Part shown: piece after piece, positions 1 to 64,000 of the stretch
Position numbering within the stretch: position 1 is the stretch's first letter
How the letters are laid out: each line of letters opens with the position of its first letter
Source: Pseudomonadota bacterium
GTDB lineage: Bacteria; Pseudomonadota; Gammaproteobacteria; Burkholderiales; Burkholderiaceae_C
Assembly (NCBI GenBank): GCA_021846965.1
Contig: JAJZWA010000008.1
Location: 1-64,000 of the forward strand
DNA: 64,000 bases
Direction: 5' to 3'
The notes under the pieces: generated by a model
What the model was told of the DNA's origin: nothing
The model's database searches: none
What the model saw: the letters and a program-made list of their open reading frames with translations, nothing else
Made by a program: the position numbers and the translations under genes

Positions 1-29
1 AAAAATTCGCTTGGCGCTTCTGCCCTGCG

Positions 30-398
30 TCAATAGCCGATGTTCGCGTGCACCTGCGGCAGGGCCTCGGAGCTGAGCATGGACCACACCAGGTGGGCGA
101 TGCTCTCGGGTGCGATCACCGTGCGCGAATTGCCCTTGCGCGCCAGGCCCTGGCGCAGACTCTGGCGCACGGACAGTTGGCCGCTGAGGTCGAACACGAT
201 GTCGATATCCCCGGCCTGCGCCAGGAGTTCGTTCAGGCTGAGCACCGGGATGCCGGCGGCCTCCGCGGTCGCCCTGCCCGGGGTCTGTGCCATTTCGGAT
301 ACCGCGGCGACCTCCAGACCGAGCGCAGCACGCCCGAGCATGGCTTCCAGGAAGCGTGAGCCCACCCGTCCCAACCCCACGATCGCGATTCGTTGCAT
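30..398 (-). CDS. Short NAD-binding Rossmann-fold protein (homoserine/aspartate dehydrogenase N-domain type)
   Basis: A 122-residue protein consisting almost entirely of one dinucleotide-binding domain. It opens with GLGRVGSRFLEA, a glycine-rich NAD(P) loop, followed by alternating strands and helices typical of the N-terminal half of homoserine or aspartate dehydrogenases and dihydrodipicolinate reductase. It stops where those enzymes would begin their catalytic domain, so it is either a stand-alone cofactor-binding protein or a decayed remnant. The start at 398 is preferred over the longer ORF because GGAGGAGATAACT directly precedes this ATG. It is divergent from the FAD oxidoreductase gene at 693, so a role in the same amino-acid module is inferred. 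The exact substrate is unknown. Confidence 0.6.
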   Translation of the reverse strand: MQRIAIVGLGRVGSRFLEAMLGRAALGLEVAAVSEMAQTPGRATAEAAGIPVLSLNELLAQAGDIDIVFDLSGQLSVRQSLRQGLARKGNSRTVIAPESIAHLVWSMLSSEALPQVHANIGY

Positions 399-692
399 AG
401 TTATCTCCTCCCTGCATGGTGGCGGCCCAGGTCTTCGCAGAGGTCCGCCCGATCTTGTCATGGATGGTACCCAAGCGAACCCCCTTCACGGCAGGTTGGA
501 CATCGAATCACGCCTTCATGCCGGCGCGCAAACCCCGCTGCCCGCGATCGCGCGGCGCCGCCTGGGGCGTCGCCGCCGCGGGCGCGCGACCCCCTGGCCC
601 GGGGCGCATCGATAATGTGCCCACGAACGGTGCCGCGCACGCCGGGCTCGCCGCCCGCGCCGCGCCCCGCCTGAACATCCACGACGGACGAC
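399..692. other. Intergenic spacer between divergent genes
   Basis: GC-rich spacer of about 290 bp with no convincing small ORF. It must hold the promoters of both divergent genes. A -10-like GATAAT lies at 611-616; the 13-mer GATAATGTGCCCA found here also occurs immediately in front of yhbY (61540-61552). No clear operator was seen. Confidence 0.4.
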
Positions 693-1958
693 ATGCAAGG
701 ATCGGTGCTGGTGCTGGGGGCTGGAATGGTCGGCGTGGCCTGCGCGCTGGAACTCCAGCGCGCAGGCCTGCAGGTCACGCTGGCCGATGCGCGCGAACCC
801 GGCAGCGAGACTTCCCACGGCAACGCCGGGGTGCTGACGCGAAGTTCCATCGTTCCCTTCAACAACCCGACCCTGTGGCGCGCCCTGCCCGGGCTGCTGT
901 CCAACGAATCGGCCTCGCTGCGCTACGACCCGGGTTACCTGCTGCGCAACATCGGCTGGGCCGCGCGCTTCCTGGCGGCCGCGCGCCGCGGGACCTTCGA
1001 GCCCACGGTCGCGGCACTGGACCAGTTGATCCGGCTTTCCCTGGACGAACATGAACGCCTGCTGGCCGAGTCCGGGCAGCTCGCGCGCCTGCGGCGCGAC
1101 GGCTGGATGTTCCTGTACCGCCAGGAGCCCCGCGCGCAGGGCATGCGCCTGCAACTCGAGATGTACCGGCGCTGCGAAGTCGAGGTCGAGGATCTGGACC
1201 CGGCGGCGATCCGCGCCCTCGAGCCGGCCCTGCGCCCCATCTTCGCCCGCGGGCTGCTGATCCGCGCGGCCCGTTCGGTGGACGACCCCGGGGCCGTGGT
1301 CCGCGGCTACGCGGACTTGTTCACGCGGCGTGGCGGACGCCTGCTGCGGCGCAGGGCCGTCGGCATCGACCGCCAGGCCCAGGGCTGGAGCACGCATTTC
1401 GATGACGGCAGCCGCGAAGCGAGCGCTCGAGTGGTGGTCGCGCTGGGCCCCTGGTCGGCGGCGTTCCTGCGCACCGTCGGCCTGCGCATTCCCATGGCCT
1501 TCGAGCGGGGCTACCACATGCATTACGCGAGGGCCGCGGACGGCGCCCCCGCGCTCACGCGCCCCATCCACGACGCCCAGGCGGGCTACGTGTTGTCGCC
1601 CATGCGCCGCGGCCTGCGCCTGAGCACCGGGGTCGAGCTCGACGATCTGGACGCGGCGCCGCGCCACGCGCAACTCGACGCTGCGCAGCGGGCCGCCGCC
1701 CAGGCCCTCGCCTTGGGCCCGCGCCTGGACCCGAGCCCGTGGAAAGGCGCGCGTCCCACGCTGCCCGACAGCCGACCCATGATCGGCGAATTGCCACAGC
1801 GCGGACTCTGGGCGGCCTTCGGACACCAGCACATCGGCTTCAGCACCGGCCCCGGCACCGCCAGGCTGCTGGGCGCCTTGATGACCGGCGGTCCCACGCC
1901 CATCGACCCGGGGCCCTTCGCGCCGCAACGCTTCGCAGGGCTCGGGCCCACCCGCTAG
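693..1958 (+). CDS. DadA-like FAD-dependent amino acid oxidoreductase
   Basis: A 421-residue DAO-family flavoprotein. The N-terminus VLVLGAGMVGVACALEL is the FAD-binding beta-alpha-beta fold, followed by a SHGNAGVL stretch resembling the corresponding loop of D-amino acid dehydrogenase small subunits. The C-terminal part has PMIGELPQ and GLWAAFGHQHIGFSTGPG, matching the family's second FAD-contacting segment. Length fits DadA (about 415-435). Such enzymes oxidatively deaminate D-amino acids or secondary amines to keto acids and pass electrons to the respiratory chain. The convergent neighbours are a racemase and a polar amino-acid ABC transporter, supporting a D- or unusual amino-acid substrate. 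The substrate is inferred, not shown. The TAG stop lies in a tandem repeat. Confidence 0.8.
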   Translation: MQGSVLVLGAGMVGVACALELQRAGLQVTLADAREPGSETSHGNAGVLTRSSIVPFNNPTLWRALPGLLSNESASLRYDPGYLLRNIGWAARFLAAARRGTFEPTVAALDQLIRLSLDEHERLLAESGQLARLRRDGWMFLYRQEPRAQGMRLQLEMYRRCEVEVEDLDPAAIRALEPALRPIFARGLLIRAARSVDDPGAVVRGYADLFTRRGGRLLRRRAVGIDRQAQGWSTHFDDGSREASARVVVALGPWSAAFLRTVGLRIPMAFERGYHMHYARAADGAPALTRPIHDAQAGYVLSPMRRGLRLSTGVELDDLDAAPRHAQLDAAQRAAAQALALGPRLDPSPWKGARPTLPDSRPMIGELPQRGLWAAFGHQHIGFSTGPGTARLLGALMTGGPTPIDPGPFAPQRFAGLGPTR

Positions 1959-1990
1959 CCCCGCCCCGCTAGCCCCGCCCCGCTAGCCCC
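1953..1990. repeat. 14-bp tandem repeat carrying stop codons of both convergent genes
   Basis: Two full copies and one partial copy of CGCTAGCCCCGCCC. Each copy contains the palindromic CTAG. The oxidoreductase gene (+) ends at the TAG of copy 1 and the racemase gene (-) ends at the CTAG of copy 3. Because 14 is not a multiple of 3, the copies place TAG in different reading frames on both strands. Confidence 0.85.
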
Positions 1991-2660
1991 GGCGCTGCGA
2001 GCCCAGGTTGCGCCAACTGCGCAGCAGCAGGGTTTCCATGTCCACCACCATGCGACCGGTGGCCTCGCGCACGGCCTCGCGATAAGGCGGCATATTGGTG
2101 CATTCGAGCACGATGCTGCCGAGCGCCGGATGGGCATCGACCAGTGCGCGCGCCGCCTGCACCACGTCCTCGCGCGCCTGTTCGAGATCGAGGCTCGGAT
2201 CGTTGCCCAGGATGCGCTCCCGGAATTCACTGCCTGGACGCACACCCTGCACGGGCACGCCGGGGGGCACGCCGGCGCCCTCGAGCTCCGCTGGCCCCAG
2301 GCTTTGCCGGTCGATGGTCACGATGCCCGGGCGGGGAAGTTCACGCGCCTGCAGCAGACTGGACGTGATCACCGGCACGCGCAGGGACCGCGCCAGCAGC
2401 GGCTGGTAGCGGCTCAGGAATCCGCAGGTGGTGGCGATCAGCGTCGCGCCCTCGCGCTCGAGCTCGAGCGCGCCCTGGAGGACCGAGTCCAGCATCGCCG
2501 GGTCCGATTCCTGGACCGCGCGCCTCGGCCCCACCCCCTGCATGCGCAGGTAGCGCACCTCGATGCCGGCGCGCTCGAAGGTGCGCGCACAGCCGATGTC
2601 CCCCGGCGGCCGCGGAAAACGCGTGTCGAGCATCAGAATGCCCAGGAAGCCTTCGGCCAT
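1983..2660 (-). CDS. Asp/Glu/hydantoin racemase family protein
   Basis: A 225-residue protein of the aspartate/glutamate/hydantoin racemase superfamily. The paired catalytic cysteines expected of cofactor-independent racemases are visible in IATTCGFLS and in LECTNMPP. The family interconverts L and D forms of amino acids or hydantoins, or acts on maleate-like substrates. The start at 2660 (MAEGFLG) is chosen because AAGGAGA precedes it and the family's N-terminal strand begins there; the 47 residues upstream in the ORF are not family-like. It is the last gene of the strand that encodes the amino-acid ABC transporter. It probably feeds the convergently encoded FAD oxidoreductase. Substrate unknown. 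Confidence 0.75.
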   Translation of the reverse strand: MAEGFLGILMLDTRFPRPPGDIGCARTFERAGIEVRYLRMQGVGPRRAVQESDPAMLDSVLQGALELEREGATLIATTCGFLSRYQPLLARSLRVPVITSSLLQARELPRPGIVTIDRQSLGPAELEGAGVPPGVPVQGVRPGSEFRERILGNDPSLDLEQAREDVVQAARALVDAHPALGSIVLECTNMPPYREAVREATGRMVVDMETLLLRSWRNLGSQRRG

Positions 2661-2742
2661 GCCTGCATCTCCTTGGCGCAATCCGGTGCAGAGTGGGAAT
2701 CGCCCTGCCCGCGCCGCGCCGCGCGACCCCGCGAGGCCCCGC

Positions 2743-3516
2743 TCAGGCGGCGGCGCGAAAACGCGCCAGGAAGCTGCGCGTGGCCTCCTCGCGCGGCTCA
2801 TCGATCACCTGGGCGGGCGGCCCCGCCTCGACCACGACCCCGTCACGCATGAAAATCACGCGGTCCGCGACCTCGCGCGCGAAGGCGATCTCGTGCGTGA
2901 CCAGCACCATGGTCATGCCTTCGGCCGCCAGCTCCTTGACCACCGCGAGCACCTCGCCGACCAGTTCGGGGTCGAGCGCGGCGGTGGCCTCATCGAACAG
3001 CATCACCTGGGGCTTCATCGCCAGGGCACGGGCGATGGCCACGCGCTGCTTCTGGCCTCCCGAGAGCTTGGCCGGGAGAAAGTCGGCCCGATCGGCCAGC
3101 CCCACCCGCTCCAGCAGGGCGCGAGCACGCTCGCGAGCCTGCTCGCGAGGCATGCGCAGCACGGTGATCGGGCCCTCCATGACATTGGCCAGGGCCGTCA
3201 TGTGGGGAAACAGGTTGAACTGCTGAAACACCATGCCGGTCGCGGCCCGAAAGCGGGACATGCCGCGCGCATCGGGCAGCCGGGTGCGCGCGCCCTGGAA
3301 CTCGATGCACTGCTCGCCCACGCGCAGACTGCCGCCGTCGGGGATGGTGAGCAGGTTCATGCAGCGCATCAAGGTGGACTTGCCGGAACCCGATGGGCCG
3401 AGGATGGCGACGACCTCGGCCCGGGCCACCGACAGGTTCAGATCGCGCAGCACGACATGCGAACCGAAGGACTTTCGCAGCCCGGAAATCTCGATCAGCG
3501 GGGGTTCGTCTCGCAT
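2743..3516 (-). CDS. Polar amino acid ABC transporter ATP-binding protein
   Basis: A 257-residue ABC ATPase of the GlnQ/HisP type. Walker [10 protein letters not shown] is at residues 40-48, the Q-loop lies in [12 protein letters not shown], the signature is LSGGQKQR, Walker B is [12 protein letters not shown] (A replaces the usual P) and the H-loop is VTHEIAFA. It powers import by the permease and binding protein encoded just upstream. The start at 3516 gives the normal family length and leaves 8 bp to the permease stop; the long ORF upstream is a shadow. It forms one operon with its transporter partners and the racemase gene. Confidence 0.93.
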
Positions 3517-3524
3517 ATCCCGAA

Positions 3525-4349
3525 TCAGTGCTCGCCCTTGTCCTGGATTTCCAGCTTCTGGGCCAGCAGGGTCGCCGGGAACAGCACCAGGAAATAGATC
3601 ACCGCCGCGGCCGTGTACAGCTCCAGCGGGCGGTAGGTGGCCTGCGCGGCGCTTTGCGCCTGGTACAGCAGATCGGGCACCGCGATCACCGACAGCAGCG
3701 AGGTGTTCTTGAGCTGCATGATCGACTGGCTGACCAACGGGGGCACCATCTTGCGAAACGCCTGCGGCAGGATGATCCGGCGCATCACCTGCAGCGGCAT
3801 CATGCCCAGGGCCTGCCCTGCCTCGGTCTGTCCGCGCTCGATGGACAGGATCCCGCCGCGGATGATTTCCGAGTAGAAGGCTCCGCCGTACAGCGACAGG
3901 CTCATGGCCGCGGCGACCGGCGCGGACAGCTGCAGCCCGGTGAGCACCGGCAGTGCGTAGTAGATCCACACCAGCTGGACCAGCAGGGGCGTGCAACGGA
4001 ACAACTCGATGATCGCGCGCACCGGCAGCACCAGCGCGGGCAGTCCCGAGATACGCGCCAGCGCCGTGAGCAGGCCGAACAGGAAACCGCAGACGATGCA
4101 CACCACGGTGAACACCACCGTGTACCACAACCCCGCCAGCAATTCCTGGCGGTACTGCCAGATCACGCGGAAGTGCCAGCTGTAGGCCGGCACCCCGGAC
4201 GCGTGCGTCCATCCCAGGCGCAGCAGCACCGCGACCACGGCCAGCGCGGCCAGTGCCCACGCGGCCGCCGGATATCCCTTGCGCTCGGGACCGTCGCGCA
4301 TGTCCCGACCCGCGGGCATGGCGCCTGCCTCGCCTTGCGGATCAGGCAC
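3525..4349 (-). CDS. Polar amino acid ABC transporter permease
   Basis: A 274-residue inner-membrane permease of the His/Glu/Gln/Arg family. The EAA loop is visible as [22 protein letters not shown], and membrane segments follow the usual five-helix pattern (for example [23 protein letters not shown]). The ORF begins with GTG immediately after the TGA of the binding-protein gene; an ATG ten codons later (4319) follows a GGCGAGGCAGG stretch and is an equally plausible start. Only one permease gene is present, so it probably acts as a homodimer with the adjacent ATPase. Confidence 0.9.
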
Positions 4350-5180
4350 TCAGAACTTCACCTCGGGCGGGAAGCTGCTGGGGGGAATCCCCACGAGCTT
4401 TTGCATGTTCTTCAGGATGTCGGCCTGGATCTCGCCCTTGGCGCGCGCCTGGCTGATCCAGGCGTCGAGGCGCTTGAGCAGGCCGTCTCCCACGCCCTTG
4501 TCCACCGCCACCGTCACGTCCGAGGTGCTGACGGGCGAGGGCACGTACATGGTGCCCACCTGGGGCTGCATCTTCACCAGCGGCTCGGCCAGCAGCACCA
4601 CCAGGGCCTGGCAATCGGCGCGCCCGGACTGCACGGCCAGCGTGGCCTCGCTGGACTGGGCAAAGCGCAGGATGGTCGCCTTGGGCAGGCGCGCGGTGGC
4701 GAAGGCGTCCTGGTTGGAGCCCAGGTCCACGGCGATGCGCATGGAAGGCTTGTTGAGCTGCTCCCAGTCCTTGACCATCACGCCCTTGCGGCACACGGCG
4801 GTGAAGGTGTTGTGGAACAGCGGGGTCGAGAAATCCAGCACCTTGCGACGCGCCGGAGTGGGCCCCGCGCCGAACATCACGTCGATCTTGCCCGACTGCA
4901 GGTCCAGCACCGCATTGCCCCAGGTGGTCTCGACGAACTTGACCTTCACGCCCAGGCTCTTGGCGAAACTCTGCGCGAAATCGGGGCAGAAGCCCTCCCA
5001 CTGGCCGGTTTCTCGGTTTTTCAGGAAATACGGTACCGCGGCAGCGACCGCGCCGACGCGCAACTCGCCGCTGCTCAGCACCCGCTTGAGCACCTCGTCC
5101 GTGCCCTGGGCAAAGCTCAACCCGGTCGCGGCCGTGCCCGCGAAGGCGGCGATCGCCTTGCAAAACTCGCGCTTGCGCAT
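4350..5180 (-). CDS. Polar amino acid ABC transporter substrate-binding protein
   Basis: A 276-residue periplasmic binding protein of the amino-acid (SBP_bac_3) family. It begins with a basic n-region and a hydrophobic stretch (AIAAFAGTAATGLSFAQG) typical of a secretion signal. The mature part starts with LSSGELRVGA and contains GFCPDFAQSFAKSLG, the usual family motifs. The start at 5180 is supported by GGGGAG upstream; the preceding 28 ORF residues are rejected. It is the first transporter gene of the operon SBP-permease-ATPase-racemase, downstream of an AraC regulator gene on the same strand. The ligand is inferred to be a polar or D-amino acid. Confidence 0.9.
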   Translation of the reverse strand: MRKREFCKAIAAFAGTAATGLSFAQGTDEVLKRVLSSGELRVGAVAAAVPYFLKNRETGQWEGFCPDFAQSFAKSLGVKVKFVETTWGNAVLDLQSGKIDVMFGAGPTPARRKVLDFSTPLFHNTFTAVCRKGVMVKDWEQLNKPSMRIAVDLGSNQDAFATARLPKATILRFAQSSEATLAVQSGRADCQALVVLLAEPLVKMQPQVGTMYVPSPVSTSDVTVAVDKGVGDGLLKRLDAWISQARAKGEIQADILKNMQKLVGIPPSSFPPEVKF

Positions 5181-5303
5181 GCTCTGTGACTCCCCGCCTG
5201 GCTGTGTTGGTGGAATGGAAAAGTCGCAGCAGCGCAGTCTAAGCCGCGCCCCGGGAGGTGGCAATCGATGCAGGCCCGCGCTGGCGGCGCGACGCGGCGG
5301 GGA

Positions 5304-6332
5304 TCAGGCCTCGGGCTCGAGCAGCAGACGCCGGCGCAAGGCCGCCGGGGTGGTGCCGAACTCCGCGCGAAAGCGCCGCACGAAATGCGAGGGATCGGAA
5401 AAGCCCACGCGCCTTCCGATCTCGGCCACGGACAAGGCCCGGAAATGGCCGTCACGCAACAGGCGGTCGGCGACGCCCATGCGCTCGGCGTGCAGGCGTG
5501 CGCTGAACGATGCGCCCTCGCGCGAAAGGGCGCGGTGCAGGGTGCGCTCGGAGATGCCCAGCTCGGCCGCAACCTCGGCCGCGCTCAGCCCGGGCTTGCC
5601 GAAATGCCGCTGGATGCAGGCCTGGGCAAGGCGAGCCAACTGCTCGGACTCGAGCGGCTGGGCCGTGTCCGGCTGGCGCTCGTGCAGCGCCAGCGCCAGC
5701 AGGCTGCCGAGCTGGGAGGCCAGCAGCTCGCTGCGCGCCTCCAGCGCGAGCACGCGCTGGGGCTGGATCTGTCGCAACAGCAGCGCCAGCACGGAACTCC
5801 AGCCGGATTGCCCGACCAGCACCTGGGGCTGGTCGAACTCGGCCTGGGGCACCCAGGTGCGCAGCCACGACGCCGACAGGGACAGCGACAGGGTTCTTGC
5901 TCGCCCCGGGCGGCGCATCTCGAAGCCCTGCCGAAAGTCTGCGCAGACCACGTCGCCGGGAGCCAGCTCGAAGCGCCCGCGCCCACCCCGCACGGTCCAC
6001 TCCGAGGGCGCATCCATCACCATCAGCAGGATGTCGCGCTCGCCGCCGGCCGGCGCGCCCGCGTCGGCGGGCATGAGCATGCGGGGCACCACGGAATCCA
6101 CCCAGGACACCCGCATGGGCCCGAAGGAGGACTGCTGCAGCGAGGCCTCCAGTTGCAGCTCGCGCGGCATATCCAGCTCGGCGTTGAAAATCCGGTCGCG
6201 CAACAGCGCAAGCCAGTAATCCCGCGCCATGTAGGGGGGAACGTCGCTGGTGGACCAGCGTTTGAGCATGGTGGGGCACACGGGGGCCGGCTCTCCGCTG
6301 AGGGTTGGGATGAATCGTCGCAGCGGCAGCAT
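5304..6332 (-). CDS. AraC-family transcriptional regulator
   Basis: A 342-residue AraC/XylS regulator. The N-terminal about 200 residues resemble the cupin-like ligand domain of the AraC_binding_2 group. The C-terminal about 100 residues hold the double helix-turn-helix: LSAAEVAAELGISERTLHRALSREG, then the canonical VGFSDPSHFVRRFRAEFGTTP. It lies just upstream of the amino-acid transporter operon on the same strand and likely controls it. The start is uncertain: MLKRW at 6269 is closer to family starts, but neither start has a clear ribosome-binding site. The spacer in front of it also serves the divergent chemoreceptor gene. Confidence 0.85.
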   Translation of the reverse strand: MLPLRRFIPTLSGEPAPVCPTMLKRWSTSDVPPYMARDYWLALLRDRIFNAELDMPRELQLEASLQQSSFGPMRVSWVDSVVPRMLMPADAGAPAGGERDILLMVMDAPSEWTVRGGRGRFELAPGDVVCADFRQGFEMRRPGRARTLSLSLSASWLRTWVPQAEFDQPQVLVGQSGWSSVLALLLRQIQPQRVLALEARSELLASQLGSLLALALHERQPDTAQPLESEQLARLAQACIQRHFGKPGLSAAEVAAELGISERTLHRALSREGASFSARLHAERMGVADRLLRDGHFRALSVAEIGRRVGFSDPSHFVRRFRAEFGTTPAALRRRLLLEPEA

Positions 6333-6373
6333 AGCGACATCAGTAAAGAATTCAATACATTACGTTACTAACA

Positions 6374-6393
6374 GATATCAATTTTTCGATATC
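6374..6393. promoter_or_regulatory. Paired GATATC elements in AT-rich divergent spacer
   Basis: In the unusually AT-rich spacer between the AraC gene and the chemoreceptor gene, two GATATC hexamers (6374-6379 and 6388-6393) flank an 8-bp AATTTTTC. It has the look of a dyad operator or promoter region. The binding protein is unknown. Confidence 0.35.
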
Positions 6394-6519
6394 CGTGTAA
6401 TCCGGTACGAAACTTGGCGCAATACGGCCATGCCTCGCACACATCCGGCCATTTAGATCTGAATCATGCACATATCCTTGGCGAATTGACCAAATAAACC
6501 AAAGTTCGCGGAGCCCACG

Positions 6520-7446
6520 ATGGACAATGAGCAGTTGCTGTTCATGGCCGAGAACCTGCTCGGTCCCCTGAGCACGCTGGAAATGCTCGCCGAGGCCGAC
6601 GAAGGCTACGAGAACCGCTTGCTGTTCATGAACGCCAGCGCCCGCGACTGGTTCGCGCGCTGCCGCGCCGAGCTCAACGCCTATCTGCACGGCGCCGACG
6701 TGGCCGATTCAGCCGGCAAGAGCATTCATCAGTTCCATCGCAACCCCTCGGTCCAGAAGGGCATCTTCCGGGACCTGGCGGAGGGCAGGCGCTCCAGTTA
6801 CGTGGTGAGCCTGGACCTGGGGAAATGCCGCTTCCGCATCAGCGTCTATCCGGTGCGTGCGAACGATGGCCGGCTCGTGGCCTTTCATGCCAGCTGGCTC
6901 GACATCACCGCGCGCACCGCGGTGGAGCGGCTGTCGCGGACCCTGCTCGATGCCTCCGAGGGGCTGCGCAACGAAATGCAGACCAGCCTGCGCGGCCTGG
7001 AAAGTGCCGTGGAGGTCCTGCACACCCTGCAGGACCTGGCGCAGAGGAGCACCCAGAGCGTCGGTTCCCTGGGCTCGGCGGCCAAGAGCATCAGCGGGAT
7101 CGTCCAGACCATCCGGGAAATCGCCGCGCAGACCAACCTGCTCGCGCTCAACGCGGCCATCGAGGCCGCGCGGGCGGGAGACCACGGCCGGGGCTTCGCG
7201 GTCGTGGCCGACGAAGTGCGCAATCTCGCCTTGCGGGTGCAGGACGCGACCTCTCGGGTGCAGCAGCATGTGGAGGCGATCGGCAGCGAAGTCGACGGCA
7301 TCACCGCGCATACCGACAAGGGCCGGCACACCACGCGCGAGGCGGTGGGCACCATCCAGGCCGTCTCGGCACAGTTCCAGGGCGTGGGCCGACTCTCGGA
7401 GGATCTGCTGGGCACGGCCAGGGACCTCGAGGGCGCCATGGCCTGA
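6520..7446 (+). CDS. Soluble PAS-domain methyl-accepting chemotaxis protein
   Basis: A 308-residue cytoplasmic chemoreceptor. Residues about 20-135 form a PAS-type sensor ([12 protein letters not shown], then [13 protein letters not shown]). No transmembrane helix or HAMP is present. The C-terminal half is the signalling coiled coil, whose hairpin tip [21 protein letters not shown] and [15 protein letters not shown] are essentially canonical for coupling to CheA/CheW. The signalling domain is short, so this is a compact Aer2-like or McpB-like soluble receptor. The EAL gene starts 27 bp downstream, suggesting one transcript joining chemotaxis and c-di-GMP control. The ligand (redox, gas or small molecule) is not determinable here. 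Confidence 0.85.
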
Positions 7447-7473
7447 GCTCCCGCCCCTCGCCCCACCCTTCCC

Positions 7474-9555
7474 ATGGCCCCGGCGCAAGCATCCCCCGAG
7501 GAGATCTACGGCCCGACCGTGGCCCCGCTGCTGCTCGCGCTGCAGGGCCCCGCCGCGGCGGTGACGCAGACCTTCGCGCAGCGCTTCTACGGATCGCTGA
7601 TGCAGGCCGGCGAGACCCGTTCCGTGCTGGACCTGCTGGGACGCGCCGAATTCGCGCGGCTGCAGTCCGCGCAGACCCGGCATCTGCTGATGCTTCTCGA
7701 CCCCCTGCTCGAGGCCGAGGCCCACCGCGCCCGGGCGCAATCGGTGGGACGGGTGCACGCGCTGGTGGGCGTGGACATGATGTGGCTGATCGATGCCTAC
7801 AAGCTGTACCAGCAGACCCTGCACGACGCGCTGCAGGACCTGCCCAGGCAGGACCAGGTGCAATTGCAGCATGTGCTGGACCGCCGGCTGCTGCTCGATC
7901 TGCAGGCGCAAAGTGCCGGATATCAACAGGTCGAAGAGGAATTGTCGCGCGCGCTGGCCAGCATCCAGCAGGCCGCCATGATGGCGCGCAGCACGATCGA
8001 CCTGTACCAGGGCGTGCTCAAGGCGCTGTGCGGGCTCGATGGCGTGCTCGCCGCCAATGTCGCCAGGCTGGGCACGCGCGGGCTGCTGGAGATCGAGGCG
8101 CTCGACGGGCCGCTGGCACAGGCCCACGCCGACGCGATACGCGCCGGGGGTGCCCCGCCCATTCGCATCACGCCCGATGCGCCGGGCGCGGGCCAGACCG
8201 AAGGCGTGGCCGCCCGCGCATGGCGCTCGGCCCAGGTCACCGCCAGCGACGCCTACCAGCTCGCGCCGGAGGTCGAGCCCTGGCATGAACTGGGCATGCG
8301 CCTGGGCTTTCGCTCCAGCGTGGCGATCCCCCTGCTCGACGAGACCGGGCAGACCTTCGCCCTGCTGAGCGTGTACAGCCGCTGGCCCGGTTTCTTTCGC
8401 GCGCGTGGCAGGCACCTGTTCCTGCAGCACGTGCAACAGACCATCGGCCTGGCCGCGCTGCGCCATGGCCAGGGCCACGTCATCGCCCATGCCCTGCGGC
8501 AGCACTACCGGACCCTGGTCACGGCCCGCCGCATGGCCCTGCTGTACCAGCCGATCATCGATCTGAAGACCGGGGCACTGCGCAAGGTCGAGGCGCTGGG
8601 ACGCCTCGTCGAGCAGGACGGCTCGCTGGTCAGCCCGGGCGAATTCCTGCCGACCCTGGGCAACCAGGACCTGCTGCGCCTGTTCGAGTTCGGCATGGAA
8701 CAGGCCTGCCGCGATCTGGCGGACTGGCACGCCACGGGCATGCGCTTTTCCGTATCCCTGAACCTGCCGCCCCAGGGCGTGGGCGAACCGGCCTTCCACG
8801 ATGCCCTGCTGCACGCCCTTCGAAACTCGGGGATCGACAGCCGGATGCTCGAGCTGGAGATCCTGGAATCGCAGGAATTCAAGCCTGCCGCCGACCGGGA
8901 TCAGTTCCTGCGCGAACTCAAGATGCTGGGCATCCGGCTGATCCAGGACGATCTCGGATCCGGGCACAGCTCCCTGCTGCGCATGGACAGCATGCCCTTC
9001 GACGAAGTCAAGATCGACCAGGGCCTGGTTCGACGCGCCGCGCAAAGGCATCCCCACCGTGCCTTCGGTTTCATCTATTTCCTGACCCAGCTGGCCCACG
9101 AGCTGGGCGCCTCCGTCACCGTGGAGGGCCTGGAGAGCCCGGGCCTGATCGAGGCGGCGGCCGTCATGGGGGCCGATTGCGGCCAGGGCTACGGCATCGC
9201 ACGTCCCATGCCGGCGGCCGAGGTCGCTTCCTGGGCCCGCAGGGCGCAGGAAGCGGCGGACCCGCTCCATCCCCGCACACCCTGGGGAGCGCTGGCCGGC
9301 TACCTGCTGTGGGATCGCCAGCTCAAGGCACTGGACCCCTGGCCCGAGATGGTCGAGGACTTCGTGCGCGCGCCCTGCCGGGTGCAGCGCTACATCGACA
9401 GCCAGGACCCCGACAACACCGAGCTGCAGCGCCTGCTCGACAAGAACCACGCCGTGGCGCTGCGCGGCTCCTCGGGCCGGATGTACCGTCTCACGCGGCG
9501 CAACGTGATCCAGGCGCTGGCCGAACTGGGGCGGCGCGCCGCCCCCGGCGCCTAG
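7474..9555 (+). CDS. Globin-like sensor, GAF and EAL domain c-di-GMP phosphodiesterase
   Basis: A 693-residue signalling protein. Residues about 1-165 match the globin-coupled-sensor fold: FAQRFYGSLMQAG, then SVGRVHALVGVDMMWLIDAYK, whose His is the expected proximal haem ligand. Residues about 170-340 look like a GAF domain (SSVAIPLLDETGQTFALLSVYS). Residues about 350-590 are an EAL domain with catalytic residues in place: EAL in KVEALGRL, N in SLNLPP, E in LEILES, DD in QDDLGSGHSSL, K in VKIDQ, E in TVEGLES, Q in CGQGYGIARP. An active c-di-GMP hydrolase is therefore predicted. About 100 C-terminal residues are unassigned. The TAG stop shares its CTAG with the convergent cobT-like gene. Confidence 0.85.
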   Translation: MAPAQASPEEIYGPTVAPLLLALQGPAAAVTQTFAQRFYGSLMQAGETRSVLDLLGRAEFARLQSAQTRHLLMLLDPLLEAEAHRARAQSVGRVHALVGVDMMWLIDAYKLYQQTLHDALQDLPRQDQVQLQHVLDRRLLLDLQAQSAGYQQVEEELSRALASIQQAAMMARSTIDLYQGVLKALCGLDGVLAANVARLGTRGLLEIEALDGPLAQAHADAIRAGGAPPIRITPDAPGAGQTEGVAARAWRSAQVTASDAYQLAPEVEPWHELGMRLGFRSSVAIPLLDETGQTFALLSVYSRWPGFFRARGRHLFLQHVQQTIGLAALRHGQGHVIAHALRQHYRTLVTARRMALLYQPIIDLKTGALRKVEALGRLVEQDGSLVSPGEFLPTLGNQDLLRLFEFGMEQACRDLADWHATGMRFSVSLNLPPQGVGEPAFHDALLHALRNSGIDSRMLELEILESQEFKPAADRDQFLRELKMLGIRLIQDDLGSGHSSLLRMDSMPFDEVKIDQGLVRRAAQRHPHRAFGFIYFLTQLAHELGASVTVEGLESPGLIEAAAVMGADCGQGYGIARPMPAAEVASWARRAQEAADPLHPRTPWGALAGYLLWDRQLKALDPWPEMVEDFVRAPCRVQRYIDSQDPDNTELQRLLDKNHAVALRGSSGRMYRLTRRNVIQALAELGRRAAPGA

Positions 9556-11291
9556 CTGGCTGCCGCCCAGGAGCCCTGGCCCCGCGCCAGCAGCGCCAGG
9601 AGTTCGCGCAAGGCCCCGTTGCCACGCAGCTGCGTCAGGTCCAGCGCGGCGCTGATCGGGTACAGCGCGCCGAGATCCAGCCCCACGCCCACGCCCATCA
9701 CCTCGGCCTCGCCGCGTTCACGCAGGCGCGCCACCACCTCCACCAGGTGCTGCTCGAGATAACCCGGAGGATTCGCATTCCCGCTGGCCGTGTCCATCGG
9801 GCAGCCATCCGAGATCACCAGCAGCAGGCGTCGCCGGTGGCCCAGGCCCTGCATGCGCGCGGCGGCCCACTCCACGGCCTCTCCATCGACGCCTTCCCGA
9901 TACAGGTCGGGCTTGAGCAGCGCCGCGATGCCGGCGCGCGAGCGCCTCCAGGAGGATTCGCGCGCCTTGAACACCAGGTGCATGACTTCGTTGAGACGCC
10001 CGGGGCGCGGCGGCTGGCCGGCGCGCAGCCACTCGCGGCGCGCCCGGCCGCCGTTCCACGCGCCGGTGGTGAAACCCAGGATCTCGTGCTCCACGCCCGC
10101 CAGGTCCAGCGCGCGCGAGAACACGTCCACCAGCAGCGCCACCGGCTCGGCATGCTGGCGCATCGAGCCCGAGCAATCGATGAGGAAACTGAGCATGCAA
10201 TCGGCCACGGGCTGACCGGGCTGCTCGAGGAACAGCCTGCGCTCGGCCGGCGAGGCGATCAGCTGGGTCAGGCGCCGCCCGTCGATGCGCCCCTGCTCGT
10301 GACCGCCCTCCCAGCCATCGGCCTGGGTGCGCGCCAGCAAGGCCCGCAATTGCGCGCCCAGGCGTCCGACGTGGATGCCGCTGGCGGCCACCGACTGGTC
10401 CAGGCCTTCGCGCAGTTCGCGCAACAGCTCCGGGCGCACCTGGGAAGATGCAGCCAGCTCGCGGTCCCAGGCGCGACTGAACACGTGGTAGCTCGAGACT
10501 TCGCCCACCGCGGCGTTGCGGCTGGACGCGGCCGCGGGCAAGGCCTCGCCATCGCCGCCCTCCGGCTCCAGCAGCAGCTCGAATCCGTTGCGGCTTTCCT
10601 GCGCCTCGCCCTCCTCGGACGACTCGCCCGCCCCCGCCTGCTCCCGCGCCTTGCGCGCGCGCTCGCCGACCTGCGCGGCCAGCTCCAGCGCCACCCGCGC
10701 GAAGGCCGCCTGGTCGTCGCGCAGCCTGGAGAGCTCGCGCAGGGCCGGCCCCAGCACCTCGGCCATGCCGAAGCGCGTACCCTCGATGAGATCGGCGATG
10801 GGCTCGGGAAGTTCCTCGCCGTTGATGCGCGTGCGTGCCACCTGGGCCACCGCGAACAACAGGATCCCCAGGGTGCCTTCCGTCAGCCCGGAGGCGACGA
10901 ACTCCTCGGACCAGGCGCGAAAGCGGTACTCCAGGTTGCGGCGCAGGCCCAGTTGCACCGCCGGCGCCAGGGACTCGACGCGGAACTGCTCCAGCAGGTC
11001 GAACACCAGGCGCTCGACCCCGTCGACCGGCTGCAGCCTGCGGTGCAGCTCGGCGTCGGAGCGCGATACACGCAAGGCCAGGCCGTCGGCGACGCCGCGC
11101 AGGGAGTTCAGGTCCGCCTGCCCGGACACCGCCTGGAGATGCGCCGCGAAACGCGGCAGGCGCTGCGCTCCACGCCACAGGCGCCCGCCGCGCCATTGCA
11201 GCTGAGGCTGCCCCGACACGGCCCGCAGGGCCGCGCCGCAAAGATCCTCCAGGCGCCGCTGCTGGCGCGCCCTTGCGCGTTCGTCGTCCAT
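9552..11291 (-). CDS. cobT: CobT-like von Willebrand factor A domain protein
   Basis: A 579-residue protein resembling the CobT subunit of aerobic cobaltochelatase. A long helical N-terminal region and an acidic linker (ESSEEGEAQES) lead to a C-terminal VWA domain with the metal-ion-dependent adhesion motif DCSGS in FLIDCSGSM and the distal RLLLVISDGCPMD. In the known complex, CobN, CobS and CobT insert cobalt into hydrogenobyrinic diamide using ATP. The partner CobS-like gene lies 18 bp upstream. No cobN or other corrin gene is in the window, so the pair may serve a distant CobN or another target. The start at 11291 lies just after the CobS stop. Confidence 0.8.
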   Translation of the reverse strand: MDDERARARQQRRLEDLCGAALRAVSGQPQLQWRGGRLWRGAQRLPRFAAHLQAVSGQADLNSLRGVADGLALRVSRSDAELHRRLQPVDGVERLVFDLLEQFRVESLAPAVQLGLRRNLEYRFRAWSEEFVASGLTEGTLGILLFAVAQVARTRINGEELPEPIADLIEGTRFGMAEVLGPALRELSRLRDDQAAFARVALELAAQVGERARKAREQAGAGESSEEGEAQESRNGFELLLEPEGGDGEALPAAASSRNAAVGEVSSYHVFSRAWDRELAASSQVRPELLRELREGLDQSVAASGIHVGRLGAQLRALLARTQADGWEGGHEQGRIDGRRLTQLIASPAERRLFLEQPGQPVADCMLSFLIDCSGSMRQHAEPVALLVDVFSRALDLAGVEHEILGFTTGAWNGGRARREWLRAGQPPRPGRLNEVMHLVFKARESSWRRSRAGIAALLKPDLYREGVDGEAVEWAAARMQGLGHRRRLLLVISDGCPMDTASGNANPPGYLEQHLVEVVARLRERGEAEVMGVGVGLDLGALYPISAALDLTQLRGNGALRELLALLARGQGSWAAAS

Positions 11292-11309
11292 GCTCGAGGG
11301 GATCCGGAC

Positions 11310-12284
11310 TCAGGCCGCGGCGGCGGCGGCCCCGGCGTCGAGTTCCTCGCCGAAGCAGCGCTGGTAGTACTCCCCCACCAGCGCCCGTTCGGCCTCGTCG
11401 CACTTGTTGAGGAAGGACAGCCGGAATGCCAGCGCCGGATCGCGAAAGATCTCGCAGTTCTCGGCCCAGGTGATCACGGTGCGCGGGGACATCAACGTGG
11501 ATACGTCCCCGGCCGCGAAGCCCCGGCGCGTGAGCTCGGCCACCGCCACCATGCGCGCCACCAGCTCGCGCCCCGCGGGCGTGTCCTTGCCGGGGACCCG
11601 CGCCAGCACGATGGCGATTTCCTCGGAGGCCGGCAGGTAGTTGAGGGAGGCGACGATGTCCCAGCGGTCCATCTGCGCGTGGTTCAGGCGTTGCACGCCC
11701 TGATACATGCCGTTGAGATTGCCCAGGCCGACGGTGTTGGCGGTGGCGAACAGGCGAAAGTGCGGGTGCGGGCTGAGCACACGGTTCTGGTCGGTGAGCG
11801 TGAACTTGCCGTCGCGCTCGAGGATGCGCTGGATGACGAACATCACGTCCGGGCGCCCCGCGTCGTACTCGTCGAACACCAGCGCCACCGGGCGCTGCAG
11901 CGCCCAGGGCACGATGCCTTCCTGGAATTCGGTGACCTGCGCGCCGTCGCGCAGTACCACCGCATCCTTGCCCACCAGATCCAGGCGGCTGATGTGCGCG
12001 TCCAGGTTCACCCGCACGCAGGGCCAGTTCAGGCGCGCGGCGACCTGCTCGATGTGGGTGGACTTGCCCGTGCCGTGCAGCCCCTGCACCAGCACGCGCC
12101 GGTTGCGCCGGAACCCGGCCAGCAAGGCGAGGGTCACGTCGGGTTGGAAGCGGTAGGCCTCGTCCACCTCGGGAACATGGTCGTCGCGCTCGGCGAAGGC
12201 CGGCACCTGGAGGTCGGAGTCGATGCCGAAGGTTTCGCGCACTCCGAGCATGCGCTCGGGCCGCAGGTCGTTCAGGTCGGTCAT
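11310..12284 (-). CDS. cobS: CobS-like AAA+ ATPase
   Basis: A 324-residue AAA+ protein matching CobS in length and sequence. It starts MTDLNDLRPERMLGVRETFGID, has Walker A GLHGTGKST at about residues 75-83, Walker B VALVFDEYDAGRPDV and the sensor region LFATANTVGLGN. In cobaltochelatase, CobS hydrolyses ATP to drive CobN-dependent metal insertion together with CobT. The start at 12284 is chosen because CobS homologues begin at this motif; the 70 upstream ORF residues are a shadow. It sits 26 bp after the IclR regulator gene on the same strand, so the three genes may be cotranscribed. Confidence 0.85.
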   Translation of the reverse strand: MTDLNDLRPERMLGVRETFGIDSDLQVPAFAERDDHVPEVDEAYRFQPDVTLALLAGFRRNRRVLVQGLHGTGKSTHIEQVAARLNWPCVRVNLDAHISRLDLVGKDAVVLRDGAQVTEFQEGIVPWALQRPVALVFDEYDAGRPDVMFVIQRILERDGKFTLTDQNRVLSPHPHFRLFATANTVGLGNLNGMYQGVQRLNHAQMDRWDIVASLNYLPASEEIAIVLARVPGKDTPAGRELVARMVAVAELTRRGFAAGDVSTLMSPRTVITWAENCEIFRDPALAFRLSFLNKCDEAERALVGEYYQRCFGEELDAGAAAAAA

Positions 12285-12310
12285 GGCGGATCGGGATGGG
12301 ACTGGAGTTC

Positions 12311-13132
12311 TCAGGCTCGTTGCGCGCGGGGCATGGCATCGGATTCGATGCGCGCCAGCGCCTCGGCCGCGCGGCGCAGGGCCGGCAACACCTGCGGCGC
12401 TCGCTCGGCGCTCAGGCGCATCACCGGCGCCTGCACCGCCACGCAGAGATTGGAAAGACGCCCGGGCTCGGCCGGCACGGGCACGGCCACGCACAACAGA
12501 CCCGGCAGGAATTCCTCCCGGTCCAGCGCATAGCCCTGCTCACGCACCTGTTCGAGCTCCTGCTCGAGTACGCCCGGATCGGTGATCGTGGCGCCGGTGT
12601 AGGCGTCCAGCGGAACATGCCCCAGAAGTCGGCGGCGTTGCGCGGGCTTCATCTGCGCCAGCATCAACTTGCCGCTGGCCGAGCAATGCACGGGAACGCG
12701 CGAGCCCGGATGCAGGTAGAAGCGAAGCGGGGCCGCGGTCTCGACGCGATCCAGGTACACGACCTCGCTGCCCGCCAGCGCCGTGATGTTGCAGCTCTCG
12801 CCCAGCTCCTGCACCACCGAGCGCAGCACCATGCGGCGCGCGCCGTTGAAACTGTCGTTGAGCATGAGCTGCTCGGCCAGCCTGCGCAGGCGCAACCCTG
12901 CCGTGTAGTGGCGCGCGTCGCCCTGGCGCTGCAGCAGCGCGGCCTGCTCGAGCTGGGCCAGCAGCCGGTGCACCGTGGGCTTGGGCAGGCCCAGCTCCAC
13001 GGCCATCGACTGCAGGGTGAACGGCTGGTCGCGCCCGGCCACCGCCTCCAGCAGTCCGAACAGCCTGGCCAGCGGGGTGTCGGCGGCGCCGCCCACGCCT
13101 TGCGGGGGGGCCGGGATCTCGAGGGTTTTCAT
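12311..13132 (-). CDS. IclR-family regulator divergent from xsc
   Basis: A 273-residue IclR regulator. The winged helix-turn-helix is at about residues 25-85 (LQSMAVELGLPKPTVHRLLAQLEQ). The C-terminal effector domain shows the family hallmarks YLDRVE, VPVHCSASGKLMLA and FLPGLLCVAVPVP. It is divergent from xsc, whose promoter overlaps a perfect palindrome, so control of xsc-pta in response to a sulfonate metabolite is the simplest reading. The start at 13132 fits IclR lengths; the ORF extension reaches into xsc and is rejected. It resembles the second IclR gene at 21291, suggesting both belong to one sulfonate circuit. Confidence 0.88.
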   Translation of the reverse strand: MKTLEIPAPPQGVGGAADTPLARLFGLLEAVAGRDQPFTLQSMAVELGLPKPTVHRLLAQLEQAALLQRQGDARHYTAGLRLRRLAEQLMLNDSFNGARRMVLRSVVQELGESCNITALAGSEVVYLDRVETAAPLRFYLHPGSRVPVHCSASGKLMLAQMKPAQRRRLLGHVPLDAYTGATITDPGVLEQELEQVREQGYALDREEFLPGLLCVAVPVPAEPGRLSNLCVAVQAPVMRLSAERAPQVLPALRRAAEALARIESDAMPRAQRA

Positions 13133-13208
13133 GAACCTTGCATCTCGTGGGGCACTGGTCGCAATTTCGAATTTTGAAACATCATATACCGAAATCCGGA
13201 ATTCTCTG

Positions 13209-13243
13209 TTGACGCAGGCAGAGGCCGAACCTATAGTTCGGCC
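13209..13243 (+). promoter_or_regulatory. Sigma-70-type xsc promoter with overlapping palindromic operator
   Basis: TTGACG (13209-13214) and TATAGT (13232-13237) are separated by 17 bp, a near-consensus promoter pointing at xsc, with a predicted start about 70 bp before the ATG. The -10 lies inside a perfect dyad, GGCCGAAC-CTATA-GTTCGGCC (13223-13243, 8-bp arms). A regulator bound there would block RNA polymerase. The adjacent divergent IclR protein is the obvious candidate. Confidence 0.75.
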
Positions 13244-13313
13244 ATCGCAATGGAATGCAACGTCCCGTTTTTTGCAATTTCTTGCGCCCTGTTCCCACCG
13301 GAGACTTCCCGTC

Positions 13314-15134
13314 ATGAGCCAGACCCCTCCCGCCGACACCCGCAAAGTCGTCACCGGCGTGCAAAAGATGACCCCTTCCGAAGCCTTTGTCGAAACCCTG
13401 GTCGCCAACGGGGTGACGGACATCTTCGGCATCATGGGCTCGGCCTTCATGGATGCGATGGACATCTTCGCCCCGGCCGGTATCCGGCTGATTCCCGTGG
13501 TGCACGAGCAGGGCGCCGCGCACATGGCGGACGGCTATGCCCGCGTCAGCGGCCGCCACGGCGTGGTGATCGGCCAGAACGGCCCGGGCATCAGCAACTG
13601 CGTGACCGCCATCGCCGCCGCCTACTGGGCGCACAGCCCGGTGGTGATCGTCACGCCCGAGACCGGCACCATGGGCATGGGCCTGGGCGGCTTCCAGGAA
13701 GCCAACCAGCTGCCGATGTTCCAGGAGTTCACCAAGTACCAGGGCCATGTGGTGAACCCCAAGCGCATGGCCGAGTTCACCGCCCGTTGCTTTGATCGGG
13801 CGATCAGCGAAATGGGGCCGACGCAGCTGAACATTCCGCGCGACTATTTCTACGGCGAGATCCAGTGCGAGATCCCGCGCCCGATGCGCGTGGAGCGAGG
13901 CGCCGGTGGCGAGCAGAGCCTGAACGACGCCGCCGAACTGCTGGCCCAGGCCCGGTTCCCGGTGATCCTGGCCGGCGGCGGCGTGGTCATGGGCGATGCG
14001 GTCGAGGAATGCCGGCAACTGGCCGAGCGCCTGGGCGCGCCGGTGGTCACCGGCTACCTGCGCAATGACGCCTTCCCCGCCAGCCATCCGCTGTGGGCGG
14101 GCCCCTTGGGCTACCAGGGCTCCAAGGCGGCCATGAAGCTCATCGCGCAGGCCGACGTGGTGGTGGCGCTGGGCTCGCGCATGGGCCCCTTCGGCACCTT
14201 GCCGCAGCATGGCATGGACTATTGGCCCAAGAACGCCAAGATCATCCAGGTCGAGGCCGACCACACCAACCTGGGGCTGGTGAAAAAGATCACCGTGGGC
14301 ATCTGCGGCGACGCCAAGGCGGCTGCCAAGGCCATCACCCAGCGCCTGCAGGGCCGCAGCCTGGCCTGCGATGCCAGCAAGGCGCAGCGCGCCGAGACGA
14401 TCCGCTCCGAGAAGGCGGCCTGGGAGAAGGAACTCGACGGCTGGACCCACGAGCGCGACCCCTACAGCCTGGACATGATCGAGGAAGCCCGGCAGGAGAA
14501 GCCCTTCAGCGGAGGCGAGTACCTGCATCCGCGCCAGGTGCTCCGCGAGCTGGAAAAGGCCATGCCGGCGCGCGCCATGGTGTCCACCGACATCGGCAAC
14601 ATCAACTCGGTGGCCAACAGCTACCTGCGCTTCGAGGAGCCGCGCAGCTTTTTCGCGCCCATGAGTTTCGGCAACTGCGGCTACGCGCTGCCGACCATCA
14701 TCGGGGCCAAACTGGCGGCACCCGATCGCCCGGCCATCGCCTATGCCGGCGACGGCGCCTGGGGCATGAGCATGGTGGAGATCATGACCTGCGTGCGCCA
14801 CGACATCCCGGTCACCGCGGTGGTTTTCCACAATCGCCAATGGGGCGCGGAGAAGAAGAACCAGGTGGACTTCTACAACCGCCGCTTCGTGGCGGGCGAG
14901 CTGGAAAGCCAGAGTTTCGCCGGCATCGCACGCGCGATGGGCTCGGAAGCCATCGTGGTCGATCGCATCGAGGACGTGGGCGCGGCTCTCAAGCGCGCGG
15001 TGGACATGCAGATGAACCAGCGCAAGACCTGCGTGATCGAGATCATGTGCACCCGCGAACTGGGCGACCCCTTCCGGCGCGATGCCTTGAGCAAGCCGGT
15101 GCGCTTCCTCGACAAGTACAAGGACTACGTGTGA
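13314..15134 (+). CDS. xsc: Sulfoacetaldehyde acetyltransferase
   Basis: A 606-residue thiamine-diphosphate enzyme of the acetolactate synthase superfamily, closely resembling Xsc rather than acetolactate synthase. Markers are KMTPSEAFVETLVANGVTDIFGIMGSAFMDAMD, VVHEQGAAHMADGYAR with the cofactor-activating Glu, and the ThDP/Mg site YAGDGAWGMSMVEIMTCVRHDIPVTAVVFHN. Xsc converts sulfoacetaldehyde plus phosphate into acetyl phosphate and sulfite, the common cleavage step for taurine, isethionate and sulfoacetate. The start at 13314 follows CCGGAG. The stop overlaps the pta start by 4 bp (GTGA), indicating translational coupling with the enzyme that consumes its product. Confidence 0.95.
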   Translation: MSQTPPADTRKVVTGVQKMTPSEAFVETLVANGVTDIFGIMGSAFMDAMDIFAPAGIRLIPVVHEQGAAHMADGYARVSGRHGVVIGQNGPGISNCVTAIAAAYWAHSPVVIVTPETGTMGMGLGGFQEANQLPMFQEFTKYQGHVVNPKRMAEFTARCFDRAISEMGPTQLNIPRDYFYGEIQCEIPRPMRVERGAGGEQSLNDAAELLAQARFPVILAGGGVVMGDAVEECRQLAERLGAPVVTGYLRNDAFPASHPLWAGPLGYQGSKAAMKLIAQADVVVALGSRMGPFGTLPQHGMDYWPKNAKIIQVEADHTNLGLVKKITVGICGDAKAAAKAITQRLQGRSLACDASKAQRAETIRSEKAAWEKELDGWTHERDPYSLDMIEEARQEKPFSGGEYLHPRQVLRELEKAMPARAMVSTDIGNINSVANSYLRFEEPRSFFAPMSFGNCGYALPTIIGAKLAAPDRPAIAYAGDGAWGMSMVEIMTCVRHDIPVTAVVFHNRQWGAEKKNQVDFYNRRFVAGELESQSFAGIARAMGSEAIVVDRIEDVGAALKRAVDMQMNQRKTCVIEIMCTRELGDPFRRDALSKPVRFLDKYKDYV

Positions 15135-16072
15135 AGGCGCAGGAGTTCCCACGCCTGCAGCAGCTCATCGAGCGCGCGCGGCGTATCGCCGCGCGTGAGC
15201 CCACGCGCATCGGGCTGGTGCACCCTTGCGACGCGCTGGCCTTGCAGGCAGCGCGTCGCATGATCGAGCAGGGCGTCGCGCAGCCCATCCTGGTGGGCAA
15301 CCGGCGGCTCATCGAGGCCGCCGCCGAGCAGGCCGGCATGGACGCACGGGACTTCGAGATCGTGGAGACCGAAGCCGCCGCGGCCGCCGCCGCGGCGCGT
15401 GCCGTCGAGCTTGCACGCGACGGCACGCTGCGCGCGCTGATGAAGGGCTCGCTGCACACCGACGAGCTGATGTCCGCGGTGGTGCATCGGGAAAAGGGCC
15501 TGCGTTCGAGCACGCGCATCAGCCACGCCTTCGTGTTCGACCTGCCTCGCTACCACAAGCTGCTGGCGCTGGCCGACTGCGTGGTGAACATCGCGCCCGA
15601 CCTGAAATCCAAACTCGACATCATCGGCAATGCGCTGGATCTGCTGCGGCGCATCGGCGTGGAGCATCCCTCCGCCGCCGTCGTGGCCGCGGTGGAAACG
15701 GTGAACCCGGCGATCGCCGCCACCCTGGACGCGCAGGAACTCGTGCGCCTGGGGCGCGAGGGGCGCTGGGGCGACGCCGGCATCGAAGGCCCGCTGGGCT
15801 TCGACAATGCCTTTTCCGCCGAGGCGGCGCGCACCAAGCACATCGAATCCGGGCACGCCGGGGACTTCGATCTCATGATCGTGCCCGATCTCAACGCGGG
15901 CAACATGCTCTACAAGAGCTTTGTCTACGTGGGCGGCGGCGAGTGCGCCGGACTGGTGCTGGGCGCGCGCGTGCCCATCGTGCTCACCTCGCGCGCGGAT
16001 TCCCTCACCGCGCGTGTCGCCTCCGTCGCGCTGGCGACGATCGCCAGCCGCGAGCAGGCCACCGCATCCTGA
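15131..16072 (+). CDS. pta: Phosphate acetyltransferase (Xsc-coupled)
   Basis: A 313-residue protein of the phosphate acetyl/butyryltransferase family. Visible are RIGLVHPCDALALQAA near the N-terminus, ALMKGSLHTDELM, and the C-terminal FDLMIVPDLNAGNMLYKS and GGGECAGLVLGARVPIVLTSRADS motifs. It converts acetyl phosphate and CoA to acetyl-CoA, completing the Xsc route to central metabolism. It is the short form without the DRTGG or N-terminal regulatory domain of long Pta. It begins with GTG, overlapping the xsc stop as GTGA. An alanine run (EAAAAAAAARAVELA) is a local oddity. The long upstream ORF extension is the shadow frame of xsc. Confidence 0.92.
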   Translation: MKAQEFPRLQQLIERARRIAAREPTRIGLVHPCDALALQAARRMIEQGVAQPILVGNRRLIEAAAEQAGMDARDFEIVETEAAAAAAAARAVELARDGTLRALMKGSLHTDELMSAVVHREKGLRSSTRISHAFVFDLPRYHKLLALADCVVNIAPDLKSKLDIIGNALDLLRRIGVEHPSAAVVAAVETVNPAIAATLDAQELVRLGREGRWGDAGIEGPLGFDNAFSAEAARTKHIESGHAGDFDLMIVPDLNAGNMLYKSFVYVGGGECAGLVLGARVPIVLTSRADSLTARVASVALATIASREQATAS

Positions 16073-16102
16073 GCCCGGCCCGGCGGGCCCCCGGGGCCCG
16101 CT

Positions 16103-16144
16103 GCCCGCAAAAAGCGGGCCTCGTGCGCAAGCGCCGCGAGGCCC
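16103..16144. terminator. Hairpin pair between convergent pta and tctA
   Basis: GCCCGC-AAAAA-GCGGGC (16103-16119) and an overlapping inverted repeat GGGCCTCG/CGAGGCCC (16116-16123 and 16137-16144) fill the spacer between the two convergent operons. The two stems are mutually exclusive. No long U tract follows, so it is likely a bidirectional or factor-assisted terminator. Confidence 0.55.
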
Positions 16145-16192
16145 GACACAACCACACAGCTCCGGGCCGGCCAGCAGCCCGGTGCAGCCCTC

Positions 16193-17746
16193 TCAGCCAT
16201 GCGTGCCGGAGGTGGCGCCGGCGATGGCCGGACGGCGCCCGCGCCGGCGCAGCCAATGCAGGAATTCGCGCGTGACCGGGTAGAACACCGCGAAGGCGGA
16301 CATCGCCAGCAGCGTGCCGCTGAGCGGCTCGGTGAAGGCCGCCGTCCAGTTGCCATGGTGCACGACCATGCTGCGCATGAAATTGGTCTCGCCGATCGGC
16401 CCCAGGATCGCGCCCAGCACCATCGGTGAGATCGGGAACCGGTACTTCTCGAACAGATAGCCCAGCACGCCGAAGATCAGGATCATCCAGACATCCGACA
16501 TGGAGTTGCGATCGGCATAGGCCCCCACCAGGCAGAACAGCACCACGATGGCGTTGAGCAGGTACTGGGGGATCAGCAGCACGCGCACGACCAGGCGGAT
16601 CCAGAAGAATCCGATCAGGCACATGCCGATCACCGCGACGAACATGGACGCCAGGATGGTGTAGACGGTCACCCTCGAAGCCGGGTCGGACAGCAACATC
16701 GGCCCGGGCTGCACGCCGTGCAGCAGGAAGGCCGCCAGGATCACCGCGGTGGCCGCGCTGCCGGGAATGCCCAGCGTGAGCATGGGGATCAGGTGCCCGG
16801 CCACGGAGGCGGTGGAGCCGATCTGCGGGGCCACGATGCCGCTGGGGTGGCCCGTGCCCAGCTTGGCGCGCTCTCGCCCGTACTGTTTCTCGACGCCGTA
16901 GCAGATGAAGGAGGTGATGGTCGCACCGGCACCCGGGACCACGCCCAGCAGCGTGCCCAGCGCGCTGCTGCGCAGGATCGCGCCGCGAACCCCCCAGATT
17001 TCACGCAGGCTCGGAAAGCTGGTCTGCACCTTGACCTTGGTGTCGGCCGCGGAGCCCTTGATGGCCAGGCCCTGCCCAATGCGCTTGAACACCTCGCCCA
17101 GGCCGTACATGCCCACCAGCACGGCCACCAGCTGCACCCCGTCGCCCAGGATGGGCACGCCGAAGGTGTAGCGGCTGACACCGTAGATGCTGTCGACCCC
17201 GATGCAGGCCACCAGCAGGCCCAGGCACAGGCTCACGAAGGCCTTCACCAGGGACTTGCCGGCCAGCGACACCACCGTGGTGAGGCCGAACACGATGGCC
17301 GCGAAATAGTCCTCGGAATTGAACTTCAGGGCCACCTCGGTCAGCGGCTGGGTCAGCGCGACCATCACCGCGGAGGACACGAGGCCGCCGATCAACGCGG
17401 CGACCAGGGCCCAGCCCAGGGGCTTGGCCGCACCCTCGCGCTTGCCCATGGTGTAGCCGTCCCACAGCAGCGGAACGTCGTTGGGCTCGCCGGGAATGCG
17501 GTAGAGGATGGTCGTGAAACAACCCCCGTACGTACCTGAGAAGTAGATCGAGGTGAGCAGGATCACCGCCGGCTCGATCTGCATCTTGTAGGTGAAGGGC
17601 AAGGCCAGGATCACGCCCATGACGAAGCCGAGACCCGGCATGATGGACACCAGCATGCCCACCAGGATGCCCACGACCAGCATGAGCAGGTCGTAGGGCT
17701 GGAAAACATGCATCAGCCCGAGGGCCAGATCGTGCAGAACGTTCAT
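16193..17746 (-). CDS. tctA: Tripartite tricarboxylate transporter large permease TctA-like
   Basis: A 517-residue polytopic membrane protein of the TctA family, about 12 membrane segments. Family motifs are IMPGLGFVMGVILALPFTY, the glycine-rich SIYFSGTYGGCFTTILYRIPGEPNDVPLLWDGY and the mirrored GVVPGAGATITSFICYGVEK. With TctB it forms the sodium- or proton-coupled carboxylate channel fed by the TctC binding protein. The start at 17746 overlaps the tctB stop by 1 bp (TGATG). Its position downstream of an acyl-CoA ligase gene suggests import of that ligase's carboxylate substrate, here inferred to be sulfoacetate. Confidence 0.93.
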   Translation of the reverse strand: MNVLHDLALGLMHVFQPYDLLMLVVGILVGMLVSIMPGLGFVMGVILALPFTYKMQIEPAVILLTSIYFSGTYGGCFTTILYRIPGEPNDVPLLWDGYTMGKREGAAKPLGWALVAALIGGLVSSAVMVALTQPLTEVALKFNSEDYFAAIVFGLTTVVSLAGKSLVKAFVSLCLGLLVACIGVDSIYGVSRYTFGVPILGDGVQLVAVLVGMYGLGEVFKRIGQGLAIKGSAADTKVKVQTSFPSLREIWGVRGAILRSSALGTLLGVVPGAGATITSFICYGVEKQYGRERAKLGTGHPSGIVAPQIGSTASVAGHLIPMLTLGIPGSAATAVILAAFLLHGVQPGPMLLSDPASRVTVYTILASMFVAVIGMCLIGFFWIRLVVRVLLIPQYLLNAIVVLFCLVGAYADRNSMSDVWMILIFGVLGYLFEKYRFPISPMVLGAILGPIGETNFMRSMVVHHGNWTAAFTEPLSGTLLAMSAFAVFYPVTREFLHWLRRRGRRPAIAGATSGTHG

Positions 17747-18276
17747 CAGTGGATCCCCAGCAGCTTGAACACCAGCAGCGAGACCTGCATGAAGGGCCCC
17801 GTGCCCAGCGGAAGCGACACGTACACCACCTTCATGAAAATCAGCGTGAACACCCCCGACAGCGCCAGCGCCGTCAGCGGCAGCCAGGCCCAGCGCCGCA
17901 TGCCGCCGATGAGCAGCAGCGCCGCCGCGAACAGCACGGTGGCGATGAAAAAACCCAGGTAGGGCATCGAGCCCACGTACAGCCCGGTCGCCGCCACGCC
18001 GACCCACACCAGGTAGGGGTGGGTCTCGGGTGGCGAGACCAGCGCCTCGTCCACCGGCTCGGGCTCCTGCGCCCCGCCGGGGGCGAAGGCCGCTCCCAGC
18101 AGGCCGATCAGCGACACACCGGCCAGCAGCACGCAGATCATCTTCGGCCACAGGTCAGGGCCCGGCATGCGGGCACTGGTGAGTATCGGCAGCCGGTCGG
18201 CCTGCAGATACAGGAACACGGCCAGCGCGAGGGTGATCAGATAAGGGATCACGCGCTTGAGCATGCTGGTGGACAT
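17746..18276 (-). CDS. tctB: Tripartite tricarboxylate transporter small permease TctB-like
   Basis: A 176-residue membrane protein with four predicted helices (VIPYLITLALAVFLYLQA; MICVLLAGVSLIGLLGAAFA; LVWVGVAATGLYVGSMPYLGFFIATVLFAAALLLIGG; LTALALSGVFTLIFMKVVYV), typical of TctB. The start at 18276 follows GGGAGAGG and gives the family length; the 47-residue extension is not membrane-like and is rejected. It is translationally coupled to tctA. Order tctC-tctB-tctA matches many Burkholderiales Tct operons. Confidence 0.9.
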   Translation of the reverse strand: MSTSMLKRVIPYLITLALAVFLYLQADRLPILTSARMPGPDLWPKMICVLLAGVSLIGLLGAAFAPGGAQEPEPVDEALVSPPETHPYLVWVGVAATGLYVGSMPYLGFFIATVLFAAALLLIGGMRRWAWLPLTALALSGVFTLIFMKVVYVSLPLGTGPFMQVSLLVFKLLGIH

Positions 18277-18337
18277 CGCCTCTCCCTGGCAATCGATCCG
18301 GTGTCCGGGCCGCGCCTCCGGCGCGGCCCGGAGCGCC

Positions 18338-19330
18338 TCACTTCGAGATCTCGATCGTGTGCTCGGCCTGACGCAGCCAGCCAGCCATGAAGGCATCGGC
18401 GTTCTGCATGGGCACATAGCTGTTCGGATCGGCGTATTGCTGGTTCAGGTAGGCCTTGAACTCGGGGGTCTGGGCGACCTTGGCCAGTGCGTCCGCCAGC
18501 TTTTTCACGCGATCCGGCGGCGTGCCGGCCTTGACCACGATGGCCCGGAACTGCGGCAGGGTCACGTCCAGCCCGAGCTGACCCGAGACCGGCACCTTCT
18601 CGAAGGCGGGAATCGGCACCGGCTTGGGATAGAAGAACAGCACGGGACGGAACTTGCCCGAATCGAAGTAGCTGCGCACGTCGCCGGTCTGCTCGTACAC
18701 GATGTCGGCGTTGCCGCCGAGGATCGAGCTGTAGCGCTGGCCGGGCTTCGCGAAGGGCACCGACTCCAGCTTGATGCCCAGCTTGTGCGCCAGGTAGCGG
18801 GTGGTGATGTCGTCGGCGCTGCCGAACCCGGTCACCGCGACGGTGAGGGTCTTCTTCTTGGCGGCGTTCTCCACGTCCTGCCAGGTCTTGAACGGGCCCT
18901 TGGCGTTGACCCAGTAACCCGAGGGCTGCTGGATCATGATGGCCAGCGGAATGATCTGGTTGAGCTTGAAGGGAGGATTCTTGCCCGATAGCAGCGCGAA
19001 GGTATCGCCGATCAGCACGGCGACGTTGTAACCGTCGGCGGGGGCGGTCAGCAGCTTGGTCATGCCCACCACGCCGTCGGCGCCGGGCACGTTGATCACG
19101 GGCAGCGAGACGCCGAGCTGCTTCTCCATGATCTTCGAGGAGGTGCGTGCCAGCAGGTCGGCCCCCCCGCCGGCGCCCCAGGGCACGATGAAGTTGATCG
19201 GATGGTCCGGATAGGCGGCGTGCGCCAGCGGCAGCGCTGCCGCCAGGCCCAGGGCGAAGGCCGCCTTGCGCAGGCGTCCCGTCCACGACGCTCGCGGCGT
19301 CCGACTGGCTTGGCTCGATGGTTGAATCAT
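18338..19330 (-). CDS. tctC: Tct transporter periplasmic receptor (Bug/TctC family)
   Basis: A 330-residue secreted binding protein. A basic N-terminus and the hydrophobic run AAFALGLAAALPLAHAAYP form the signal peptide, with likely cleavage after AHA. The mature protein begins YPDHPINFIVPWGAGGGADLLAR, the diagnostic Bug-receptor opening, and TVAVTGFGSADDITT follows as a ligand-loop region. Bug receptors bind small carboxylates and deliver them to TctAB. A good ribosome site (AGGAGA) precedes the ATG. The sauT-like ligase gene lies 93 bp upstream on the same strand, so ligand and ligase substrate are probably the same compound. Confidence 0.92.
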   Translation of the reverse strand: MIQPSSQASRTPRASWTGRLRKAAFALGLAAALPLAHAAYPDHPINFIVPWGAGGGADLLARTSSKIMEKQLGVSLPVINVPGADGVVGMTKLLTAPADGYNVAVLIGDTFALLSGKNPPFKLNQIIPLAIMIQQPSGYWVNAKGPFKTWQDVENAAKKKTLTVAVTGFGSADDITTRYLAHKLGIKLESVPFAKPGQRYSSILGGNADIVYEQTGDVRSYFDSGKFRPVLFFYPKPVPIPAFEKVPVSGQLGLDVTLPQFRAIVVKAGTPPDRVKKLADALAKVAQTPEFKAYLNQQYADPNSYVPMQNADAFMAGWLRQAEHTIEISK

Positions 19331-19423
19331 GGTCTGTCTCCTGTTGGCTTTTGTATCAGGGTACTTCCAGATGTGTCGTCAGGTGATACCCCCGACGACG
19401 ACCGGCGCCAGCACGGCTTCGGA

Positions 19424-21025
19424 TCAAGCCGGGTGCAGGCGCAGCGAGCGGCGCACTGCTTCCGCCGGAAGTTCGGTGAGCTTGAGACGCTGGATCTTTC
19501 CCGACGGCCCGCGCGGGAGGTCATCGACGATATGGCAGGTCCTCGGCATTTTGTACCGCCCCAGATGCTGCAAACAGTGCTCGCGCAGTTCCTGCTCCTG
19601 CAATTGCGCCCCGGGCCGCAGCACGAGGTAGGCCTCGATGTTCTGGCCGTAGTTGCTGTCCTTCACGCCCACCGCAGCGGCTTCCAGCACCGAGGCGTGC
19701 TTGAGCAGGGCCTCGTCGATTTCGCGCGGGGCGATGTTCTCGCCGCCCTTGATGATCAATTCCTTCGCCCGCCCCGTGATGAAGTAATAACCCTCGGGGT
19801 CGCGATAGCCGAGGTCGCCGGTACGGAACCAGCCGTCGGCGGTGAAGGCCTTGGCGGTCTCCTCGGGATTCTTCAGGTAGCCGCGCATCACATTGCCGCC
19901 GCGCAGCTGGATCTCACCCACCTCGCCGTCCCCCAGCACGGCGCCATCGGCGCCGACCACGCGCGCCTCGGTGCCCGAGGGCCGGCCGATGCTGCCGATC
20001 TTGCGCAGCTCGCGTTGCACGGGGTTGCTGAACGAGGGGGCCGCGGTTTCGGTCAGGCCCATGGTCTCGATGATGTCCACGCCGAAGCGCGCCTCGAAGG
20101 CACGGTGGTGCTCGGGTGGCAGCGCCGCCGACGCGGAGCGACAGAAGCGGATGCCCGCGAGCTCGCGCGGCCCGAGCTCGGCTGGCGCGGACTGGATCAG
20201 GTAGGCGATGATGGTCGGCACCGCGTTCACCCAGGTGCAGCGCGCTCCCAGCGCGTCGCGCCAGAAGGTGGTCGCGGAGAAGCGCGGCGGCATGGCCAGC
20301 GAGCCGCCATGGGTCAGCGGTGTGACCAGATTCACCACGAGGGCATTGATGTGGTACAGGGGCAGCGGCGCCAGGCCTCGGTCGGCGGGACCCAGGCGGT
20401 GTTCGCGGCTGATGTTCACGCCATTGGCGCACAGGTTGCCATGGCTGAGCAGCACGCCCTTGGGGGTGCCGGTGGTGCCGGAGGTGTACATGAGCAGGGC
20501 CGCGTCGTCGAGCGCCGGCGCACGCGCCGGCTGGCGCGCCACGCCCCGCGTGCGCTCGAGCCAGTCGGCGCCGTCGATCACCTCGATGTATGGCGGACGC
20601 GGCATGCGCGCGGCCAGGCCGCGCAGAAGCTGCTCGTGCTCGGGCACGGTCACGACCAGGCGTGTCTCGCTGTGTTCCAGGATATAGGCCAGCTGGGTGG
20701 GCTGGGACAGCAGATTGATGGGATTGACCACCATTCCCTGGTACATCGTGGCCAGGATCAGCATCGCCGCTTCCAGCCCATTGGGCAGGAACAGCGAAAC
20801 CACGTCGCCCTGCCCCAGGCCGTGCGACGCGAAAAACGAGCCCAGCTCCGCGCACACGCGCTGCAACTCGGCGAAGTCGAGTTCGCGTCCGCTGTCCGTG
20901 GCCACGAAGTAGGTCGCCCCGGGATCGCGCAGGGCGTTCAGGTCCACCAGGGCCTGGATGCTGCAAGGCTCGCCGCCCTCGGCGGGCAGCAGCACGGGTG
21001 CGAAGGGACTCTCGGGACGGTTCAT
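19424..21025 (-). CDS. sauT: Acyl-CoA synthetase, probable sulfoacetate-CoA ligase
   Basis: A 533-residue AMP-forming acyl-CoA synthetase. ANL motifs are intact: LLMYTSGTTGTPKGVLLSHGN (A3), MGLTETAA (A5), GWFRTGDLGYRDPEGY (A7) and PRGPSGKIQRLKL with the catalytic Lys (A10). The nearby acylating dehydrogenase (SauS-like), xsc and pta match the sulfoacetate pathway described in Cupriavidus necator, where SauT makes sulfoacetyl-CoA. Substrate assignment rests on that context rather than on active-site residues, so another small carboxylate remains possible. The start at 21025 is preferred; the 32-residue extension contains no family sequence. It likely heads the operon sauT-tctCBA. Confidence 0.72.
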   Translation of the reverse strand: MNRPESPFAPVLLPAEGGEPCSIQALVDLNALRDPGATYFVATDSGRELDFAELQRVCAELGSFFASHGLGQGDVVSLFLPNGLEAAMLILATMYQGMVVNPINLLSQPTQLAYILEHSETRLVVTVPEHEQLLRGLAARMPRPPYIEVIDGADWLERTRGVARQPARAPALDDAALLMYTSGTTGTPKGVLLSHGNLCANGVNISREHRLGPADRGLAPLPLYHINALVVNLVTPLTHGGSLAMPPRFSATTFWRDALGARCTWVNAVPTIIAYLIQSAPAELGPRELAGIRFCRSASAALPPEHHRAFEARFGVDIIETMGLTETAAPSFSNPVQRELRKIGSIGRPSGTEARVVGADGAVLGDGEVGEIQLRGGNVMRGYLKNPEETAKAFTADGWFRTGDLGYRDPEGYYFITGRAKELIIKGGENIAPREIDEALLKHASVLEAAAVGVKDSNYGQNIEAYLVLRPGAQLQEQELREHCLQHLGRYKMPRTCHIVDDLPRGPSGKIQRLKLTELPAEAVRRSLRLHPA

Positions 21026-21103
21026 GGAAAGTGGGGTCTCGGACACATCGCGTGATCGCCCGCGAGGGGCGTGTCGGCAATTTAGGGAAAAAATGCCCAC
21101 GAA

Positions 21104-21210
21104 CAGTCCCGTTTTCCACATATTCGAAATATCGCCCTCGGCTTGATGTTATTTTTCATTTTTCGGGACGATTGCAGTCCGTTTTCCGCTTGTAGAACTG
21201 GATACAGTTC
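21104..21210. promoter_or_regulatory. Candidate operators in the sauT/IclR divergent spacer
   Basis: The 265-bp spacer is markedly AT-richer than its surroundings. It contains a perfect dyad GAACTG-GATA-CAGTTC (21195-21210). It also has two near-identical direct repeats, CAGTCCCGTTTTCC (21104-21117) and CAGTCCGTTTTCC (21175-21187), about 71 bp (seven helical turns) apart. A GTCCCGTTTT decamer from the first is also found in the xsc leader (13262-13271). These are plausible binding sites for the divergent IclR regulator. Confidence 0.5.
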
Positions 21211-21290
21211 AGTCCGTGGGCCCCGCGCCTGCCTTGCGCTTTCGTTTTCCGCCGCCCGAACCACCGCCAGCCGTGTCCAGCCGAACAGCC

Positions 21291-22103
21291 ATGACCTCGA
21301 ACCAGTCCAACGCCGCGGCGGTGCGCGCCTTTCGCGTGCTCGAGCTGCTCAGCACCGCCGAATCCATGGGCCTGATGCAGATCTCCGAAGGCCTGCAGCT
21401 GCCCAAGCAGACCGTGCATCGCATCCTCAAGACCCTGAGTGCGGCCCAGCTCGTGGTGCGCAATCTGGACGGCCAGGGCTACGAATGCGGACCGCGGGTG
21501 CGCCAGATGAGCGTCTCGGCACTGATGCACACGGGCCCCGCGACGGCACGCCGCGCGGTGCTGCGCAAGCTCGGCGAGAGCCTGGGCGAGACGGTGAATC
21601 TGACGGCGCTGGACGGCGACCTCATCGTCTACCTGGACCGCGTCGAGACGGACTCCCCGCTGCGCATGCACCTGCAGCCCGGCTCGCACGTCCCCCTGCA
21701 CTGCACATCCAGCGGCAAGTTGCTGCTCAGCCTGCAGCCCGCCGCCATGCGCAACCGCATCGTCGACTCGCTGCCCCTGCGCAAGATGACCGAGCACACG
21801 ATCACCGATCCGGCGCGCCTGCGCCAGGAACTCAGCGATACGCGCCGACGGCGCATCGGCATGAACGACCAGGAGTTCATCCAGGGCATGGTGTCCATCG
21901 CCGTGCCGGTCATGCGCGACGCCTACAGGGCATGGGGCGCGGTCGCCGTGCAGGCGCCGCTGGCCCGTTACGACATCGAGGCGCTGCTGCGTCATGTGCC
22001 GGCCATGCGCGAGGCGGCGGACGCCATTGCCGCGATGGTGCCGCCCTCGTCGCGCAAGTCGCGTTCCTCCGCGCAGGAGGAACTGGCCGACGCAAGCGCC
22101 TGA
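21291..22103 (+). CDS. IclR-family regulator of the sulfoacetate genes
   Basis: A 270-residue IclR regulator. The winged helix-turn-helix spans about residues 8-70 (MQISEGLQLPKQTVHRILKTLSAAQLV). The effector domain has YLDRVETDSPLRMHLQPGSHVPLHCTSSGKLLLS and FIQGMVSIAVPV. It is parallel to the IclR protein next to xsc over much of its length, including the YLDRVE and VPLHC/VPVHC motifs, so the two are likely paralogues. It precedes sauS by about 70 bp on the same strand and diverges from sauT-tctCBA, placing it as their local regulator, functionally equivalent to SauR. The ATG at 21291 lacks a clear ribosome site; an upstream GTG at 21216 is possible. Confidence 0.85.
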   Translation: MTSNQSNAAAVRAFRVLELLSTAESMGLMQISEGLQLPKQTVHRILKTLSAAQLVVRNLDGQGYECGPRVRQMSVSALMHTGPATARRAVLRKLGESLGETVNLTALDGDLIVYLDRVETDSPLRMHLQPGSHVPLHCTSSGKLLLSLQPAAMRNRIVDSLPLRKMTEHTITDPARLRQELSDTRRRRIGMNDQEFIQGMVSIAVPVMRDAYRAWGAVAVQAPLARYDIEALLRHVPAMREAADAIAAMVPPSSRKSRSSAQEELADASA

Positions 22104-22172
22104 AGGCGTGCACGGCCCCCTTTGACCGCGGCGCCCGCGCGCCCCCTTCACCCCAGCATCGAGGACTGCAGC

Positions 22173-23606
22173 ATGGACAGGACGATTTCCCCACCCCCCG
22201 GGCTCGACGACGTGCGTCGCCAGGTGGCCGACTGTGTAGCACGCGCGCGCGCCGCGCAACGCGTGTACGAAGACTTCAGCCAGGAACAGGTCGACGAGGT
22301 GGTGCTGGCCGCCGGCTGGGCCATCATGGAACCATCGCGCAACCGGGCGCTGGCCGAGCTCGCAGTGGCCGACACCGGCCTGGGCAATGTCGAGGACAAG
22401 GTGATCAAGAATCACCGCAAGACCCTGGGGCTGCTGCGCGACCTGCGCGGCAGGAAATCCGTGGGAGTGATCTCCGAGGACAAGGCCAAGGGGGTGATCG
22501 AGATCGCCCGCCCGGTGGGCGTGGTCGGCGCCGTGACACCGTCGACCAACCCCGGTGCCACCCCGGCCAACAAGATCATCAATGCCCTCAAGGGGCGCAA
22601 CGCCGTGATCCTGGCCCCCTCGCCCAAGGGCTACGGCACCAGCACCCTGCTGCTGCGCTACATCGCCGAGGAACTCGACCGCGTGGGAGCGCCGCGCGAC
22701 CTGGTGCAACAACTGCCGGCGCCCGTGAACAAGGCGGCCACGCAGGAATTGATGCGCCAGGTGGACCTGGTGGTGGTGACCGGCTCGCAGAACAACGTGC
22801 GCGCCGCCTACGAGAGCGGAACCCCGGCCATCGGCGTGGGCGCAGGCAACGTGGCCGTGATCGTCGACGAAACCGCCGAACTGGAGCAGGCTGCGGACAG
22901 GATCCGGCGCTCCAAGACCTTCGACAACGCCACCAGCTGCTCCTCCGAGAACAGCGTGGTGATCGTCGAAGCGGTGTACGAACGCATGCTCGAAGCCCTG
23001 CGCGCGCAGGGCGGCGTGCTGCTGGACGCGGCCCAGAAGCAGCGCCTGCAGGACACCATGTGGCCGAACGGCAAGCTGTCGCCGGCGGTCACCGCCAAGT
23101 CCGCACCGGTGATCGCCGCACTGGCCGGGCTGCAGGGCGAGGCCTTCGAGCGTGCGCGCTTCCTGATGGTCGAGGAAACGGGCACCGGCGAGCAATATCC
23201 CTTCTCGGGCGAGAAGCTTTCCCCGGTGCTGACGGTGTATCGGGCCCGCGACTTCGAGCATGCCCAGGACATCGTGCGCGCCATCTACGCCTACGAGGGA
23301 GCGGGCCACTCCATCGGGCTGCACTCGCAGCGCCCCGAGCGCGCGCTGCGCATGGGTCTGTCCATGCCGGCCTGCCGCATCATCGTCAACCAGGCCCATT
23401 GCTTCGCCACCGGCGGCAGCTTCGACAACGGGCTGCCCTTCTCGCTGTCCATGGGTTGCGGTACCTGGGGACGCAACAGCATTTCCGATAATCTGAACTA
23501 CAGGCACTATCTGAACATCACGCGCATCGCCACGCCCTGCGCGCCGGACGAGCCGAGCATGGACGACATGTTCGGCGAGTACCGCAGGCGACATGGCCTG
23601 CGCTGA
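22173..23606 (+). CDS. sauS: CoA-acylating sulfoacetaldehyde dehydrogenase-like enzyme
   Basis: A 477-residue CoA-acylating aldehyde dehydrogenase of the EutE/SauS type. Markers are GVVGAVTPSTNPGATPANK, the nucleotide-loop-like PAIGVGAGNVAVIVDE, and the catalytic cysteine in FDNATSCSSEN. In sulfoacetate catabolism SauS reduces sulfoacetyl-CoA with NAD(P)H to sulfoacetaldehyde, the Xsc substrate. The combination with an AMP-forming ligase, xsc and pta makes this assignment strong by context. The start MDRTISPPP at 22173 has GAGG upstream and is preferred to a TTG 17 codons earlier. It is cotranscribed with the IclR gene before it and possibly with the MocR gene 54 bp after it. Confidence 0.82.
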   Translation: MDRTISPPPGLDDVRRQVADCVARARAAQRVYEDFSQEQVDEVVLAAGWAIMEPSRNRALAELAVADTGLGNVEDKVIKNHRKTLGLLRDLRGRKSVGVISEDKAKGVIEIARPVGVVGAVTPSTNPGATPANKIINALKGRNAVILAPSPKGYGTSTLLLRYIAEELDRVGAPRDLVQQLPAPVNKAATQELMRQVDLVVVTGSQNNVRAAYESGTPAIGVGAGNVAVIVDETAELEQAADRIRRSKTFDNATSCSSENSVVIVEAVYERMLEALRAQGGVLLDAAQKQRLQDTMWPNGKLSPAVTAKSAPVIAALAGLQGEAFERARFLMVEETGTGEQYPFSGEKLSPVLTVYRARDFEHAQDIVRAIYAYEGAGHSIGLHSQRPERALRMGLSMPACRIIVNQAHCFATGGSFDNGLPFSLSMGCGTWGRNSISDNLNYRHYLNITRIATPCAPDEPSMDDMFGEYRRRHGLR

Positions 23607-23660
23607 GCCCGCGCCCGCCGCGCGCCCGCGCGACGCGGCGGGACCCCGCAGTTCCTGCCG

Positions 23661-25166
23661 ATGAACCATCGCACCCATACCCTGCTCTGGAAACAATTGC
23701 TGCAGCGAAGCGCGCGCAGCAACCTGAGCCTGCAGGGACAGATTCGCGAAATGCTGGTCTCGGCGATCCTGGACGGCCTGATCGAGCCCGGGACGCCGGT
23801 GCCCTCCGGGCGCGAGCTGGCCGAGCAACTGGGGGTGGCGCGCAACACCGTGGTGCTGGCCTACAAGCAGCTGGCCGACGAGGGCTACCTGCTGTCGCGC
23901 CAGCGCAGCGGCCATTTCGTGAATGCGCAGTTCGTGGCCGGACTGCGCGCGCGCGACCCCGATGCCGCGGGGGGCGGCGTGCCCCGGGCACCCATCGACT
24001 GGGAAGGCCGCATGCGCCTGCAGCCGACGCGCCAGCGCAGCATCCACAAGCCGGCCGACTGGCAGAAATTCCCCTACCCCTTCCTGTACGGACAGTTCGA
24101 CGCGTCCTTGTTCCCCACCGCCCATTGGCGGGAATGCTGCCTCAAGGCGCTGTCCGTGCTGGACATCCGCGACTGGGCGCCGGACCACATCAACCGCGAC
24201 GACGAAACCCTGGTGCAGCAGATCCGCACGCGCGTGCTTCCGCGACGCGGGGTGTGGGCGCAGGCCGAGGAGGTCGTGGTCACCGTGGGGGCACAGCATG
24301 CGCTGTACATGGTGGCCGATCTGCTGCTGGGCGAGCACAGCACCCTGGCGCTGGAGAACCCCGGCTATCCCGACGCGCGCAACATCTTCGCCGCGCGCAC
24401 CTCGCATCTGCTGCCCATCGACGTCGACGCCGACGGCCTGCCGGTGGACCAGCGCCTGGCACAGGCCGACTACCTCTACGTCACGCCCAGCCACCAATGC
24501 CCCACGGGAGTGACCATGCCGCTGGAGCGCCGGCGCCAGCTGCTGCAATGGGCCGACCACAACGATCTGATCATCATCGAGGATGACTTCGAGAGCGAGA
24601 ACCGCTACGGCGACGAACCCATTCCCGCGCTCAAGAGCCTGGACCACAGCCATCGCGTGATCTATATCGGCAGCCTGTCGAAGAGCTGGGCGCCGGGGCT
24701 GCGGCTGGGCTACATCGTCGCCCCCGCCCCCCTGGCCCGCGAGTTGCGCGCGCTGCGCCGCCTGATGCTGCGCCACCCCTCGGCCTTCGTGCAGCGCGCC
24801 TTCGCGCTGTTCCTGTCCCTGGGGCACCACGACGCTCAGCTGCGGCGTATCGCCATGACCCAGCAGCAGCGCAGCCAGGCGGTTCTCGAATCCCTGTCCC
24901 GGCATGCGCCGCAGTGCGTGGTCACTCCGGTCATCGGCGGGGGCTCGTGCTGGCTGCGCCTGCCCGAGGGAATCGACACCGGCGAGCTGTCCCGCCGCGC
25001 CGCCGCCGCCGGGGTCCTGATCGAGACCGGCGACGTGTTCTTTTTCGAGCAGCCGGCGCCGGGCCCCTTCATGCGCCTGGGCTGGCAATCCATCCCCGAC
25101 AAGGCCATCGAGCCCGGCATCGCCCTGCTCGGCGCGCTGATCCGCGAACTGCAGACCCTCGCCTGA
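23661..25166 (+). CDS. MocR-type (GntR/aminotransferase) regulator, TauR-like
   Basis: A 501-residue MocR regulator. Residues about 20-95 form a GntR winged helix (LIEPGTPVPSGRELAEQLGVARNTVVLAYKQLADEGYL). The rest is an aminotransferase fold I domain with LALENPGYPDARN, YVTPSHQCPTGVTMPLERR and the PLP-lysine region YIGSLSKSWAPGLRLGYIV. MocR proteins sense PLP adducts of amino compounds; TauR, the taurine-utilisation activator of Rhodobacter, belongs here, as do PdxR and GabR. The neighbouring TauABC-like transporter and the xsc hub favour a TauR-like role. A 13-bp inverted repeat with CTGGACC cores upstream of the FAD gene is a candidate target. Confidence 0.85.
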   Translation: MNHRTHTLLWKQLLQRSARSNLSLQGQIREMLVSAILDGLIEPGTPVPSGRELAEQLGVARNTVVLAYKQLADEGYLLSRQRSGHFVNAQFVAGLRARDPDAAGGGVPRAPIDWEGRMRLQPTRQRSIHKPADWQKFPYPFLYGQFDASLFPTAHWRECCLKALSVLDIRDWAPDHINRDDETLVQQIRTRVLPRRGVWAQAEEVVVTVGAQHALYMVADLLLGEHSTLALENPGYPDARNIFAARTSHLLPIDVDADGLPVDQRLAQADYLYVTPSHQCPTGVTMPLERRRQLLQWADHNDLIIIEDDFESENRYGDEPIPALKSLDHSHRVIYIGSLSKSWAPGLRLGYIVAPAPLARELRALRRLMLRHPSAFVQRAFALFLSLGHHDAQLRRIAMTQQQRSQAVLESLSRHAPQCVVTPVIGGGSCWLRLPEGIDTGELSRRAAAAGVLIETGDVFFFEQPAPGPFMRLGWQSIPDKAIEPGIALLGALIRELQTLA

Positions 25167-25195
25167 GCGGCGGGCGGGCGGCCGCCGCCCCTCGG

Positions 25196-25933
25196 TCAAT
25201 GGGCCAGGATGCCCATGGCCTGCTTCTTCAGCTCCAGGAACCGGGGCTCGAAAGTGGTCTCGGGCCTTCGCGGGCGTTCGAGCTCGATGGGCAGATCCAG
25301 CGCCACCCGGCCCGGCCGTGCGGACAGCACCACCAGGCGCGTGCCCAGGAAGATCGCCTCGTCGATGTCGTGGGTGATGAACACGATGGTGCACTGCAGC
25401 TTCTCCCACAGCGAGGTGAGGAAGGACTGCATGGAGGCGCGGGTCTGCGCGTCCAGCGCGCCGAAGGGTTCGTCCATCAGCAGGACCTTGGGCTTCATCA
25501 CCAGCGCGCGGGCGATCGCCACGCGTTGCTGCATGCCTCCCGACAGTTCGTACGGCTTGTGGCGCGCGAAGCCCTCCAGCCCGATGATGCGCAGGATCTC
25601 CGAGCTTTCGCGCCGGCGCTGCGCGCGCGCCATGCCCTGCAGCTCGAGCCCGAACTCGATGTTGTCCTGCACGTTCAGCCAGGGGTACAGACCCGCCTGC
25701 TGAAACACCACCACGCGGTCCGCCCCCGGCCGGCTCTTGACTTCGCCGTCGATGTAGATGGCCCCGCGCGATGGCGTGGTGAGCCCGGCCAGCAGGTGCA
25801 ACAGCGTGGTCTTGCCGCAGCCCGAAGATCCAAGCACGGTGACGAATTCTCCACCCTGGAACTGCAGGTTGATGTTCTCCAGCGCGGTCGTCGCGCCGAA
25901 GGTCTTGTACAGGGAATCGATGACGATGTTCAC
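25196..25933 (-). CDS. Taurine/sulfonate-type ABC transporter ATP-binding protein
   Basis: A 245-residue ABC ATPase of the nitrate/sulfonate/taurine group (TauB/SsuB). Walker A GSSGCGKTT is near residue 35, the Q-loop is VVFQQAGLYPWLNV, the signature LSGGMQQR, Walker B VLLMDEPFGALD and the H-loop FITHDIDEA. It energises uptake by the permease at 27072 and binding protein at 25986. It is the last gene of the four-gene minus-strand operon NTF2-permease-SBP-ATPase, with a 52-bp gap to the SBP gene, and is convergent with the MocR gene. The substrate is inferred from context. Confidence 0.9.
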   Translation of the reverse strand: MNIVIDSLYKTFGATTALENINLQFQGGEFVTVLGSSGCGKTTLLHLLAGLTTPSRGAIYIDGEVKSRPGADRVVVFQQAGLYPWLNVQDNIEFGLELQGMARAQRRRESSEILRIIGLEGFARHKPYELSGGMQQRVAIARALVMKPKVLLMDEPFGALDAQTRASMQSFLTSLWEKLQCTIVFITHDIDEAIFLGTRLVVLSARPGRVALDLPIELERPRRPETTFEPRFLELKKQAMGILAH

Positions 25934-25985
25934 GTGCCTGTCCTCGGCGGGGCGGCTCGCGCCGCCCCGCGCCTGAAGCGCTGGT

Positions 25986-26996
25986 TCAATGCCCGGAATA
26001 CTGCGGGGCGACGTTGTCGGCGAAGCTCGCCGGCACCTGCTGGATGCGCCCGATCTGCTGCAGCACCTTGGCCGTGTTCACCAGGGTCATGTAGGTGGCC
26101 GAGGTCTGCACCCCCGCTCCCTGCCCCATGCCCTTGGGAGAACTCTGGTCCGCCCCCGAGAACAGCTCGTAGCCGGCCAGCTCCTTGCGCGCGACGGGCA
26201 CCGTCACCCCGGTCTCGCGGGCCATGTCGGCAATGGCCTTCTCGGGGTCCTTGCGGGTCATCTGGTAACCCTGGTCCATGGCCGCGACGAAGCCGCGCGC
26301 CAGCGCCGGATGCGCAGCCGCCCACTTCGAGTCGGCGATGCACACGTTGTAGCTCGACGCCGTGCGCGGCAGGTCGCCGTCGGTCTTGAGCACCTGGCCT
26401 CCAGCGGCCTGCAGCGCGCTGAACACGGGGTCCCACACGATGGCCGCGTCGATCGCACCCGTGACCCAGGACGTGCGCATCTGCGGCGGGGCCATGTTGA
26501 TCTGGGTGACCGAGTCATAGGGAACGTGGGCCTCCTGCAGGAAGGTGGCCAGTTCGAAGGAGGACTGCGAGCCGGCGACGATGGCGATCTTCTTGCCCTT
26601 CAGGCCGGCCACCGTGGTGATGTGGCTGCCGGGCTTGACCACGATGCCGGCGGCCGTGGTGTAGCGCTCCTGGTTGTACACGATGGTCATCGGCAGGCCT
26701 TGCGCGATCGCGGTGACCAGCGGCGGAATGCCCAGGCCGCACATGAAGGTCAGGCTGTTGGAGGCCAGCGCGCTCATCGCAGCCGGCCCGGAGCTGAACA
26801 ACTTGTACTGCACCTTGGCGTGCATGTTCTTCTCGAACAGGTGCTGGGCCATCGACACCATGTAGGGGTCGGCGCCGTTGTTCTCGTAGCCGATGATCAC
26901 CTCGGGCTGGTCGGCGGCGCGGGCCGCCACGGGAACCAGGCCTGCCGTCAGGGTGCAGGCGGCGAGCGCGCCGCGCATCCAGGATCGCTTGTTCAT
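25986..26996 (-). CDS. Taurine-like ABC transporter substrate-binding protein
   Basis: A 336-residue periplasmic binding protein of the TauA/SsuA/NMT1-like family. The signal peptide is RSWMRGALAACTLTAGLVPVAARAA. The mature protein starts EVIIGYENNGADPYMV. Family features are GLKGKKIAIVAGSQSSFELATFL and WVTGAIDAAIVWDPVFSAL, the usual TauA-type ligand-pocket strand. It captures alkanesulfonates, taurine or similar amines. Together with xsc in the region and the MocR gene next door, taurine or a structural analogue is the most economical ligand. A TCTCTCC-rich region upstream reads as GGAGAGA on the coding strand, a good ribosome site. Confidence 0.88.
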   Translation of the reverse strand: MNKRSWMRGALAACTLTAGLVPVAARAADQPEVIIGYENNGADPYMVSMAQHLFEKNMHAKVQYKLFSSGPAAMSALASNSLTFMCGLGIPPLVTAIAQGLPMTIVYNQERYTTAAGIVVKPGSHITTVAGLKGKKIAIVAGSQSSFELATFLQEAHVPYDSVTQINMAPPQMRTSWVTGAIDAAIVWDPVFSALQAAGGQVLKTDGDLPRTASSYNVCIADSKWAAAHPALARGFVAAMDQGYQMTRKDPEKAIADMARETGVTVPVARKELAGYELFSGADQSSPKGMGQGAGVQTSATYMTLVNTAKVLQQIGRIQQVPASFADNVAPQYSGH

Positions 26997-27071
26997 GTGC
27001 TCTCTCCTGCGTTGGGGGGGATGGACTCGAAGCCCTGCGGGCCTTGGAGGAATGGGGGGATCGTGAGGACT

Positions 27072-27923
27072 TCAGTTGTGGCCACGCCAGGGCACGACCA
27101 GGCTCTCGATCTTGCGGATCACCAGTTCCATGGCGTAGCCGATGATCCCGATGATCACGATGCCGACAATGACAATGCTCACCTGCAGGGCCTGTCCGGC
27201 GAACTGCACCAGCCAGCCCAGCCCGCTGCTGGCGGCGATCAGCTCGGCCGCGACCAGGCAGGTCCAGGCCACGCCGATGCCCACGCGCATGGCGGTGAAG
27301 ATCTCCGGCAGCGCGGACGGCAGGATCACCTTGCGGAAGATCTGCGCATTGCTCGCGCCCAGGGTGCGCGCCACCGAAACCCGCAACGGCGGCGTGCTCT
27401 TCACCCCCGAGATGGTGCCGATGATGATCACCGGAATCGTGCCCACCAGGATCAGGATGGCCTTGGGAAGCTCACCGATTCCGAACCACACGACCAGCAG
27501 GGGGATATAGGCCAGCGGCGGCACCGGACGCACGAACTGCAGCAGCGGATCGACGATGTCGAACACCACCTTGTTGCGCGACATCAGCAGGCCCACCGGA
27601 ACCCCGATGACGATGGCTCCGACAAAGCCCACCAGGATGCGAAAACAGCTGATGGCGATGTCGGCACTCAGGGACTGCCCGCCATAACCCTGGCGCACGA
27701 TGGCCACGAAGGCCCGCCACACCGCCACCGGCGAAGGCAGCGCGAAGGCCGGGAACACGCCCGCCACGGCCACCAGTTGCCACACCACCAGCGCGCCCAG
27801 CAGCACGAGCACGGTGATCCATTGGGGAGCCAGCCGCAGGCGCAACCTGCGCGCGGGCCGGGTGGAGGGAGGGGGCGCGGAAACGTTCATGTTCTGGCCT
27901 CGCTGTTCGGGAATCGCGCTCAT
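27072..27923 (-). CDS. Taurine-like ABC transporter permease
   Basis: A 283-residue inner-membrane permease of the TauC/SsuC group. After a proline- and arginine-rich cytoplasmic tail come about six helices (WITVLVLLGALVVWQLVAVAGVF onward). The coupling loop is visible as VARTLGASNAQIFRKVILPSALPEIFTAMRVGIGVAW, characteristic for the family. The start at 27923 is fixed by a strong GGAGGT seven bases upstream, removing the 101-residue ORF extension. The NTF2-like gene ends 14 bp upstream, so the two are cotranscribed. Confidence 0.9.
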   Translation of the reverse strand: MSAIPEQRGQNMNVSAPPPSTRPARRLRLRLAPQWITVLVLLGALVVWQLVAVAGVFPAFALPSPVAVWRAFVAIVRQGYGGQSLSADIAISCFRILVGFVGAIVIGVPVGLLMSRNKVVFDIVDPLLQFVRPVPPLAYIPLLVVWFGIGELPKAILILVGTIPVIIIGTISGVKSTPPLRVSVARTLGASNAQIFRKVILPSALPEIFTAMRVGIGVAWTCLVAAELIAASSGLGWLVQFAGQALQVSIVIVGIVIIGIIGYAMELVIRKIESLVVPWRGHN

Positions 27924-27937
27924 CGAAGGTACCTCCG

Positions 27938-28315
27938 TCAGCGAGCCGGGATACGTTCCTTGCGGAACGCGTTCTTCACCGCGATGCGGCCGTCGGCGAA
28001 GGTGAACACGTCGACCATGCGGGCCTCGATGCGCAGGCCGTCGGCGCGGGTGCCGCAAAAGGTCGACTCGGTGACGCCGCGGTCGCCGCACACGAAATGC
28101 ACCGGGTCCAGCCAGGCGGCGTCGGGAAAGGTCTTCCAGGCCAGCTCGAAACCGGCACGGACCTCCTCGCGTCCGTGGAAACTGCGTCCGAGTACCTCCG
28201 GGCCGCCCACCGCGTGGAATATGCAATGATCGCTCATGAAACTCATCAAACGCTCGATGTCATGGGCGTTCCACGCGTCTGAAAATGCCTGGAGAGTATC
28301 TACGGTTGGATTCAT
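27938..28315 (-). CDS. NTF2-like (SnoaL-fold) small protein
   Basis: A 125-residue protein of the nuclear-transport-factor-2/ketosteroid-isomerase fold: MNPTVDTLQAFSDAWNAHDIERLMSFMSDHC opening, then VLGRSFHGREEVRAGFELAWKTFPD and ARMVDVFTFADGRI. NTF2-fold proteins serve as small enzymes, ligand pockets or enzyme subunits. It heads the transporter operon and is divergent from a FAD oxidoreductase gene. I recall the small TauX partner of the flavoprotein TauY in taurine dehydrogenase as a protein of this size, but I am not certain it shares this fold, so a TauX-like role is inference. Otherwise function is unknown. Confidence 0.8.
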   Translation of the reverse strand: MNPTVDTLQAFSDAWNAHDIERLMSFMSDHCIFHAVGGPEVLGRSFHGREEVRAGFELAWKTFPDAAWLDPVHFVCGDRGVTESTFCGTRADGLRIEARMVDVFTFADGRIAVKNAFRKERIPAR

Positions 28316-28696
28316 GTTCGACAGCCTGACCGGTTTTCGATGTCTGCGGTTTTTTCAATATAGTGAGGGCCCGACTCGCCTGTGTAGATCCAGTTCGTCG
28401 CTTTTGATTGGTCCAGATTCCTGAAGCGGCCTCCGCTCGGCGATGCCTCCGGATTCGGCCCTGAAATCAAGGGTTTTCACTTATCTGGAAAACCCGCAGG
28501 AATTGCGGGCCCGCGCATGCCGCAGCACGATGGTGCGGCGCGCAAATCGGCACGAGATTATTCGGAAGGCCTGGCCCGGAATCTGGACCATCATTTTGTT
28601 CCGATCTGGCTCCATGGCTGCGCGATATCGCCCCCTATCATGGTTCGTAAACCCCAGGCCTCCTGGCGTTTCCTTGAATCCTCGGGCACGAATCCC
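28316..28696. promoter_or_regulatory. Divergent control region with 13-bp inverted repeat
   Basis: This 381-bp spacer drives the NTF2-transporter operon leftward and the FAD oxidoreductase gene rightward. It holds a perfect 13-bp inverted repeat: TGGTCCAGATTCC (28409-28421) and GGAATCTGGACCA (28578-28590). The CTGGACC core resembles the CTGGAC-type repeats I recall for Rhodobacter TauR. A partial match ATCTGG recurs near 28605. The neighbouring MocR protein is the likely binder. No small ORF with a ribosome site was seen. Confidence 0.6.
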
Positions 28697-30124
28697 ATGA
28701 ATGTCTCCGCCGAAGTCGAAACACCTTCCCCGCTGCACCCTTACGACCCCCGCTACGATCCCCTGGTCCACGCCACGCCGGGTCATGGCCGCGCCTATGC
28801 GCCCACCTACTGGGTGGGGACGGCCGGCACGCCTCCGCAGGACGATGGTCCCGTGCAAGGCGACCTCGACGTGGACGTCGCGGTGGTCGGCTCGGGCTTC
28901 ACGGGACTGTCCACCGCCTTGTTCCTGGCGCGCGAGCACGGAATCCGCGCAACCGTGCTGGAGGCCAACCAGACCGCCTGGGGCTGCACCAGCCGCAACG
29001 GCGGCCAGGGCCAGAACGCCAGCGGCCGGCTGTACCGCTCGCAGTGGATCGCGCGCTGGGGACGCGAGGTCGCCCTGCGCCTGGATCGCGAGATTCGCGA
29101 GGGTTTCGACACCTTCAAGTCGCTGGTGGCCGAATTCCCCGAATGCGAGCCCCAGCCCGGCGGGCACCTGTACATCGCCCACCGCGACAAGAAAATGGAC
29201 TTCCTGCGCAATGAGGCGCAGGTGATGCGCGAGGTCTTCGGCTACGACACCCGCATGCTCAGCCGCGAGCAGGTGCACGAGCGCTACGTGCGCGACGCGG
29301 AGTGCAGCGGCGCACTGCACGAACCCGACGGCATCGGCGTGCATCCGCTCAAGCTGGCCTTCGCCTACCAGCGCAGCGCGCGCGCCATGGGCGTGCGCAT
29401 CCATACCTCCAGCCCGGTCACCCGCTTCGAGGGCTCGAAGGGGCGCTATGTGCTGCACACGCCGGGCGGCATCGTGCGCGCACGCGCCGTGGCCTTCGCC
29501 ACGGGCGGCTATACCAGCAATGCCCTGCACCCACGCCTGCGCAACAAGATCCTGCCCATCCTGTCCAACTCGCTGGTCACGCGCGTGCTGCGGGACGACG
29601 AGATCGAGGCCACGGGGTTTCGCACCCACGAGGTGATCACCGACACCCGCACGCTGCGCTTCTATTACCGCCTGCTGCCCGACCGCCGTGTGCAGATCGG
29701 CAGCCGAAGCTCCATCACCGGAGCCGACGCACCGCATCCCCGGCACCTGCAGCTGTTGATCGACGGCCTGCATCGCAAGTTCCCCGCCCTGCGCGGAATC
29801 GACATCGACTATTCCTGGTGGGGATGGGTCGATGTGAGCCACGACATGATGCCGCGCATCACCCAGCCCGACGCCGCCGAACAGGTGTTCTACGCGCTGG
29901 GCTACGGCGGCAACGGGGTGTCCTTCTCGTCCCACGCCGGGCGCCGCATGGCGCAGCGCGTGGCCGGCAAGGCTGCGCCCGTGCTGGACCTGCCGATCTA
30001 CTCGGGCGAGCTCGAATACCCCAACGCCTTCGACCTCGTGCGCTCGCCCCTGCTCGCGCCCATGCGCCGCCTGGGCCAGCGCATGCTGTATCGCTGGTAC
30101 TTCCTGCGCGACGAACGTCTCTGA
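28697..30124 (+). CDS. FAD-dependent amine oxidoreductase, TauY-like candidate
   Basis: A 475-residue DAO-family flavoprotein. The N-terminal FAD motif is VDVAVVGSGFTGLSTALFLA at about residues 55-75. CTSRNGGQGQNASGRL follows, the glycine-rich loop common to PuuB/TauY-type amine oxidases and dehydrogenases. The C-terminal FAD segment is EQVFYALGYGGNGVSFSSHAGRRMA. It would oxidise a primary or secondary amine to an aldehyde. With the xsc hub, a taurine-type transporter and a TauR-like MocR protein nearby, taurine dehydrogenation to sulfoacetaldehyde is a reasonable hypothesis. The start at 28697 begins the conserved tail; an ATG at 28640 is an alternative. Neither has a strong ribosome site. 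Confidence 0.8.
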   Translation: MNVSAEVETPSPLHPYDPRYDPLVHATPGHGRAYAPTYWVGTAGTPPQDDGPVQGDLDVDVAVVGSGFTGLSTALFLAREHGIRATVLEANQTAWGCTSRNGGQGQNASGRLYRSQWIARWGREVALRLDREIREGFDTFKSLVAEFPECEPQPGGHLYIAHRDKKMDFLRNEAQVMREVFGYDTRMLSREQVHERYVRDAECSGALHEPDGIGVHPLKLAFAYQRSARAMGVRIHTSSPVTRFEGSKGRYVLHTPGGIVRARAVAFATGGYTSNALHPRLRNKILPILSNSLVTRVLRDDEIEATGFRTHEVITDTRTLRFYYRLLPDRRVQIGSRSSITGADAPHPRHLQLLIDGLHRKFPALRGIDIDYSWWGWVDVSHDMMPRITQPDAAEQVFYALGYGGNGVSFSSHAGRRMAQRVAGKAAPVLDLPIYSGELEYPNAFDLVRSPLLAPMRRLGQRMLYRWYFLRDERL

Positions 30125-30132
30125 GCCTGGCG

Positions 30133-30190
30133 GCCCGCCGCCTCGCGGCGGGCATGCGAAGGCCCCGGCGCCATCATGGCGCCGGGGCCT
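30133..30190. terminator. Two perfect hairpins between convergent genes
   Basis: Stem one is GCCCGCCGC-CTC-GCGGCGGGC (30133-30153). Stem two is AGGCCCCGGCGCCAT-C-ATGGCGCCGGGGCCT (30160-30190), a perfect 15-bp palindrome. They separate the FAD gene from the convergent MFS gene. There is no U tract, so this is likely a symmetrical bidirectional stop or RNA-stabilising element. Confidence 0.65.
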
Positions 30191-30231
30191 GTACGCCTGG
30201 GCCCGGGCCATCGGGGCGCCCGGGTGCTGCT

Positions 30232-31575
30232 TCAGGCGCGACGCGCATCCTCGCGGGACACGCCCCGCATGAGCATCACGGAAACCAGGCTGATCAGCGC
30301 CACCAGGACCATGTAGCCGGCCACCAGCCAGGGCTTGCCATGGCCCACGCCGATCAGCGCGGTGGCGATCAGCGGCGTCAGGCCGCTGGCGAAGATGCCG
30401 GAGAACTGGTAGGCGAAGGAGACGCCCGTGTAGCGCACATGGGCATCGAACTGGCTGGCGAACAGCGAGGATTCGGGGCCGTAGACCATCGGATAGCCCA
30501 GGGAGAAGGGCACGATCAGCCCCAGCAGCACGACCCCGTAGTTGTGGGCGCCCCAGGTGTGCATGACCCAGAAGGACAGCACCGAGGCCACGGCGATGAA
30601 CACGGCGCCGATGGCGAAGATGCGCCGCAGGCCGAAGCGATCCGCCGCCCAGCCCGACAGCACGATGAAGGGCAGCATGAGGGCCGAGGAGATGATCACC
30701 GCGTTGAGCGCTTCGCCGCGGCTCAGGCCCAGCGAGTGGGTGATGTAGTAGATGCTGAACACCCCGAAGGTGTTGAAACAGGCACCCTCGACATAGCGCG
30801 CGCCCAGGGTCAGCAGGACCTCGCGCTTGAAGTCGCGGAACATCACCGCCACCGGCACCGGCACGATGCGCTTTTCCCGCTGGGCGCGCTCGAAGTCCGG
30901 GGTCTCCATGATCTTCAGGCGCACGTACAGGCCGATGGCCACGAGCAGGCCGCTCATGAAAAAGGCCACGCGCCAGCCCCAGGAGATGAAGGAGGAGTCC
31001 GGCAGCAGGTTCAGCAGTGCCACCACCGCGGCACTGCTCATCAGGCCCAGGGGCACCCCCAGCTGCGGCCAGCTTCCGTACAGCGCCCGCTTGCCGGGGC
31101 TGGCGTGCTCGATGGTCATGAGCACCGCGCCGCCCCACTCGCCGCCGATGCCGATGCCTTGCAGCACGCGCAACACCAGCAGCATCAGGGGCGCGGCCAC
31201 CCCCACCGCCGCGGTGGTCGGCAGCGCGCCGATCAGGAAGGTCGACCCCCCCATGATCAGCATGGTCAGCACCAGGATGGTCTTGCGCCCGATGCGGTCC
31301 CCGAAATGGCCGAAGATGATGCCGCCGATGGGACGCGAGAGGAAGCCCACCGCGAAGGTGGTGTAGGCCGCGATGGTGCCGATCACCGGCGACAGATTGG
31401 GGAAGAACAGACGATTGAGCACCAGCGGCGTGAGCACGCCGTAGAGGAAGAAGTCATACCACTCGATCGTGGTTCCCAGCGTGCTGGCGAACACGATCAG
31501 GGCCTTGCTGGTGCTCGGCGCGGCGCCCGGAATTGCCCCGGATTCGGGCATGGCCCGTGATGGTGATGCGCTCAT
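30232..31575 (-). CDS. MHS-family MFS symporter
   Basis: A 447-residue major facilitator of the metabolite:H+ symporter family. TIEWYDFFLYGVL, FFPNLSPVIGTIAAYTTFAVGFLSRPIGG and the loop 2-3 signature GHFGDRIGRKTILV are characteristic, as is VLRVLQGIGIGGEWGGAVLM. Twelve membrane helices are predicted. Relatives carry betaine, proline, shikimate, dicarboxylates or aromatic acids; the MFS exporter/importer SauU of C. necator is a functional precedent for an MFS in sulfoacetate clusters, though this MHS type is not clearly its orthologue. It has a strong ribosome site (GAGGAGA). It is transcribed alone and is convergent with the FAD gene. Confidence 0.88.
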   Translation of the reverse strand: MSASPSRAMPESGAIPGAAPSTSKALIVFASTLGTTIEWYDFFLYGVLTPLVLNRLFFPNLSPVIGTIAAYTTFAVGFLSRPIGGIIFGHFGDRIGRKTILVLTMLIMGGSTFLIGALPTTAAVGVAAPLMLLVLRVLQGIGIGGEWGGAVLMTIEHASPGKRALYGSWPQLGVPLGLMSSAAVVALLNLLPDSSFISWGWRVAFFMSGLLVAIGLYVRLKIMETPDFERAQREKRIVPVPVAVMFRDFKREVLLTLGARYVEGACFNTFGVFSIYYITHSLGLSRGEALNAVIISSALMLPFIVLSGWAADRFGLRRIFAIGAVFIAVASVLSFWVMHTWGAHNYGVVLLGLIVPFSLGYPMVYGPESSLFASQFDAHVRYTGVSFAYQFSGIFASGLTPLIATALIGVGHGKPWLVAGYMVLVALISLVSVMLMRGVSREDARRA

Positions 31576-31870
31576 GGTGTCTCCTCGACGAATGGGCCTA
31601 TCGGCTGCGCTGCGGCGCCCCGGCAGGGAGTCCGCGGCTCGACACGGAACCCACGGGCCAGCGGCCAGCGTGAATTTTTCTTAGAAAATGGGACGTTTTG
31701 TTCCGTAGACATCACTATAGGCGTGGCGGCTTTGGATCACAACGTTCCGCATATCAGGATTTGCCCTAGCAAGGCCTGGCGCGCCACCAACATCCCCAGC
31801 GGCATGCCGATCAAGATCCCGGCCTTTGTCGGGCGCGGGCAGGCGCCCGACGCGCATACACTGCGAGCCC
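31576..31870. other. Divergent spacer between MFS gene and lolC/E
   Basis: About 295 bp. It contains an AT-rich dyad TTTTCT-T-AGAAAA (31676-31688) roughly 100 bp upstream of the MFS gene, a possible operator. A -10-like TACACT (31857-31862) sits just in front of the LolC/E start. No other feature was seen. Confidence 0.4.
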
Positions 31871-33193
31871 ATGTCCGCCCCGCCGGCCCCTGCCGCCTCG
31901 CCCATGACCCCGCCGCCCGCCTCGCCCGCGCCCTCGAGCTGGCCCTTCGAACTGCTGATCGGCTGGCGCTACACCCGCGCGGGCCGGCGCACCCGGCACA
32001 ACGGATTCATCTCCTTCATCTCCTTCATCTCGGTAGCCGGCATCGCGCTGGGCGTGGCCGCGCTGATCGTGGTGATCTCGGTCATGAACGGGTTCCAGGA
32101 GCAGGTGCGCGACCGCATGCTCGGCGTGATCCCCCATGTGCAGGTGCTCAGCGCCGATGGCGGCTCCCTGGGCCCGGACTGGCAGGCGCTGGCCGCACGC
32201 CTGCGCCGGGACCCGCAGGTCACCGGCATCGCCCCGGTGGTGCAGGGCCAGGCGCTGCTGGCGCAGGGCAATTCGCTGTTCGGCGTGCTGGCCTGGGGCA
32301 TCGAGCCCAGGCTGGAGCCGCAGGTGTCGAGCATCGCCTCCCACATGGTGGCGGGCTCGCTGGACGCGCTGCGCCCCGGCGAGTTCGGCGTGGTGCTCGG
32401 CGAGGACCTGGCGCAACGCCTCGGCGTGGGAGTGGGCGACCTGGTGACCATGGTGGTGCCCAGTGGCTCGCTCACCCCGGCGGGCATGATCCCGCGCCTG
32501 CGCAGCCTGCGCGTGGTCGGCGTGTTCCGCATCGGACACTACGAGTACGACTCCAGCCTGGCGCTGCTGGACCTGCGCGACGCCTCGCGCCTGTTCCTCA
32601 CCCAGGGCCCCACCGGGCTGCGCCTGCAGACCCGCTCCATCGACGACGCGCCGGCGGTTGCGCAGCAACTGCAGGCCATGCTGCCCCCCAACCTGGTGGC
32701 GCAGCCCTGGACCCAGCAGAACCGCACCTGGTTCGAGGCGGTGGTGATCGAGAAACGCATGATGTTCATCATCCTCGCGATGATCGTCGCGGTGGCGGCC
32801 TTCAACCTCGTGTCCACGCTGGTGATGACGGTGACCGACAAGCAGTCGGACATCGCCATCCTGCGCACCCAGGGCGCCAGCCCCCGCTCGATCATGGGCA
32901 TCTTCGTGGTCCAGGGGGCCGTCACCGGGGTGTTCGGCGTGCTCTCCGGCGTGGCCCTGGGACTGCTCATCGCCTACAACGTCGACCCCATCGTCTCCTT
33001 CCTGGAATGGCTGTTCCACACCCAGTTCCTGCCCAGCAGCGTCTACCTGATCCACACCATGCCCAGCGATCCACGCCTGGGCGACGTGCTGAGCATCACC
33101 CTGATCGCGCTGGGCCTGAGCCTGCTGGCCACGCTGTACCCGAGCTGGCGCGCCTCGCGCGTGCAGCCCGCGGCGGCGCTGCGCTACGAATGA
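31871..33193 (+). CDS. Lipoprotein-releasing ABC transporter permease LolC/LolE
   Basis: A 440-residue inner-membrane protein of the LolC/E family. The proline-rich cytoplasmic tail is followed by PFELLIGWRYTRAGRRTRHNGFISFISFISVAGIALGVAALIVVISVMNGFQ, the signature first helix. The large periplasmic domain includes IGHYEYDSSLALLDL, and three C-terminal helices form the FtsX domain (AMIVAVAAFNLVSTLVMTVTDK, GIFVVQGAVTGVFGVLSGVALG, LIALGLSLLATLYPSW). It extracts outer-membrane lipoproteins for LolA. Unusually, no lolD ATPase gene follows; the next gene is DUF4337. The start at 31871 or the ATG at 31904 are both possible. Confidence 0.9.
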   Translation: MSAPPAPAASPMTPPPASPAPSSWPFELLIGWRYTRAGRRTRHNGFISFISFISVAGIALGVAALIVVISVMNGFQEQVRDRMLGVIPHVQVLSADGGSLGPDWQALAARLRRDPQVTGIAPVVQGQALLAQGNSLFGVLAWGIEPRLEPQVSSIASHMVAGSLDALRPGEFGVVLGEDLAQRLGVGVGDLVTMVVPSGSLTPAGMIPRLRSLRVVGVFRIGHYEYDSSLALLDLRDASRLFLTQGPTGLRLQTRSIDDAPAVAQQLQAMLPPNLVAQPWTQQNRTWFEAVVIEKRMMFIILAMIVAVAAFNLVSTLVMTVTDKQSDIAILRTQGASPRSIMGIFVVQGAVTGVFGVLSGVALGLLIAYNVDPIVSFLEWLFHTQFLPSSVYLIHTMPSDPRLGDVLSITLIALGLSLLATLYPSWRASRVQPAAALRYE

Positions 33194-33239
33194 ATCCGGC
33201 GCCTCGAGCGCCCCTGAACGAGCCGAAGGACCGACCACG

Positions 33240-33824
33240 ATGAGCGAGCATGGCGTACACGCCCACGCCCCCCATGAGGAAATGCTGCACCACGCCACCC
33301 AGGCCCACCCCTCGCGCCTGAACCAGTGGGTCGCGGTGTTCACCGCCGTGCTGGCCGCGCTGGGCGCGCTGGTGAGCTACCAGGGCTCGGTGCTCATGGA
33401 AGAGGTGCTGCTGAACAAGAACGAGGCCGTGCTGGAGAAGGCCCATGCGACCGATCAGTGGAACTACTACCAGGCGGTGAGCACCAAGCAGCACCTGATG
33501 GAGCTCTCGCGCGATCTCGCGCCGCCCGAGCGCCGCGCCGCCATCGAGGCGAAGATCGCCAAGTACCTGGCCCAGAAGGAGGAGATCGCGAAAAAGGCCC
33601 GTGAGCTCGACGCGGCCTCGGCCCACGCCAACGAGCACTCCACCCGGCTCAGCCGCCCGCACGCGGCCATCCTGCGCGCCATCATCGCCTTGCAGATCGC
33701 CATCTCCCTGGCCTCGATCACGGCGCTGACCGGCAAGCGCTGGCTGTTCGGCATCGCCGGCTTCAGCGCCCTGGTCGGCGTCGGGCTGTGGATCGCGGCG
33801 CTGGGCTGGAAGGTGCTGGCGTGA
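33240..33824 (+). CDS. DUF4337 membrane protein
   Basis: A 194-residue protein of the DUF4337 family. A His-rich N-terminus (EHGVHAHAPHEEMLHH) precedes one helix (WVAVFTAVLAALGALVSYQG), a long charged coiled-coil-like region (EAKIAKYLAQKEEIAKKAREL) and two C-terminal helices (ILRAIIALQIAISLASITALTG; FGIAGFSALVGVGLWIAALGW). The function of the family is unknown. It follows lolC/E by 46 bp and overlaps the PAP2 gene by 4 bp (GTGA), implying coupled synthesis of two envelope proteins. Confidence 0.85.
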   Translation: MSEHGVHAHAPHEEMLHHATQAHPSRLNQWVAVFTAVLAALGALVSYQGSVLMEEVLLNKNEAVLEKAHATDQWNYYQAVSTKQHLMELSRDLAPPERRAAIEAKIAKYLAQKEEIAKKARELDAASAHANEHSTRLSRPHAAILRAIIALQIAISLASITALTGKRWLFGIAGFSALVGVGLWIAALGWKVLA

Positions 33825-34393
33825 CGGGCCCCTGGTGGTACACCTGGGGCGGGCTCAACGAGCGTCTGTTCCTCGACATCAACCACGCCGGATCGGGGTG
33901 GCTGTGGAACCATCTCGCCGCCTGGGGCTCGGTGGCGGGCGACCACCTCTACTACCCCCTGTGGGCCGCGCTGGCGCTGGCCCTGGCCCACAAGCGCCCC
34001 AACCTGCTGGGCCAGCGCGCGGTGCTGTGCTTCCTCGTCGCCTACCTGTTCGACTGGCTGCTCGTGGCCTCGATCAAACCCTGGCTGAACTTCCCGCGCC
34101 CTCCGCTGGCACTGGGCATGGGGGCGGTGCACGTGATCGGCCGCCCCGAGTTGTTCCACAGCTTTCCGTCCGGCCACAGCGCATTCGCCTTCACCGCCAT
34201 GGCCAGCCTGCTGCCCGGCGCGCACTGGGCGCTGCGCGGCCTGCTGGTGGTGTTCGCGGTCTGGGTGGCCTGGTCGCGCATGGCGGTGGGTGCGCATTTC
34301 CCCGCCGACGTGCTGGGCGGCGCGCTGATCGGGCTGTTCTCGGCCTGGCTGGCCAGCCAGGTGCTGGACTGGACCGGCTACGGCCGGCGCTGA
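33821..34393 (+). CDS. PAP2-superfamily membrane phosphatase
   Basis: A 190-residue membrane protein with the three PAP2 phosphatase motifs: KPWLNFPRPP (C1, KxxxxxxRP), PSGHS (C2, with the catalytic-site His) and SRMAVGAHFPADVLGG (C3, SRxxxxxHxxxD). Such enzymes dephosphorylate lipid phosphates, undecaprenyl diphosphate or related substrates at the outer face of the inner membrane. The GTG at 33821 is used because it overlaps the DUF4337 stop and starts just before the conserved N-terminus. Substrate unknown; its place beside lolC/E and DUF4337 points to envelope maintenance. Confidence 0.87.
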   Translation: MTGPWWYTWGGLNERLFLDINHAGSGWLWNHLAAWGSVAGDHLYYPLWAALALALAHKRPNLLGQRAVLCFLVAYLFDWLLVASIKPWLNFPRPPLALGMGAVHVIGRPELFHSFPSGHSAFAFTAMASLLPGAHWALRGLLVVFAVWVAWSRMAVGAHFPADVLGGALIGLFSAWLASQVLDWTGYGRR

Positions 34394-34427
34394 GCAGCCG
34401 CGCCCGGCGAGCCGGCCGCGCGCCGGT

Positions 34428-36071
34428 TCAATCCATCGGCCATGCGCGGCCGAGCAGTGCCTCGGCCCGGGCAATGGGCACGCCGACGCCGAACACCCCG
34501 CCTCCCGCCCCGCGCAGGCGCGTGTCGACAAAGGCGTCGGCCACGGCCTGGGGAGCATGCGCGGCGAGCAGCGCGGCCTGCACCAGCAGCACCAGTTGCT
34601 GCGCGAGCTGGCGCGCCAGCGAGGCGTCGTGCAGGGCCTGCGCGCACAGCAGGTCGAACTCGCGCAAGGACTGCGGGGGCAGCACACCGGCGCTCCCCAG
34701 CCATTCGCGCAATGCCGCCGCGGCCTCCGGCTCGACCCGCAGGGCGCGCAGCACGTCCAGCGCGACCACGTTGCCGCTGCCCTCCCAGATGGAGTTCACA
34801 GGCGCCTCGCGCAGCAGGCGGGGCAGGACCGATTCCTCCACGTAGCCGTTGCCCCCCAGCACCTCCATGCACTCGGCCAGGGCCTGCACCGTGCGTTTGC
34901 AGACCCAGAACTTGGCGGCCGGGGTGAGGATGCGCTGCAGCGCCCCGGCCAGCGGGTCCGCTTCGGCGCGGTCGAAGGCCGCCGCCAGGCGCATCGCCAG
35001 CGCGGTGGCCGCCTCGCTTTCCAGCATCAGGTCGACCAGCACCGCCTGCATCGCCGGATGCGCCTGCAGCGCCTGGCCGAAGGCGCGACGCCGCCTGGCG
35101 TGGTGCAAGGCAGCCACCAGGCCCGCGCGCAGCAGCGCCGTCGAGCCCAGCACGTTGTCCATGCGCGTGTGGTGGGCCATGCGCAGCAAGGTGGCGATGC
35201 CCCGCCCGGGCTCGCCGACCATCAGGCCCCAGGCATCCTCGAACTCGACCTCCGCGCTGGCGTTGGAGCGGTTGCCCAGCTTGTCCTTGAGCCTGCGCAG
35301 GCGCAGGCCGTTGCGCCGGCCCTCGGGAGTCCAGCGCGGCACGAAAAAGCAGCTCGGGGCCTCCTGCGCCTCGCGCGCCAGCACCAGGTGCGCGTCGGAC
35401 TGGGGCGCCGAGAAGAACCACTTGTGCCCGCGCAGCGCATAGGCGCGGCCGCGCCCGGGGGCTTCCAGCGCGCGCGCCTGGGTGCTCAGCGAGCGCAGGT
35501 CCGATCCTCCCTGCTTCTCGGTCAGGCCCATGCCCACCAGCATGCCGTGCTTGCTGCGCAGCGGCGCGTCGGCCGCGTCGTACTCCGAGCTCAACAGCGT
35601 GTCCCGCAGCGACGACCACAGCTGCGGCTCGGCGCGCAGCAGCGGCACCGAGGCGAAGGTCATGGTCGTCGGGCACAGGGTGCCCGCCTCCACCTGCCCC
35701 TGCAGCACGAAGGCCGCGGCCCGCGCCACGAAGGCCCCGGGGCGCGCCTGCAACCAGGCGGAGCAGTGCAGGCCGCGGTGCCAGATGCCTCGCATCAGCT
35801 CGTGCCAGGCCGGGTGGAATTCCACGCGGTCGACGCGTCGCCCCTGGGCATCGTAGGCCCGCAGCTCGGGGGGATGGGCATTGGCCTGGCGCGCCAGTTC
35901 GGCCTGCCGCGCCTGCCCCAGCTCGGCGCCGATGCCGTGCAGCGCGTCGTCGGCCCAGGCCGCCCCTTCGCGCAGCACCGCCTCGCGCAGCGCCAGGTCG
36001 GCATCGAAGAGGTTGTGCTCGGGCACCGGGTCGACGACGTTGTCGACTTCGTGGGTGGTCCAGTCCTGCAT
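34428..36071 (-). CDS. AidB-like acyl-CoA dehydrogenase
   Basis: A 547-residue acyl-CoA dehydrogenase of the AidB/IbcD branch. Visible are TEVDN-like opening (THEVDNVVDPVPEHNLF), MGLTEKQGGSDLRS (FAD-binding signature), GHKWFFSAPQSDA, and CMEVLGGNGYVEES followed by NSIWEGSGNVVALDVLRAL, characteristic of AidB and isovaleryl-type enzymes. AidB of E. coli also binds DNA and is induced by alkylation; the true substrate is unclear. The start at 36071 fits the family opening; the 91-residue extension is rejected. Monocistronic, convergent with the PAP2 gene and divergent from minC. Confidence 0.87.
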   Translation of the reverse strand: MQDWTTHEVDNVVDPVPEHNLFDADLALREAVLREGAAWADDALHGIGAELGQARQAELARQANAHPPELRAYDAQGRRVDRVEFHPAWHELMRGIWHRGLHCSAWLQARPGAFVARAAAFVLQGQVEAGTLCPTTMTFASVPLLRAEPQLWSSLRDTLLSSEYDAADAPLRSKHGMLVGMGLTEKQGGSDLRSLSTQARALEAPGRGRAYALRGHKWFFSAPQSDAHLVLAREAQEAPSCFFVPRWTPEGRRNGLRLRRLKDKLGNRSNASAEVEFEDAWGLMVGEPGRGIATLLRMAHHTRMDNVLGSTALLRAGLVAALHHARRRRAFGQALQAHPAMQAVLVDLMLESEAATALAMRLAAAFDRAEADPLAGALQRILTPAAKFWVCKRTVQALAECMEVLGGNGYVEESVLPRLLREAPVNSIWEGSGNVVALDVLRALRVEPEAAAALREWLGSAGVLPPQSLREFDLLCAQALHDASLARQLAQQLVLLVQAALLAAHAPQAVADAFVDTRLRGAGGGVFGVGVPIARAEALLGRAWPMD

Positions 36072-36140
36072 CGCGCTGGGGCGGGGCCCCGGCGAAGGCG
36101 ACCCCGCGGATCCGACGGCAATGGCCGTGGTTGCCCTCAC

Positions 36141-36169
36141 GTTATAGCCCTGCCCATGCGGCCGGGCAA
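36141..36169 (-). promoter_or_regulatory. Predicted promoter of the acyl-CoA dehydrogenase gene
   Basis: On the minus strand TTGCCC (36169-36164) and TATAAC (36146-36141) are spaced 17 bp apart, giving a sigma-70-like promoter with a leader of about 60 nt. It lies in the 299-bp divergent spacer in front of minC (36072-36370), in which I see no other clear element. Confidence 0.5.
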
Positions 36170-36370
36170 GCACGCGGCCAAGTACCATACGCGGGATCGG
36201 GCCCCGGCCCGCCCCCCGCATGGACCCCCATTGCCCCTGTCGCCCCCCTTCGAGCCTGCGTCGCGCATCGTGATTTCGTCGCCCCGCCCCGACTCCTCCC
36301 TTCCCCCGCGGGTAGCGCTCCTGCCGCAGCCCGGCCCCTCGCATGCCGCCGGCGCGCCGGCCTGCTGCCC

Positions 36371-37123
36371 ATGACGGCGCGCAAGCCCTCGCTGTTCGAC
36401 CTGCGTGCCGGCGCCGTCGAGGCCCTGCAGCTCAGCCCGCGCAGCGCCGACATGGATGCGCTGCTCGAGGCGCTGGACCAGCACCTGGGCGCCTCGCCCG
36501 ACTTTTTCCGCGGCGAAGCGCTGGTCATCGACCTGCGCCGCCTGCCGCAGGGCCAGGCCCTGGACGTGGACGCGCTGGCCGACTGGCTGGCCGGGCGCGG
36601 GCTGCGCCCGCTGGGCCTGCTGGCAGGCGCCGAGCCGGCCCCGAACACCCGCCTTCCCCTGCTGCATGGCCAGGAGCGCCGCACGCCCGAGACCGCGCCC
36701 CCGGAGAGCGGCTCCACCCAGGACGCCCCCCCCGCCCAGGCAAGTGCCGGCGCGCAGGCAAGCACCGGGCCGGCCGCGCCCTCGGGCGGCTCGACCCTGC
36801 TGGTCGAGCGCCCGCTGCGCTCGGGCCAGCGCGTGTACTCGGCGGGCGACGTCATCGTGCTCGACGCGGTCAGCCACGGCGCCGAAATCATCGCCGGGGG
36901 CAATATCCACGTCTACGCGGCGCTGCGCGGGCGCGCACTGGCCGGCGCCCATGGCGACGCCAGCGCGCGCATCTTCTGCAGCTGCCTGGAGCCCGAACTG
37001 GTGGCCATCGCCGGCGTGTATCGCACCGCCGAGCAGCCGCTTGCGCCGGACATCGCCGGCAAGAGCGCGCAGGTGCTGCTTGACGGAGAAACACTTCGCT
37101 TCGAGCCGCTGCGCGGACGCTGA
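36371..37123 (+). CDS. minC: Septum site-determining protein MinC
   Basis: A 250-residue MinC. The N-terminal domain (ALVIDLRRLPQGQALDVDALADWL) inhibits FtsZ polymerisation. A low-complexity Pro/Ala/Gly linker (about residues 100-140) leads to the C-terminal beta-helix that binds MinD: RSGQRVYSAGDVIVLDAVSHGAEIIAGGNIHVYAALRGRALAG, containing the signature RSGQ and GGNIHVYG-like motifs. The start at 36371 begins the family N-terminus. First gene of minCDE. Confidence 0.95.
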   Translation: MTARKPSLFDLRAGAVEALQLSPRSADMDALLEALDQHLGASPDFFRGEALVIDLRRLPQGQALDVDALADWLAGRGLRPLGLLAGAEPAPNTRLPLLHGQERRTPETAPPESGSTQDAPPAQASAGAQASTGPAAPSGGSTLLVERPLRSGQRVYSAGDVIVLDAVSHGAEIIAGGNIHVYAALRGRALAGAHGDASARIFCSCLEPELVAIAGVYRTAEQPLAPDIAGKSAQVLLDGETLRFEPLRGR

Positions 37124-37188
37124 GCCTCGCGCGACCTGCCCCATCCCTTCCTTCCCCAGCAGCCTCCTCCCATTCGCATTTCGTCACC

Positions 37189-38001
37189 ATGGCAAAAATC
37201 ATCGTCGTCACCTCGGGCAAAGGCGGAGTCGGCAAGACCACCACCAGCGCGGCCTTCGCCTCGGGCCTTGCGCTTCGCGGCCACAAGACCGCGGTCATCG
37301 ATTTCGACGTCGGCCTTCGCAACCTGGACCTGATCATGGGTTGCGAACGACGCGTGGTGTACGACTTCATCAACGTGATCCAGGGCGAGGCCAATCTGAA
37401 CCAGGCGCTGATCAAGGACAAGCTCTGCGACCAGCTCTACGTGCTGCCCGCGTCGCAGACGCGGGACAAGGACGCGCTCACCAAGGAAGGCGTGCAGAAG
37501 GTGCTGGAGGACCTGGACGCGATGGGTTTCACCTACATCGTCTGCGACAGCCCCGCGGGCATCGAGAGCGGCGCGCTGCTGGCCATGCATTTCGCCGACG
37601 AGGCGCTGATCGTCACCAACCCCGAGGTGTCGTCGGTGCGTGACTCGGATCGCATCCTGGGCATCCTGGGCTCGAAGACCCGCCGCGCCATCGAGGGAGG
37701 CGAGCCGATCCGGGAACACCTGCTGATCACCCGCTACAACCCCAGGCGCGTGGCCGATGGCGAGATGCTCTCCATCGACGACATCCAGGAGATCCTCCGG
37801 CTCAAGCTCATCGGCGTCGTGCCCGAGAGCGAGGCCGTGCTGCAGGCCTCGAACCAGGGTACGCCGGCCATCCACCTGGAAGGCTCGGACGTGGCCGGCG
37901 CCTACCAGGACGTGATCGCGCGCTTCCTCGGCGAGGAGCGCCCGCTGCGCTTCACCGAGTACCAGAAGCCCGGCCTGTTCAAGCGCCTGTTCGGCCGTTG
38001 A
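37189..38001 (+). CDS. minD: Septum site-determining ATPase MinD
   Basis: A 270-residue MinD with the deviant Walker [12 protein letters not shown] at residues 9-19, the switch segment [25 protein letters not shown] and CDSPAGIE. The amphipathic membrane-targeting helix GLFKRLFGR is at the C-terminus. It binds the inner membrane in its ATP form, recruits MinC and oscillates through stimulation by MinE to keep division at midcell. It is 65 bp after minC and 14 bp before minE. Confidence 0.98.
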
Positions 38002-38015
38002 GCAGGAGAATGCCG

Positions 38016-38267
38016 ATGTCCATCCTTTCCTTCCTGCTGGGCGAGAAGAAGAAGACCGCGAGCATCGCCAAGGAGCGTCTGCAGATCATCCTCGCGCACG
38101 AGCGCGCCTCCGGCGCCCCCGCGGACTACCTGCCGGCCCTGCAACGCGACCTCATGGAAGTGATCTCGCGCTACGTGCGCATCGATCCGAACGACATCCA
38201 GGTCAAGCTCGAACGCCACGAGTCGCTGGAGGTGCTGGAGGTGAAGATCGAGATCCAGCAGTCCTGA
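38016..38267 (+). CDS. minE: Cell division topological specificity factor MinE
   Basis: An 83-residue MinE. The membrane- and MinD-binding segment includes [30 protein letters not shown]. The dimeric topological-specificity domain ends [16 protein letters not shown] at 38004-38009 is correctly spaced for the ATG at 38016, whereas the ATG at 38010 is too close, so the shorter start is used. A stop-bearing tandem repeat begins 16 bp after its end. Confidence 0.97.
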
Positions 38268-38282
38268 GCGCCTCCGTCCCGC

Positions 38283-38330
38283 GCGCCCTCAGCCCCGGGC
38301 GCCCTCAGCCCCGGGCGCCCTCAGCCCCGG
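38283..38330. repeat. 16-bp x3 tandem repeat at the rfbD stop codon
   Basis: Three exact copies of GCGCCCTCAGCCCCGG (38283-38298, 38299-38314, 38315-38330). Each copy has CTCA, a TGA on the minus strand. Because 16 is 1 modulo 3, the three copies put TGA into all three minus-strand frames (38321, 38305 and 38289); rfbD ends at the first it meets. Confidence 0.95.
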
Positions 38331-39271
38331 GCGCGGTCGTCGGCGCCGAATCCGTAGGCTTCGTCGAGCATGCGCTCGACCTGTGGCTGCCAGGCAGGCA
38401 GCCACACTCCCAGCCACTGGCGCAGGGCCTCGCAGTCCAGGCGGGAATTGGCCGGCCGTGGAGCAGCCGCCGGATAGTCCGCGCTGGTGATGGGCTGCAC
38501 CTGCGCGGCATCGCAACGCAGGTGCATGCCGCGCTGCGCGACGTGGCTGAGCACGTGGCAGGCGTAGCCGTGCCAGCTCGTGCAGCCGCTGCTGCTCAGG
38601 TGGTACAGGCCCGTGTTGGCGCGTGCCAGTTCGGGTTCGCGCATCAGGCGGTGCAGCGCCAGCGCGCTGAGGTCGGCGATCAGTTCCGCGGAGGTCGGCG
38701 CGCCCACCTGGTCGGCCACCACACGCAGGCTTTCGCGCTCGCAGCCCAGGCGCACCATGGTCTTCGCGAAATTGCTGCCACGCGCTGCGAACACCCAGGA
38801 CGTGCGCAGGATCAGATGCCTGCAGGCACTGGCGCGGATCGCCTGCTCGCCCGCGAGCTTGCTGCGCCCGTACACGCTCAGCGGATGCGGGGCATCGTCC
38901 TCGCGCCATGGGCGCGTGCCGCTTCCATCGAACACGTAGTCGGTCGAATAGTGCAGCAGCCAGGCTCCGCTGGCCGCGGCGTAGTCGGCCAGCAGCGCGG
39001 GGCCCCCGGCGTTCACGCGGTGGGCGAGCTCGGGCTCGGCTTGCGCCCGGTCCACCGCCGTGTAGGCGGCGGCGTTGACCACCACGCCGGGACGCAGGCG
39101 ATCCAGCAGGGCGCGCAGGGCTTGCGCATCGCCGAGATCGGCCTGCGCCCGCGCCATGGGCAGCAGTTCCCCCAGGGGCAGCAAGGCGCGTCGCAACTCC
39201 CAGCCCAGCTGTCCGTCGGCGCCCAGCAGCAGGATGCGCGGGCCCCGGGTCCCGGAGGTGGGCGCGCTCAC
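38321..39271 (-). CDS. rfbD: dTDP-4-dehydrorhamnose reductase
   Basis: A 316-residue short-chain reductase. The NAD(P) loop LLLGADGQLGWEL is at about residues 15-27, the strand VVVNAAAYTAVDRAQAEP follows, and the catalytic tyrosine/lysine pair is in VYGRSKLAGEQ. It performs the last step of dTDP-L-rhamnose synthesis. The GTG at 39271 overlaps the rfbB stop as GTGA, giving the normal length. Its partner genes rfbA and rfbC are not in the window. Confidence 0.93.
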   Translation of the reverse strand: MSAPTSGTRGPRILLLGADGQLGWELRRALLPLGELLPMARAQADLGDAQALRALLDRLRPGVVVNAAAYTAVDRAQAEPELAHRVNAGGPALLADYAAASGAWLLHYSTDYVFDGSGTRPWREDDAPHPLSVYGRSKLAGEQAIRASACRHLILRTSWVFAARGSNFAKTMVRLGCERESLRVVADQVGAPTSAELIADLSALALHRLMREPELARANTGLYHLSSSGCTSWHGYACHVLSHVAQRGMHLRCDAAQVQPITSADYPAAAPRPANSRLDCEALRQWLGVWLPAWQPQVERMLDEAYGFGADDRARG

Positions 39272-40314
39272 CGCAGGCTCGCTTCGCGGTAGCTTCCGCT
39301 GAGCACATGCTCCACCCAGGCCTGGTGCTCCAGGTACCAGCGCACGGTGAGCTCCAGTCCGGTGGCGAAGTCCACCTGCGGCGTCCAGCCCAGTTCGCGC
39401 TGCAGCCTCGAGCCGTCGATGGCGTAGCGCCGGTCGTGCCCGGGGCGATCGGCCACGAAGCTGATCTGCCGGGCGTAGCCGAGACCGTCGGCGCGAGGCC
39501 GCAAGGTGTCCAGCAAGGCGCACAGCTGGCGCACCAGATCGATGTTGCGCACCTCGTTGCGCCCGCCCACGTTGTAGCTGCGTCCCACCTCGCCGTGCGC
39601 CAGCACCAGCTCGATGGCACGGCAGTGGTCCTCCACGTAGAGCCAGTCGCGCACGTTGGCCCCGTCGCCGTACACGGGAAGGGCCCGGCCCGCCAGCGCA
39701 TGGTGGATCATCAGGGGAATGAGCTTCTCCGGGAACTGGTAGGGCCCGTAGTTGTTCGAACAGTTGGTGGTGAGCACCGGCAGCCCGTAGGTATGGTGCC
39801 AGGCCCGCACCAGGTGGTCGCTGGCCGCCTTGCTGGCGGCGTAGGGGCTGTTGGGAGCGTAGGCCGTGGTTTCCTGGAAGGGTGGGTCCTGCGGCCCCAG
39901 CGAGCCGTAGACCTCGTCGGTCGACACGTGCAGGAAGCGAAAGCCGGCTGCCTGCGGGCCTTGCAGGCCCGCGTGGTAGGCACGCGCGGCCTCCAGCAGC
40001 TCGAAAGTGCCCTGGATATTGGTACGAATGAATGCGCCGGGACCGTCGATGGATCGGTCCACATGACTTTCCGCGGCGAAATGCACCAGCGCGCGCGGCC
40101 GATGCCTGTGCAACAAATCCCGCACCGAGGCACCATCGCAGATGTCCACGCGCTCGAAGCCCAGGCGCGCGTCGCCGCGCAGATCGGCCAGGCTTTCCAG
40201 ATTGCCGGCATAGGTCAGCGCATCCAGCACCAGCAGCGGCTCATCGTGGCGACGAAGCCAGGAATGCACGAAATTGGCGCCGATGAATCCGGCGCCTCCG
40301 GTCACGAAGATCAT
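39268..40314 (-). CDS. rfbB: dTDP-glucose 4,6-dehydratase
   Basis: A 348-residue extended short-chain dehydrogenase. MIFVTGGAGFIGANFV is the NAD loop. VDRSIDGP, HVSTDEVYGSLG and the active-site YAASKAASDHLV (YxxxK) follow, then NNYGPYQFPEKLIPLMI and VRDWLYVEDHCRAI, all diagnostic of RmlB. It converts dTDP-glucose to dTDP-4-keto-6-deoxyglucose for rhamnose in surface polysaccharide. The start at 40314 removes a 301-residue shadow extension. It is translationally coupled to rfbD. Confidence 0.96.
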   Translation of the reverse strand: MIFVTGGAGFIGANFVHSWLRRHDEPLLVLDALTYAGNLESLADLRGDARLGFERVDICDGASVRDLLHRHRPRALVHFAAESHVDRSIDGPGAFIRTNIQGTFELLEAARAYHAGLQGPQAAGFRFLHVSTDEVYGSLGPQDPPFQETTAYAPNSPYAASKAASDHLVRAWHHTYGLPVLTTNCSNNYGPYQFPEKLIPLMIHHALAGRALPVYGDGANVRDWLYVEDHCRAIELVLAHGEVGRSYNVGGRNEVRNIDLVRQLCALLDTLRPRADGLGYARQISFVADRPGHDRRYAIDGSRLQRELGWTPQVDFATGLELTVRWYLEHQAWVEHVLSGSYREASLR

Positions 40315-40358
40315 GGGTGGGCGGTCTCGGCGAACTGCGGCGGCTTGCCGCGCCAGGC

Positions 40359-40414
40359 ATTCTAGGAGCGGGGCCGGGGATGTCCGCCGGAAAACCCCGC
40401 GGACCCGGTAGAAT
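40359..40414. promoter_or_regulatory. Divergent TAGAAT -10 elements between rfbB and pgi
   Basis: The 208-bp spacer has TAGAAT on the minus strand (40364-40359), about 45 bp before rfbB, and TAGAAT on the plus strand (40409-40414), about 110 bp before pgi. Neither has a convincing -35. A third TAGAAT occurs upstream of ftsH (60684-60679). Confidence 0.35.
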
Positions 40415-40522
40415 CCCCAGGTTTGGCGCGGGGGATACCACGCACGCCACCGGGGGTGCACGCTGGCCGCCGGTCCCACCCGCCCTCCCGAACCCGCCCG
40501 GCGCGCCGGGCCGACGCCCGAC

Positions 40523-42031
40523 ATGCCCGCAAGCACCTCCATCGACACCTCGGGGCTGCGCCTGGAGTTCACGCGCCACGGCGCCCAGGCCCTTGCCACG
40601 GCTCGCACCACCCTGGCCACGCTGCCGCAGCACCCGGGCGAACTGGTCTCCAGCAGCGTGCTCAACGGCAGCGAAGGCCGTCCGGCCTGGCACATGCTGT
40701 CCCGCCTGGGCGCGCAGGGCCGCGACGCCCAGGCCGCTGCGGCCGCGGCCTTCCTGCAGGCGGAACACGAGCGCATGGTCGATTGGGCCGAGAAGCTGAT
40801 CGGCTCGTCTGAACAGCCGCTGGACATCATCCACCTGGGCGCTGGAGGCTCCGAGACGCCGATGCTGGCGCTGCACACCGCGCTGGCCGTGTTGCAGCAG
40901 CCACGATGCCGCGTGCACTGGGTGGCCAACCTCGACGGCTCGACCCTGGAGGCCGCGCTGCAGGCCAGCGACCCCAGCCGCACCTGGGTGCTGGTCAACA
41001 GCAAGTCCTTCCGCACCCAGGAGGTCATGCGCAACGCGGAATCCGTGGTGCAGTGGCTGCAGTCCCACCTGGGCGCGGAGCAGGCACGCAGCCGGCTGGT
41101 CGCGCTGACGGCCAACGGCGAGGCAGCCTGCCAGCGCTTCGGCATGCCCATGACCCAGGTGTTCCGTTCGCTGCCCGAGATCGGCGGGCGCTTCTCCCTA
41201 TGGAGCGCCCATGGCATGGCCCTGCTGCTGGCCTTCGGGGCCGAAGCGGTGGCCGAACTGCATGCCGGCGCGCTGGAGATGGACCGCCATTTCCTCGAGA
41301 CTCCGCTGGTCTCCAGCGCCCCGGGCCTGCTGGCCGGCCTGTCGCATGCCTACCGCGTGCGTTTCGGCCTGCCGCTGCTGTCCATCGGGCTGTACGGCGA
41401 TGCCTTCGCCCACATGCCGCTGTACCTGCAGCAGTTGCTCATGGAGTCCCTGGGCAAGTCCACCTCGGCCGACGGGCTGCAGCCGGTGGCGGTCAGCGGA
41501 CCGGCGGTGATCAGCGGCGTGGGCACGCCGGTGCAGCACACCTACTTCCAGCTGCTGCACCAGGCGGCGGTGCCCGTGTTCCACGAGATCGTCGCCGTGG
41601 CCAGGCCCTGGCACGCGCGCCACGCCGAACACCTGGCGCTGCTGTCCAATGCCCTGGGCCAGGCCGATGCGCTGTGGAACGGCAAGGATGCCTCGAGCTG
41701 GCAGCGCGAATTGATGCAACAGGGAATGCCGGCGGCCGCGGCGCTGCGCGCGGCCCACCACCGCGCCTGTCCGGGCGGACGCCCGTCGACCTTCATCTGG
41801 ATCCACGAGCTGAGGCCGCATCAGCTGGGGGCCTTGCTCGCGCTGTACGAACACCGCACCGTGGTCGAGGGCTGGCTGTACGGCATCAACCCCTTCGACC
41901 AGTGGGGCGTGGAACTCGGCAAGACCCTGGCCACGCGCATCGAACAGGCCCTGCTGACCCGCGACGCCCGGGGCCTGAGCGACGAGACCACCGCTTCCAT
42001 CGACTACCTTCGCCAACAACTCGCCTCATGA
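40523..42031 (+). CDS. pgi: Glucose-6-phosphate isomerase
   Basis: A 502-residue phosphoglucose isomerase. Both family signatures are present: [14 protein letters not shown] and [14 protein letters not shown]. The active-site Glu lies in LLMESLGKS, the His in [11 protein letters not shown], and [14 protein letters not shown] matches the usual NxxExRxAxHxxLR region. It is about 45 residues shorter than E. coli Pgi and divergent in places, but no key residue is missing. It interconverts glucose- and fructose-6-phosphate. Its stop overlaps the lysS start (ATGA). Confidence 0.92.
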
Positions 42032-43557
42032 ACAAGCCATCCGCCGAAGCGCCCGACGCGAGCGCGCCCAGCAGCCCTGCGAACGCCTCGGCCCTGCTGG
42101 GCGAACGCCGCGCCAAGCTGGCCGCGCTGCGCGCCCAGGGCAGCGCCTACCCCAACGACTTCAAGCCCGACGCGCGCGCGGCCTCGCTGCATGCCGACTA
42201 CGATCCGGTCCCCGCGGATGAACTGCCGGCGCTGGCGCGCCAGGTCGCGGTGGCCGGGCGTCTGATGCTCAAGCGCGTGATGGGCAAGGCCAGTTTCGGC
42301 ACCTTGCAGGACGCCAGCGGACGCATCCAGATCTACGTCACCAACGACCACACCGGCGAGGCCGGCCACGGCGCCTTCAAGCACTTCGACCTCGGCGACA
42401 TCGTGGCCTGCCGGGGCACCCTGTTCAAGACCCGCAGCGGCGAGCTGACCGTGCAGGCCACCGAACTGCGCCTGCTGGCCAAGAACCTGCACCCCCTGCC
42501 CGACAAGTTCCACGGCCTGGAAGACGTGGAGACGCGTTACCGCCAGCGCTACGTGGACCTGCTGGTCACCCCTGAGTCGCGCCAGCGCTTCGTGGACCGC
42601 GGTCGCATCGTCTCCGCGCTGCGTCTGGAAATGGAACAGGCCGGCTTCGTCGAGGTGGAAACCCCGATGCTGCACCCCATTCCAGGCGGCGCCAACGCCA
42701 AGCCCTTCATCACCCACCACAATGCGCTGGACCAGGAGATGTTCCTGCGCATCGCCCCCGAGCTGTACCTCAAGCGCCTGGTGGTCGGCGGCTTCGAGCG
42801 GGTGTTCGAGATCAACCGCAACTTCCGCAACGAAGGCATCTCGGTACGCCACAATCCCGAGTTCACGATGATGGAGTTCTATTGCGCCTACTGGAACCAC
42901 CAGGACGTGATGGACTACACCGAAGGCCTGCTGCGCCAGGCCGCGATCCGCGCCCGGGGGGCGGCGCGCTTCCAGTACCAGGGGCGCGAGATCGATTTCG
43001 AGAACGGCTTCGCGCGCCTGAGCGTGCGCGAATCGGTCGCGCTGCATGCCGGGCTGGACGCGCAGGCGCTGGACGACCCGCGGGCCCTGCGTGAGGTGCT
43101 GCAGCGCGCCGGCGAACCCGCCCCCGCCCACTGGGGTGTGCCGGAACTGCAGTTCGGGGTGTTCGAGGCCGTGGTCGAGGAAAAGCTCTGGCAGCCCACC
43201 TTCATCGTCGACTACCCGGTGGAGGTCTCGCCGCTGGCGCGCGCCAGCGACTCCGATCCGGGCGTCGCCGAGCGCTTCGAGCTGTTCATCGCCGGACGCG
43301 AGATCGCCAACGGTTTCTCCGAGCTCAACGACCCGGAAGACCAGGCGGCCCGCTTTGCCGCGCAGGTGGCGAACAAGGATGCCGGCGACGAGGAAGCGAT
43401 GTACTTCGACGCGGACTACATCCGCGCGCTCGAGGTGGGCATGCCCCCGGCCGGCGGCTGCGGCATCGGCATCGACCGTCTGGTCATGCTGCTGACCGAC
43501 GCCCCCAGCATCCGCGACGTGATCCTGTTCCCGGCGCTGCGCCGCTCGGCCGGATGA
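42028..43557 (+). CDS. lysS: Lysyl-tRNA synthetase, class II
   Basis: A 509-residue class II LysRS. The N-terminal OB-fold anticodon domain includes [31 protein letters not shown]. Class II motif 1 is in [11 protein letters not shown], motif 2 is [26 protein letters not shown] and motif 3 is [16 protein letters not shown]. It charges tRNA-Lys. The ATG at 42028 overlaps the pgi stop, and its own stop overlaps the next gene (ATGA). Confidence 0.98.
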
Positions 43558-44315
43558 TGCGACGGCGACGCAGGCCGGACGAGCCCTTCCTGTGCCAGGA
43601 GCGCGGCGAGGTGTCGCTGCACTTCGGCATGTCGGCCTTGCAGAGTCGCATGCGCAGCGCCGAGCCCAACCGCCTGGTTCTCGACTACACCCGGGCCATG
43701 ATGGCCTTCGTGCTTCTGCAACCCGAGCCGGAGCACGTGGTGATGATCGGCCTGGGCGGAGGCTCGCTGGCCAAGTACTGCCATGCCCACCTGCCGCGCT
43801 CGCGCTTCACGGCGGTGGAGATCAACCCCGAGGTGATCGCCATGCGCGAGACCTTCGCCGTGCCGCCCGACGACGAGCGCTTCGCCGTGGTGCAGGCCGA
43901 CGGGGCGCAGTGGATCCGCGAGCACGAACAATCCTGCGACGTGCTGCTGCTCGACGGCTTCGACTCCGCCGGCCTGCCCGAATCCCTGTCCAGCCAGGAG
44001 TTCTACGACGCCTGCGCGCGTGCGCTGCGCCCCGGCGGATTGCTGGTGTCCAACCTGTGGGCACCGGAGTTCCGGCGCGACGAAGCCATCCGGCGCATGC
44101 GCGCGGCCTTCGATTCCGGCGTGGCCGCGATGAGCGCCGAGCAAGGTGAGAACACGATTGCCTTCGCGCGTCGCGCGACGGGCTGGCCCTCGCAGGAACG
44201 ACTGTTCCAGCGCGCCCATGAGCTCGAGGAGGGGCACGCGCTGGACCTGCAGGCCGCGGCGCGCCGCCTGGCCATGGCCCTGGCCGGCGCACCGGTCGAC
44301 ACGGATTCTTGCTGA
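43554..44315 (+). CDS. Spermidine synthase-like methyltransferase-fold protein
   Basis: A 253-residue Rossmann protein of the spermidine synthase group. The cofactor loop [16 protein letters not shown], the acidic strand end [13 protein letters not shown], and [29 protein letters not shown], where spermidine synthases carry their catalytic Asp, are visible. The N-terminal tetramer strand domain of true SpeE is short, so polyamine synthesis is unproven; many such genes in Proteobacteria have unknown function. It is coupled to lysS by an ATGA overlap. Confidence 0.8.
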
Positions 44316-44425
44316 AACCCCTGGTTTCTTGCGGGATAGGCCTGCACGCACGGACTTCGTCGCGCTACAGTGCCACCAGGCCCGGCAGCGCGAACGCCGG
44401 GGCCGGGCCCTTCCGGACCTTCCCG

Positions 44426-44905
44426 ATGAGCACCCTGTTGCATGTAGTCTTCTGGCGCCACGCCGACGCGGAGGAGTCCGCCCCCGCCGGCGACGACCTG
44501 CGCCGCGCGCTGACCCGCGAGGGCCGGCGGGACGCCAGCGCGATGGCCGCGTGGATCAAGGCCCATGTGCCCAAGCCGTGGACCGTGTGCTGCAGCCCCG
44601 CGCTGCGCAGCCGGCAGACCGCGCTGGCGCTGGCGGATTACCCGGTCGAACGCGCGGAGCTGGCACCCGATCGCGGCGTCGAGGACATCCTGGAGGTGGT
44701 CGAATCCTGCCGCGAGGACGGCCATGCGCTGGTGCTGTGCGGGCACCAGCCCGCGCTGGGCAGCGCGGCGCTGCGCTGGCTGTGCGAGGCGCAAGCCCCC
44801 TTCACCCTGCGCAAGGGCGGGCTCATGTGGGTATGCGAACGCGAGCGCGCCGGCCAGCCTGCCCGCGTGCTGCGAGCCTGCGTCAGCCCCGACCTCATCG
44901 ACTGA
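44426..44905 (+). CDS. SixA-like histidine phosphatase
   Basis: A 159-residue phosphohistidine phosphatase. The RHG-type catalytic motif appears as WRHADAEE with Ala for Gly, as in SixA. SPALRSRQTALAL and the second catalytic histidine in LVLCGHQPALG complete the site. SixA removes phosphate from histidine phosphotransfer domains; relatives act on other phosphohistidines. The start at 44426 is the natural family start. The TGA stop lies in the first copy of a 10-bp tandem repeat. It lies upstream of the Pho-regulated genes but on its own transcript. Confidence 0.85.
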   Translation: MSTLLHVVFWRHADAEESAPAGDDLRRALTREGRRDASAMAAWIKAHVPKPWTVCCSPALRSRQTALALADYPVERAELAPDRGVEDILEVVESCREDGHALVLCGHQPALGSAALRWLCEAQAPFTLRKGGLMWVCERERAGQPARVLRACVSPDLID

Positions 44906-44937
44906 GCACGACCGAGCACGACTGAGCACGACTGAGC
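44901..44937. repeat. 10-bp tandem repeat at the sixA-like stop codon
   Basis: Three and a half copies of ACTGAGCACG (44901-44910, 44911-44920 with T to C, 44921-44930, 44931-44937). The gene's TGA is in copy 1. Copies 3 and 4 keep TGA at offsets +20 and +30, and copy 2 has lost it. Confidence 0.9.
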
Positions 44938-44975
44938 CGCCCGCGCCCGGTGCGCGCGCCCTGCCCTCGTGGCGA

Positions 44976-45004
44976 TTGTCATCGTGGCGTCACCGTTCGG
45001 TCAC
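44976..45004 (+). promoter_or_regulatory. Triple PhoB half-site array (Pho box) upstream of olsB-like gene
   Basis: TTGTCAT-CGTG-GCGTCAC-CGTT-CGGTCAC: three 7-bp units, each with a central GTCA, at an exact 11-bp period (GTCA at 44978, 44989, 45000). Two adjacent units make the standard 18-bp PhoB box, so this holds two overlapping boxes. It ends 56 bp before the ATG at 45061. Confidence 0.8.
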
Positions 45005-45060
45005 GGGATCGACATGTGGCTCTCGTATCGTGTTGCAACATCTGACACGAGGAGCATGGC

Positions 45061-45843
45061 ATGTTCGATCACGACCCCGCGGATAGCTCCCGCCAGGGCC
45101 GGCTGTTGACCGGCGCGGCCAGCGCGCGCGGCAAGCTGCGCATCTCCTGGGCGCGCCACGCGGACGAGGTGCGGGAAGCCCAGCGGCTGCGCTGGAAGAT
45201 CTTCGTCGAGGAACTGGGCGCCCGGGCGAGCAGTCCCGAGCCGGGCTACGACATCGACATCTTCGACCCCTATTGCGATCACCTGCTGGCGCGCGACGAC
45301 GACGATCGGCTGGTGGGCACCTACCGCGTGCTGCCTCCGCACCAGGCCAAGCGCATCGGCGGGCTGTACTCGGAAACCGAGTTCGACCTCACGCGGCTGT
45401 TGCACCTGCGTGCGCGCCTGCTCGAGCTCGGTCGCGCCTGCGTGCACCGGGACCATCGCAGCGGCGGCGTGATCCTGGCCCTGTGGGCGGGACTGGCCGA
45501 TTACATGCGACGCCACGACCTGCAGGCCATGATCGGCTGCTCCAGCGTGTCCATGCGCGACGGCGGGCACTACGCCGCCAGCCTGTGGGCGCGCCTGCGC
45601 CTCAGCCATCTGGCGCCGGCCGAAGACCAGGTGCAGCCGCGCCTCGCGCTGCCGGTGGACAACCTGCGCCAGGACCTGCCCACCGAGCCCCCCGCGCTGC
45701 TCAAGGGCTACCTGCGCGTGGGCGCGCGGGTCTGCGGGGCCCCTGCCTGGGATCCGGACTTCAACACCGCGGACTTCCCGCTGCTCATGCGCCTGGACGC
45801 GGTGCAGCAGCGCTACGCGCGGCATTTCCTCGGCAGCGCCTGA
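45061..45843 (+). CDS. olsB: GNAT-type N-acyltransferase, OlsB-like
   Basis: A 260-residue protein of the acyltransferase family that includes OlsB (ornithine-acyl-ACP N-acyltransferase) and autoinducer-synthase-like enzymes. VREAQRLRWKIFVEELGA, DHLLARDDDDRLVGTYRVL, LELGRACVHRDHRSGGVILALWAGLADYM and GCSSVSMRDGG are the usual motifs. OlsB makes lyso-ornithine lipid, a phosphorus-free membrane lipid precursor induced on phosphate starvation. The PhoB array directly upstream and the adjacent pho/pst/ppk genes support this. No olsA is visible. A GAGGAG ribosome site precedes the ATG. Confidence 0.8.
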   Translation: MFDHDPADSSRQGRLLTGAASARGKLRISWARHADEVREAQRLRWKIFVEELGARASSPEPGYDIDIFDPYCDHLLARDDDDRLVGTYRVLPPHQAKRIGGLYSETEFDLTRLLHLRARLLELGRACVHRDHRSGGVILALWAGLADYMRRHDLQAMIGCSSVSMRDGGHYAASLWARLRLSHLAPAEDQVQPRLALPVDNLRQDLPTEPPALLKGYLRVGARVCGAPAWDPDFNTADFPLLMRLDAVQQRYARHFLGSA

Positions 45844-45888
45844 GCGCGTCCCGGGGGCGTCCCGGGGGGCCGTCGCCTCAGGCGCTCA
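45838..45888. terminator. Inverted repeat and 11-bp duplication between convergent olsB and ppx
   Basis: GCCTGAG (45838-45844) and CTCAGGC (45877-45883) form a 7-bp inverted repeat that includes the TGA stops of both convergent genes; TGAGCGC/GCGCTCA offers an alternative pairing. Between them CGTCCCGGGGG is duplicated in tandem (45847-45868). Possibly a bidirectional terminator; no U tract is present. Confidence 0.4.
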
Positions 45889-47407
45889 CCTGGGCCTGCA
45901 GCTGCAACTGCAGGTCCAGGCCCACGCGCTGCCACTCGGAGACTTCCTGCTCCAGGCTGTACTGGGTGAGCGGCGAGGCGCGCAGCCAGCGCGCGGCGGC
46001 CTCGATGCGCGTGCCCGAAACCCCCTGCGTGCCCGCCACCAGGCGCAGCCCGCCGTCGAGTTCCACGTCGCGCCGGTTGCGCGCCAGCAGCACCGCCAGG
46101 CGCAGGGCCAGCAAGGCGCGCAGGTCGACGGGTGGTCCGGTGAGGGCTCCCAGCTTTTTCAGCTTGCCTCCATGGCACAGCAGCATCTCGGCCATCGCCG
46201 CCTGCTCGCTGCGCGAGAAGCCCGGCATGTCCGCGTTGCCCACGATGTAGGCCGAATGCTTGTGGTAGGCGCTGTGGGAAATCGACAGCCCCACCTCGTG
46301 CAGCTGGGCCGCCCAGCGCAGCGCCTGGCGGCGCTCGGGCGAGGCCTCGGGGTCGAGTTGCTCCAGCAATTGCAGCGCCAATTGTTCCACGCGCGCCGAC
46401 TGGCGCGTGTCGACCCCGTAGCGTTGCGTGAACTGCTGCACCGTGAGCTCGCGCATGTCCTGCTGCTGCTCGCGCCCCAGCAGGTCGTACAGCACGCCCA
46501 GGCGCAAGCCGGCGTCGGTGGCCTCCATGTCCCGCAGGCCCAGTTCCTCGAACACCGCCAGCATGATGGCCAGGCCGCCGGCGGCCACCGGCAGGCGGTC
46601 CGGCTTGAGCCCGGGCATGCGCAGGGTGCTCAGGTCCTCGGCCTGCACGTAGATCTTGCGCAGACGGCGCAGCCCGGCGCGGGTGATGCCCAGCGTGGCG
46701 CCCGAATCATTGAGCTGGCTGCCCACGAGAATGTCCGCCAGCGCGCGCGCCGTGCCGCTGGAGCCCACCGCGGAGGCCCAGCCGGTCTTGCGGAAATTGC
46801 GCGCGATGATCTGGATCTCGCGCCGAGCCGCCAGCTCGGCGGATTTCATGCGCTGCTCGTCGACCCGCCCGGCCGGAAAGAACTCGCGGGTCATGGACAC
46901 GCAGCCGATGTACAGCGACTCCATCATGCGCGGCTCCAGGCCGGAGCCGATGATGAACTCGGTGGAGCCGCCGCCGATGTCCACCACCAGGCGGTGCCCC
47001 GCCGACGGAGTCACCGAATGGGCTGCGCCGATGTAGACCAGGCGCGCCTCCTCGCGCCCCGCGATCACCTCGATCGGGAAGCCCAGCGCCTGCTGCGCAC
47101 GCTCCAGGAACACCGGGGCGTTCTTGGCCACGCGCACCGCGTTGGTGGCCACCGCGCGAACCCGCTCGGGGTGGAACTGGCGCAGCCGCTCGCCGAAACG
47201 GCGCAGCGTGGCCAGGGCCCGCTGCTGGCTCTCTTCGGTGAGGTTCTTGTTCTCGTCCAGTCCCGCGCCCAGGCGCACCGGCTCACGCAGGGAATCCAGG
47301 GGATAGATCTGCGCGCCGTGCGGGCTTTCCGCAGCCTTCCCCACCAGCATGCGAAAACTGTTGGAGCCTAGGTCGACGGCGGCGAGGTGCTGGACTTTCA
47401 GGGACAT
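45878..47407 (-). CDS. ppx: Exopolyphosphatase
   Basis: A 509-residue Ppx/GppA phosphatase. The actin-like ATP-type site opens with HLAAVDLGSNSFRML, then VRAVATNAVRVAKN, VIAGREEARLVYIG and LVVDIGGGSTEFIIG. The C-terminal HD-like helical region (ALRWAAQLHEVGLSISHSAYHKHSAYI) is present as in E. coli Ppx. It releases phosphate from polyphosphate chains and possibly acts on pppGpp. It is divergent from ppk with back-to-back Pho boxes between them. No ribosome site precedes the ATG, and the Pho-type promoter would start transcription close to it, so the mRNA may be nearly leaderless. Confidence 0.95.
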   Translation of the reverse strand: MSLKVQHLAAVDLGSNSFRMLVGKAAESPHGAQIYPLDSLREPVRLGAGLDENKNLTEESQQRALATLRRFGERLRQFHPERVRAVATNAVRVAKNAPVFLERAQQALGFPIEVIAGREEARLVYIGAAHSVTPSAGHRLVVDIGGGSTEFIIGSGLEPRMMESLYIGCVSMTREFFPAGRVDEQRMKSAELAARREIQIIARNFRKTGWASAVGSSGTARALADILVGSQLNDSGATLGITRAGLRRLRKIYVQAEDLSTLRMPGLKPDRLPVAAGGLAIMLAVFEELGLRDMEATDAGLRLGVLYDLLGREQQQDMRELTVQQFTQRYGVDTRQSARVEQLALQLLEQLDPEASPERRQALRWAAQLHEVGLSISHSAYHKHSAYIVGNADMPGFSRSEQAAMAEMLLCHGGKLKKLGALTGPPVDLRALLALRLAVLLARNRRDVELDGGLRLVAGTQGVSGTRIEAAARWLRASPLTQYSLEQEVSEWQRVGLDLQLQLQAQVSA

Positions 47408-47429
47408 GGCGCAAGTTGAACACGGCCGG

Positions 47430-47464
47430 ATGACACGCCCTTGACGATGTCATGTAGATTTCAC
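47430..47464. promoter_or_regulatory. Back-to-back PhoB boxes between ppx and ppk
   Basis: On the plus strand ATGTCAT-GTAG-ATTTCAC (47447-47464) faces ppk. On the minus strand TCGTCAA-GGGC-GTGTCAT (47447-47430) faces ppx. Each is an 18-bp 7-4-7 Pho box with TCA repeated at 11 bp, and the two share one base. This arrangement would let PhoB turn on polyphosphate synthesis and degradation together. Confidence 0.7.
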
Positions 47465-47529
47465 GGGAATGTGGGATCGTAAGCCTTTCGCGCCTCCGCC
47501 CGCGGCAGTTTCCCGTTTCCGGACTTTCC

Positions 47530-49620
47530 ATGGCCAAGCCAGCGCCTTCACCCCTGATCAACCGCGAAATCGGCATCCTGGCCTTCAACCGCCGCGTGCT
47601 GGCCCAGGCGCAGGACCCGGCCATCCCGCCTCTGGAACGTCTTCGCTACCTGTGCATCGTCGCGTCGAACCTGGACGAGTTCTTCGAGACCCGCGTGGCG
47701 CAGCTGCAGGACCTGCTGGAGCATGAGCCCGCGGCGATGACACCCGACGGCCTGCCGGTGGCCGAGGCGCTGCGCCTGATCGCGGACGAGGCGCACGCGC
47801 TGGTGGCCGAGAAATACCGGCTGCTGCAGCAGTCCATCTACCCCATGCTGCACGACGTGGGCGTGCGCTTCGTCACCAGCGGGGAATGGTCGCAGCGGCA
47901 GGAGCGCTGGGCCCGCGCCTACTTCGAGCGCGAGGTGCTGCCGGTGCTCACGCCCATCGGGCTCGACCCCGCGCACCCCTTTCCCAAGGTGCTCAACAAG
48001 AGCCTGAATTTCGCCGTCATGCTCGAGGGCACGGACGCCTTCGGCCGCAACGTCGACCTGGGCATCATCCAGGCGCCCAGGGCCCTGCCGCGGGTGCTGG
48101 AAATGCCCCGCGAACTGGTGGAGGACGACAAGCTGCACAGTTTCGTGCTGCTGTCCTCGCTGATGCAGGCCTACGCGGGGCACCTGTTCCCGGGCCTGAA
48201 GGTGCTGGGCGTGCACCAGTTCCGCGTCACCCGCAACAGCGAGCTGTTCGTGGACGACGACGAGATCACCAATCTGCGCACGGCCCTGCAGGGCGAGCTG
48301 CGCGCGCGCCACTACGGCGATGCCGTGCGCCTGGAGGTCACCGCCGCCTGCCCGCAGCCCCTGCTCGAGCGCCTGATGCGCGAGAACGGCCTGCACGCGC
48401 GCGACTGTTTCCGCGTCGACGGTCCGGTCAACCTGGCGCGCCTGCAGGCGATCATCGACATGCTGCCGCAGTCGCGCCTGACCTACCCCCCGCATCTGCC
48501 GGCTTCCCTGCCCGGCTGGCCCGGCGCGGAGCCCGAGCTGTTCGAGCGCATCCGCGCCGGCAACGTGCTGCTGCACCACCCCTACGACAGCTTCGCCCCG
48601 GTGGTCGACCTGGTGCGCACCGCCGCGCGCGACCCGCAGGTGCTGGCCATCAAGCAGACCATCTACCGCGCCGGGCATACCTCCGAGCTGATGGAGGCCC
48701 TGATCGAGGCGGCACGCAACGGCAAGGAAGTCACCGTCGTGCTGGAGCTGATGGCCCGCCTGGACGAGGAGACCAACATCAACTGGGCGGCGCGCCTGGA
48801 GGCCGAGGGCGCGCATGTGGTCTACGGCGTCGTGGGCTTCAAGTGCCACGCCAAGATGCTCATGGTGGTGCGCCGCGAGCGCGTGGGTCGCCGCGCCGAA
48901 CAGCTGCGGCGCTACGTGCACCTGGGCACCGGCAACTACCACACCCGCACCGCCCGCCTGTACACCGATTTCGGGCTCATGACGGCCGACGAGGCCATCT
49001 GCGCCGACGTCAACCAGGTGTTCCTGGAAATCACCGGCTCCTCCAAGTTCGCTCCGCTGCGCCGCCTGTGGCAATCGCCGTTCTCGCTGCTGGACAAGCT
49101 GATTCGCGCCATCCGCCACGAGGCGCGCCTGGCCCGTGCCGGCAAGACGGCGCGCATCTGGGCACGGGTGAACGCCCTGGTCGAGCCCACGGTGATCGGC
49201 GAGCTGTACAAGGCGGCACGCGCCGGCGTGGAAATCCGCCTGCTGGTGCGCGGGCCCTGCATGCTGCGTCCAGGCATCGCCGGCCTGTCGGAGAACATCC
49301 GCGTGCGCTCGGTGATCGGGCGCTTCCTGGAGCACTCGCGGGTGTTCTATTTCCACAACGACGGCGCCGAGGACGTCTGGATCTCCTCGGCCGACTGGAT
49401 GGAGCGCAACCTGTTCCGCCGCGTCGAGATCGCCGCCCCCATCCTGGACCCCGAGGCCAAGGCCAAGGTGATCCTCGAGGGCCTGCGCGTGCACTGGCTC
49501 AACCCCGGCAACGCCTGGGACATGGACAGCGCCGGCAACTGGCGCCGTGCCCGCGGCTGGCACACCGGCCGCAGCAGTCACCAGGTGCTGATCGACTCGC
49601 GCAACCCCGAGGCTGGCTGA
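47530..49620 (+). CDS. ppk: Polyphosphate kinase 1
   Basis: A 696-residue PPK1. The N-terminal NREIGILAFNRRVLAQAQD, the HKD-like catalytic segment VVYGVVGFKCHAKMLMVV with the phosphorylated His, RRYVHLGTGNYHTRTARLYTDFGL, and the second HKD-like region RVFYFHNDGAEDVWISSADWMERNL are all present. Full length for the family. It reversibly transfers the ATP gamma phosphate to polyphosphate. Expression is probably PhoB-controlled through the upstream box. Confidence 0.98.
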   Translation: MAKPAPSPLINREIGILAFNRRVLAQAQDPAIPPLERLRYLCIVASNLDEFFETRVAQLQDLLEHEPAAMTPDGLPVAEALRLIADEAHALVAEKYRLLQQSIYPMLHDVGVRFVTSGEWSQRQERWARAYFEREVLPVLTPIGLDPAHPFPKVLNKSLNFAVMLEGTDAFGRNVDLGIIQAPRALPRVLEMPRELVEDDKLHSFVLLSSLMQAYAGHLFPGLKVLGVHQFRVTRNSELFVDDDEITNLRTALQGELRARHYGDAVRLEVTAACPQPLLERLMRENGLHARDCFRVDGPVNLARLQAIIDMLPQSRLTYPPHLPASLPGWPGAEPELFERIRAGNVLLHHPYDSFAPVVDLVRTAARDPQVLAIKQTIYRAGHTSELMEALIEAARNGKEVTVVLELMARLDEETNINWAARLEAEGAHVVYGVVGFKCHAKMLMVVRRERVGRRAEQLRRYVHLGTGNYHTRTARLYTDFGLMTADEAICADVNQVFLEITGSSKFAPLRRLWQSPFSLLDKLIRAIRHEARLARAGKTARIWARVNALVEPTVIGELYKAARAGVEIRLLVRGPCMLRPGIAGLSENIRVRSVIGRFLEHSRVFYFHNDGAEDVWISSADWMERNLFRRVEIAAPILDPEAKAKVILEGLRVHWLNPGNAWDMDSAGNWRRARGWHTGRSSHQVLIDSRNPEAG

Positions 49621-49629
49621 GCGCCGGCC

Positions 49630-50979
49630 TCAGCCCTGTTCGACCACGGGTTCCTGCGGCGCGAGCGCCTGCGGCAGCACGATGCGCTGCGCAGGGAAGC
49701 GGGCGCTGAAGGTGCTGCCCTCGCCCAGCTGGCTGGAAATACGCAGTTCCGCCTGATGGCGCAACAGCGCATGCTTGACGATGGCCAGGCCCAGGCCGGT
49801 GCCGCCCGACTCGCGCGAACGCCCGCGGTCCACGCGGTAGAAGCGCTCGGTCAGGCGCGGAATGTGCTCGGCGGCGATGCCGATGCCGTCATCGCTGACG
49901 CTGAACTCGCCCACCGCATCGCCCAGTCCGGTGTCGAGCACACGCCAGCGGATCTGGATCAGGCCGCCCTCGGGGGTGTAGCGCACGGCGTTGCTCACCA
50001 GATTGCCGAAGGCGCTGGAGAGTTCGCCACCGGCGCCGCGCAGCTTGCTCAGGTCGGCCTCGGCCTCGATGCGGTGACGCCCACCCGACAGCGCACGCGC
50101 ATCGGCTGCCAGGCGCGCCACCATATTGGGCATGTCCAGCAGTTCCTCGGCGGGCTGGTGCGGGTCGCCTTCCAGGTGGGCCAGGGTCAGCAGGTCCTCC
50201 ACCAGATGGCGCATGCGATCGCTCTGCTGCTGCATCAGCGCCAGCATCCTCTCGCGCTCCTCGGCGGAGAAATCCAGGCTGCGCAGGGTCTCGACGAAAC
50301 CCGCGATCACCGTCAGGGGGGTCTTGATCTCGTGCGAGACGTTGGCGACGAAATCGCGGCGCATCGCCTCGGTGCGCTCGATCTGGGTGACGTCACGCGA
50401 CAGCAGCAGGCGATCCCCCTCGCCGTAGGGAATCACCTGCACGCTCAGCAGCAGGTTGCCCTGGCTGCCGCTGCGGCGCATCAGCAGGGGCTCGGCGAAC
50501 TGGCGTCCCGCCAGGTAGGCGACGAATTCCGGGTTGCGGATCAGGTGCACCGCGTGCTGGCGCATGTCGCGCCGCGGGTCGAGCCCGAAATGCCCGGCGG
50601 CGGTGGCGTTGCACCAGTCGATCTGGCCCTGTTCGTCGATCAGCATCACCCCGTTGGGGGAGGCCTGCAAGGCCTCGATGAACCGCGCCAGCTTGGTCTC
50701 CTCGCGCTGCACGCGGCTTTGCCACAGGCGCAGCTGGCGCGCGCTGCGGTAGAACACCTCGCCCCAGGCGCCAAAGGAGGCCGGAATGCTGTCGCGCTGC
50801 GGAAAGCGCAGCCAGGCCAGCAGGCGGGTGCGGGCGAGGGTGTCGAAGGCCACCACGCCCAGCGCGATGACGCAGGCCAGCGCCAGGCCAGCGCTCTCGC
50901 CCAGCCAGTGCGCGGCCAGGGAGCCGGCCAGCACCATCGCGGCCACGAGCAGGGCCAGGCGGAGCATCACGGAACGCAT
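49630..50979 (-). CDS. phoR: Phosphate regulon sensor histidine kinase PhoR
   Basis: A 449-residue histidine kinase. Two N-terminal helices (MLRLALLVAAMVLAGSLAAHWL; AGLALACVIALGVVAFDTLA) precede a PAS domain (FIEALQASPNGVMLIDEQGQIDWCNATA). The H-box FVANVSHEIKTPLTVIAGF, N-box FGNLVSNAVRYTP and glycine boxes SDDGIGIAAEHIPRLTERFYRVDRGRSRESGGTGLGLAIVKH follow. It lacks a large periplasmic sensor, as expected for PhoR, which reads phosphate through Pst and PhoU. The start at 50979 lies 16 bp after phoB; MLRLA at 50967 is an alternative. Confidence 0.95.
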   Translation of the reverse strand: MRSVMLRLALLVAAMVLAGSLAAHWLGESAGLALACVIALGVVAFDTLARTRLLAWLRFPQRDSIPASFGAWGEVFYRSARQLRLWQSRVQREETKLARFIEALQASPNGVMLIDEQGQIDWCNATAAGHFGLDPRRDMRQHAVHLIRNPEFVAYLAGRQFAEPLLMRRSGSQGNLLLSVQVIPYGEGDRLLLSRDVTQIERTEAMRRDFVANVSHEIKTPLTVIAGFVETLRSLDFSAEERERMLALMQQQSDRMRHLVEDLLTLAHLEGDPHQPAEELLDMPNMVARLAADARALSGGRHRIEAEADLSKLRGAGGELSSAFGNLVSNAVRYTPEGGLIQIRWRVLDTGLGDAVGEFSVSDDGIGIAAEHIPRLTERFYRVDRGRSRESGGTGLGLAIVKHALLRHQAELRISSQLGEGSTFSARFPAQRIVLPQALAPQEPVVEQG

Positions 50980-50995
50980 GGGCGGTGCCCGATGC

Positions 50996-51718
50996 TCAGC
51001 CGGCGGCGGTGGCGCCCTGGCGTTGCGTGAACCGGTAACCCGCTCCACGCACCGTCTCGACCAGCTCGGAACAATTCGCCGGAGCCAGCGCCTCACGCAG
51101 GCGCTTGATGTGCACGTCCACGGTGCGCTCCTCGATGAACACGTGGTCGCCCCACACCTTGTCGAGCAATGCCCCGCGGCTGTGCACCCGCTCCGGGTGG
51201 GTCATCATGAAGTGCAGCAGCTTGAACTCGGTGGGCCCCAGGCGCAGCTCCTTCTCCGCGCCGTCGGGCCCGGTGTAGGTGACGCGGCGGGTTCCCGGAT
51301 CGACGGCCAGCGCGCCCGCGCGCACCGGCTCGTCGGTGAGCTGCGGCGAGCGCCGACGCAGCACCGCGCGGATGCGCGCCAGCAGTTCCTTGGGAGAGAA
51401 GGGCTTGGTGATGTAGTCGTCGGCCCCGGCATCGAGCCCGGCGATGGTGTCGGTCTCCTCGCTGCGCGCCGTCAGCAGGATCATCGGGATGCCCCGCGTG
51501 CGCGCGCCCTGGCGCAGCTCGCGCAGCAAGGCCACGCCGGACATGCCGGGCAGCATCCAGTCCACGAGCATCACGTCGGGGAGCACGTCGCGGATCAGGC
51601 GCAAGGCCTCCTCGGCGCTTCCCGCCACGATGGGGCAGTGGCCGGCGTGCCGCAGGTTCACCGCGAGCAATTCGGCGATCGCGGGCTCGTCTTCGACAAT
51701 CAGGATGTTGCTGGGCAT
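50996..51718 (-). CDS. phoB: Phosphate regulon response regulator PhoB
   Basis: A 240-residue OmpR-type regulator. The receiver domain has IVEDEPAIAELLAVNL, the phospho-acceptor Asp in VMLVDWMLPGMSG and the Lys in GADDYITKPFSPKELLARI. The C-terminal winged helix (ELRLGPTEFKLLHFMMTHPERVHSRGALLDKVWG and RTVDVHIKRLREAL) matches PhoB recognition sequences. It binds the Pho boxes predicted upstream of pstS, ppk, ppx and olsB. It follows phoU by 52 bp. Confidence 0.97.
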   Translation of the reverse strand: MPSNILIVEDEPAIAELLAVNLRHAGHCPIVAGSAEEALRLIRDVLPDVMLVDWMLPGMSGVALLRELRQGARTRGIPMILLTARSEETDTIAGLDAGADDYITKPFSPKELLARIRAVLRRRSPQLTDEPVRAGALAVDPGTRRVTYTGPDGAEKELRLGPTEFKLLHFMMTHPERVHSRGALLDKVWGDHVFIEERTVDVHIKRLREALAPANCSELVETVRGAGYRFTQRQGATAAG

Positions 51719-51770
51719 GGATTGGACTCGGGCCTGCGACTGCCTGCCCCGCGACGCGTCTGTCGCGGGT

Positions 51771-52472
51771 TCAGAGGGTTCCCGCCACCTCGTTGAAGGC
51801 TTCCTTGTTGTGTCGCACGTCGGTGCCGCGCACCACGTAGATCACGAACTCGGCGATGTTCTTGGCGTGGTCGCCGATGCGCTCGATGGCCTTGGCGATG
51901 AACACCATGTCCAGACTGGCGGAGATGTTGCGCGGGTCCTCCATCACGTAGGTGATGAGCTTGCGCATGAAGGAGTCGAATTCGGCGTCGATGGCGCTGT
52001 CGGCGGTGACGATGTCCACAGCGGCCCGCTCGTCCAGGCGCGCGAAGGCGTCCAGGGCCTTGCGGATCTGCGCCACCGCGAGGTCGGATTCGCGGATGAT
52101 CTCGTTGAAGGAGATGCTCAGGTTGGCCCCGGCCTCGACCAGGTCGCGCGCCATGCGGGCGATGCGGTCGGCCTCGTCGCCCACGCGTTCCAGGTTGGTG
52201 ATGGTCTTGGAGATGGCCAGCATCAGGCGCAGGTCGCGCGCGGTGGGCTGGCGCTTGGCGATGATCTGCGCCACGTCGGCGTCGATCTCCACCTCGAGCT
52301 GGTTCACGCGCTTCTCGTTGAGCATCACCCCGCGCGCGGCCTCGGCATCGAAGTGGCGCAGCGCGTACACCGCCTGCGCGATCTGGGATTCGACCAGGCC
52401 GCCCATCTCCAGCACGCGGGTGGTGATGGCACTGATCTCGGCGTCGAACTGGGTGGAAAGGTGCTTGTCCAT
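51771..52472 (-). CDS. phoU: Phosphate signalling protein PhoU
   Basis: A 233-residue all-helical protein with two three-helix bundles. Metal-binding motifs are visible as NLERVGDEADRIARMA and AIERIGDHAKNIAEFVIYVV, the paired E/DxxxD motifs of PhoU. It links the Pst transporter to PhoR and represses the regulon when phosphate is plentiful. It sits between pstB and phoB, 22 bp after pstB, the usual arrangement in Burkholderiales. Confidence 0.97.
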   Translation of the reverse strand: MDKHLSTQFDAEISAITTRVLEMGGLVESQIAQAVYALRHFDAEAARGVMLNEKRVNQLEVEIDADVAQIIAKRQPTARDLRLMLAISKTITNLERVGDEADRIARMARDLVEAGANLSISFNEIIRESDLAVAQIRKALDAFARLDERAAVDIVTADSAIDAEFDSFMRKLITYVMEDPRNISASLDMVFIAKAIERIGDHAKNIAEFVIYVVRGTDVRHNKEAFNEVAGTL

Positions 52473-52494
52473 GGCTGGATCTCCTGGCGCGCGT

Positions 52495-53283
52495 TCAGCC
52501 GAAACGGCCGGTGATGTAGTCCTCGGTCTGCTGCTTGCGCGGCTTGAGGAAGATCTGGTTGGTATCTCCGAACTCGATGAGCTCGCCCAGGTACATGTAG
52601 GCGGTGTAGTCCGACACGCGCGCGGCCTGCTGCATGTTGTGGGTGACGATGGCCACCGTGTAGTCGCTCTTGAGCTCGGTGACCAGTTCCTCGATCTTGC
52701 CGGTGGAGATCGGATCCAGCGCCGAGGTGGGCTCGTCGAGCAGCAGCACCTCCGGGCGGATGGCGATGGCGCGCGCGATGCACAGGCGCTGCTGCTGGCC
52801 GCCCGACAGGCTCAGGCCGCTCTGGTGCAGCTTGTCCTTCACCTCGTCCCACAGCGCCGTCTTGGTCAGCGCCCACTGCACGCGCTCCTCCATGTCGGCG
52901 CGCGGCAGCTTCTCGTACAGACGAATGCCGAAGGCGATGTTCTCGAAAATCGACATCGGGAAGGGCGTGGGCTTCTGGAACACCATGCCCACGCGCGCGC
53001 GCAGCAGCGACACGTCCTCGGTCTTGGACAGGATGTTGCGGCCGTCGAACAGCACCTCGCCTTCGGCGCGCTGGTCGGGATAGAGCTCGAACATGCGGTT
53101 GAAAATGCGCAGCAGCGTGGACTTGCCGCAGCCCGAAGGCCCGATGAAGGCCGTGACCTGGCGGTCCGCGATCTCCAGGCTCACGTCCTTGATGGCACGG
53201 TACTTGCCGTAGTAGAAGTTGACGTTGCGCACCGACACGCGCGTCGTGCTCGGCGCGTTCGGCTCCTGGGTCGGTTGGGTCAT
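52495..53283 (-). CDS. pstB: Phosphate ABC transporter ATP-binding protein PstB
   Basis: A 262-residue ABC ATPase. [21 protein letters not shown] opens the domain. Walker A is GPSGCGKST, the Q-loop [21 protein letters not shown] is specific to PstB, the signature is LSGGQQQR, Walker B is [22 protein letters not shown] and the H-loop [13 protein letters not shown]. The start at 53283 begins a normal-length protein; the 253-residue upstream extension is the shadow of pstA. It powers high-affinity phosphate uptake. Confidence 0.98.
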
Positions 53284-53306
53284 CGACGGATCTCGGGGTG
53301 CAAGGT

Positions 53307-54194
53307 TCACAGGCGCTTGCGCAGGAAGATGCGGGTGGCGATGTTGATCACCAGCACCACGGCGATCACCAGGAAGGCGGCCGCGTAGGCCAGCGCATGC
53401 GCGGAGGCGAAGGGCTGGTTGATGAAACTCCAGATCACGTAGGTGAGGTAGCCGATGGGCTCTCGCGTGAGCTGGCCGTTCCACAGGTAGTTGGACCAGC
53501 CGGCGGTGTAGATCAGCGGCGCCGTCTCGCCCACCGAGATGGCCAGCGACAGCAGCACCCCGGTGATCACGCCCGATCGCGCGGCCGGCAGCAGGATCTT
53601 GAACACCACCTGGTGCTCCTTGCAGCCCAGCGCATAGCCTGCCTCGCGCAGGCTGGAGGGGTTCTGGCGCATGGCCAGTTCGGTGAATCGCGCGATGTAG
53701 GGCACGATCATCAGCGCCAGGGTCAGCGCCCCGGCCAGGGCCGAGAACTGCCAGCCCAGTCCCTCCACCAGCGTGACGTAGCTGAAGTAGCCCAGCACGA
53801 TGGACGGCACGCCGGTCAGCACGTCGGCCAGGAAACGCACCGAGCGCCCCCAGAGCCCCTCGCCGTATTCGGCCAGGTAGATGCCGGTGATCACGCCCAC
53901 CGGGGCGGCGAACAGGATCGCGCCGCCGCTGAGCACCAGGGTGCCTTCGATGGCGTTGAGCAGGCCACCGCTGATGCCGTTGGTGACCTGGGTGAAGACC
54001 GTCAGATTCAACGCCCTGGCGCCGCGTGAAAGCACGGTCCACAGGATGTCGGCCAGCGGCACCACCACCAGCACGAAGGAAATGGCGCAGAAGACGCCGA
54101 ACAGCACCGCGTCGACGCGGCGCCGGCGCGACACGCGCAGCACGGCCTCAGCCGGGGACGGCAACACGTCGCGTGAGGATGCGAGCGATGACAT
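53307..54194 (-). CDS. pstA: Phosphate ABC transporter permease PstA
   Basis: A 295-residue permease with six predicted helices. [20 protein letters not shown] is the first; [22 protein letters not shown] and the coupling loop [50 protein letters not shown] are characteristic PstA sequence. The ATG at 54194 overlaps the 3' end of pstC by 47 bp; a TTG two codons earlier heads the ORF. The overlap indicates coupled translation. Confidence 0.95.
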
Positions 54195-55101
54195 TGACAA
54201 TGACCGCGATGATGAGAAGAACGAGGGCGATCTCGGCCAGCGAGCGAACCGCCATGCCGCTGGTGTCCTGCAGGGCGCTGTCGAGCTGCGAGGCGATGAA
54301 GGCGGCCATGCTGGTGATCGGGCTGAACAGGGATCCGGGCAGGTAGTTCAGGGCTCCCCCGCTGACCATGAGCACCGCCATGGTCTCGCCCAGGGCGCGC
54401 CCCAGCGCCAGGATGACGGCGCCGATCAGCGGGGTGCGCACGGCCGGAAGCAGCGCGCGGCGCTGCACCTCGGCGCGCGTGGCTCCCAGCGCGAAGCAGG
54501 ATTCGCGAAGTTCGCGGGGCACCCGGCGCAGGGCCTCGATCAGGGTGCTGGCGATCACCGGCAGCACCATGAGCGCCAGCACCAGGCTGGCGGTGAACAG
54601 GCCGAAACCACTGCTGGCCGGCGTGGAGAAGAAGGACACGAAGGGGATCGACGCGGAGATGGCCGGCGCCAGGTACTTGAGGGTCAGGGGCGCCAGCACC
54701 TCGAAGCCCCACAGGCCGTAGACCACGCTGGGCACCATGGCCAGCAGTTCGACGATCTGCGCGAAGGCGCCGCTGAGCCGGTGCGGGGCGTATTCGACCA
54801 GGTACAGGGCGACGCCGACGCCCACCGGCACCGCCAGCAGCAGTGCGAGGGCCGAGCTGGCCAGGGTACCGACGATGAACACCCAGATGCCGTAGTGGGC
54901 GCCCGCGGGCACCAGCACACCGTTCACGTGCACCGGGTCACCGTACAGGTTGCCCAGGCTCCAGGTATTGGAGAACAGGAATCCGAAACCGTTGAACCGG
55001 ATCGCAGGCCAGGAATAGGCGGCGAGGAACACGAACAGGGCGATCAGACCCAGCGGGATGAGCGCCGAGGTCGCCTGCAGTCCGCGTTGAAACCATTTCA
55101 T
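54148..55101 (-). CDS. pstC: Phosphate ABC transporter permease PstC
   Basis: A 317-residue permease. LIPLGLIALFVFLAAYSWPAI is the first helix. IVELLAMVPSVVYGLWGFEVLAP and the coupling loop RESCFALGATRAEVQRRALLPAVRTPLIGAVILALGRALGETMAVLMVSGGA match PstC. It pairs with PstA to form the phosphate channel. The start at 55101 (MKWFQRG) removes 19 residues of weakly supported extension. Two strong hairpins separate it from pstS. Confidence 0.95.
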   Translation of the reverse strand: MKWFQRGLQATSALIPLGLIALFVFLAAYSWPAIRFNGFGFLFSNTWSLGNLYGDPVHVNGVLVPAGAHYGIWVFIVGTLASSALALLLAVPVGVGVALYLVEYAPHRLSGAFAQIVELLAMVPSVVYGLWGFEVLAPLTLKYLAPAISASIPFVSFFSTPASSGFGLFTASLVLALMVLPVIASTLIEALRRVPRELRESCFALGATRAEVQRRALLPAVRTPLIGAVILALGRALGETMAVLMVSGGALNYLPGSLFSPITSMAAFIASQLDSALQDTSGMAVRSLAEIALVLLIIAVIVNVIARILTRRVAVPG

Positions 55102-55145
55102 GCTTGCTTGCACCTGGGATCGTGTTGCCAAACCGGAGAACAGCT

Positions 55146-55200
55146 TCGGCACCCGCAAGGGTGCCGAGTCTGCCGCGCACGCGCCACAGGGCGCGTGCGC
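55146..55200. other. Tandem perfect hairpins between pstS and pstC
   Basis: Two hairpins: TCGGCACCC-GCAA-GGGTGCCGA (55146-55167, 9-bp stem) and GCGCACGCGCC-ACAG-GGCGCGTGCGC (55175-55200, 11-bp stem). Neither has a U tract. Such structures downstream of binding-protein genes typically protect the upstream mRNA and lower downstream expression, letting PstS be made in excess over PstCAB. Confidence 0.75.
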
Positions 55201-55216
55201 TCGAGGCTGATGATGC

Positions 55217-56299
55217 TTACTGGATCTTCGCGATCTGGGCCTTGCTCAGTTCCTGGATGTGCTTGGGCAGCGCGATGAATCGCACGGCTTCCAGGTACTT
55301 GGAGGCATTGCCACCGTCGCTTTCCACCGCCCAGCCCAGGAATTCCTTGATGGCCTTGGCCTGCTCGGCGTTGGCCTGCTTGGCGTTGACGATCGCGTAC
55401 TCGTAGTTGATGATGGGGTAGGACTCCGCACCCGGGGCGAACACCAGGCTCAGGCGCTCGTCGGCCGGGGTCTTGGCGATCAGGCCGTCGGCGGCGGCGC
55501 TGACGGTCTTCGGGGTCGGCAGCAGGAACTTGCCGGCGCGGTTCTTCAGCATGGCGGTGCCCAGGCCGGCCTTGGCGACCTGCTCATGGAAGCTCACGCC
55601 GATGTAGGCGATCGAGTACGGGGTCTGCTGGCAGGCCTGCACCATGCCGGGGTTGCCGTTGGCGCCCACGCCGCCCTGCACCGCAGGCCAGCTGATGGTG
55701 GTGCCGTAGCCCACGCTGCCGTTCCACTTGCTGTCGGAGAAGGACAGGTACTGGCTGAAAATGAAGGTGTCGCCACTGCCGTCGGTGCGGTGGATCGGCA
55801 CGATGGTGTGGTTGGGCAGCTTCACGCCGGGGTTCAGCGCCTTGATGGCGGCGTCATCCCAGTTCTTGATGGCGCCGCTGTAGATGCCGGCGAGCACCGG
55901 GCCGTCCAGCTTCAGGTGGTCCTTGTTCAGGCCCGGAACGTTGAAGTTGACGGTCTGCGCCGAGATGGCCAGGGGGATGTTCAGGATGCTGGGGTTCTGC
56001 TTGATCTGACCGTCGCTCATGTACGCGTCGGAGGCGCCGATCTGGGCCACGCCGGAGATCGCCTGCGCGATGCCGGTGCCGCTACCGGTGCCCTGGGTGG
56101 TGATGCGCACGCCGGGGTGGGCCTTGGTGTAGTCGGGCACCCACAGGTTGAACAGCGGGTACAGCAGCGTGGAGCCGGTCTCCAGCAGGGTCACGTCGGC
56201 AGCGTGGGCGGCCATCGGAGCCACGGAGGTGGCGACCACCAGGCCCGCGGTGGCGAGAGCCAGCTTGAGGTGTTGGCGGCGGGTCGTATCGATCGACAT
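55217..56299 (-). CDS. pstS: Phosphate-binding protein PstS
   Basis: A 360-residue periplasmic phosphate receptor. The signal peptide RRQHLKLALATAGLVVATSVAPMAAHAAD is followed by VTLLETGSTLLYPLFNLW and TTQGTGSGTGIAQAISG, the latter the phosphate-binding serine/threonine loop, and HRTDGSGDTFIFSQYLS with the second set of ligands. The start at 56299 is supported by AGGAG; the ORF start 18 codons upstream lacks one. First gene of pstSCAB-phoU-phoBR, behind a clear Pho box. Confidence 0.97.
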   Translation of the reverse strand: MSIDTTRRQHLKLALATAGLVVATSVAPMAAHAADVTLLETGSTLLYPLFNLWVPDYTKAHPGVRITTQGTGSGTGIAQAISGVAQIGASDAYMSDGQIKQNPSILNIPLAISAQTVNFNVPGLNKDHLKLDGPVLAGIYSGAIKNWDDAAIKALNPGVKLPNHTIVPIHRTDGSGDTFIFSQYLSFSDSKWNGSVGYGTTISWPAVQGGVGANGNPGMVQACQQTPYSIAYIGVSFHEQVAKAGLGTAMLKNRAGKFLLPTPKTVSAAADGLIAKTPADERLSLVFAPGAESYPIINYEYAIVNAKQANAEQAKAIKEFLGWAVESDGGNASKYLEAVRFIALPKHIQELSKAQIAKIQ

Positions 56300-56367
56300 G
56301 CAATTTTCTCCTGAGGTCATGCACCAGTGAGGGGCTGGTGTCTGGACGCTCATTGGATACGTGGATT

Positions 56368-56385
56368 ATGACATTTTGGTGAAAG
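56368..56385 (-). promoter_or_regulatory. PhoB box upstream of pstS
   Basis: On the minus strand CTTTCAC-CAAA-ATGTCAT, an 18-bp 7-4-7 direct repeat close to the PhoB consensus. A -10-like TATCCA follows about 8 bp downstream. It lies 69 bp before the pstS ATG and separates the pst operon from glmM. Confidence 0.88.
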
Positions 56386-56446
56386 ACCCAAAAGTGTCGC
56401 GGGCCCCGTCCCGGCCCGCTCGCACCCTCGCCGCCGCCTGTCCGGT

Positions 56447-57799
56447 TCAGCCCTCTTGCTGCAGGGCCTCGCCCAGGCGCTGCGCGCAGGCCTTGCCGAA
56501 GCCCGGGTCCGGATGCTCGACCATGATGCGCAGCACCGGCTCGGTGCCGCTGGCGCGCACCAGCAGCCGGCCCTGGCTGCCCAGCTCGGAGCGCACCTCG
56601 CCGCTGGCCCGTGCCAGCCCGGCGTGGGACTTCCAGTCGATGCCCTCGCGCATGCGCACGTTCAGCAGGGTCTGCGGCAGCAGGCGCAGGCTGGCCAGCT
56701 GCTCGGCCAGCGAGCGCCCGCTGCGCACCACCAGTTCGAGCATCTGCAGCGCCGCGACGATGCCGTCGCCGGTGGTGTGACGATCCAGCAGCAGCATGTG
56801 GCCGGAGCCCTCGCCGCCGAGCTTCCAGTCTCGCGCCAGCAACTCCTCCAGCACGTAGCGGTCGCCCACCGCCGCGCGCACGAACTCCATGCCCTGCGCG
56901 GCCAGCGCCTGCTCCACCGCGAGGTTGGTCATCAAGGTGCCCACCACCCCGGCGGGCCGCCTGTCCATGGCCAGCAGGTACAGGAGTTCGTCGCCGTTGA
57001 ACAGGCGCCCGCTGGCATCGACCAGCTGCAGCCGGTCGGCGTCGCCGTCCAGCGCGATGCCGTAGTCGGCGCGCTGCTCGCGCACCGCCGCGATCAGCGC
57101 CTGCGGAGCCGTGGCGCCCACGGCCTGGTTGATGTTGAATCCGTCCGGCTGCGCACCGATGGCCACGACGTCGGCGCCCAGTTCGTGGAACACCGAGGGC
57201 GCGATGTGGTAGGCCGCGCCATGGGCGCAATCGACCACCAGGCGCAGCCCCTTGAGGGTGCGGTCGTTGGGAAAGGTGCTCTTGCAGAACTCGATGTAAC
57301 GTCCCGCGGCGTCGTCCAGGCGCCGTGCCTTGCCCAGCTCCTCCGAGGGCACGCAGCCCTCGGCGCGCGGCAGTTCCGCCTCGACCTCCAGCTCCCAGCT
57401 GTCGGGCAGCTTGCTGCCGCCGGCCGAGAAGAACTTGATGCCGTTGTCGGCGTAGGGGTTGTGAGAGGCACTGACCACCACGCCCAGGTCCAGGCGCAGC
57501 GCGCGCGTCAGGTAGGCCACGCCGGGCGTGGGCAGCGGCCCCACCAGCACGACGTCGCAGCCGGCCGCGGCGAAGCCGCATTCCAGCGCCGCCTCCAGCA
57601 TGTAGCCGGACACGCGGGTGTCCTTGCCGATGAGCACGGTCGGGCGCCTGGCGCCCCGCGCGCGCAGCACGCGCCCGGCCGCATGCCCCAGACGCAGGCC
57701 GAATTCCGGAACGATCGGCGCCGTGCCCACGCGCCCGCGCACCCCGTCGGTGCCGAAGTATTTCCTGCTTCCCAAGATCCCCGCTCCCCTGGTTGCCAT
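56447..57799 (-). CDS. glmM: Phosphoglucosamine mutase
   Basis: A 450-residue alpha-D-phosphohexomutase. [11 protein letters not shown] opens the protein. The phosphoserine loop is [18 protein letters not shown], the metal loop [14 protein letters not shown], the sugar-binding loop [11 protein letters not shown] and the phosphate-binding loop [16 protein letters not shown]. It converts glucosamine-6- to glucosamine-1-phosphate for peptidoglycan and LPS. The start at 57799 matches the family N-terminus. It follows folP by 25 bp. Confidence 0.98.
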
Positions 57800-57824
57800 C
57801 CATGCGCGATGCAGGCCCGATGAC

Positions 57825-58646
57825 TCAGGCGCGCATCGCCTCGAAGGTACGTACGGCGTCTCGCGTGGCGGCCACGTCGTGCACGCGCAGCACCTGCGCG
57901 CCGGCGGCCACGCAGGCCAGCGCCGCCCCAAGGCTGGCAGCCACGCGCTCGCGCGGCGCCTGGCCCGAGGTGGCGGCCAGCATCGACTTGCGCGACACGC
58001 CCACCAGCACCGCGCAGCCCAGGCCGCGCAGGGGCGCCAGGCCGCGCGCCAGCTGCAGATTGTGCTCGCGTGTCTTGCCGAAGCCGAAACCCGGATCCAC
58101 GCACAGGCGTTCCAGGGCCACTCCGGCCTGGCGCAGCGCCTGCACGCGCTGGCGCAGGAACTCGAGCACCTCGGAGGCCACGTCCTCATAGTGCGGGGCC
58201 TGCTGCATGGTCGAGGGCTCGCCCTGCATGTGCATCAGGCAGACTCCGGCGGCGGGGCTGGCGGCGAGCGCCTCGATGGCGCCGGGGCGCCGCAGCGCGC
58301 ACACATCGTTGACCACGTCGACCCCGAGTTCCAGCGCGGCACGCATGGTGCGGGGATGGTAGGTGTCCACCGACAGCGGAACCTTCCAGCCCACCAGTTC
58401 GCGCAGCACCGGCTCGAGCCGGCGCCACTCCTCCTCGTCGCCCACTGGCGCCGCCCCGGGGCGGGTCGACTCGGCCCCCAGGTCCAGCATGTCCGCGCCC
58501 TCGTCGAGCAGTCGCCGCGCGTGGGCCAGCGCCGCATCCGGCGCCGCGTGCAGCCCGCCGTCGGAAAAGGAATCGGGCGTGAGATTGACGATGCCCATCA
58601 GCAGCGTGCGCCGCAGATCCAATGCGAAGCGCCCGGCCTGCCACAC
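57825..58646 (-). CDS. folP: Dihydropteroate synthase
   Basis: A TIM-barrel folate enzyme. [53 protein letters not shown] and VGVSRKSML are the conserved pterin and p-aminobenzoate site motifs. It condenses dihydropterin diphosphate with p-aminobenzoate. The start is uncertain: no ATG precedes the conserved core, and the GTG at 58646 (273 residues, close to E. coli length) is proposed; a TTG at 58697 is another option. It lies just after ftsH on the same strand, the usual Proteobacterial order ftsH-folP-glmM. Confidence 0.93.
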
Positions 58647-58714
58647 CCTCGCGGGGGGCAGGCCGGGCGCGTCGGGTGTCGACGCCAGCGCGGCCAAGGC
58701 GACCGGGCCCCGGA

Positions 58715-60616
58715 TCAGACCGGGTTGGCGGTGGGCGCGTCGCTGGGCAGGCCGCCGCTGCTGCGCCCGGCGCTGGGGGGCTGGTTGCTCTGCAGCGTGC
58801 CGGGCGGACGCGGCGGACGCGGCGGACGTCCGGACATGATGTCGTCGATCTGCTCGGAGTCGATGGTCTCCCATTCCAGCAGCGCCTGGGCCATCGCGTG
58901 CATCTTGTCCTGGTTCTCCTCGATGAGCTTGCGCGCCAGCGCGTACTGCTCGTCGATGATGCGGCGGATCTCGGCGTCGACCTTCTGCATGGTCTGTTCC
59001 GACACATGCGTGGTCTTGGTGATCGAGCGCCCGACGAACACCTCGCCCTCGTTCTCGGCGTAGACCATCGGGCCCAGGGAGTCCGACATGCCGTAGCGGG
59101 TGACCATGTCGCGCGCCAGCTGCGTGGCCCGCTCGAAGTCATTCGAGGCGCCGGTGGTCATCTGGTGCATGAACACTTCCTCGGCGATGCGTCCGCCGAA
59201 CAGCACGGAGATCATGCTGAGGATGCGGTCGCGCCCCATGCTGTAGCGGTCGGCCTCGGGCAGCTGCATGGTCAGGCCCAGCGCGCGGCCGCGCGGGATG
59301 ATCGTGACCTTGTGCACCGGGTCGGTCTGCGGCATCAGGCGCGCCACCAGCGCGTGGCCGGCCTCGTGGTAGGCGGTGTTGCGGCGCTCGTCCTCGGGCA
59401 TGACCATGGAGCGGCGCTCCGCGCCCATCATGATCTTGTCCTTGGCGCGCTCGAAATCCTCCATCTCCACCAGGCGCGCGTTGCGACGGGCGGCGAACAG
59501 GGCCGCCTCGTTGACCAGGTTGGCCAGGTCCGCTCCCGAGAAACCGGGGGTGCCGCGCGCCAGGATGTCGGCGCGCACGTCCGGGCCCACCGGAGCCTTG
59601 CGCATGTGCACGACCAGGATCTGCTCGCGCCCGCGGATGTCGGGCAGTTGCACGTAGACCTGGCGGTCGAAACGGCCCGGGCGCAGCAGCGCGGGGTCGA
59701 GGATGTCGGGGCGGTTGGTGGCCGCGATGACGATCACGCCCAGGTTGGTGTCGAAGCCGTCCATCTCCACCAGCATCTGGTTGAGGGTCTGCTCGCGCTC
59801 GTCGTTGCCGCCACCCAGGCCCGCGCCGCGATGGCGGCCCACCGCGTCGATCTCGTCGATGAAGATGATGCAGGGAGCGTGCTTCTTGGCCGTCTCGAAC
59901 ATGTCGCGCACCCGCGACGCGCCGACACCGACGAACATCTCGACGAAGTCCGATCCGGAAATCGAGAAGAACGGCACCTTGGCCTCGCCGGCCACGCTCT
60001 TGGCCAGCAGGGTCTTGCCGGTGCCGGGAGGGCCGACCAGCAGCACGCCGCGCGGGATGCGCCCGCCCAGCTTCTGGAATTTCTGCGGATCGCGCAGGAA
60101 GTCGACCAGTTCCTTGACTTCCTCCTTGGCCTCGTCGCAACCTGCCACGTCGGCGAAGGTGACGGTGTTGCTCGACTCGTCGAGCAGACGCGCCTTGGAC
60201 TTGCCGAAGCTGAAGGCCCCACCGCGGCCTCCGCCTTGCATCTGGCGCATGAAGTACACCCACACGCCGATGAGCAGGAGCATCGGGAACCAGGAAATCA
60301 GGATCTGCATCAGGAAGGACTGCTCCTCACGCGGAGCCCCCACCACCTGCACGCCGTCCTTCATCAGGTCGCCGGTCATCCACAGGTCGCCCGGGGAGGT
60401 GAGCGAATAGTGGCTGCCGTCGGTGGTGGTCACGTCGAGCGTGCCGCTCTGGTGCACGACCACCTTTTTCACGCGGCCCTGCTTGGCCTCGTGCATGAAC
60501 TGGGTGTAGCTGACCGTGTCGGCCGGCGCGCTGCGGTCGAACTGCTTGAACACCGTGAACAGCACCAGGCCGATGACCAGCCAGATTGCGACCTTGGAAA
60601 ACCATTGATTGTTCAA
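58715..60616 (-). CDS. ftsH: ATP-dependent zinc metalloprotease FtsH
   Basis: A 633-residue membrane protease. Two helices ([15 protein letters not shown] and [19 protein letters not shown]) flank a small periplasmic domain. The AAA domain has Walker [13 protein letters not shown], Walker [13 protein letters not shown] and the second region of homology [22 protein letters not shown]. The zinc site is YHEAGHALV. It degrades LpxC, SecY and sigma-32 in relatives. The start is a TTG at 60616, backed by GAGGAG seven bases upstream and by the family N-terminus NNQWFSK. Confidence 0.98.
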
Positions 60617-60753
60617 GACAGACTCCTCAAGCCCCGCTGGGACAGACGCTTCGCGCCATTCCCTTCAATGTGTTGCCGATTCTAGGCGAATCAAGCCCCC
60701 GCTCCCTGATTCTGCTCAGTCGGCGCGCGCCTTCCCGGGCCATCAGGGAATTC

Positions 60754-60800
60754 CCTTAATAACAGAAAGGTCAATTAAGGCCAGGAACTGCTGATTCCTG
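60754..60800. other. Two AT-rich hairpins between rlmE and ftsH
   Basis: CCTTAAT/ATTAAGG (60754-60760 and 60774-60780) and CAGGAA-CTGCTGA-TTCCTG (60782-60800, followed by TTTT on the plus strand) lie in the locally AT-rich 221-bp spacer. They may end the rlmE transcript or form a leader structure for ftsH. Confidence 0.4.
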
Positions 60801-60837
60801 TTTTCTATCGAAGTTTTTGCCATGATAGACGGAATTT

Positions 60838-61485
60838 TCAATCCGCGTCCGGCTTGGGGTGCATGGCCAGCACGAAGACCTCGGCCGAGCGTTCGCGCGA
60901 GGCCTTGGGCTTGAGGGTCTTGACGCTGCGAAAGCGCTGCTTGTAGCGTGCCACGATCTGGCTGAAGTAGCCGCTGTGGAAGGTCTTGATGAGCAGCGCG
61001 CCGTCCTCGGCCAGCCAGTTGCCCGCGAACTCCAGCGCCAGGTCGGCCAGGTGTTCCACGCGCGCCGCGTCCGCCGAGGAGATGCCCGAGAGGTTGGGCG
61101 CCATGTCGGAGAGCACGAGGTCGACGCGCCGGCCTTCGAGCATGGCTTCGATGCGCTGCAGGACCTCGGCCTCGCGGAAGTCCCCCTGGATGAACTCCAC
61201 CCCGTCGACCGGATCCATGGGCAGCAGGTCCAGCGCCACCACGCGGCCGCGCAAGGCCCCCGCCGGGTCCGTGCCCAGGCGGCGCGCCAGGTACTGCGAC
61301 CAGGCGCCGGGGGCGCTGCCGAGCTCGACGATGAACTGGCCCGGACGCACCAGGCGATGCGCCTCGTCGATCTCCTGCAGCTTGTAGACGGCGCGCGAGC
61401 GGTAGTTGTCCTTCTGCGCCAGTTTCACAAAGGGGTCATGCAGGTGCTCGTTGAGCCATTGCTTGCTGAAACGGTTCTTCTTCAT
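60838..61485 (-). CDS. rlmE: 23S rRNA 2'-O-methyltransferase RlmE
   Basis: A 215-residue FtsJ/RrmJ methyltransferase. YRSRAVYKLQEIDEAH holds the first catalytic Lys, FIVELGSAPGAWSQYLA the S-adenosylmethionine loop, LVLSDMAPNLSG the catalytic Asp, and LLIKTFHSG the second catalytic Lys. It methylates U2552 of 23S rRNA. The start at 61485 (MKKNRFSK) matches homologues; a GTG ten codons upstream is less likely. It is divergent from yhbY, a typical pairing. Confidence 0.96.
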   Translation of the reverse strand: MKKNRFSKQWLNEHLHDPFVKLAQKDNYRSRAVYKLQEIDEAHRLVRPGQFIVELGSAPGAWSQYLARRLGTDPAGALRGRVVALDLLPMDPVDGVEFIQGDFREAEVLQRIEAMLEGRRVDLVLSDMAPNLSGISSADAARVEHLADLALEFAGNWLAEDGALLIKTFHSGYFSQIVARYKQRFRSVKTLKPKASRERSAEVFVLAMHPKPDAD

Positions 61486-61539
61486 GCGCTTGCCGCGGAA
61501 ATTTGCAGGCCGCACGCGGGATGCGGCGGCGGGAAGACG

Positions 61540-61545
61540 GATAAT
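61540..61545 (+). promoter_or_regulatory. -10 element immediately before yhbY
   Basis: GATAAT lies only 6 bp before the yhbY ATG (61552) and no Shine-Dalgarno sequence is visible, so transcription would begin at or next to the start codon and give a leaderless mRNA. Confidence 0.45.
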
Positions 61546-61551
61546 GTGCCC

Positions 61552-62031
61552 ATGAGCGCCCTACTCCTGACCCCGGCCGAGCGCAGCGCGATGCGCGCAC
61601 TGGCCCATCCCCTCAAGCCCAGCGTACTGATCGGAGACGCGGGGCTGAGCGAGGCCGTGCTGGCCGAGATCGACCGTGCCCTCAAGGCCCACGACCTGAT
61701 CAAGGTCCGCGTGGCCGGCGACGACCGCGACGAACGCGCACGCATGCTGGAGAGCATCTGCGAGCGCCTCGGCGCGGCGCCGGTGCAGGCCATCGGCCGC
61801 GTGCTGGTGCTGTTCAGGCCCCTGCCTCCGAAGGAGGCCGAGGCCAGCGAGCGCGCCACGCGCGGAGCCGCGCCCCGCAAGGTCAAGGTGGTCGTGCCCT
61901 CGAGCAGCCCGACCCACCGGCCGAAAGTCAAGCGCCTGACCGTGCTGGGCAACCAGCGCGTGACGCCGGCGGGAAAGGTCAAGCGCGCCAAGCCGCGACG
62001 CTCCAGCGTGAAGAAGGTGCGCCTGGGCTGA
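61552..62031 (+). CDS. yhbY: YhbY-family CRM-domain RNA-binding protein
   Basis: A 159-residue protein. Residues about 6-100 form a CRM domain: RALAHPLKPSVLIGDAGLSEAVLAEIDRALKAHDLIKVRV and the GxxG-bearing region, as in YhbY, which associates with pre-50S ribosomes. A basic tail of about 55 residues (KVKRLTVLGNQRVTPAGKVKRAKPRRSSVKKVR) extends beyond E. coli YhbY (97 aa) and may add RNA affinity. It is divergent from rlmE. The stop is 2 bp from the convergent DUF4149 stop, forming TGAGCTCA. Confidence 0.92.
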   Translation: MSALLLTPAERSAMRALAHPLKPSVLIGDAGLSEAVLAEIDRALKAHDLIKVRVAGDDRDERARMLESICERLGAAPVQAIGRVLVLFRPLPPKEAEASERATRGAAPRKVKVVVPSSSPTHRPKVKRLTVLGNQRVTPAGKVKRAKPRRSSVKKVRLG

Positions 62032-62033
62032 GC

Positions 62034-62483
62034 TCAGGCGCTGGGGCGCGGCAGGTCGCGCCCCAGCTGCGAAGGCAGCAGCCACGCATAGGCGAGCACG
62101 CACAGCGCCTGCAAGCCGTACACCGCGCTGGCGGCGACATGCCAGCCGGCGGCATCGGGTGCGGCCACGGCGGCCGCCGCCAGCAGCCTGGGCACGACCA
62201 CGAATTCGCCCAGCACGTCGAAGAACAGACCGCCCATGACCAGCAGCAGTGGCGTGCTCATGCCCGCGCTGCGGTTTCGCTCCACCACCATCAGCACGGC
62301 TCCGAGGATCACGCCGGCCAGCGCCATCAGGTAGAACATGCGGCTGGCCACCGTGGCCGCCGTCATCCTGGGCACCACCAGTGAGAACACGGTGGGCGCC
62401 CCGATCAGGCCCACGGCGGCCATGCCGCCCAGCCACAGGCCCACCAGGAGGATCTGCAGGCGAAGTCGGCGTAGAGGGGCCAT
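62034..62483 (-). CDS. DUF4149 membrane protein
   Basis: A 149-residue protein with four predicted helices: LQILLVGLWLGGMAAVGLIGAPTVF, MFYLMALAGVILGAVLMVV, PLLLVMGGLFFDVLGEFVVVPRLL and VYGLQALCVLAYAWLLP. It matches DUF4149 in length and in the GAPTVF motif. Function is unknown. The gene lies between greA and yhbY in many Betaproteobacteria. It is 19 bp after greA on the same strand. Confidence 0.85.
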   Translation of the reverse strand: MAPLRRLRLQILLVGLWLGGMAAVGLIGAPTVFSLVVPRMTAATVASRMFYLMALAGVILGAVLMVVERNRSAGMSTPLLLVMGGLFFDVLGEFVVVPRLLAAAAVAAPDAAGWHVAASAVYGLQALCVLAYAWLLPSQLGRDLPRPSA

Positions 62484-62502
62484 GGTGTATGCGCTCGGGG
62501 CT

Positions 62503-62976
62503 TCAGGCGTAGGAGACCTTGACGATGCTGTAGCTGCGCGTTCCGGCAGGAGCCACGACCTTCACCAGGTCGCCCTCCTCCTTGCCGATCAGCGCGCGGG
62601 CGATGGGCGAGCTCACCGAGATCATGCCCTGTTTCAGGTCGGCCTCGTCGTCGCCGACGATCTGGTAGGCCACCTCGTCGCCGCTGTCCTCGTCGCAGAG
62701 CTCGACGGTGGCGCCGAACACCACCCGGCCGCCAGCATCGAGCTCGGCGGGGTCGATGACCTGCGCCGACGAGAGCTTGCCTTCGATCTCGGCGATGCGC
62801 CCCTCGATGAAGCCCTGACGATCCTTGGCCGCCTCGTACTCGGCGTTCTCCGACAGGTCGCCCTGCGCGCGGGCCTCGGCGATGGCCTGGATCACCGCGT
62901 GGCGCTCGACCGTCTTCAGCCGATGCAACTCGGCGCGCAGTTTCTCCGCGCCGCGGCGGGTCATGGGGGTAGGCAT
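62503..62976 (-). CDS. greA: Transcription elongation factor GreA
   Basis: A 157-residue GreA. The N-terminal coiled coil ([64 protein letters not shown]) carries the acidic tip [12 protein letters not shown] that reaches the RNA polymerase active site. The C-terminal globular domain ends [14 protein letters not shown]. It rescues backtracked polymerase. The start at 62976 is used; the 18-residue extension overlaps the carB terminator. Confidence 0.97.
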
Positions 62977-63008
62977 GGGAACGAAAAATCCTCTGAACGA
63001 TCCGGATG

Positions 63009-63042
63009 AAAAGAAAAGCGCCGGGCGCATCCGCGTCCGGCG
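63009..63042 (-). terminator. Rho-independent terminator after carB
   Basis: On the minus strand CGCCGGACGC-GGAT-GCGCCCGGCG (63042-63019, 10-bp stem with one mismatch) is followed by CTTTTCTTTT (63018-63009). This is the clearest intrinsic terminator of the window and lies 7 bp after the carB stop, just before greA. Confidence 0.88.
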
Positions 63043-63048
63043 AGGCTT

Positions 63049-64000
<952 letters not shown>

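Follow-up and report, generated by a model that had tools for sequence, protein, structure and literature searches.

Taurine dehydrogenase TauXY was reportedly first described in Paracoccus by Brueggemann in 2004. The enzyme is named in many genome surveys, and in the literature searched the roles of its two subunits rest on a proposal together with a single knockout of the large subunit. In S. meliloti, in-frame deletion of tauY (SMb21529) resulted in no growth on taurine (PMC4254191), while the names small and large subunit for TauX and TauY have been given as a proposal (PMC12239276).

The locus examined here lies in a window of 64,000 nucleotides, the whole stretch of DNA that was analysed. 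It shares with the S. meliloti and Paracoccus systems an orthologous DAO flavoprotein and NTF2 protein, a TauR-type MocR regulator, and Xsc and Pta in the same cluster (the Paracoccus order being MocR, TRAP transporter, NTF2, DAO, xsc, exporter, pta). By contrast, tauX and tauY are adjacent and co-directional in both of those systems but diverge in the window, the TauA of the window is strongly diverged from that of S. meliloti, and SauS/SauT-type genes, which are present in the window, do not appear among the genes given for the stretches of S. meliloti and Paracoccus that were covered. In Caballeronia sp. NK8, TauXY, SauS, ligase, IclR and xsc occur together as in the window. The IclR, SauS and ligase set is named after the SauR-SauS-SauT sulfoacetate module of Cupriavidus necator. 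That module likewise combines an IclR regulator, an acylating sulfoacetaldehyde dehydrogenase and an AMP-forming ligase in one cluster, as does Caballeronia beside TauXY, whereas the ligase in the window is adjoined by a Tct-type transporter (TctA, TctC). Glycine oxidase ThiO and the sarcosine oxidase beta subunit also resemble TauY in their DAO fold and in oxidising amines, but they are only about 20% identical to it, and we know of no NTF2 partner for either. Taken together, the comparison and the evidence below indicate that the pair very probably encodes a TauXY taurine dehydrogenase within a proposed taurine route under TauR control.

The TauX/TauY pair and its linkage

The two genes are positioned as follows:

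27938..28315, minus strand: tauX, NTF2/SnoaL-fold protein of 125 amino acids, proposed small subunit of taurine dehydrogenase
28697..30124, plus strand: tauY, FAD flavoprotein of the DAO family, 475 amino acids, predicted catalytic subunit

The first-pass annotation had proposed a TauX/TauY pair from sequence alone, and the sizes and positions on which it relied hold. The tauY frame opens with ATG at 28697. A longer reading of 535 amino acids from 28517 is available, but 475 amino acids represents the better start because the longer one begins ahead of a conserved −10-like box at 28636. Both frames are kept in eight sister genomes with 82-96% identity, indicating that tauX and tauY are real genes.

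The flavoprotein matches the Pfam DAO family (E 8.9e-62) and is 61% identical to S. meliloti TauY. In a maximum-likelihood tree it forms one clade (support 100/100) with the TauYs of S. meliloti and Paracoccus and a further 24 proteobacterial sequences, carried on a long stem and separated from seven DAO proteins used as outsiders, namely six plasmid proteins and a paralogue from the same genome. This paralogue, the one clear full-length relative of TauY in the genome, is 30% identical to it. In a sampled ranking of plasmid records, identity to the window flavoprotein lies between 68% and 58% for a leading group that includes the S. meliloti and Paracoccus genes, and drops to about 34% after it. 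The large subunit is thus orthologous to the genetically tested TauY. Structure prediction (mean pLDDT 76) places it close to glycine and sarcosine oxidases, which have the DAO fold. No NCBIfam equivalog model bears the name TauX or TauY, and the assignment of both proteins therefore rests on orthology.

The small protein matches Pfam SnoaL_2 (E 2.8e-20) and is orthologous to the NTF2 genes located directly upstream of tauY in S. meliloti (46% identity) and Paracoccus (40%), so that the proposed identification of the pair is borne out by clustering for both members. The NTF2 fold of TauX, about which the earlier reading had been unsure, is confirmed: its sequence family and its position in the genome both point to it, and so does a high-confidence AF2 model (pLDDT 90.4) matching the ketosteroid-isomerase and SnoaL folds.

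Linkage was assessed in 26 genome-collection loci possessing a TauX of at least 64% identity, with two left out because they lie at contig ends (L029, L033). TauY is next to TauX in 23 of the 24 evaluable loci, two of the 23 being strains of one species, Vibrio penaeicida. The exception (L035) carries a transposase-like ORF upstream of tauX, and in what is apparently the same genome (G020) tauX and tauY are found on different contigs; the missing neighbour in L035 is probably the result of rearrangement. Across 41 genomes, both genes were present in 10, neither in 28, and three were discordant (agreement 38/41, Fisher p 6e-7), with 25 of these genomes belonging to one genus and hence not independent. 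One genome (G034) has TauX and no TauY at the threshold used. A TauX/TauY distance correlation of 0.62 was set aside as evidence, since shared ancestry was uncontrolled.

Neighbouring genes and the predicted taurine route

The genes surrounding the pair are:

27072..27923, minus strand: tauC-like ABC permease, separated from tauX by 14 bp (TauC as top NCBIfam match, 222 bits, cut-off 342)
25986..26996, minus strand: tauA/ssuA-like substrate-binding protein (NCBIfam SsuA_fam 139 bits and TauA 119 bits, both below cut-off)
25196..25933, minus strand: tauB-like ABC ATPase (best NCBIfam match TauB, 265 bits, cut-off 357)
23661..25166, plus strand: MocR-family regulator, TauR candidate by identity to other MocR genes
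22122..23606, plus strand: sauS, acylating sulfoacetaldehyde dehydrogenase (equivalog NF047625, 793 bits, above the cut-off of 600)
21216..22103, plus strand: IclR-family regulator, SauR-like (55% identity to the IclR gene that accompanies Caballeronia sauS)
19424..21121, minus strand: AMP-forming acyl-CoA ligase, SauT-like (Pfam AMP-binding; 53% identical to the AMP-binding gene adjoining Caballeronia sauS)
15131..16072, plus strand: pta, phosphate acetyltransferase (PF01515 over cut-off), overlapping the end of xsc
13362..15134, plus strand: xsc, sulfoacetaldehyde acetyltransferase (equivalog TIGR03457, 1057 bits, above the cut-off of 676)

A taurine-type transporter had been predicted to adjoin the pair, and it does, in the order tauX-tauC-tauA-tauB on the minus strand, which probably constitutes one operon. 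The MocR gene that had been placed next to the pair is present, but it is located beyond tauCAB rather than as an immediate neighbour. It is 44% identical to the MocR protein upstream of S. meliloti tauA and 46% identical to the one beside Acinetobacter tauXY. The context of taurine dissimilation (TauR, transporter, Xsc and Pta) is thus found within the window, the transporter scoring below equivalog cut-offs.

The first-pass claim that a Tpa-type aminotransferase is lacking holds genome-wide as far as it was tested. No dedicated Tpa was found in a survey of the class-III aminotransferases made without a Tpa-specific model in this 94% complete genome. The six class-III enzymes were assigned otherwise, as two ArgD, BioA, HemL, a stretch resembling HemL within a very long frame, and an omega-aminotransferase of the AptA type. 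None of the six resides in the tau cluster; the AptA-type enzyme is on another contig and could in principle deaminate taurine. With TauABC-like genes, MocR, Xsc, Pta and SauS in the window and no dedicated Tpa, the locus is predicted to encode a route from taurine via sulfoacetaldehyde to acetyl phosphate and sulfite. In this route, TauABC would import taurine, and TauY, with its FAD and DAO fold, would oxidise the taurine amine to an imine that would hydrolyse to sulfoacetaldehyde and ammonium, its electrons going to an acceptor that probably lies at the cytochrome c level, with TauX as its putative small subunit. Xsc and Pta would then convert sulfoacetaldehyde to sulfite and acetyl-CoA, while SauS and the ligase would connect sulfoacetaldehyde and sulfoacetate.

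Thiomonas is a genus known for inorganic sulfur oxidation, and for Thiomonas-like bacteria the locus predicts every step needed to turn an organic sulfonate into sulfite. A literature search combining Thiomonas and taurine returned nothing relevant in titles, abstracts or matches.

Several further genes flank the cluster. Tripartite tricarboxylate-type transporter genes (TctA, TctC; 16193-19330, minus strand) adjoin the SauT-like ligase and may represent a sulfoacetate importer. An MFS metabolite/H+ symporter gene (30232-31575, minus strand) adjoins tauY and is on the same side of tauY in sister genomes; the MFS gene belonging to the sau cluster of Caballeronia did not match it. Beside IclR, xsc and pta lie two genes, one CobT-like and one CobS-like (9552-12494, minus strand). 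This CobT is the single one in the genome and CobN was not detected in the genome, so the CobT/CobS-like pair is probably not a B12 cobaltochelatase. Eleven further loci from beta- and gammaproteobacteria (L002, L032, L037, L039-L045, L050) likewise have such a pair (in one case CobT only) close to xsc, and a literature search found no paper joining xsc, cobT and taurine.

Divergent layout and the putative intergenic control region

The enzyme is known but little studied, and the only unusual trait of the pair is its back-to-back arrangement, with tauX and tauY diverging from a gap of 381 bp. The window shows this arrangement, as do all eight Thiomonas-like loci having enough sequence. The source of the window is itself called Thiomonas-like solely from its nearest loci (Thiomonas sp. 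FB-6, a Thiomonas MAG and Proteobacteria MAGs). By contrast, the pair is co-directional with tauX before tauY in 15 other genome-collection loci containing both genes, and in Caballeronia tauY precedes tauX. The pair is a further representative of a known enzyme family, and its divergent layout is specific to this lineage.

The gap contains the following elements:

28356..28361, minus strand: −10-like box TATATT of a putative tauX promoter, in the invariant block TTTTTTCAATATAGT of a nine-genome alignment
28387..28416, minus strand: candidate TauR-like operator for tauX, CTGGACCAATCAAAAGCGACGAACTGGATC, a direct repeat with an N16 spacer, largely conserved in nine genomes
28583..28612, plus strand: candidate TauR-like operator for tauY, CTGGACCATCATTTTGTTCCGATCTGGCTC, mirror image of the tauX operator with equal spacing
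28636..28641, plus strand: −10-like box TATCAT of a putative tauY promoter, in the invariant block CTATCAT of the nine-genome alignment

Alignment of the gap from the nine genomes revealed two conserved blocks, each a direct repeat CTGGAYC-N16-CTGG positioned 23-25 bp from its conserved −10-like hexamer. The extended form CTGGAYC-N16-CTGG-N-TC has four occurrences in the whole genome of 3.66 Mb, and the tauX/tauY gap accounts for two of these. Comparable repeats with 15- or 16-bp spacers precede tau genes of S. meliloti, Paracoccus, a Zoogloeaceae MAG and Crenobacter. The control region shared by the two genes had been anticipated as one; the single gap stands, but it harbors a mirrored pair of operator-like repeats together with a pair of promoter-like boxes.

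As published, the TauR site consists of CTGGACYTAA in direct repeat (PMC5320631). The gap operators match the CTGGAC of this consensus and leave its TAA unmatched, and for this reason regulation by TauR through the gap repeats is something that we infer, although it is likely. A plain scan for the CTGGACYNAA consensus performed no better than chance, and when the repeat is relaxed, it matches at other places in the window too; within the operator scans, the informative signal is only the spaced repeat with its conservation. Under this regulation, the TauR-type MocR activator would switch on tauX-C-A-B and tauY via the two mirrored gap operators.

The role of TauX and the substrate of TauY

The separation of tauX from tauY bears on whether TauX is a subunit at all. 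It may instead be a separate small enzyme or binding protein, acting for example on sulfoacetaldehyde or the imine, a reading under which TauY can still be a taurine dehydrogenase. Most NTF2/SnoaL relatives whose function is known are enzymes or binding proteins, and in the Thiomonas-like lineage tauX is split from tauY and grouped with transporter genes. Moreover, relatives of TauX occur without TauY. An Azoarcus KH32C plasmid carries one (L004 9977-10381, 59% identity) with no TauY match nearby and an IS3 transposase close by, while Shewanella NTF2 proteins 44% identical to TauX (L047 8001-8369, L048 7983-8369) are encoded directly upstream of an aldehyde dehydrogenase gene with no TauY in the stretch. 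These cases indicate that the NTF2 family of TauX is not strictly tied to TauY, and they sustain the alternative in which TauX is no strict subunit. However, almost every locus has tauX and tauY side by side, the two genes co-occur from genome to genome, and the proposed naming in the literature is that of small and large subunits; we thus regard a TauX acting apart from TauY as unlikely. A related idea, that divergent units with separate operators let the cell set TauX and TauY independently because TauX does more than serve as a fixed-ratio subunit (for instance by carrying the TauY product or acting on it as an enzyme), seems to us quite unlikely. The role of TauX becomes testable at this locus, where the pair is diverged, the TauX fold is cleanly assigned and tauX and tauY are naturally apart.

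With TauXY as a taurine dehydrogenase remaining the preferred reading, its substrate could nevertheless have shifted to a similar amine, for instance N-methyltaurine, homotaurine or some other aminosulfonate, leaving taurine as a minor one. The transporter has diverged, with a TauA-like protein that is 27% identical to S. meliloti TauA and scores higher against SsuA_fam than against TauA, all scores being below cut-off, and the window TauY sits on another branch than the alphaproteobacterial TauYs within the same large clade. By contrast, Xsc and SauS centre the cluster on sulfoacetaldehyde, which fits taurine or N-methyltaurine but not homotaurine, and the TauR-type regulator and operator repeats resemble a taurine regulon, making such a drift very unlikely.

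Finally, that the pair consists of an unrelated NTF2 protein and a different DAO enzyme is extremely improbable, because the best NCBIfam matches of the flavoprotein, aminophosphonate oxidoreductase (140 bits, cut-off 633) and pipecolate oxidase (117 bits, cut-off 600), are far below cut-off, and the tree and the identity gap place it firmly with TauY.

Follow-up and report, generated by a model that had tools for sequence, protein, structure and literature searches.

The window, i.e., the whole stretch of 64,000 nucleotides analyzed here, comes from a Thiomonas-like genome, the closest named locus being that of a Thiomonas MAG whose OlsB is 97% identical. It contains an olsB-like gene with a sixA-like gene on one side and ppx on the other; behind ppx come ppk, phoR, phoB, phoU and the pst genes. 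The relevant features are the following:

44976-44986, + strand: predicted PhoB half-site 1, TTGTCATCGTG (GTCA at 44978-44981)
44987-44997, + strand: predicted PhoB half-site 2, GCGTCACCGTT (GTCA at 44989-44992)
44998-45008, + strand: predicted PhoB half-site 3, CGGTCACGGGA (GTCA at 45000-45003)
45009-45019, + strand: predicted PhoB half-site 4, TCGACATGTGG (GACA at 45011-45014)
45026-45031, + strand: -10-like element TATCGT
45050-45054, + strand: Shine-Dalgarno-like AGGAG, 6 nt ahead of the ATG and kept in L045-L048
45061-45843, + strand: olsB-like gene, 260 aa, PF13444 acyltransferase
45878-47407, - strand: ppx, exopolyphosphatase (profile matches)
47430-47469, - strand: second Pho-box-like array before ppx, in the ppx/ppk divergent region (TACA/GTCA/GTCA in 11-bp phase, kept in L045-L048)
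47530-49620, + strand: ppk1, polyphosphate kinase (profile matches)
49630-51096, - strand: phoR, sensor kinase (TIGR02966, 410 bits, above the cut-off)
50996-51718, - strand: phoB, response regulator and presumed binder (TIGR02154, 320 bits, above the cut-off)
51771-52472, - strand: phoU (TIGR02135)
55217-56353, - strand: pstS (near relatives share 97-99% identity)
56369-56383, - strand: predicted two-half-site Pho box of pstS (TTCA at 56383-56380, GTCA at 56372-56369)

The product of the olsB-like gene covers the PF13444 domain in full length (117 bits, profile positions 1-102 of 102), and its best NCBIfam models are those of OlsB, namely NF052554 (164 bits, cut-off 350) and NF052555 (153 bits, cut-off 320). 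As the curated OlsB equivalog cut-offs are not passed, we named the protein OlsB-like; these two models, whose names end in RHOCB and BRUA, are probably tuned to the Rhodobacter and Brucella proteins. A search of solved structures returned marginal matches to autoinducer synthases alone (E about 0.04). The protein is 59% identical to that of Paraburkholderia L121, with which it shares the gene order sixA-olsB-ppx-ppk-phoR-phoB, and identity and gene order together indicate orthology to the olsB gene of Burkholderiales. The same order is present in Cupriavidus, Pandoraea and Ralstonia as well as in Paraburkholderia, while Comamonadaceae-type genomes differ. It could be argued that the enzyme makes a different aminolipid, e.g., a lysine lipid, or an N-acyl amino acid, equally under PhoB control, as its scores fall under the OlsB cut-offs, a weak match to the N-acyl amino acid synthase FeeM was found, and OlsB/PhoR control in Acinetobacter spans ornithine and lysine lipids (PMC11828411). 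We regard this as improbable, since the best named models are nevertheless those of OlsB, and the Paraburkholderia gene in the same order belongs to a genus in which P. xenovorans replaces phospholipids with ornithine lipids at low phosphate, a result given as 'data not shown' (PMC7814305).

Regarding the DNA upstream of the gene, the preliminary description had reported GTCA three times at a spacing of exactly 11 bp, which was confirmed at 44978, 44989 and 45000. It had also spoken of two overlapping Pho boxes: phased boxes are indeed present, but their count had to be revised, as a fourth predicted half-site, GACA, lies in phase at +11 behind the third GTCA, and a correctly spaced -10 follows. 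With this fourth half-site of the form G(T/A)CA, the region is therefore read as four predicted half-sites, forming a tandem of two Pho boxes and, in an overlapping register, a third one. Thus, direct-repeat half-sites of the TGTCA type at 11 bp, of which a Pho box takes at least two, are present as three exact GTCA and one GACA. The -10-like TATCGT begins 15 nt downstream of the start of half-site 4, that is, at the fixed distance of a promoter in which the box replaces the -35 element, and no -35 could be recognized for the olsB promoter apart from the half-sites themselves. The arrangement GTCA-N7-GTCA-N7-GTCA has one copy in the 64 kb, while it was absent from 100 dinucleotide shuffles, and the 3.66-Mb genome as a whole has no further copy (none in the reversed control). 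When four units were searched for in the genome allowing up to 2 mismatches, the olsB site was recovered with 1 mismatch and one other site with 2 (reversed control, one), making the olsB array the best four-site array of the genome.

Among the Thiomonas-like relatives, four near ones keep array, -10 and leader with hardly a change, while in the more distant L049 and L050 the half-sites and a -10 persist and nothing else does; the GACA of the window is replaced by GTCA in L049. An array with no more than 2 mismatches in its 16 bases was found upstream of olsB in 67 of 78 named Burkholderiales loci, as compared to 0 of 1560 shuffles, 0 of 78 reverse strands and 0 of 78 gene interiors; among the other pieces of these loci, 6 of 4726 had one. 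The columns of 72 arrays give the consensus GTCA(C/T) four times over, with near-random spacers that hold almost no information; the column of half-site 4 is G(T/A)CA (T 81%, A 19%), and the A....T of the -10, at offsets +49/+53, is 96% conserved. Moreover, the array accompanies olsB even in relatives with a different gene order. A matrix of the array, trained on loci from outside the Thiomonas group, scored the olsB site of the window at 34.6, the ppx site at 11.6, and the next unrelated place at -3.8.

A wider sample of the order, comprising 200 Burkholderiales genomes, yielded olsB relatives in 138, from 135 of which upstream DNA was analyzed. The strict array (up to 3 mismatches) was detected in 72 of these 135 regions, as opposed to 3 of 1350 shuffles; the -10 letters are present as well in 66 of the 72. 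With half-sites relaxed to KTMAY, array plus -10 (up to 3 mismatches) was found in 117 of 135 regions, against 2 of 2700 shuffles; given that this relaxation was picked after the sequences had been read, and that relatives are non-independent samples, the comparison with shuffles, and not the bare count, is the fair guide. A fifth upstream half-site is not conserved in this sample, the offset -11 being uninformative. Overall, the four-half-site array with its fixed -10 occurs in most of the about 40 families sampled, and the predicted half-sites upstream of olsB are under selection across Burkholderiales.

As for the regulator, PhoB and PhoR are encoded 4-6 kb away, and the recognition helix of PhoB is conserved, presumably being that of E. 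coli PhoB with one Arg changed to Lys. The pstS gene provides an internal control, as a two-unit box of the olsB half-site form is located upstream of it in the window and in most of 20 relatives. Most of these boxes have a -10 about 15 nt past the last unit, those of L136, L143 and L144 being weaker, and in the Thiomonas-like group the -10 spacing at pstS is less clear. Because the footprint extends over the order and the same half-site form is found at pstS, control of olsB by PhoB in the genome of the window is very likely. Two earlier proposals thus gain support: that olsB belongs to the Pho regulon, to which the footprint, the pstS half-site form and the proximity of phoB and phoR all point, and that an OlsB-like gene stands beside ppx/ppk/pst, in agreement with the profile matches and the conserved neighborhood.

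It is known that several bacteria respond to phosphate shortage by swapping phospholipids for phosphorus-free ornithine lipids. From the DNA at hand, we are confident that positions 44976-45031 represent a PhoB-activated olsB promoter, through which low phosphate would raise OlsB and, as a result, phosphorus-free ornithine lipid. In the proposed mechanism, when phosphate is short, PhoR would phosphorylate PhoB, dimers of which would then occupy the four direct-repeat half-sites, that is, two tandem Pho boxes in 11-bp steps on one face of the helix. Bound PhoB would stand in for the -35 element and bring RNA polymerase onto the -10 at 45026, so that olsB transcription would go up and more OlsB would N-acylate ornithine. 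A lyso-ornithine-lipid acyltransferase would finish the phosphorus-free ornithine lipid, and phosphate would be spared. No olsA gene was found next to olsB; the candidate for this last step is unlinked, at L013:1324-2067 (+ strand) on contig C5 of the window's own genome, directly behind a dihydroorotase-like gene. Its best NCBIfam match is OlsA (NF052552, 127 bits, below the cut-off of 300), and matrix scoring revealed no Pho array at this candidate.

Another reading, which we consider unlikely, is that PhoB binds but merely tops up a constitutively expressed olsB, as may hold in Burkholderia sensu stricto, where ornithine lipid is constitutive despite predicted Pho boxes (PMC7814305). The -10 TATCGT could, in principle, sustain basal transcription of olsB. 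However, constitutive expression does not fit well with a promoter in which only the half-sites are found where a -35 would be expected, and in relatives, too, the -35 position appears to be taken up by half-sites.

Far less probable is that the array is bound by another response regulator of the OmpR family, e.g., a copper/heavy-metal regulator, instead of PhoB. What can be said in its favor is that, at other places in the genome, exact GTCA pairs with the 11-bp step precede regulators of the cztR/silR/copR type and a CueO-like gene, from which it follows that the GTCA word, being common to other OmpR-family regulons, cannot by itself name the regulator. Nevertheless, the metal-regulator sites share an ATTACAT...TGTCAT motif that the olsB array does not have, while the half-sites of the latter match the form of the pstS boxes in the same genomes and lie within a phoBR cluster conserved in many genera. 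Based on the missing ATTACAT motif and the match to the pstS box, control of olsB by a copper-type regulator was rejected. A chance origin of the three GTCA words, which has nothing in its favor beyond the shortness of the word, is practically negligible and was ruled out by the footprint and its shuffles, by the uniqueness of the triplet in the genome, and by the phase and -10 spacing conserved across the order.

Exact TGTCA-N7-GTCA pairs of the window's own genome are located on contigs C89, C108, C121 and C12 (L005, L007, L010 and L002, respectively). Those of L007 and L010 precede near-identical copper/heavy-metal response regulators, the ATTACAT...TGTCAT motif is also present in L005, and the pair in L002 precedes the start of a CueO-like multicopper oxidase.

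The classical targets of PhoB in E. coli are phosphate uptake and phosphatases, whereas in the window the longest array belongs to a lipid gene, with four half-sites at olsB against one two-half-site box at pstS. The array resembles E. coli PhoB promoters in the TGTCA form of the half-site, in the tandem spacing of the repeats, and in the position of the box upstream of the -10 (PMC6194859). The link between PhoB and olsB has already been proposed (PMC7814305, PMC11828411). Pho boxes were predicted before olsB in all 43 genomes of Burkholderia sensu lato with a refined matrix (PMC7814305); that work concerns the same order, an orthologous gene and the same inferred regulator, but it describes a single 18-bp box, whereas the Thiomonas-like window has four phased half-sites and a fixed -10. 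In Acinetobacter baumannii, there is likewise a Pho box ahead of olsB, and none before olsA, with aminolipids being lost in a phoR deletion; this is a different order, the box described is a single one, and the passages considered here mention no neighboring ppx/ppk/pst (PMC11828411). Our search found no literature on ornithine lipids in Thiomonas. What is new here is the four-half-site geometry with its fixed -10, predicted across the order and longer than the pstS box.

This would provide a clean and testable promoter anatomy for phosphate-controlled remodeling of membrane lipids in a Thiomonas-like bacterium, which the footprint would extend to the larger part of an order that comprises environmental, plant-associated and clinical members. 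We put forward only tentatively, and with considerable doubt, the broader idea that the longest conserved PhoB array across Burkholderiales is that of olsB rather than that of pstS; lipid replacement may then rank with the most sensitive or the strongest responses of the Pho regulon, and be switched on before, or above, phosphate uptake. The four-site geometry predicts a measurable gap in strength or sensitivity between lipid remodeling and phosphate uptake.

Four-half-site arrays were also observed away from olsB, namely at L122:8530 (+), L064:6935 (+), L106:7577 (+) and L023:408 (-), the first two being located a short way upstream of ppk matches. In addition, in the Polynucleobacter loci L120 and L123 it is the minus-strand DNA ahead of ppx, and not the region ahead of olsB, that has the best array score, which hints at a promoter that is shifted or shared.
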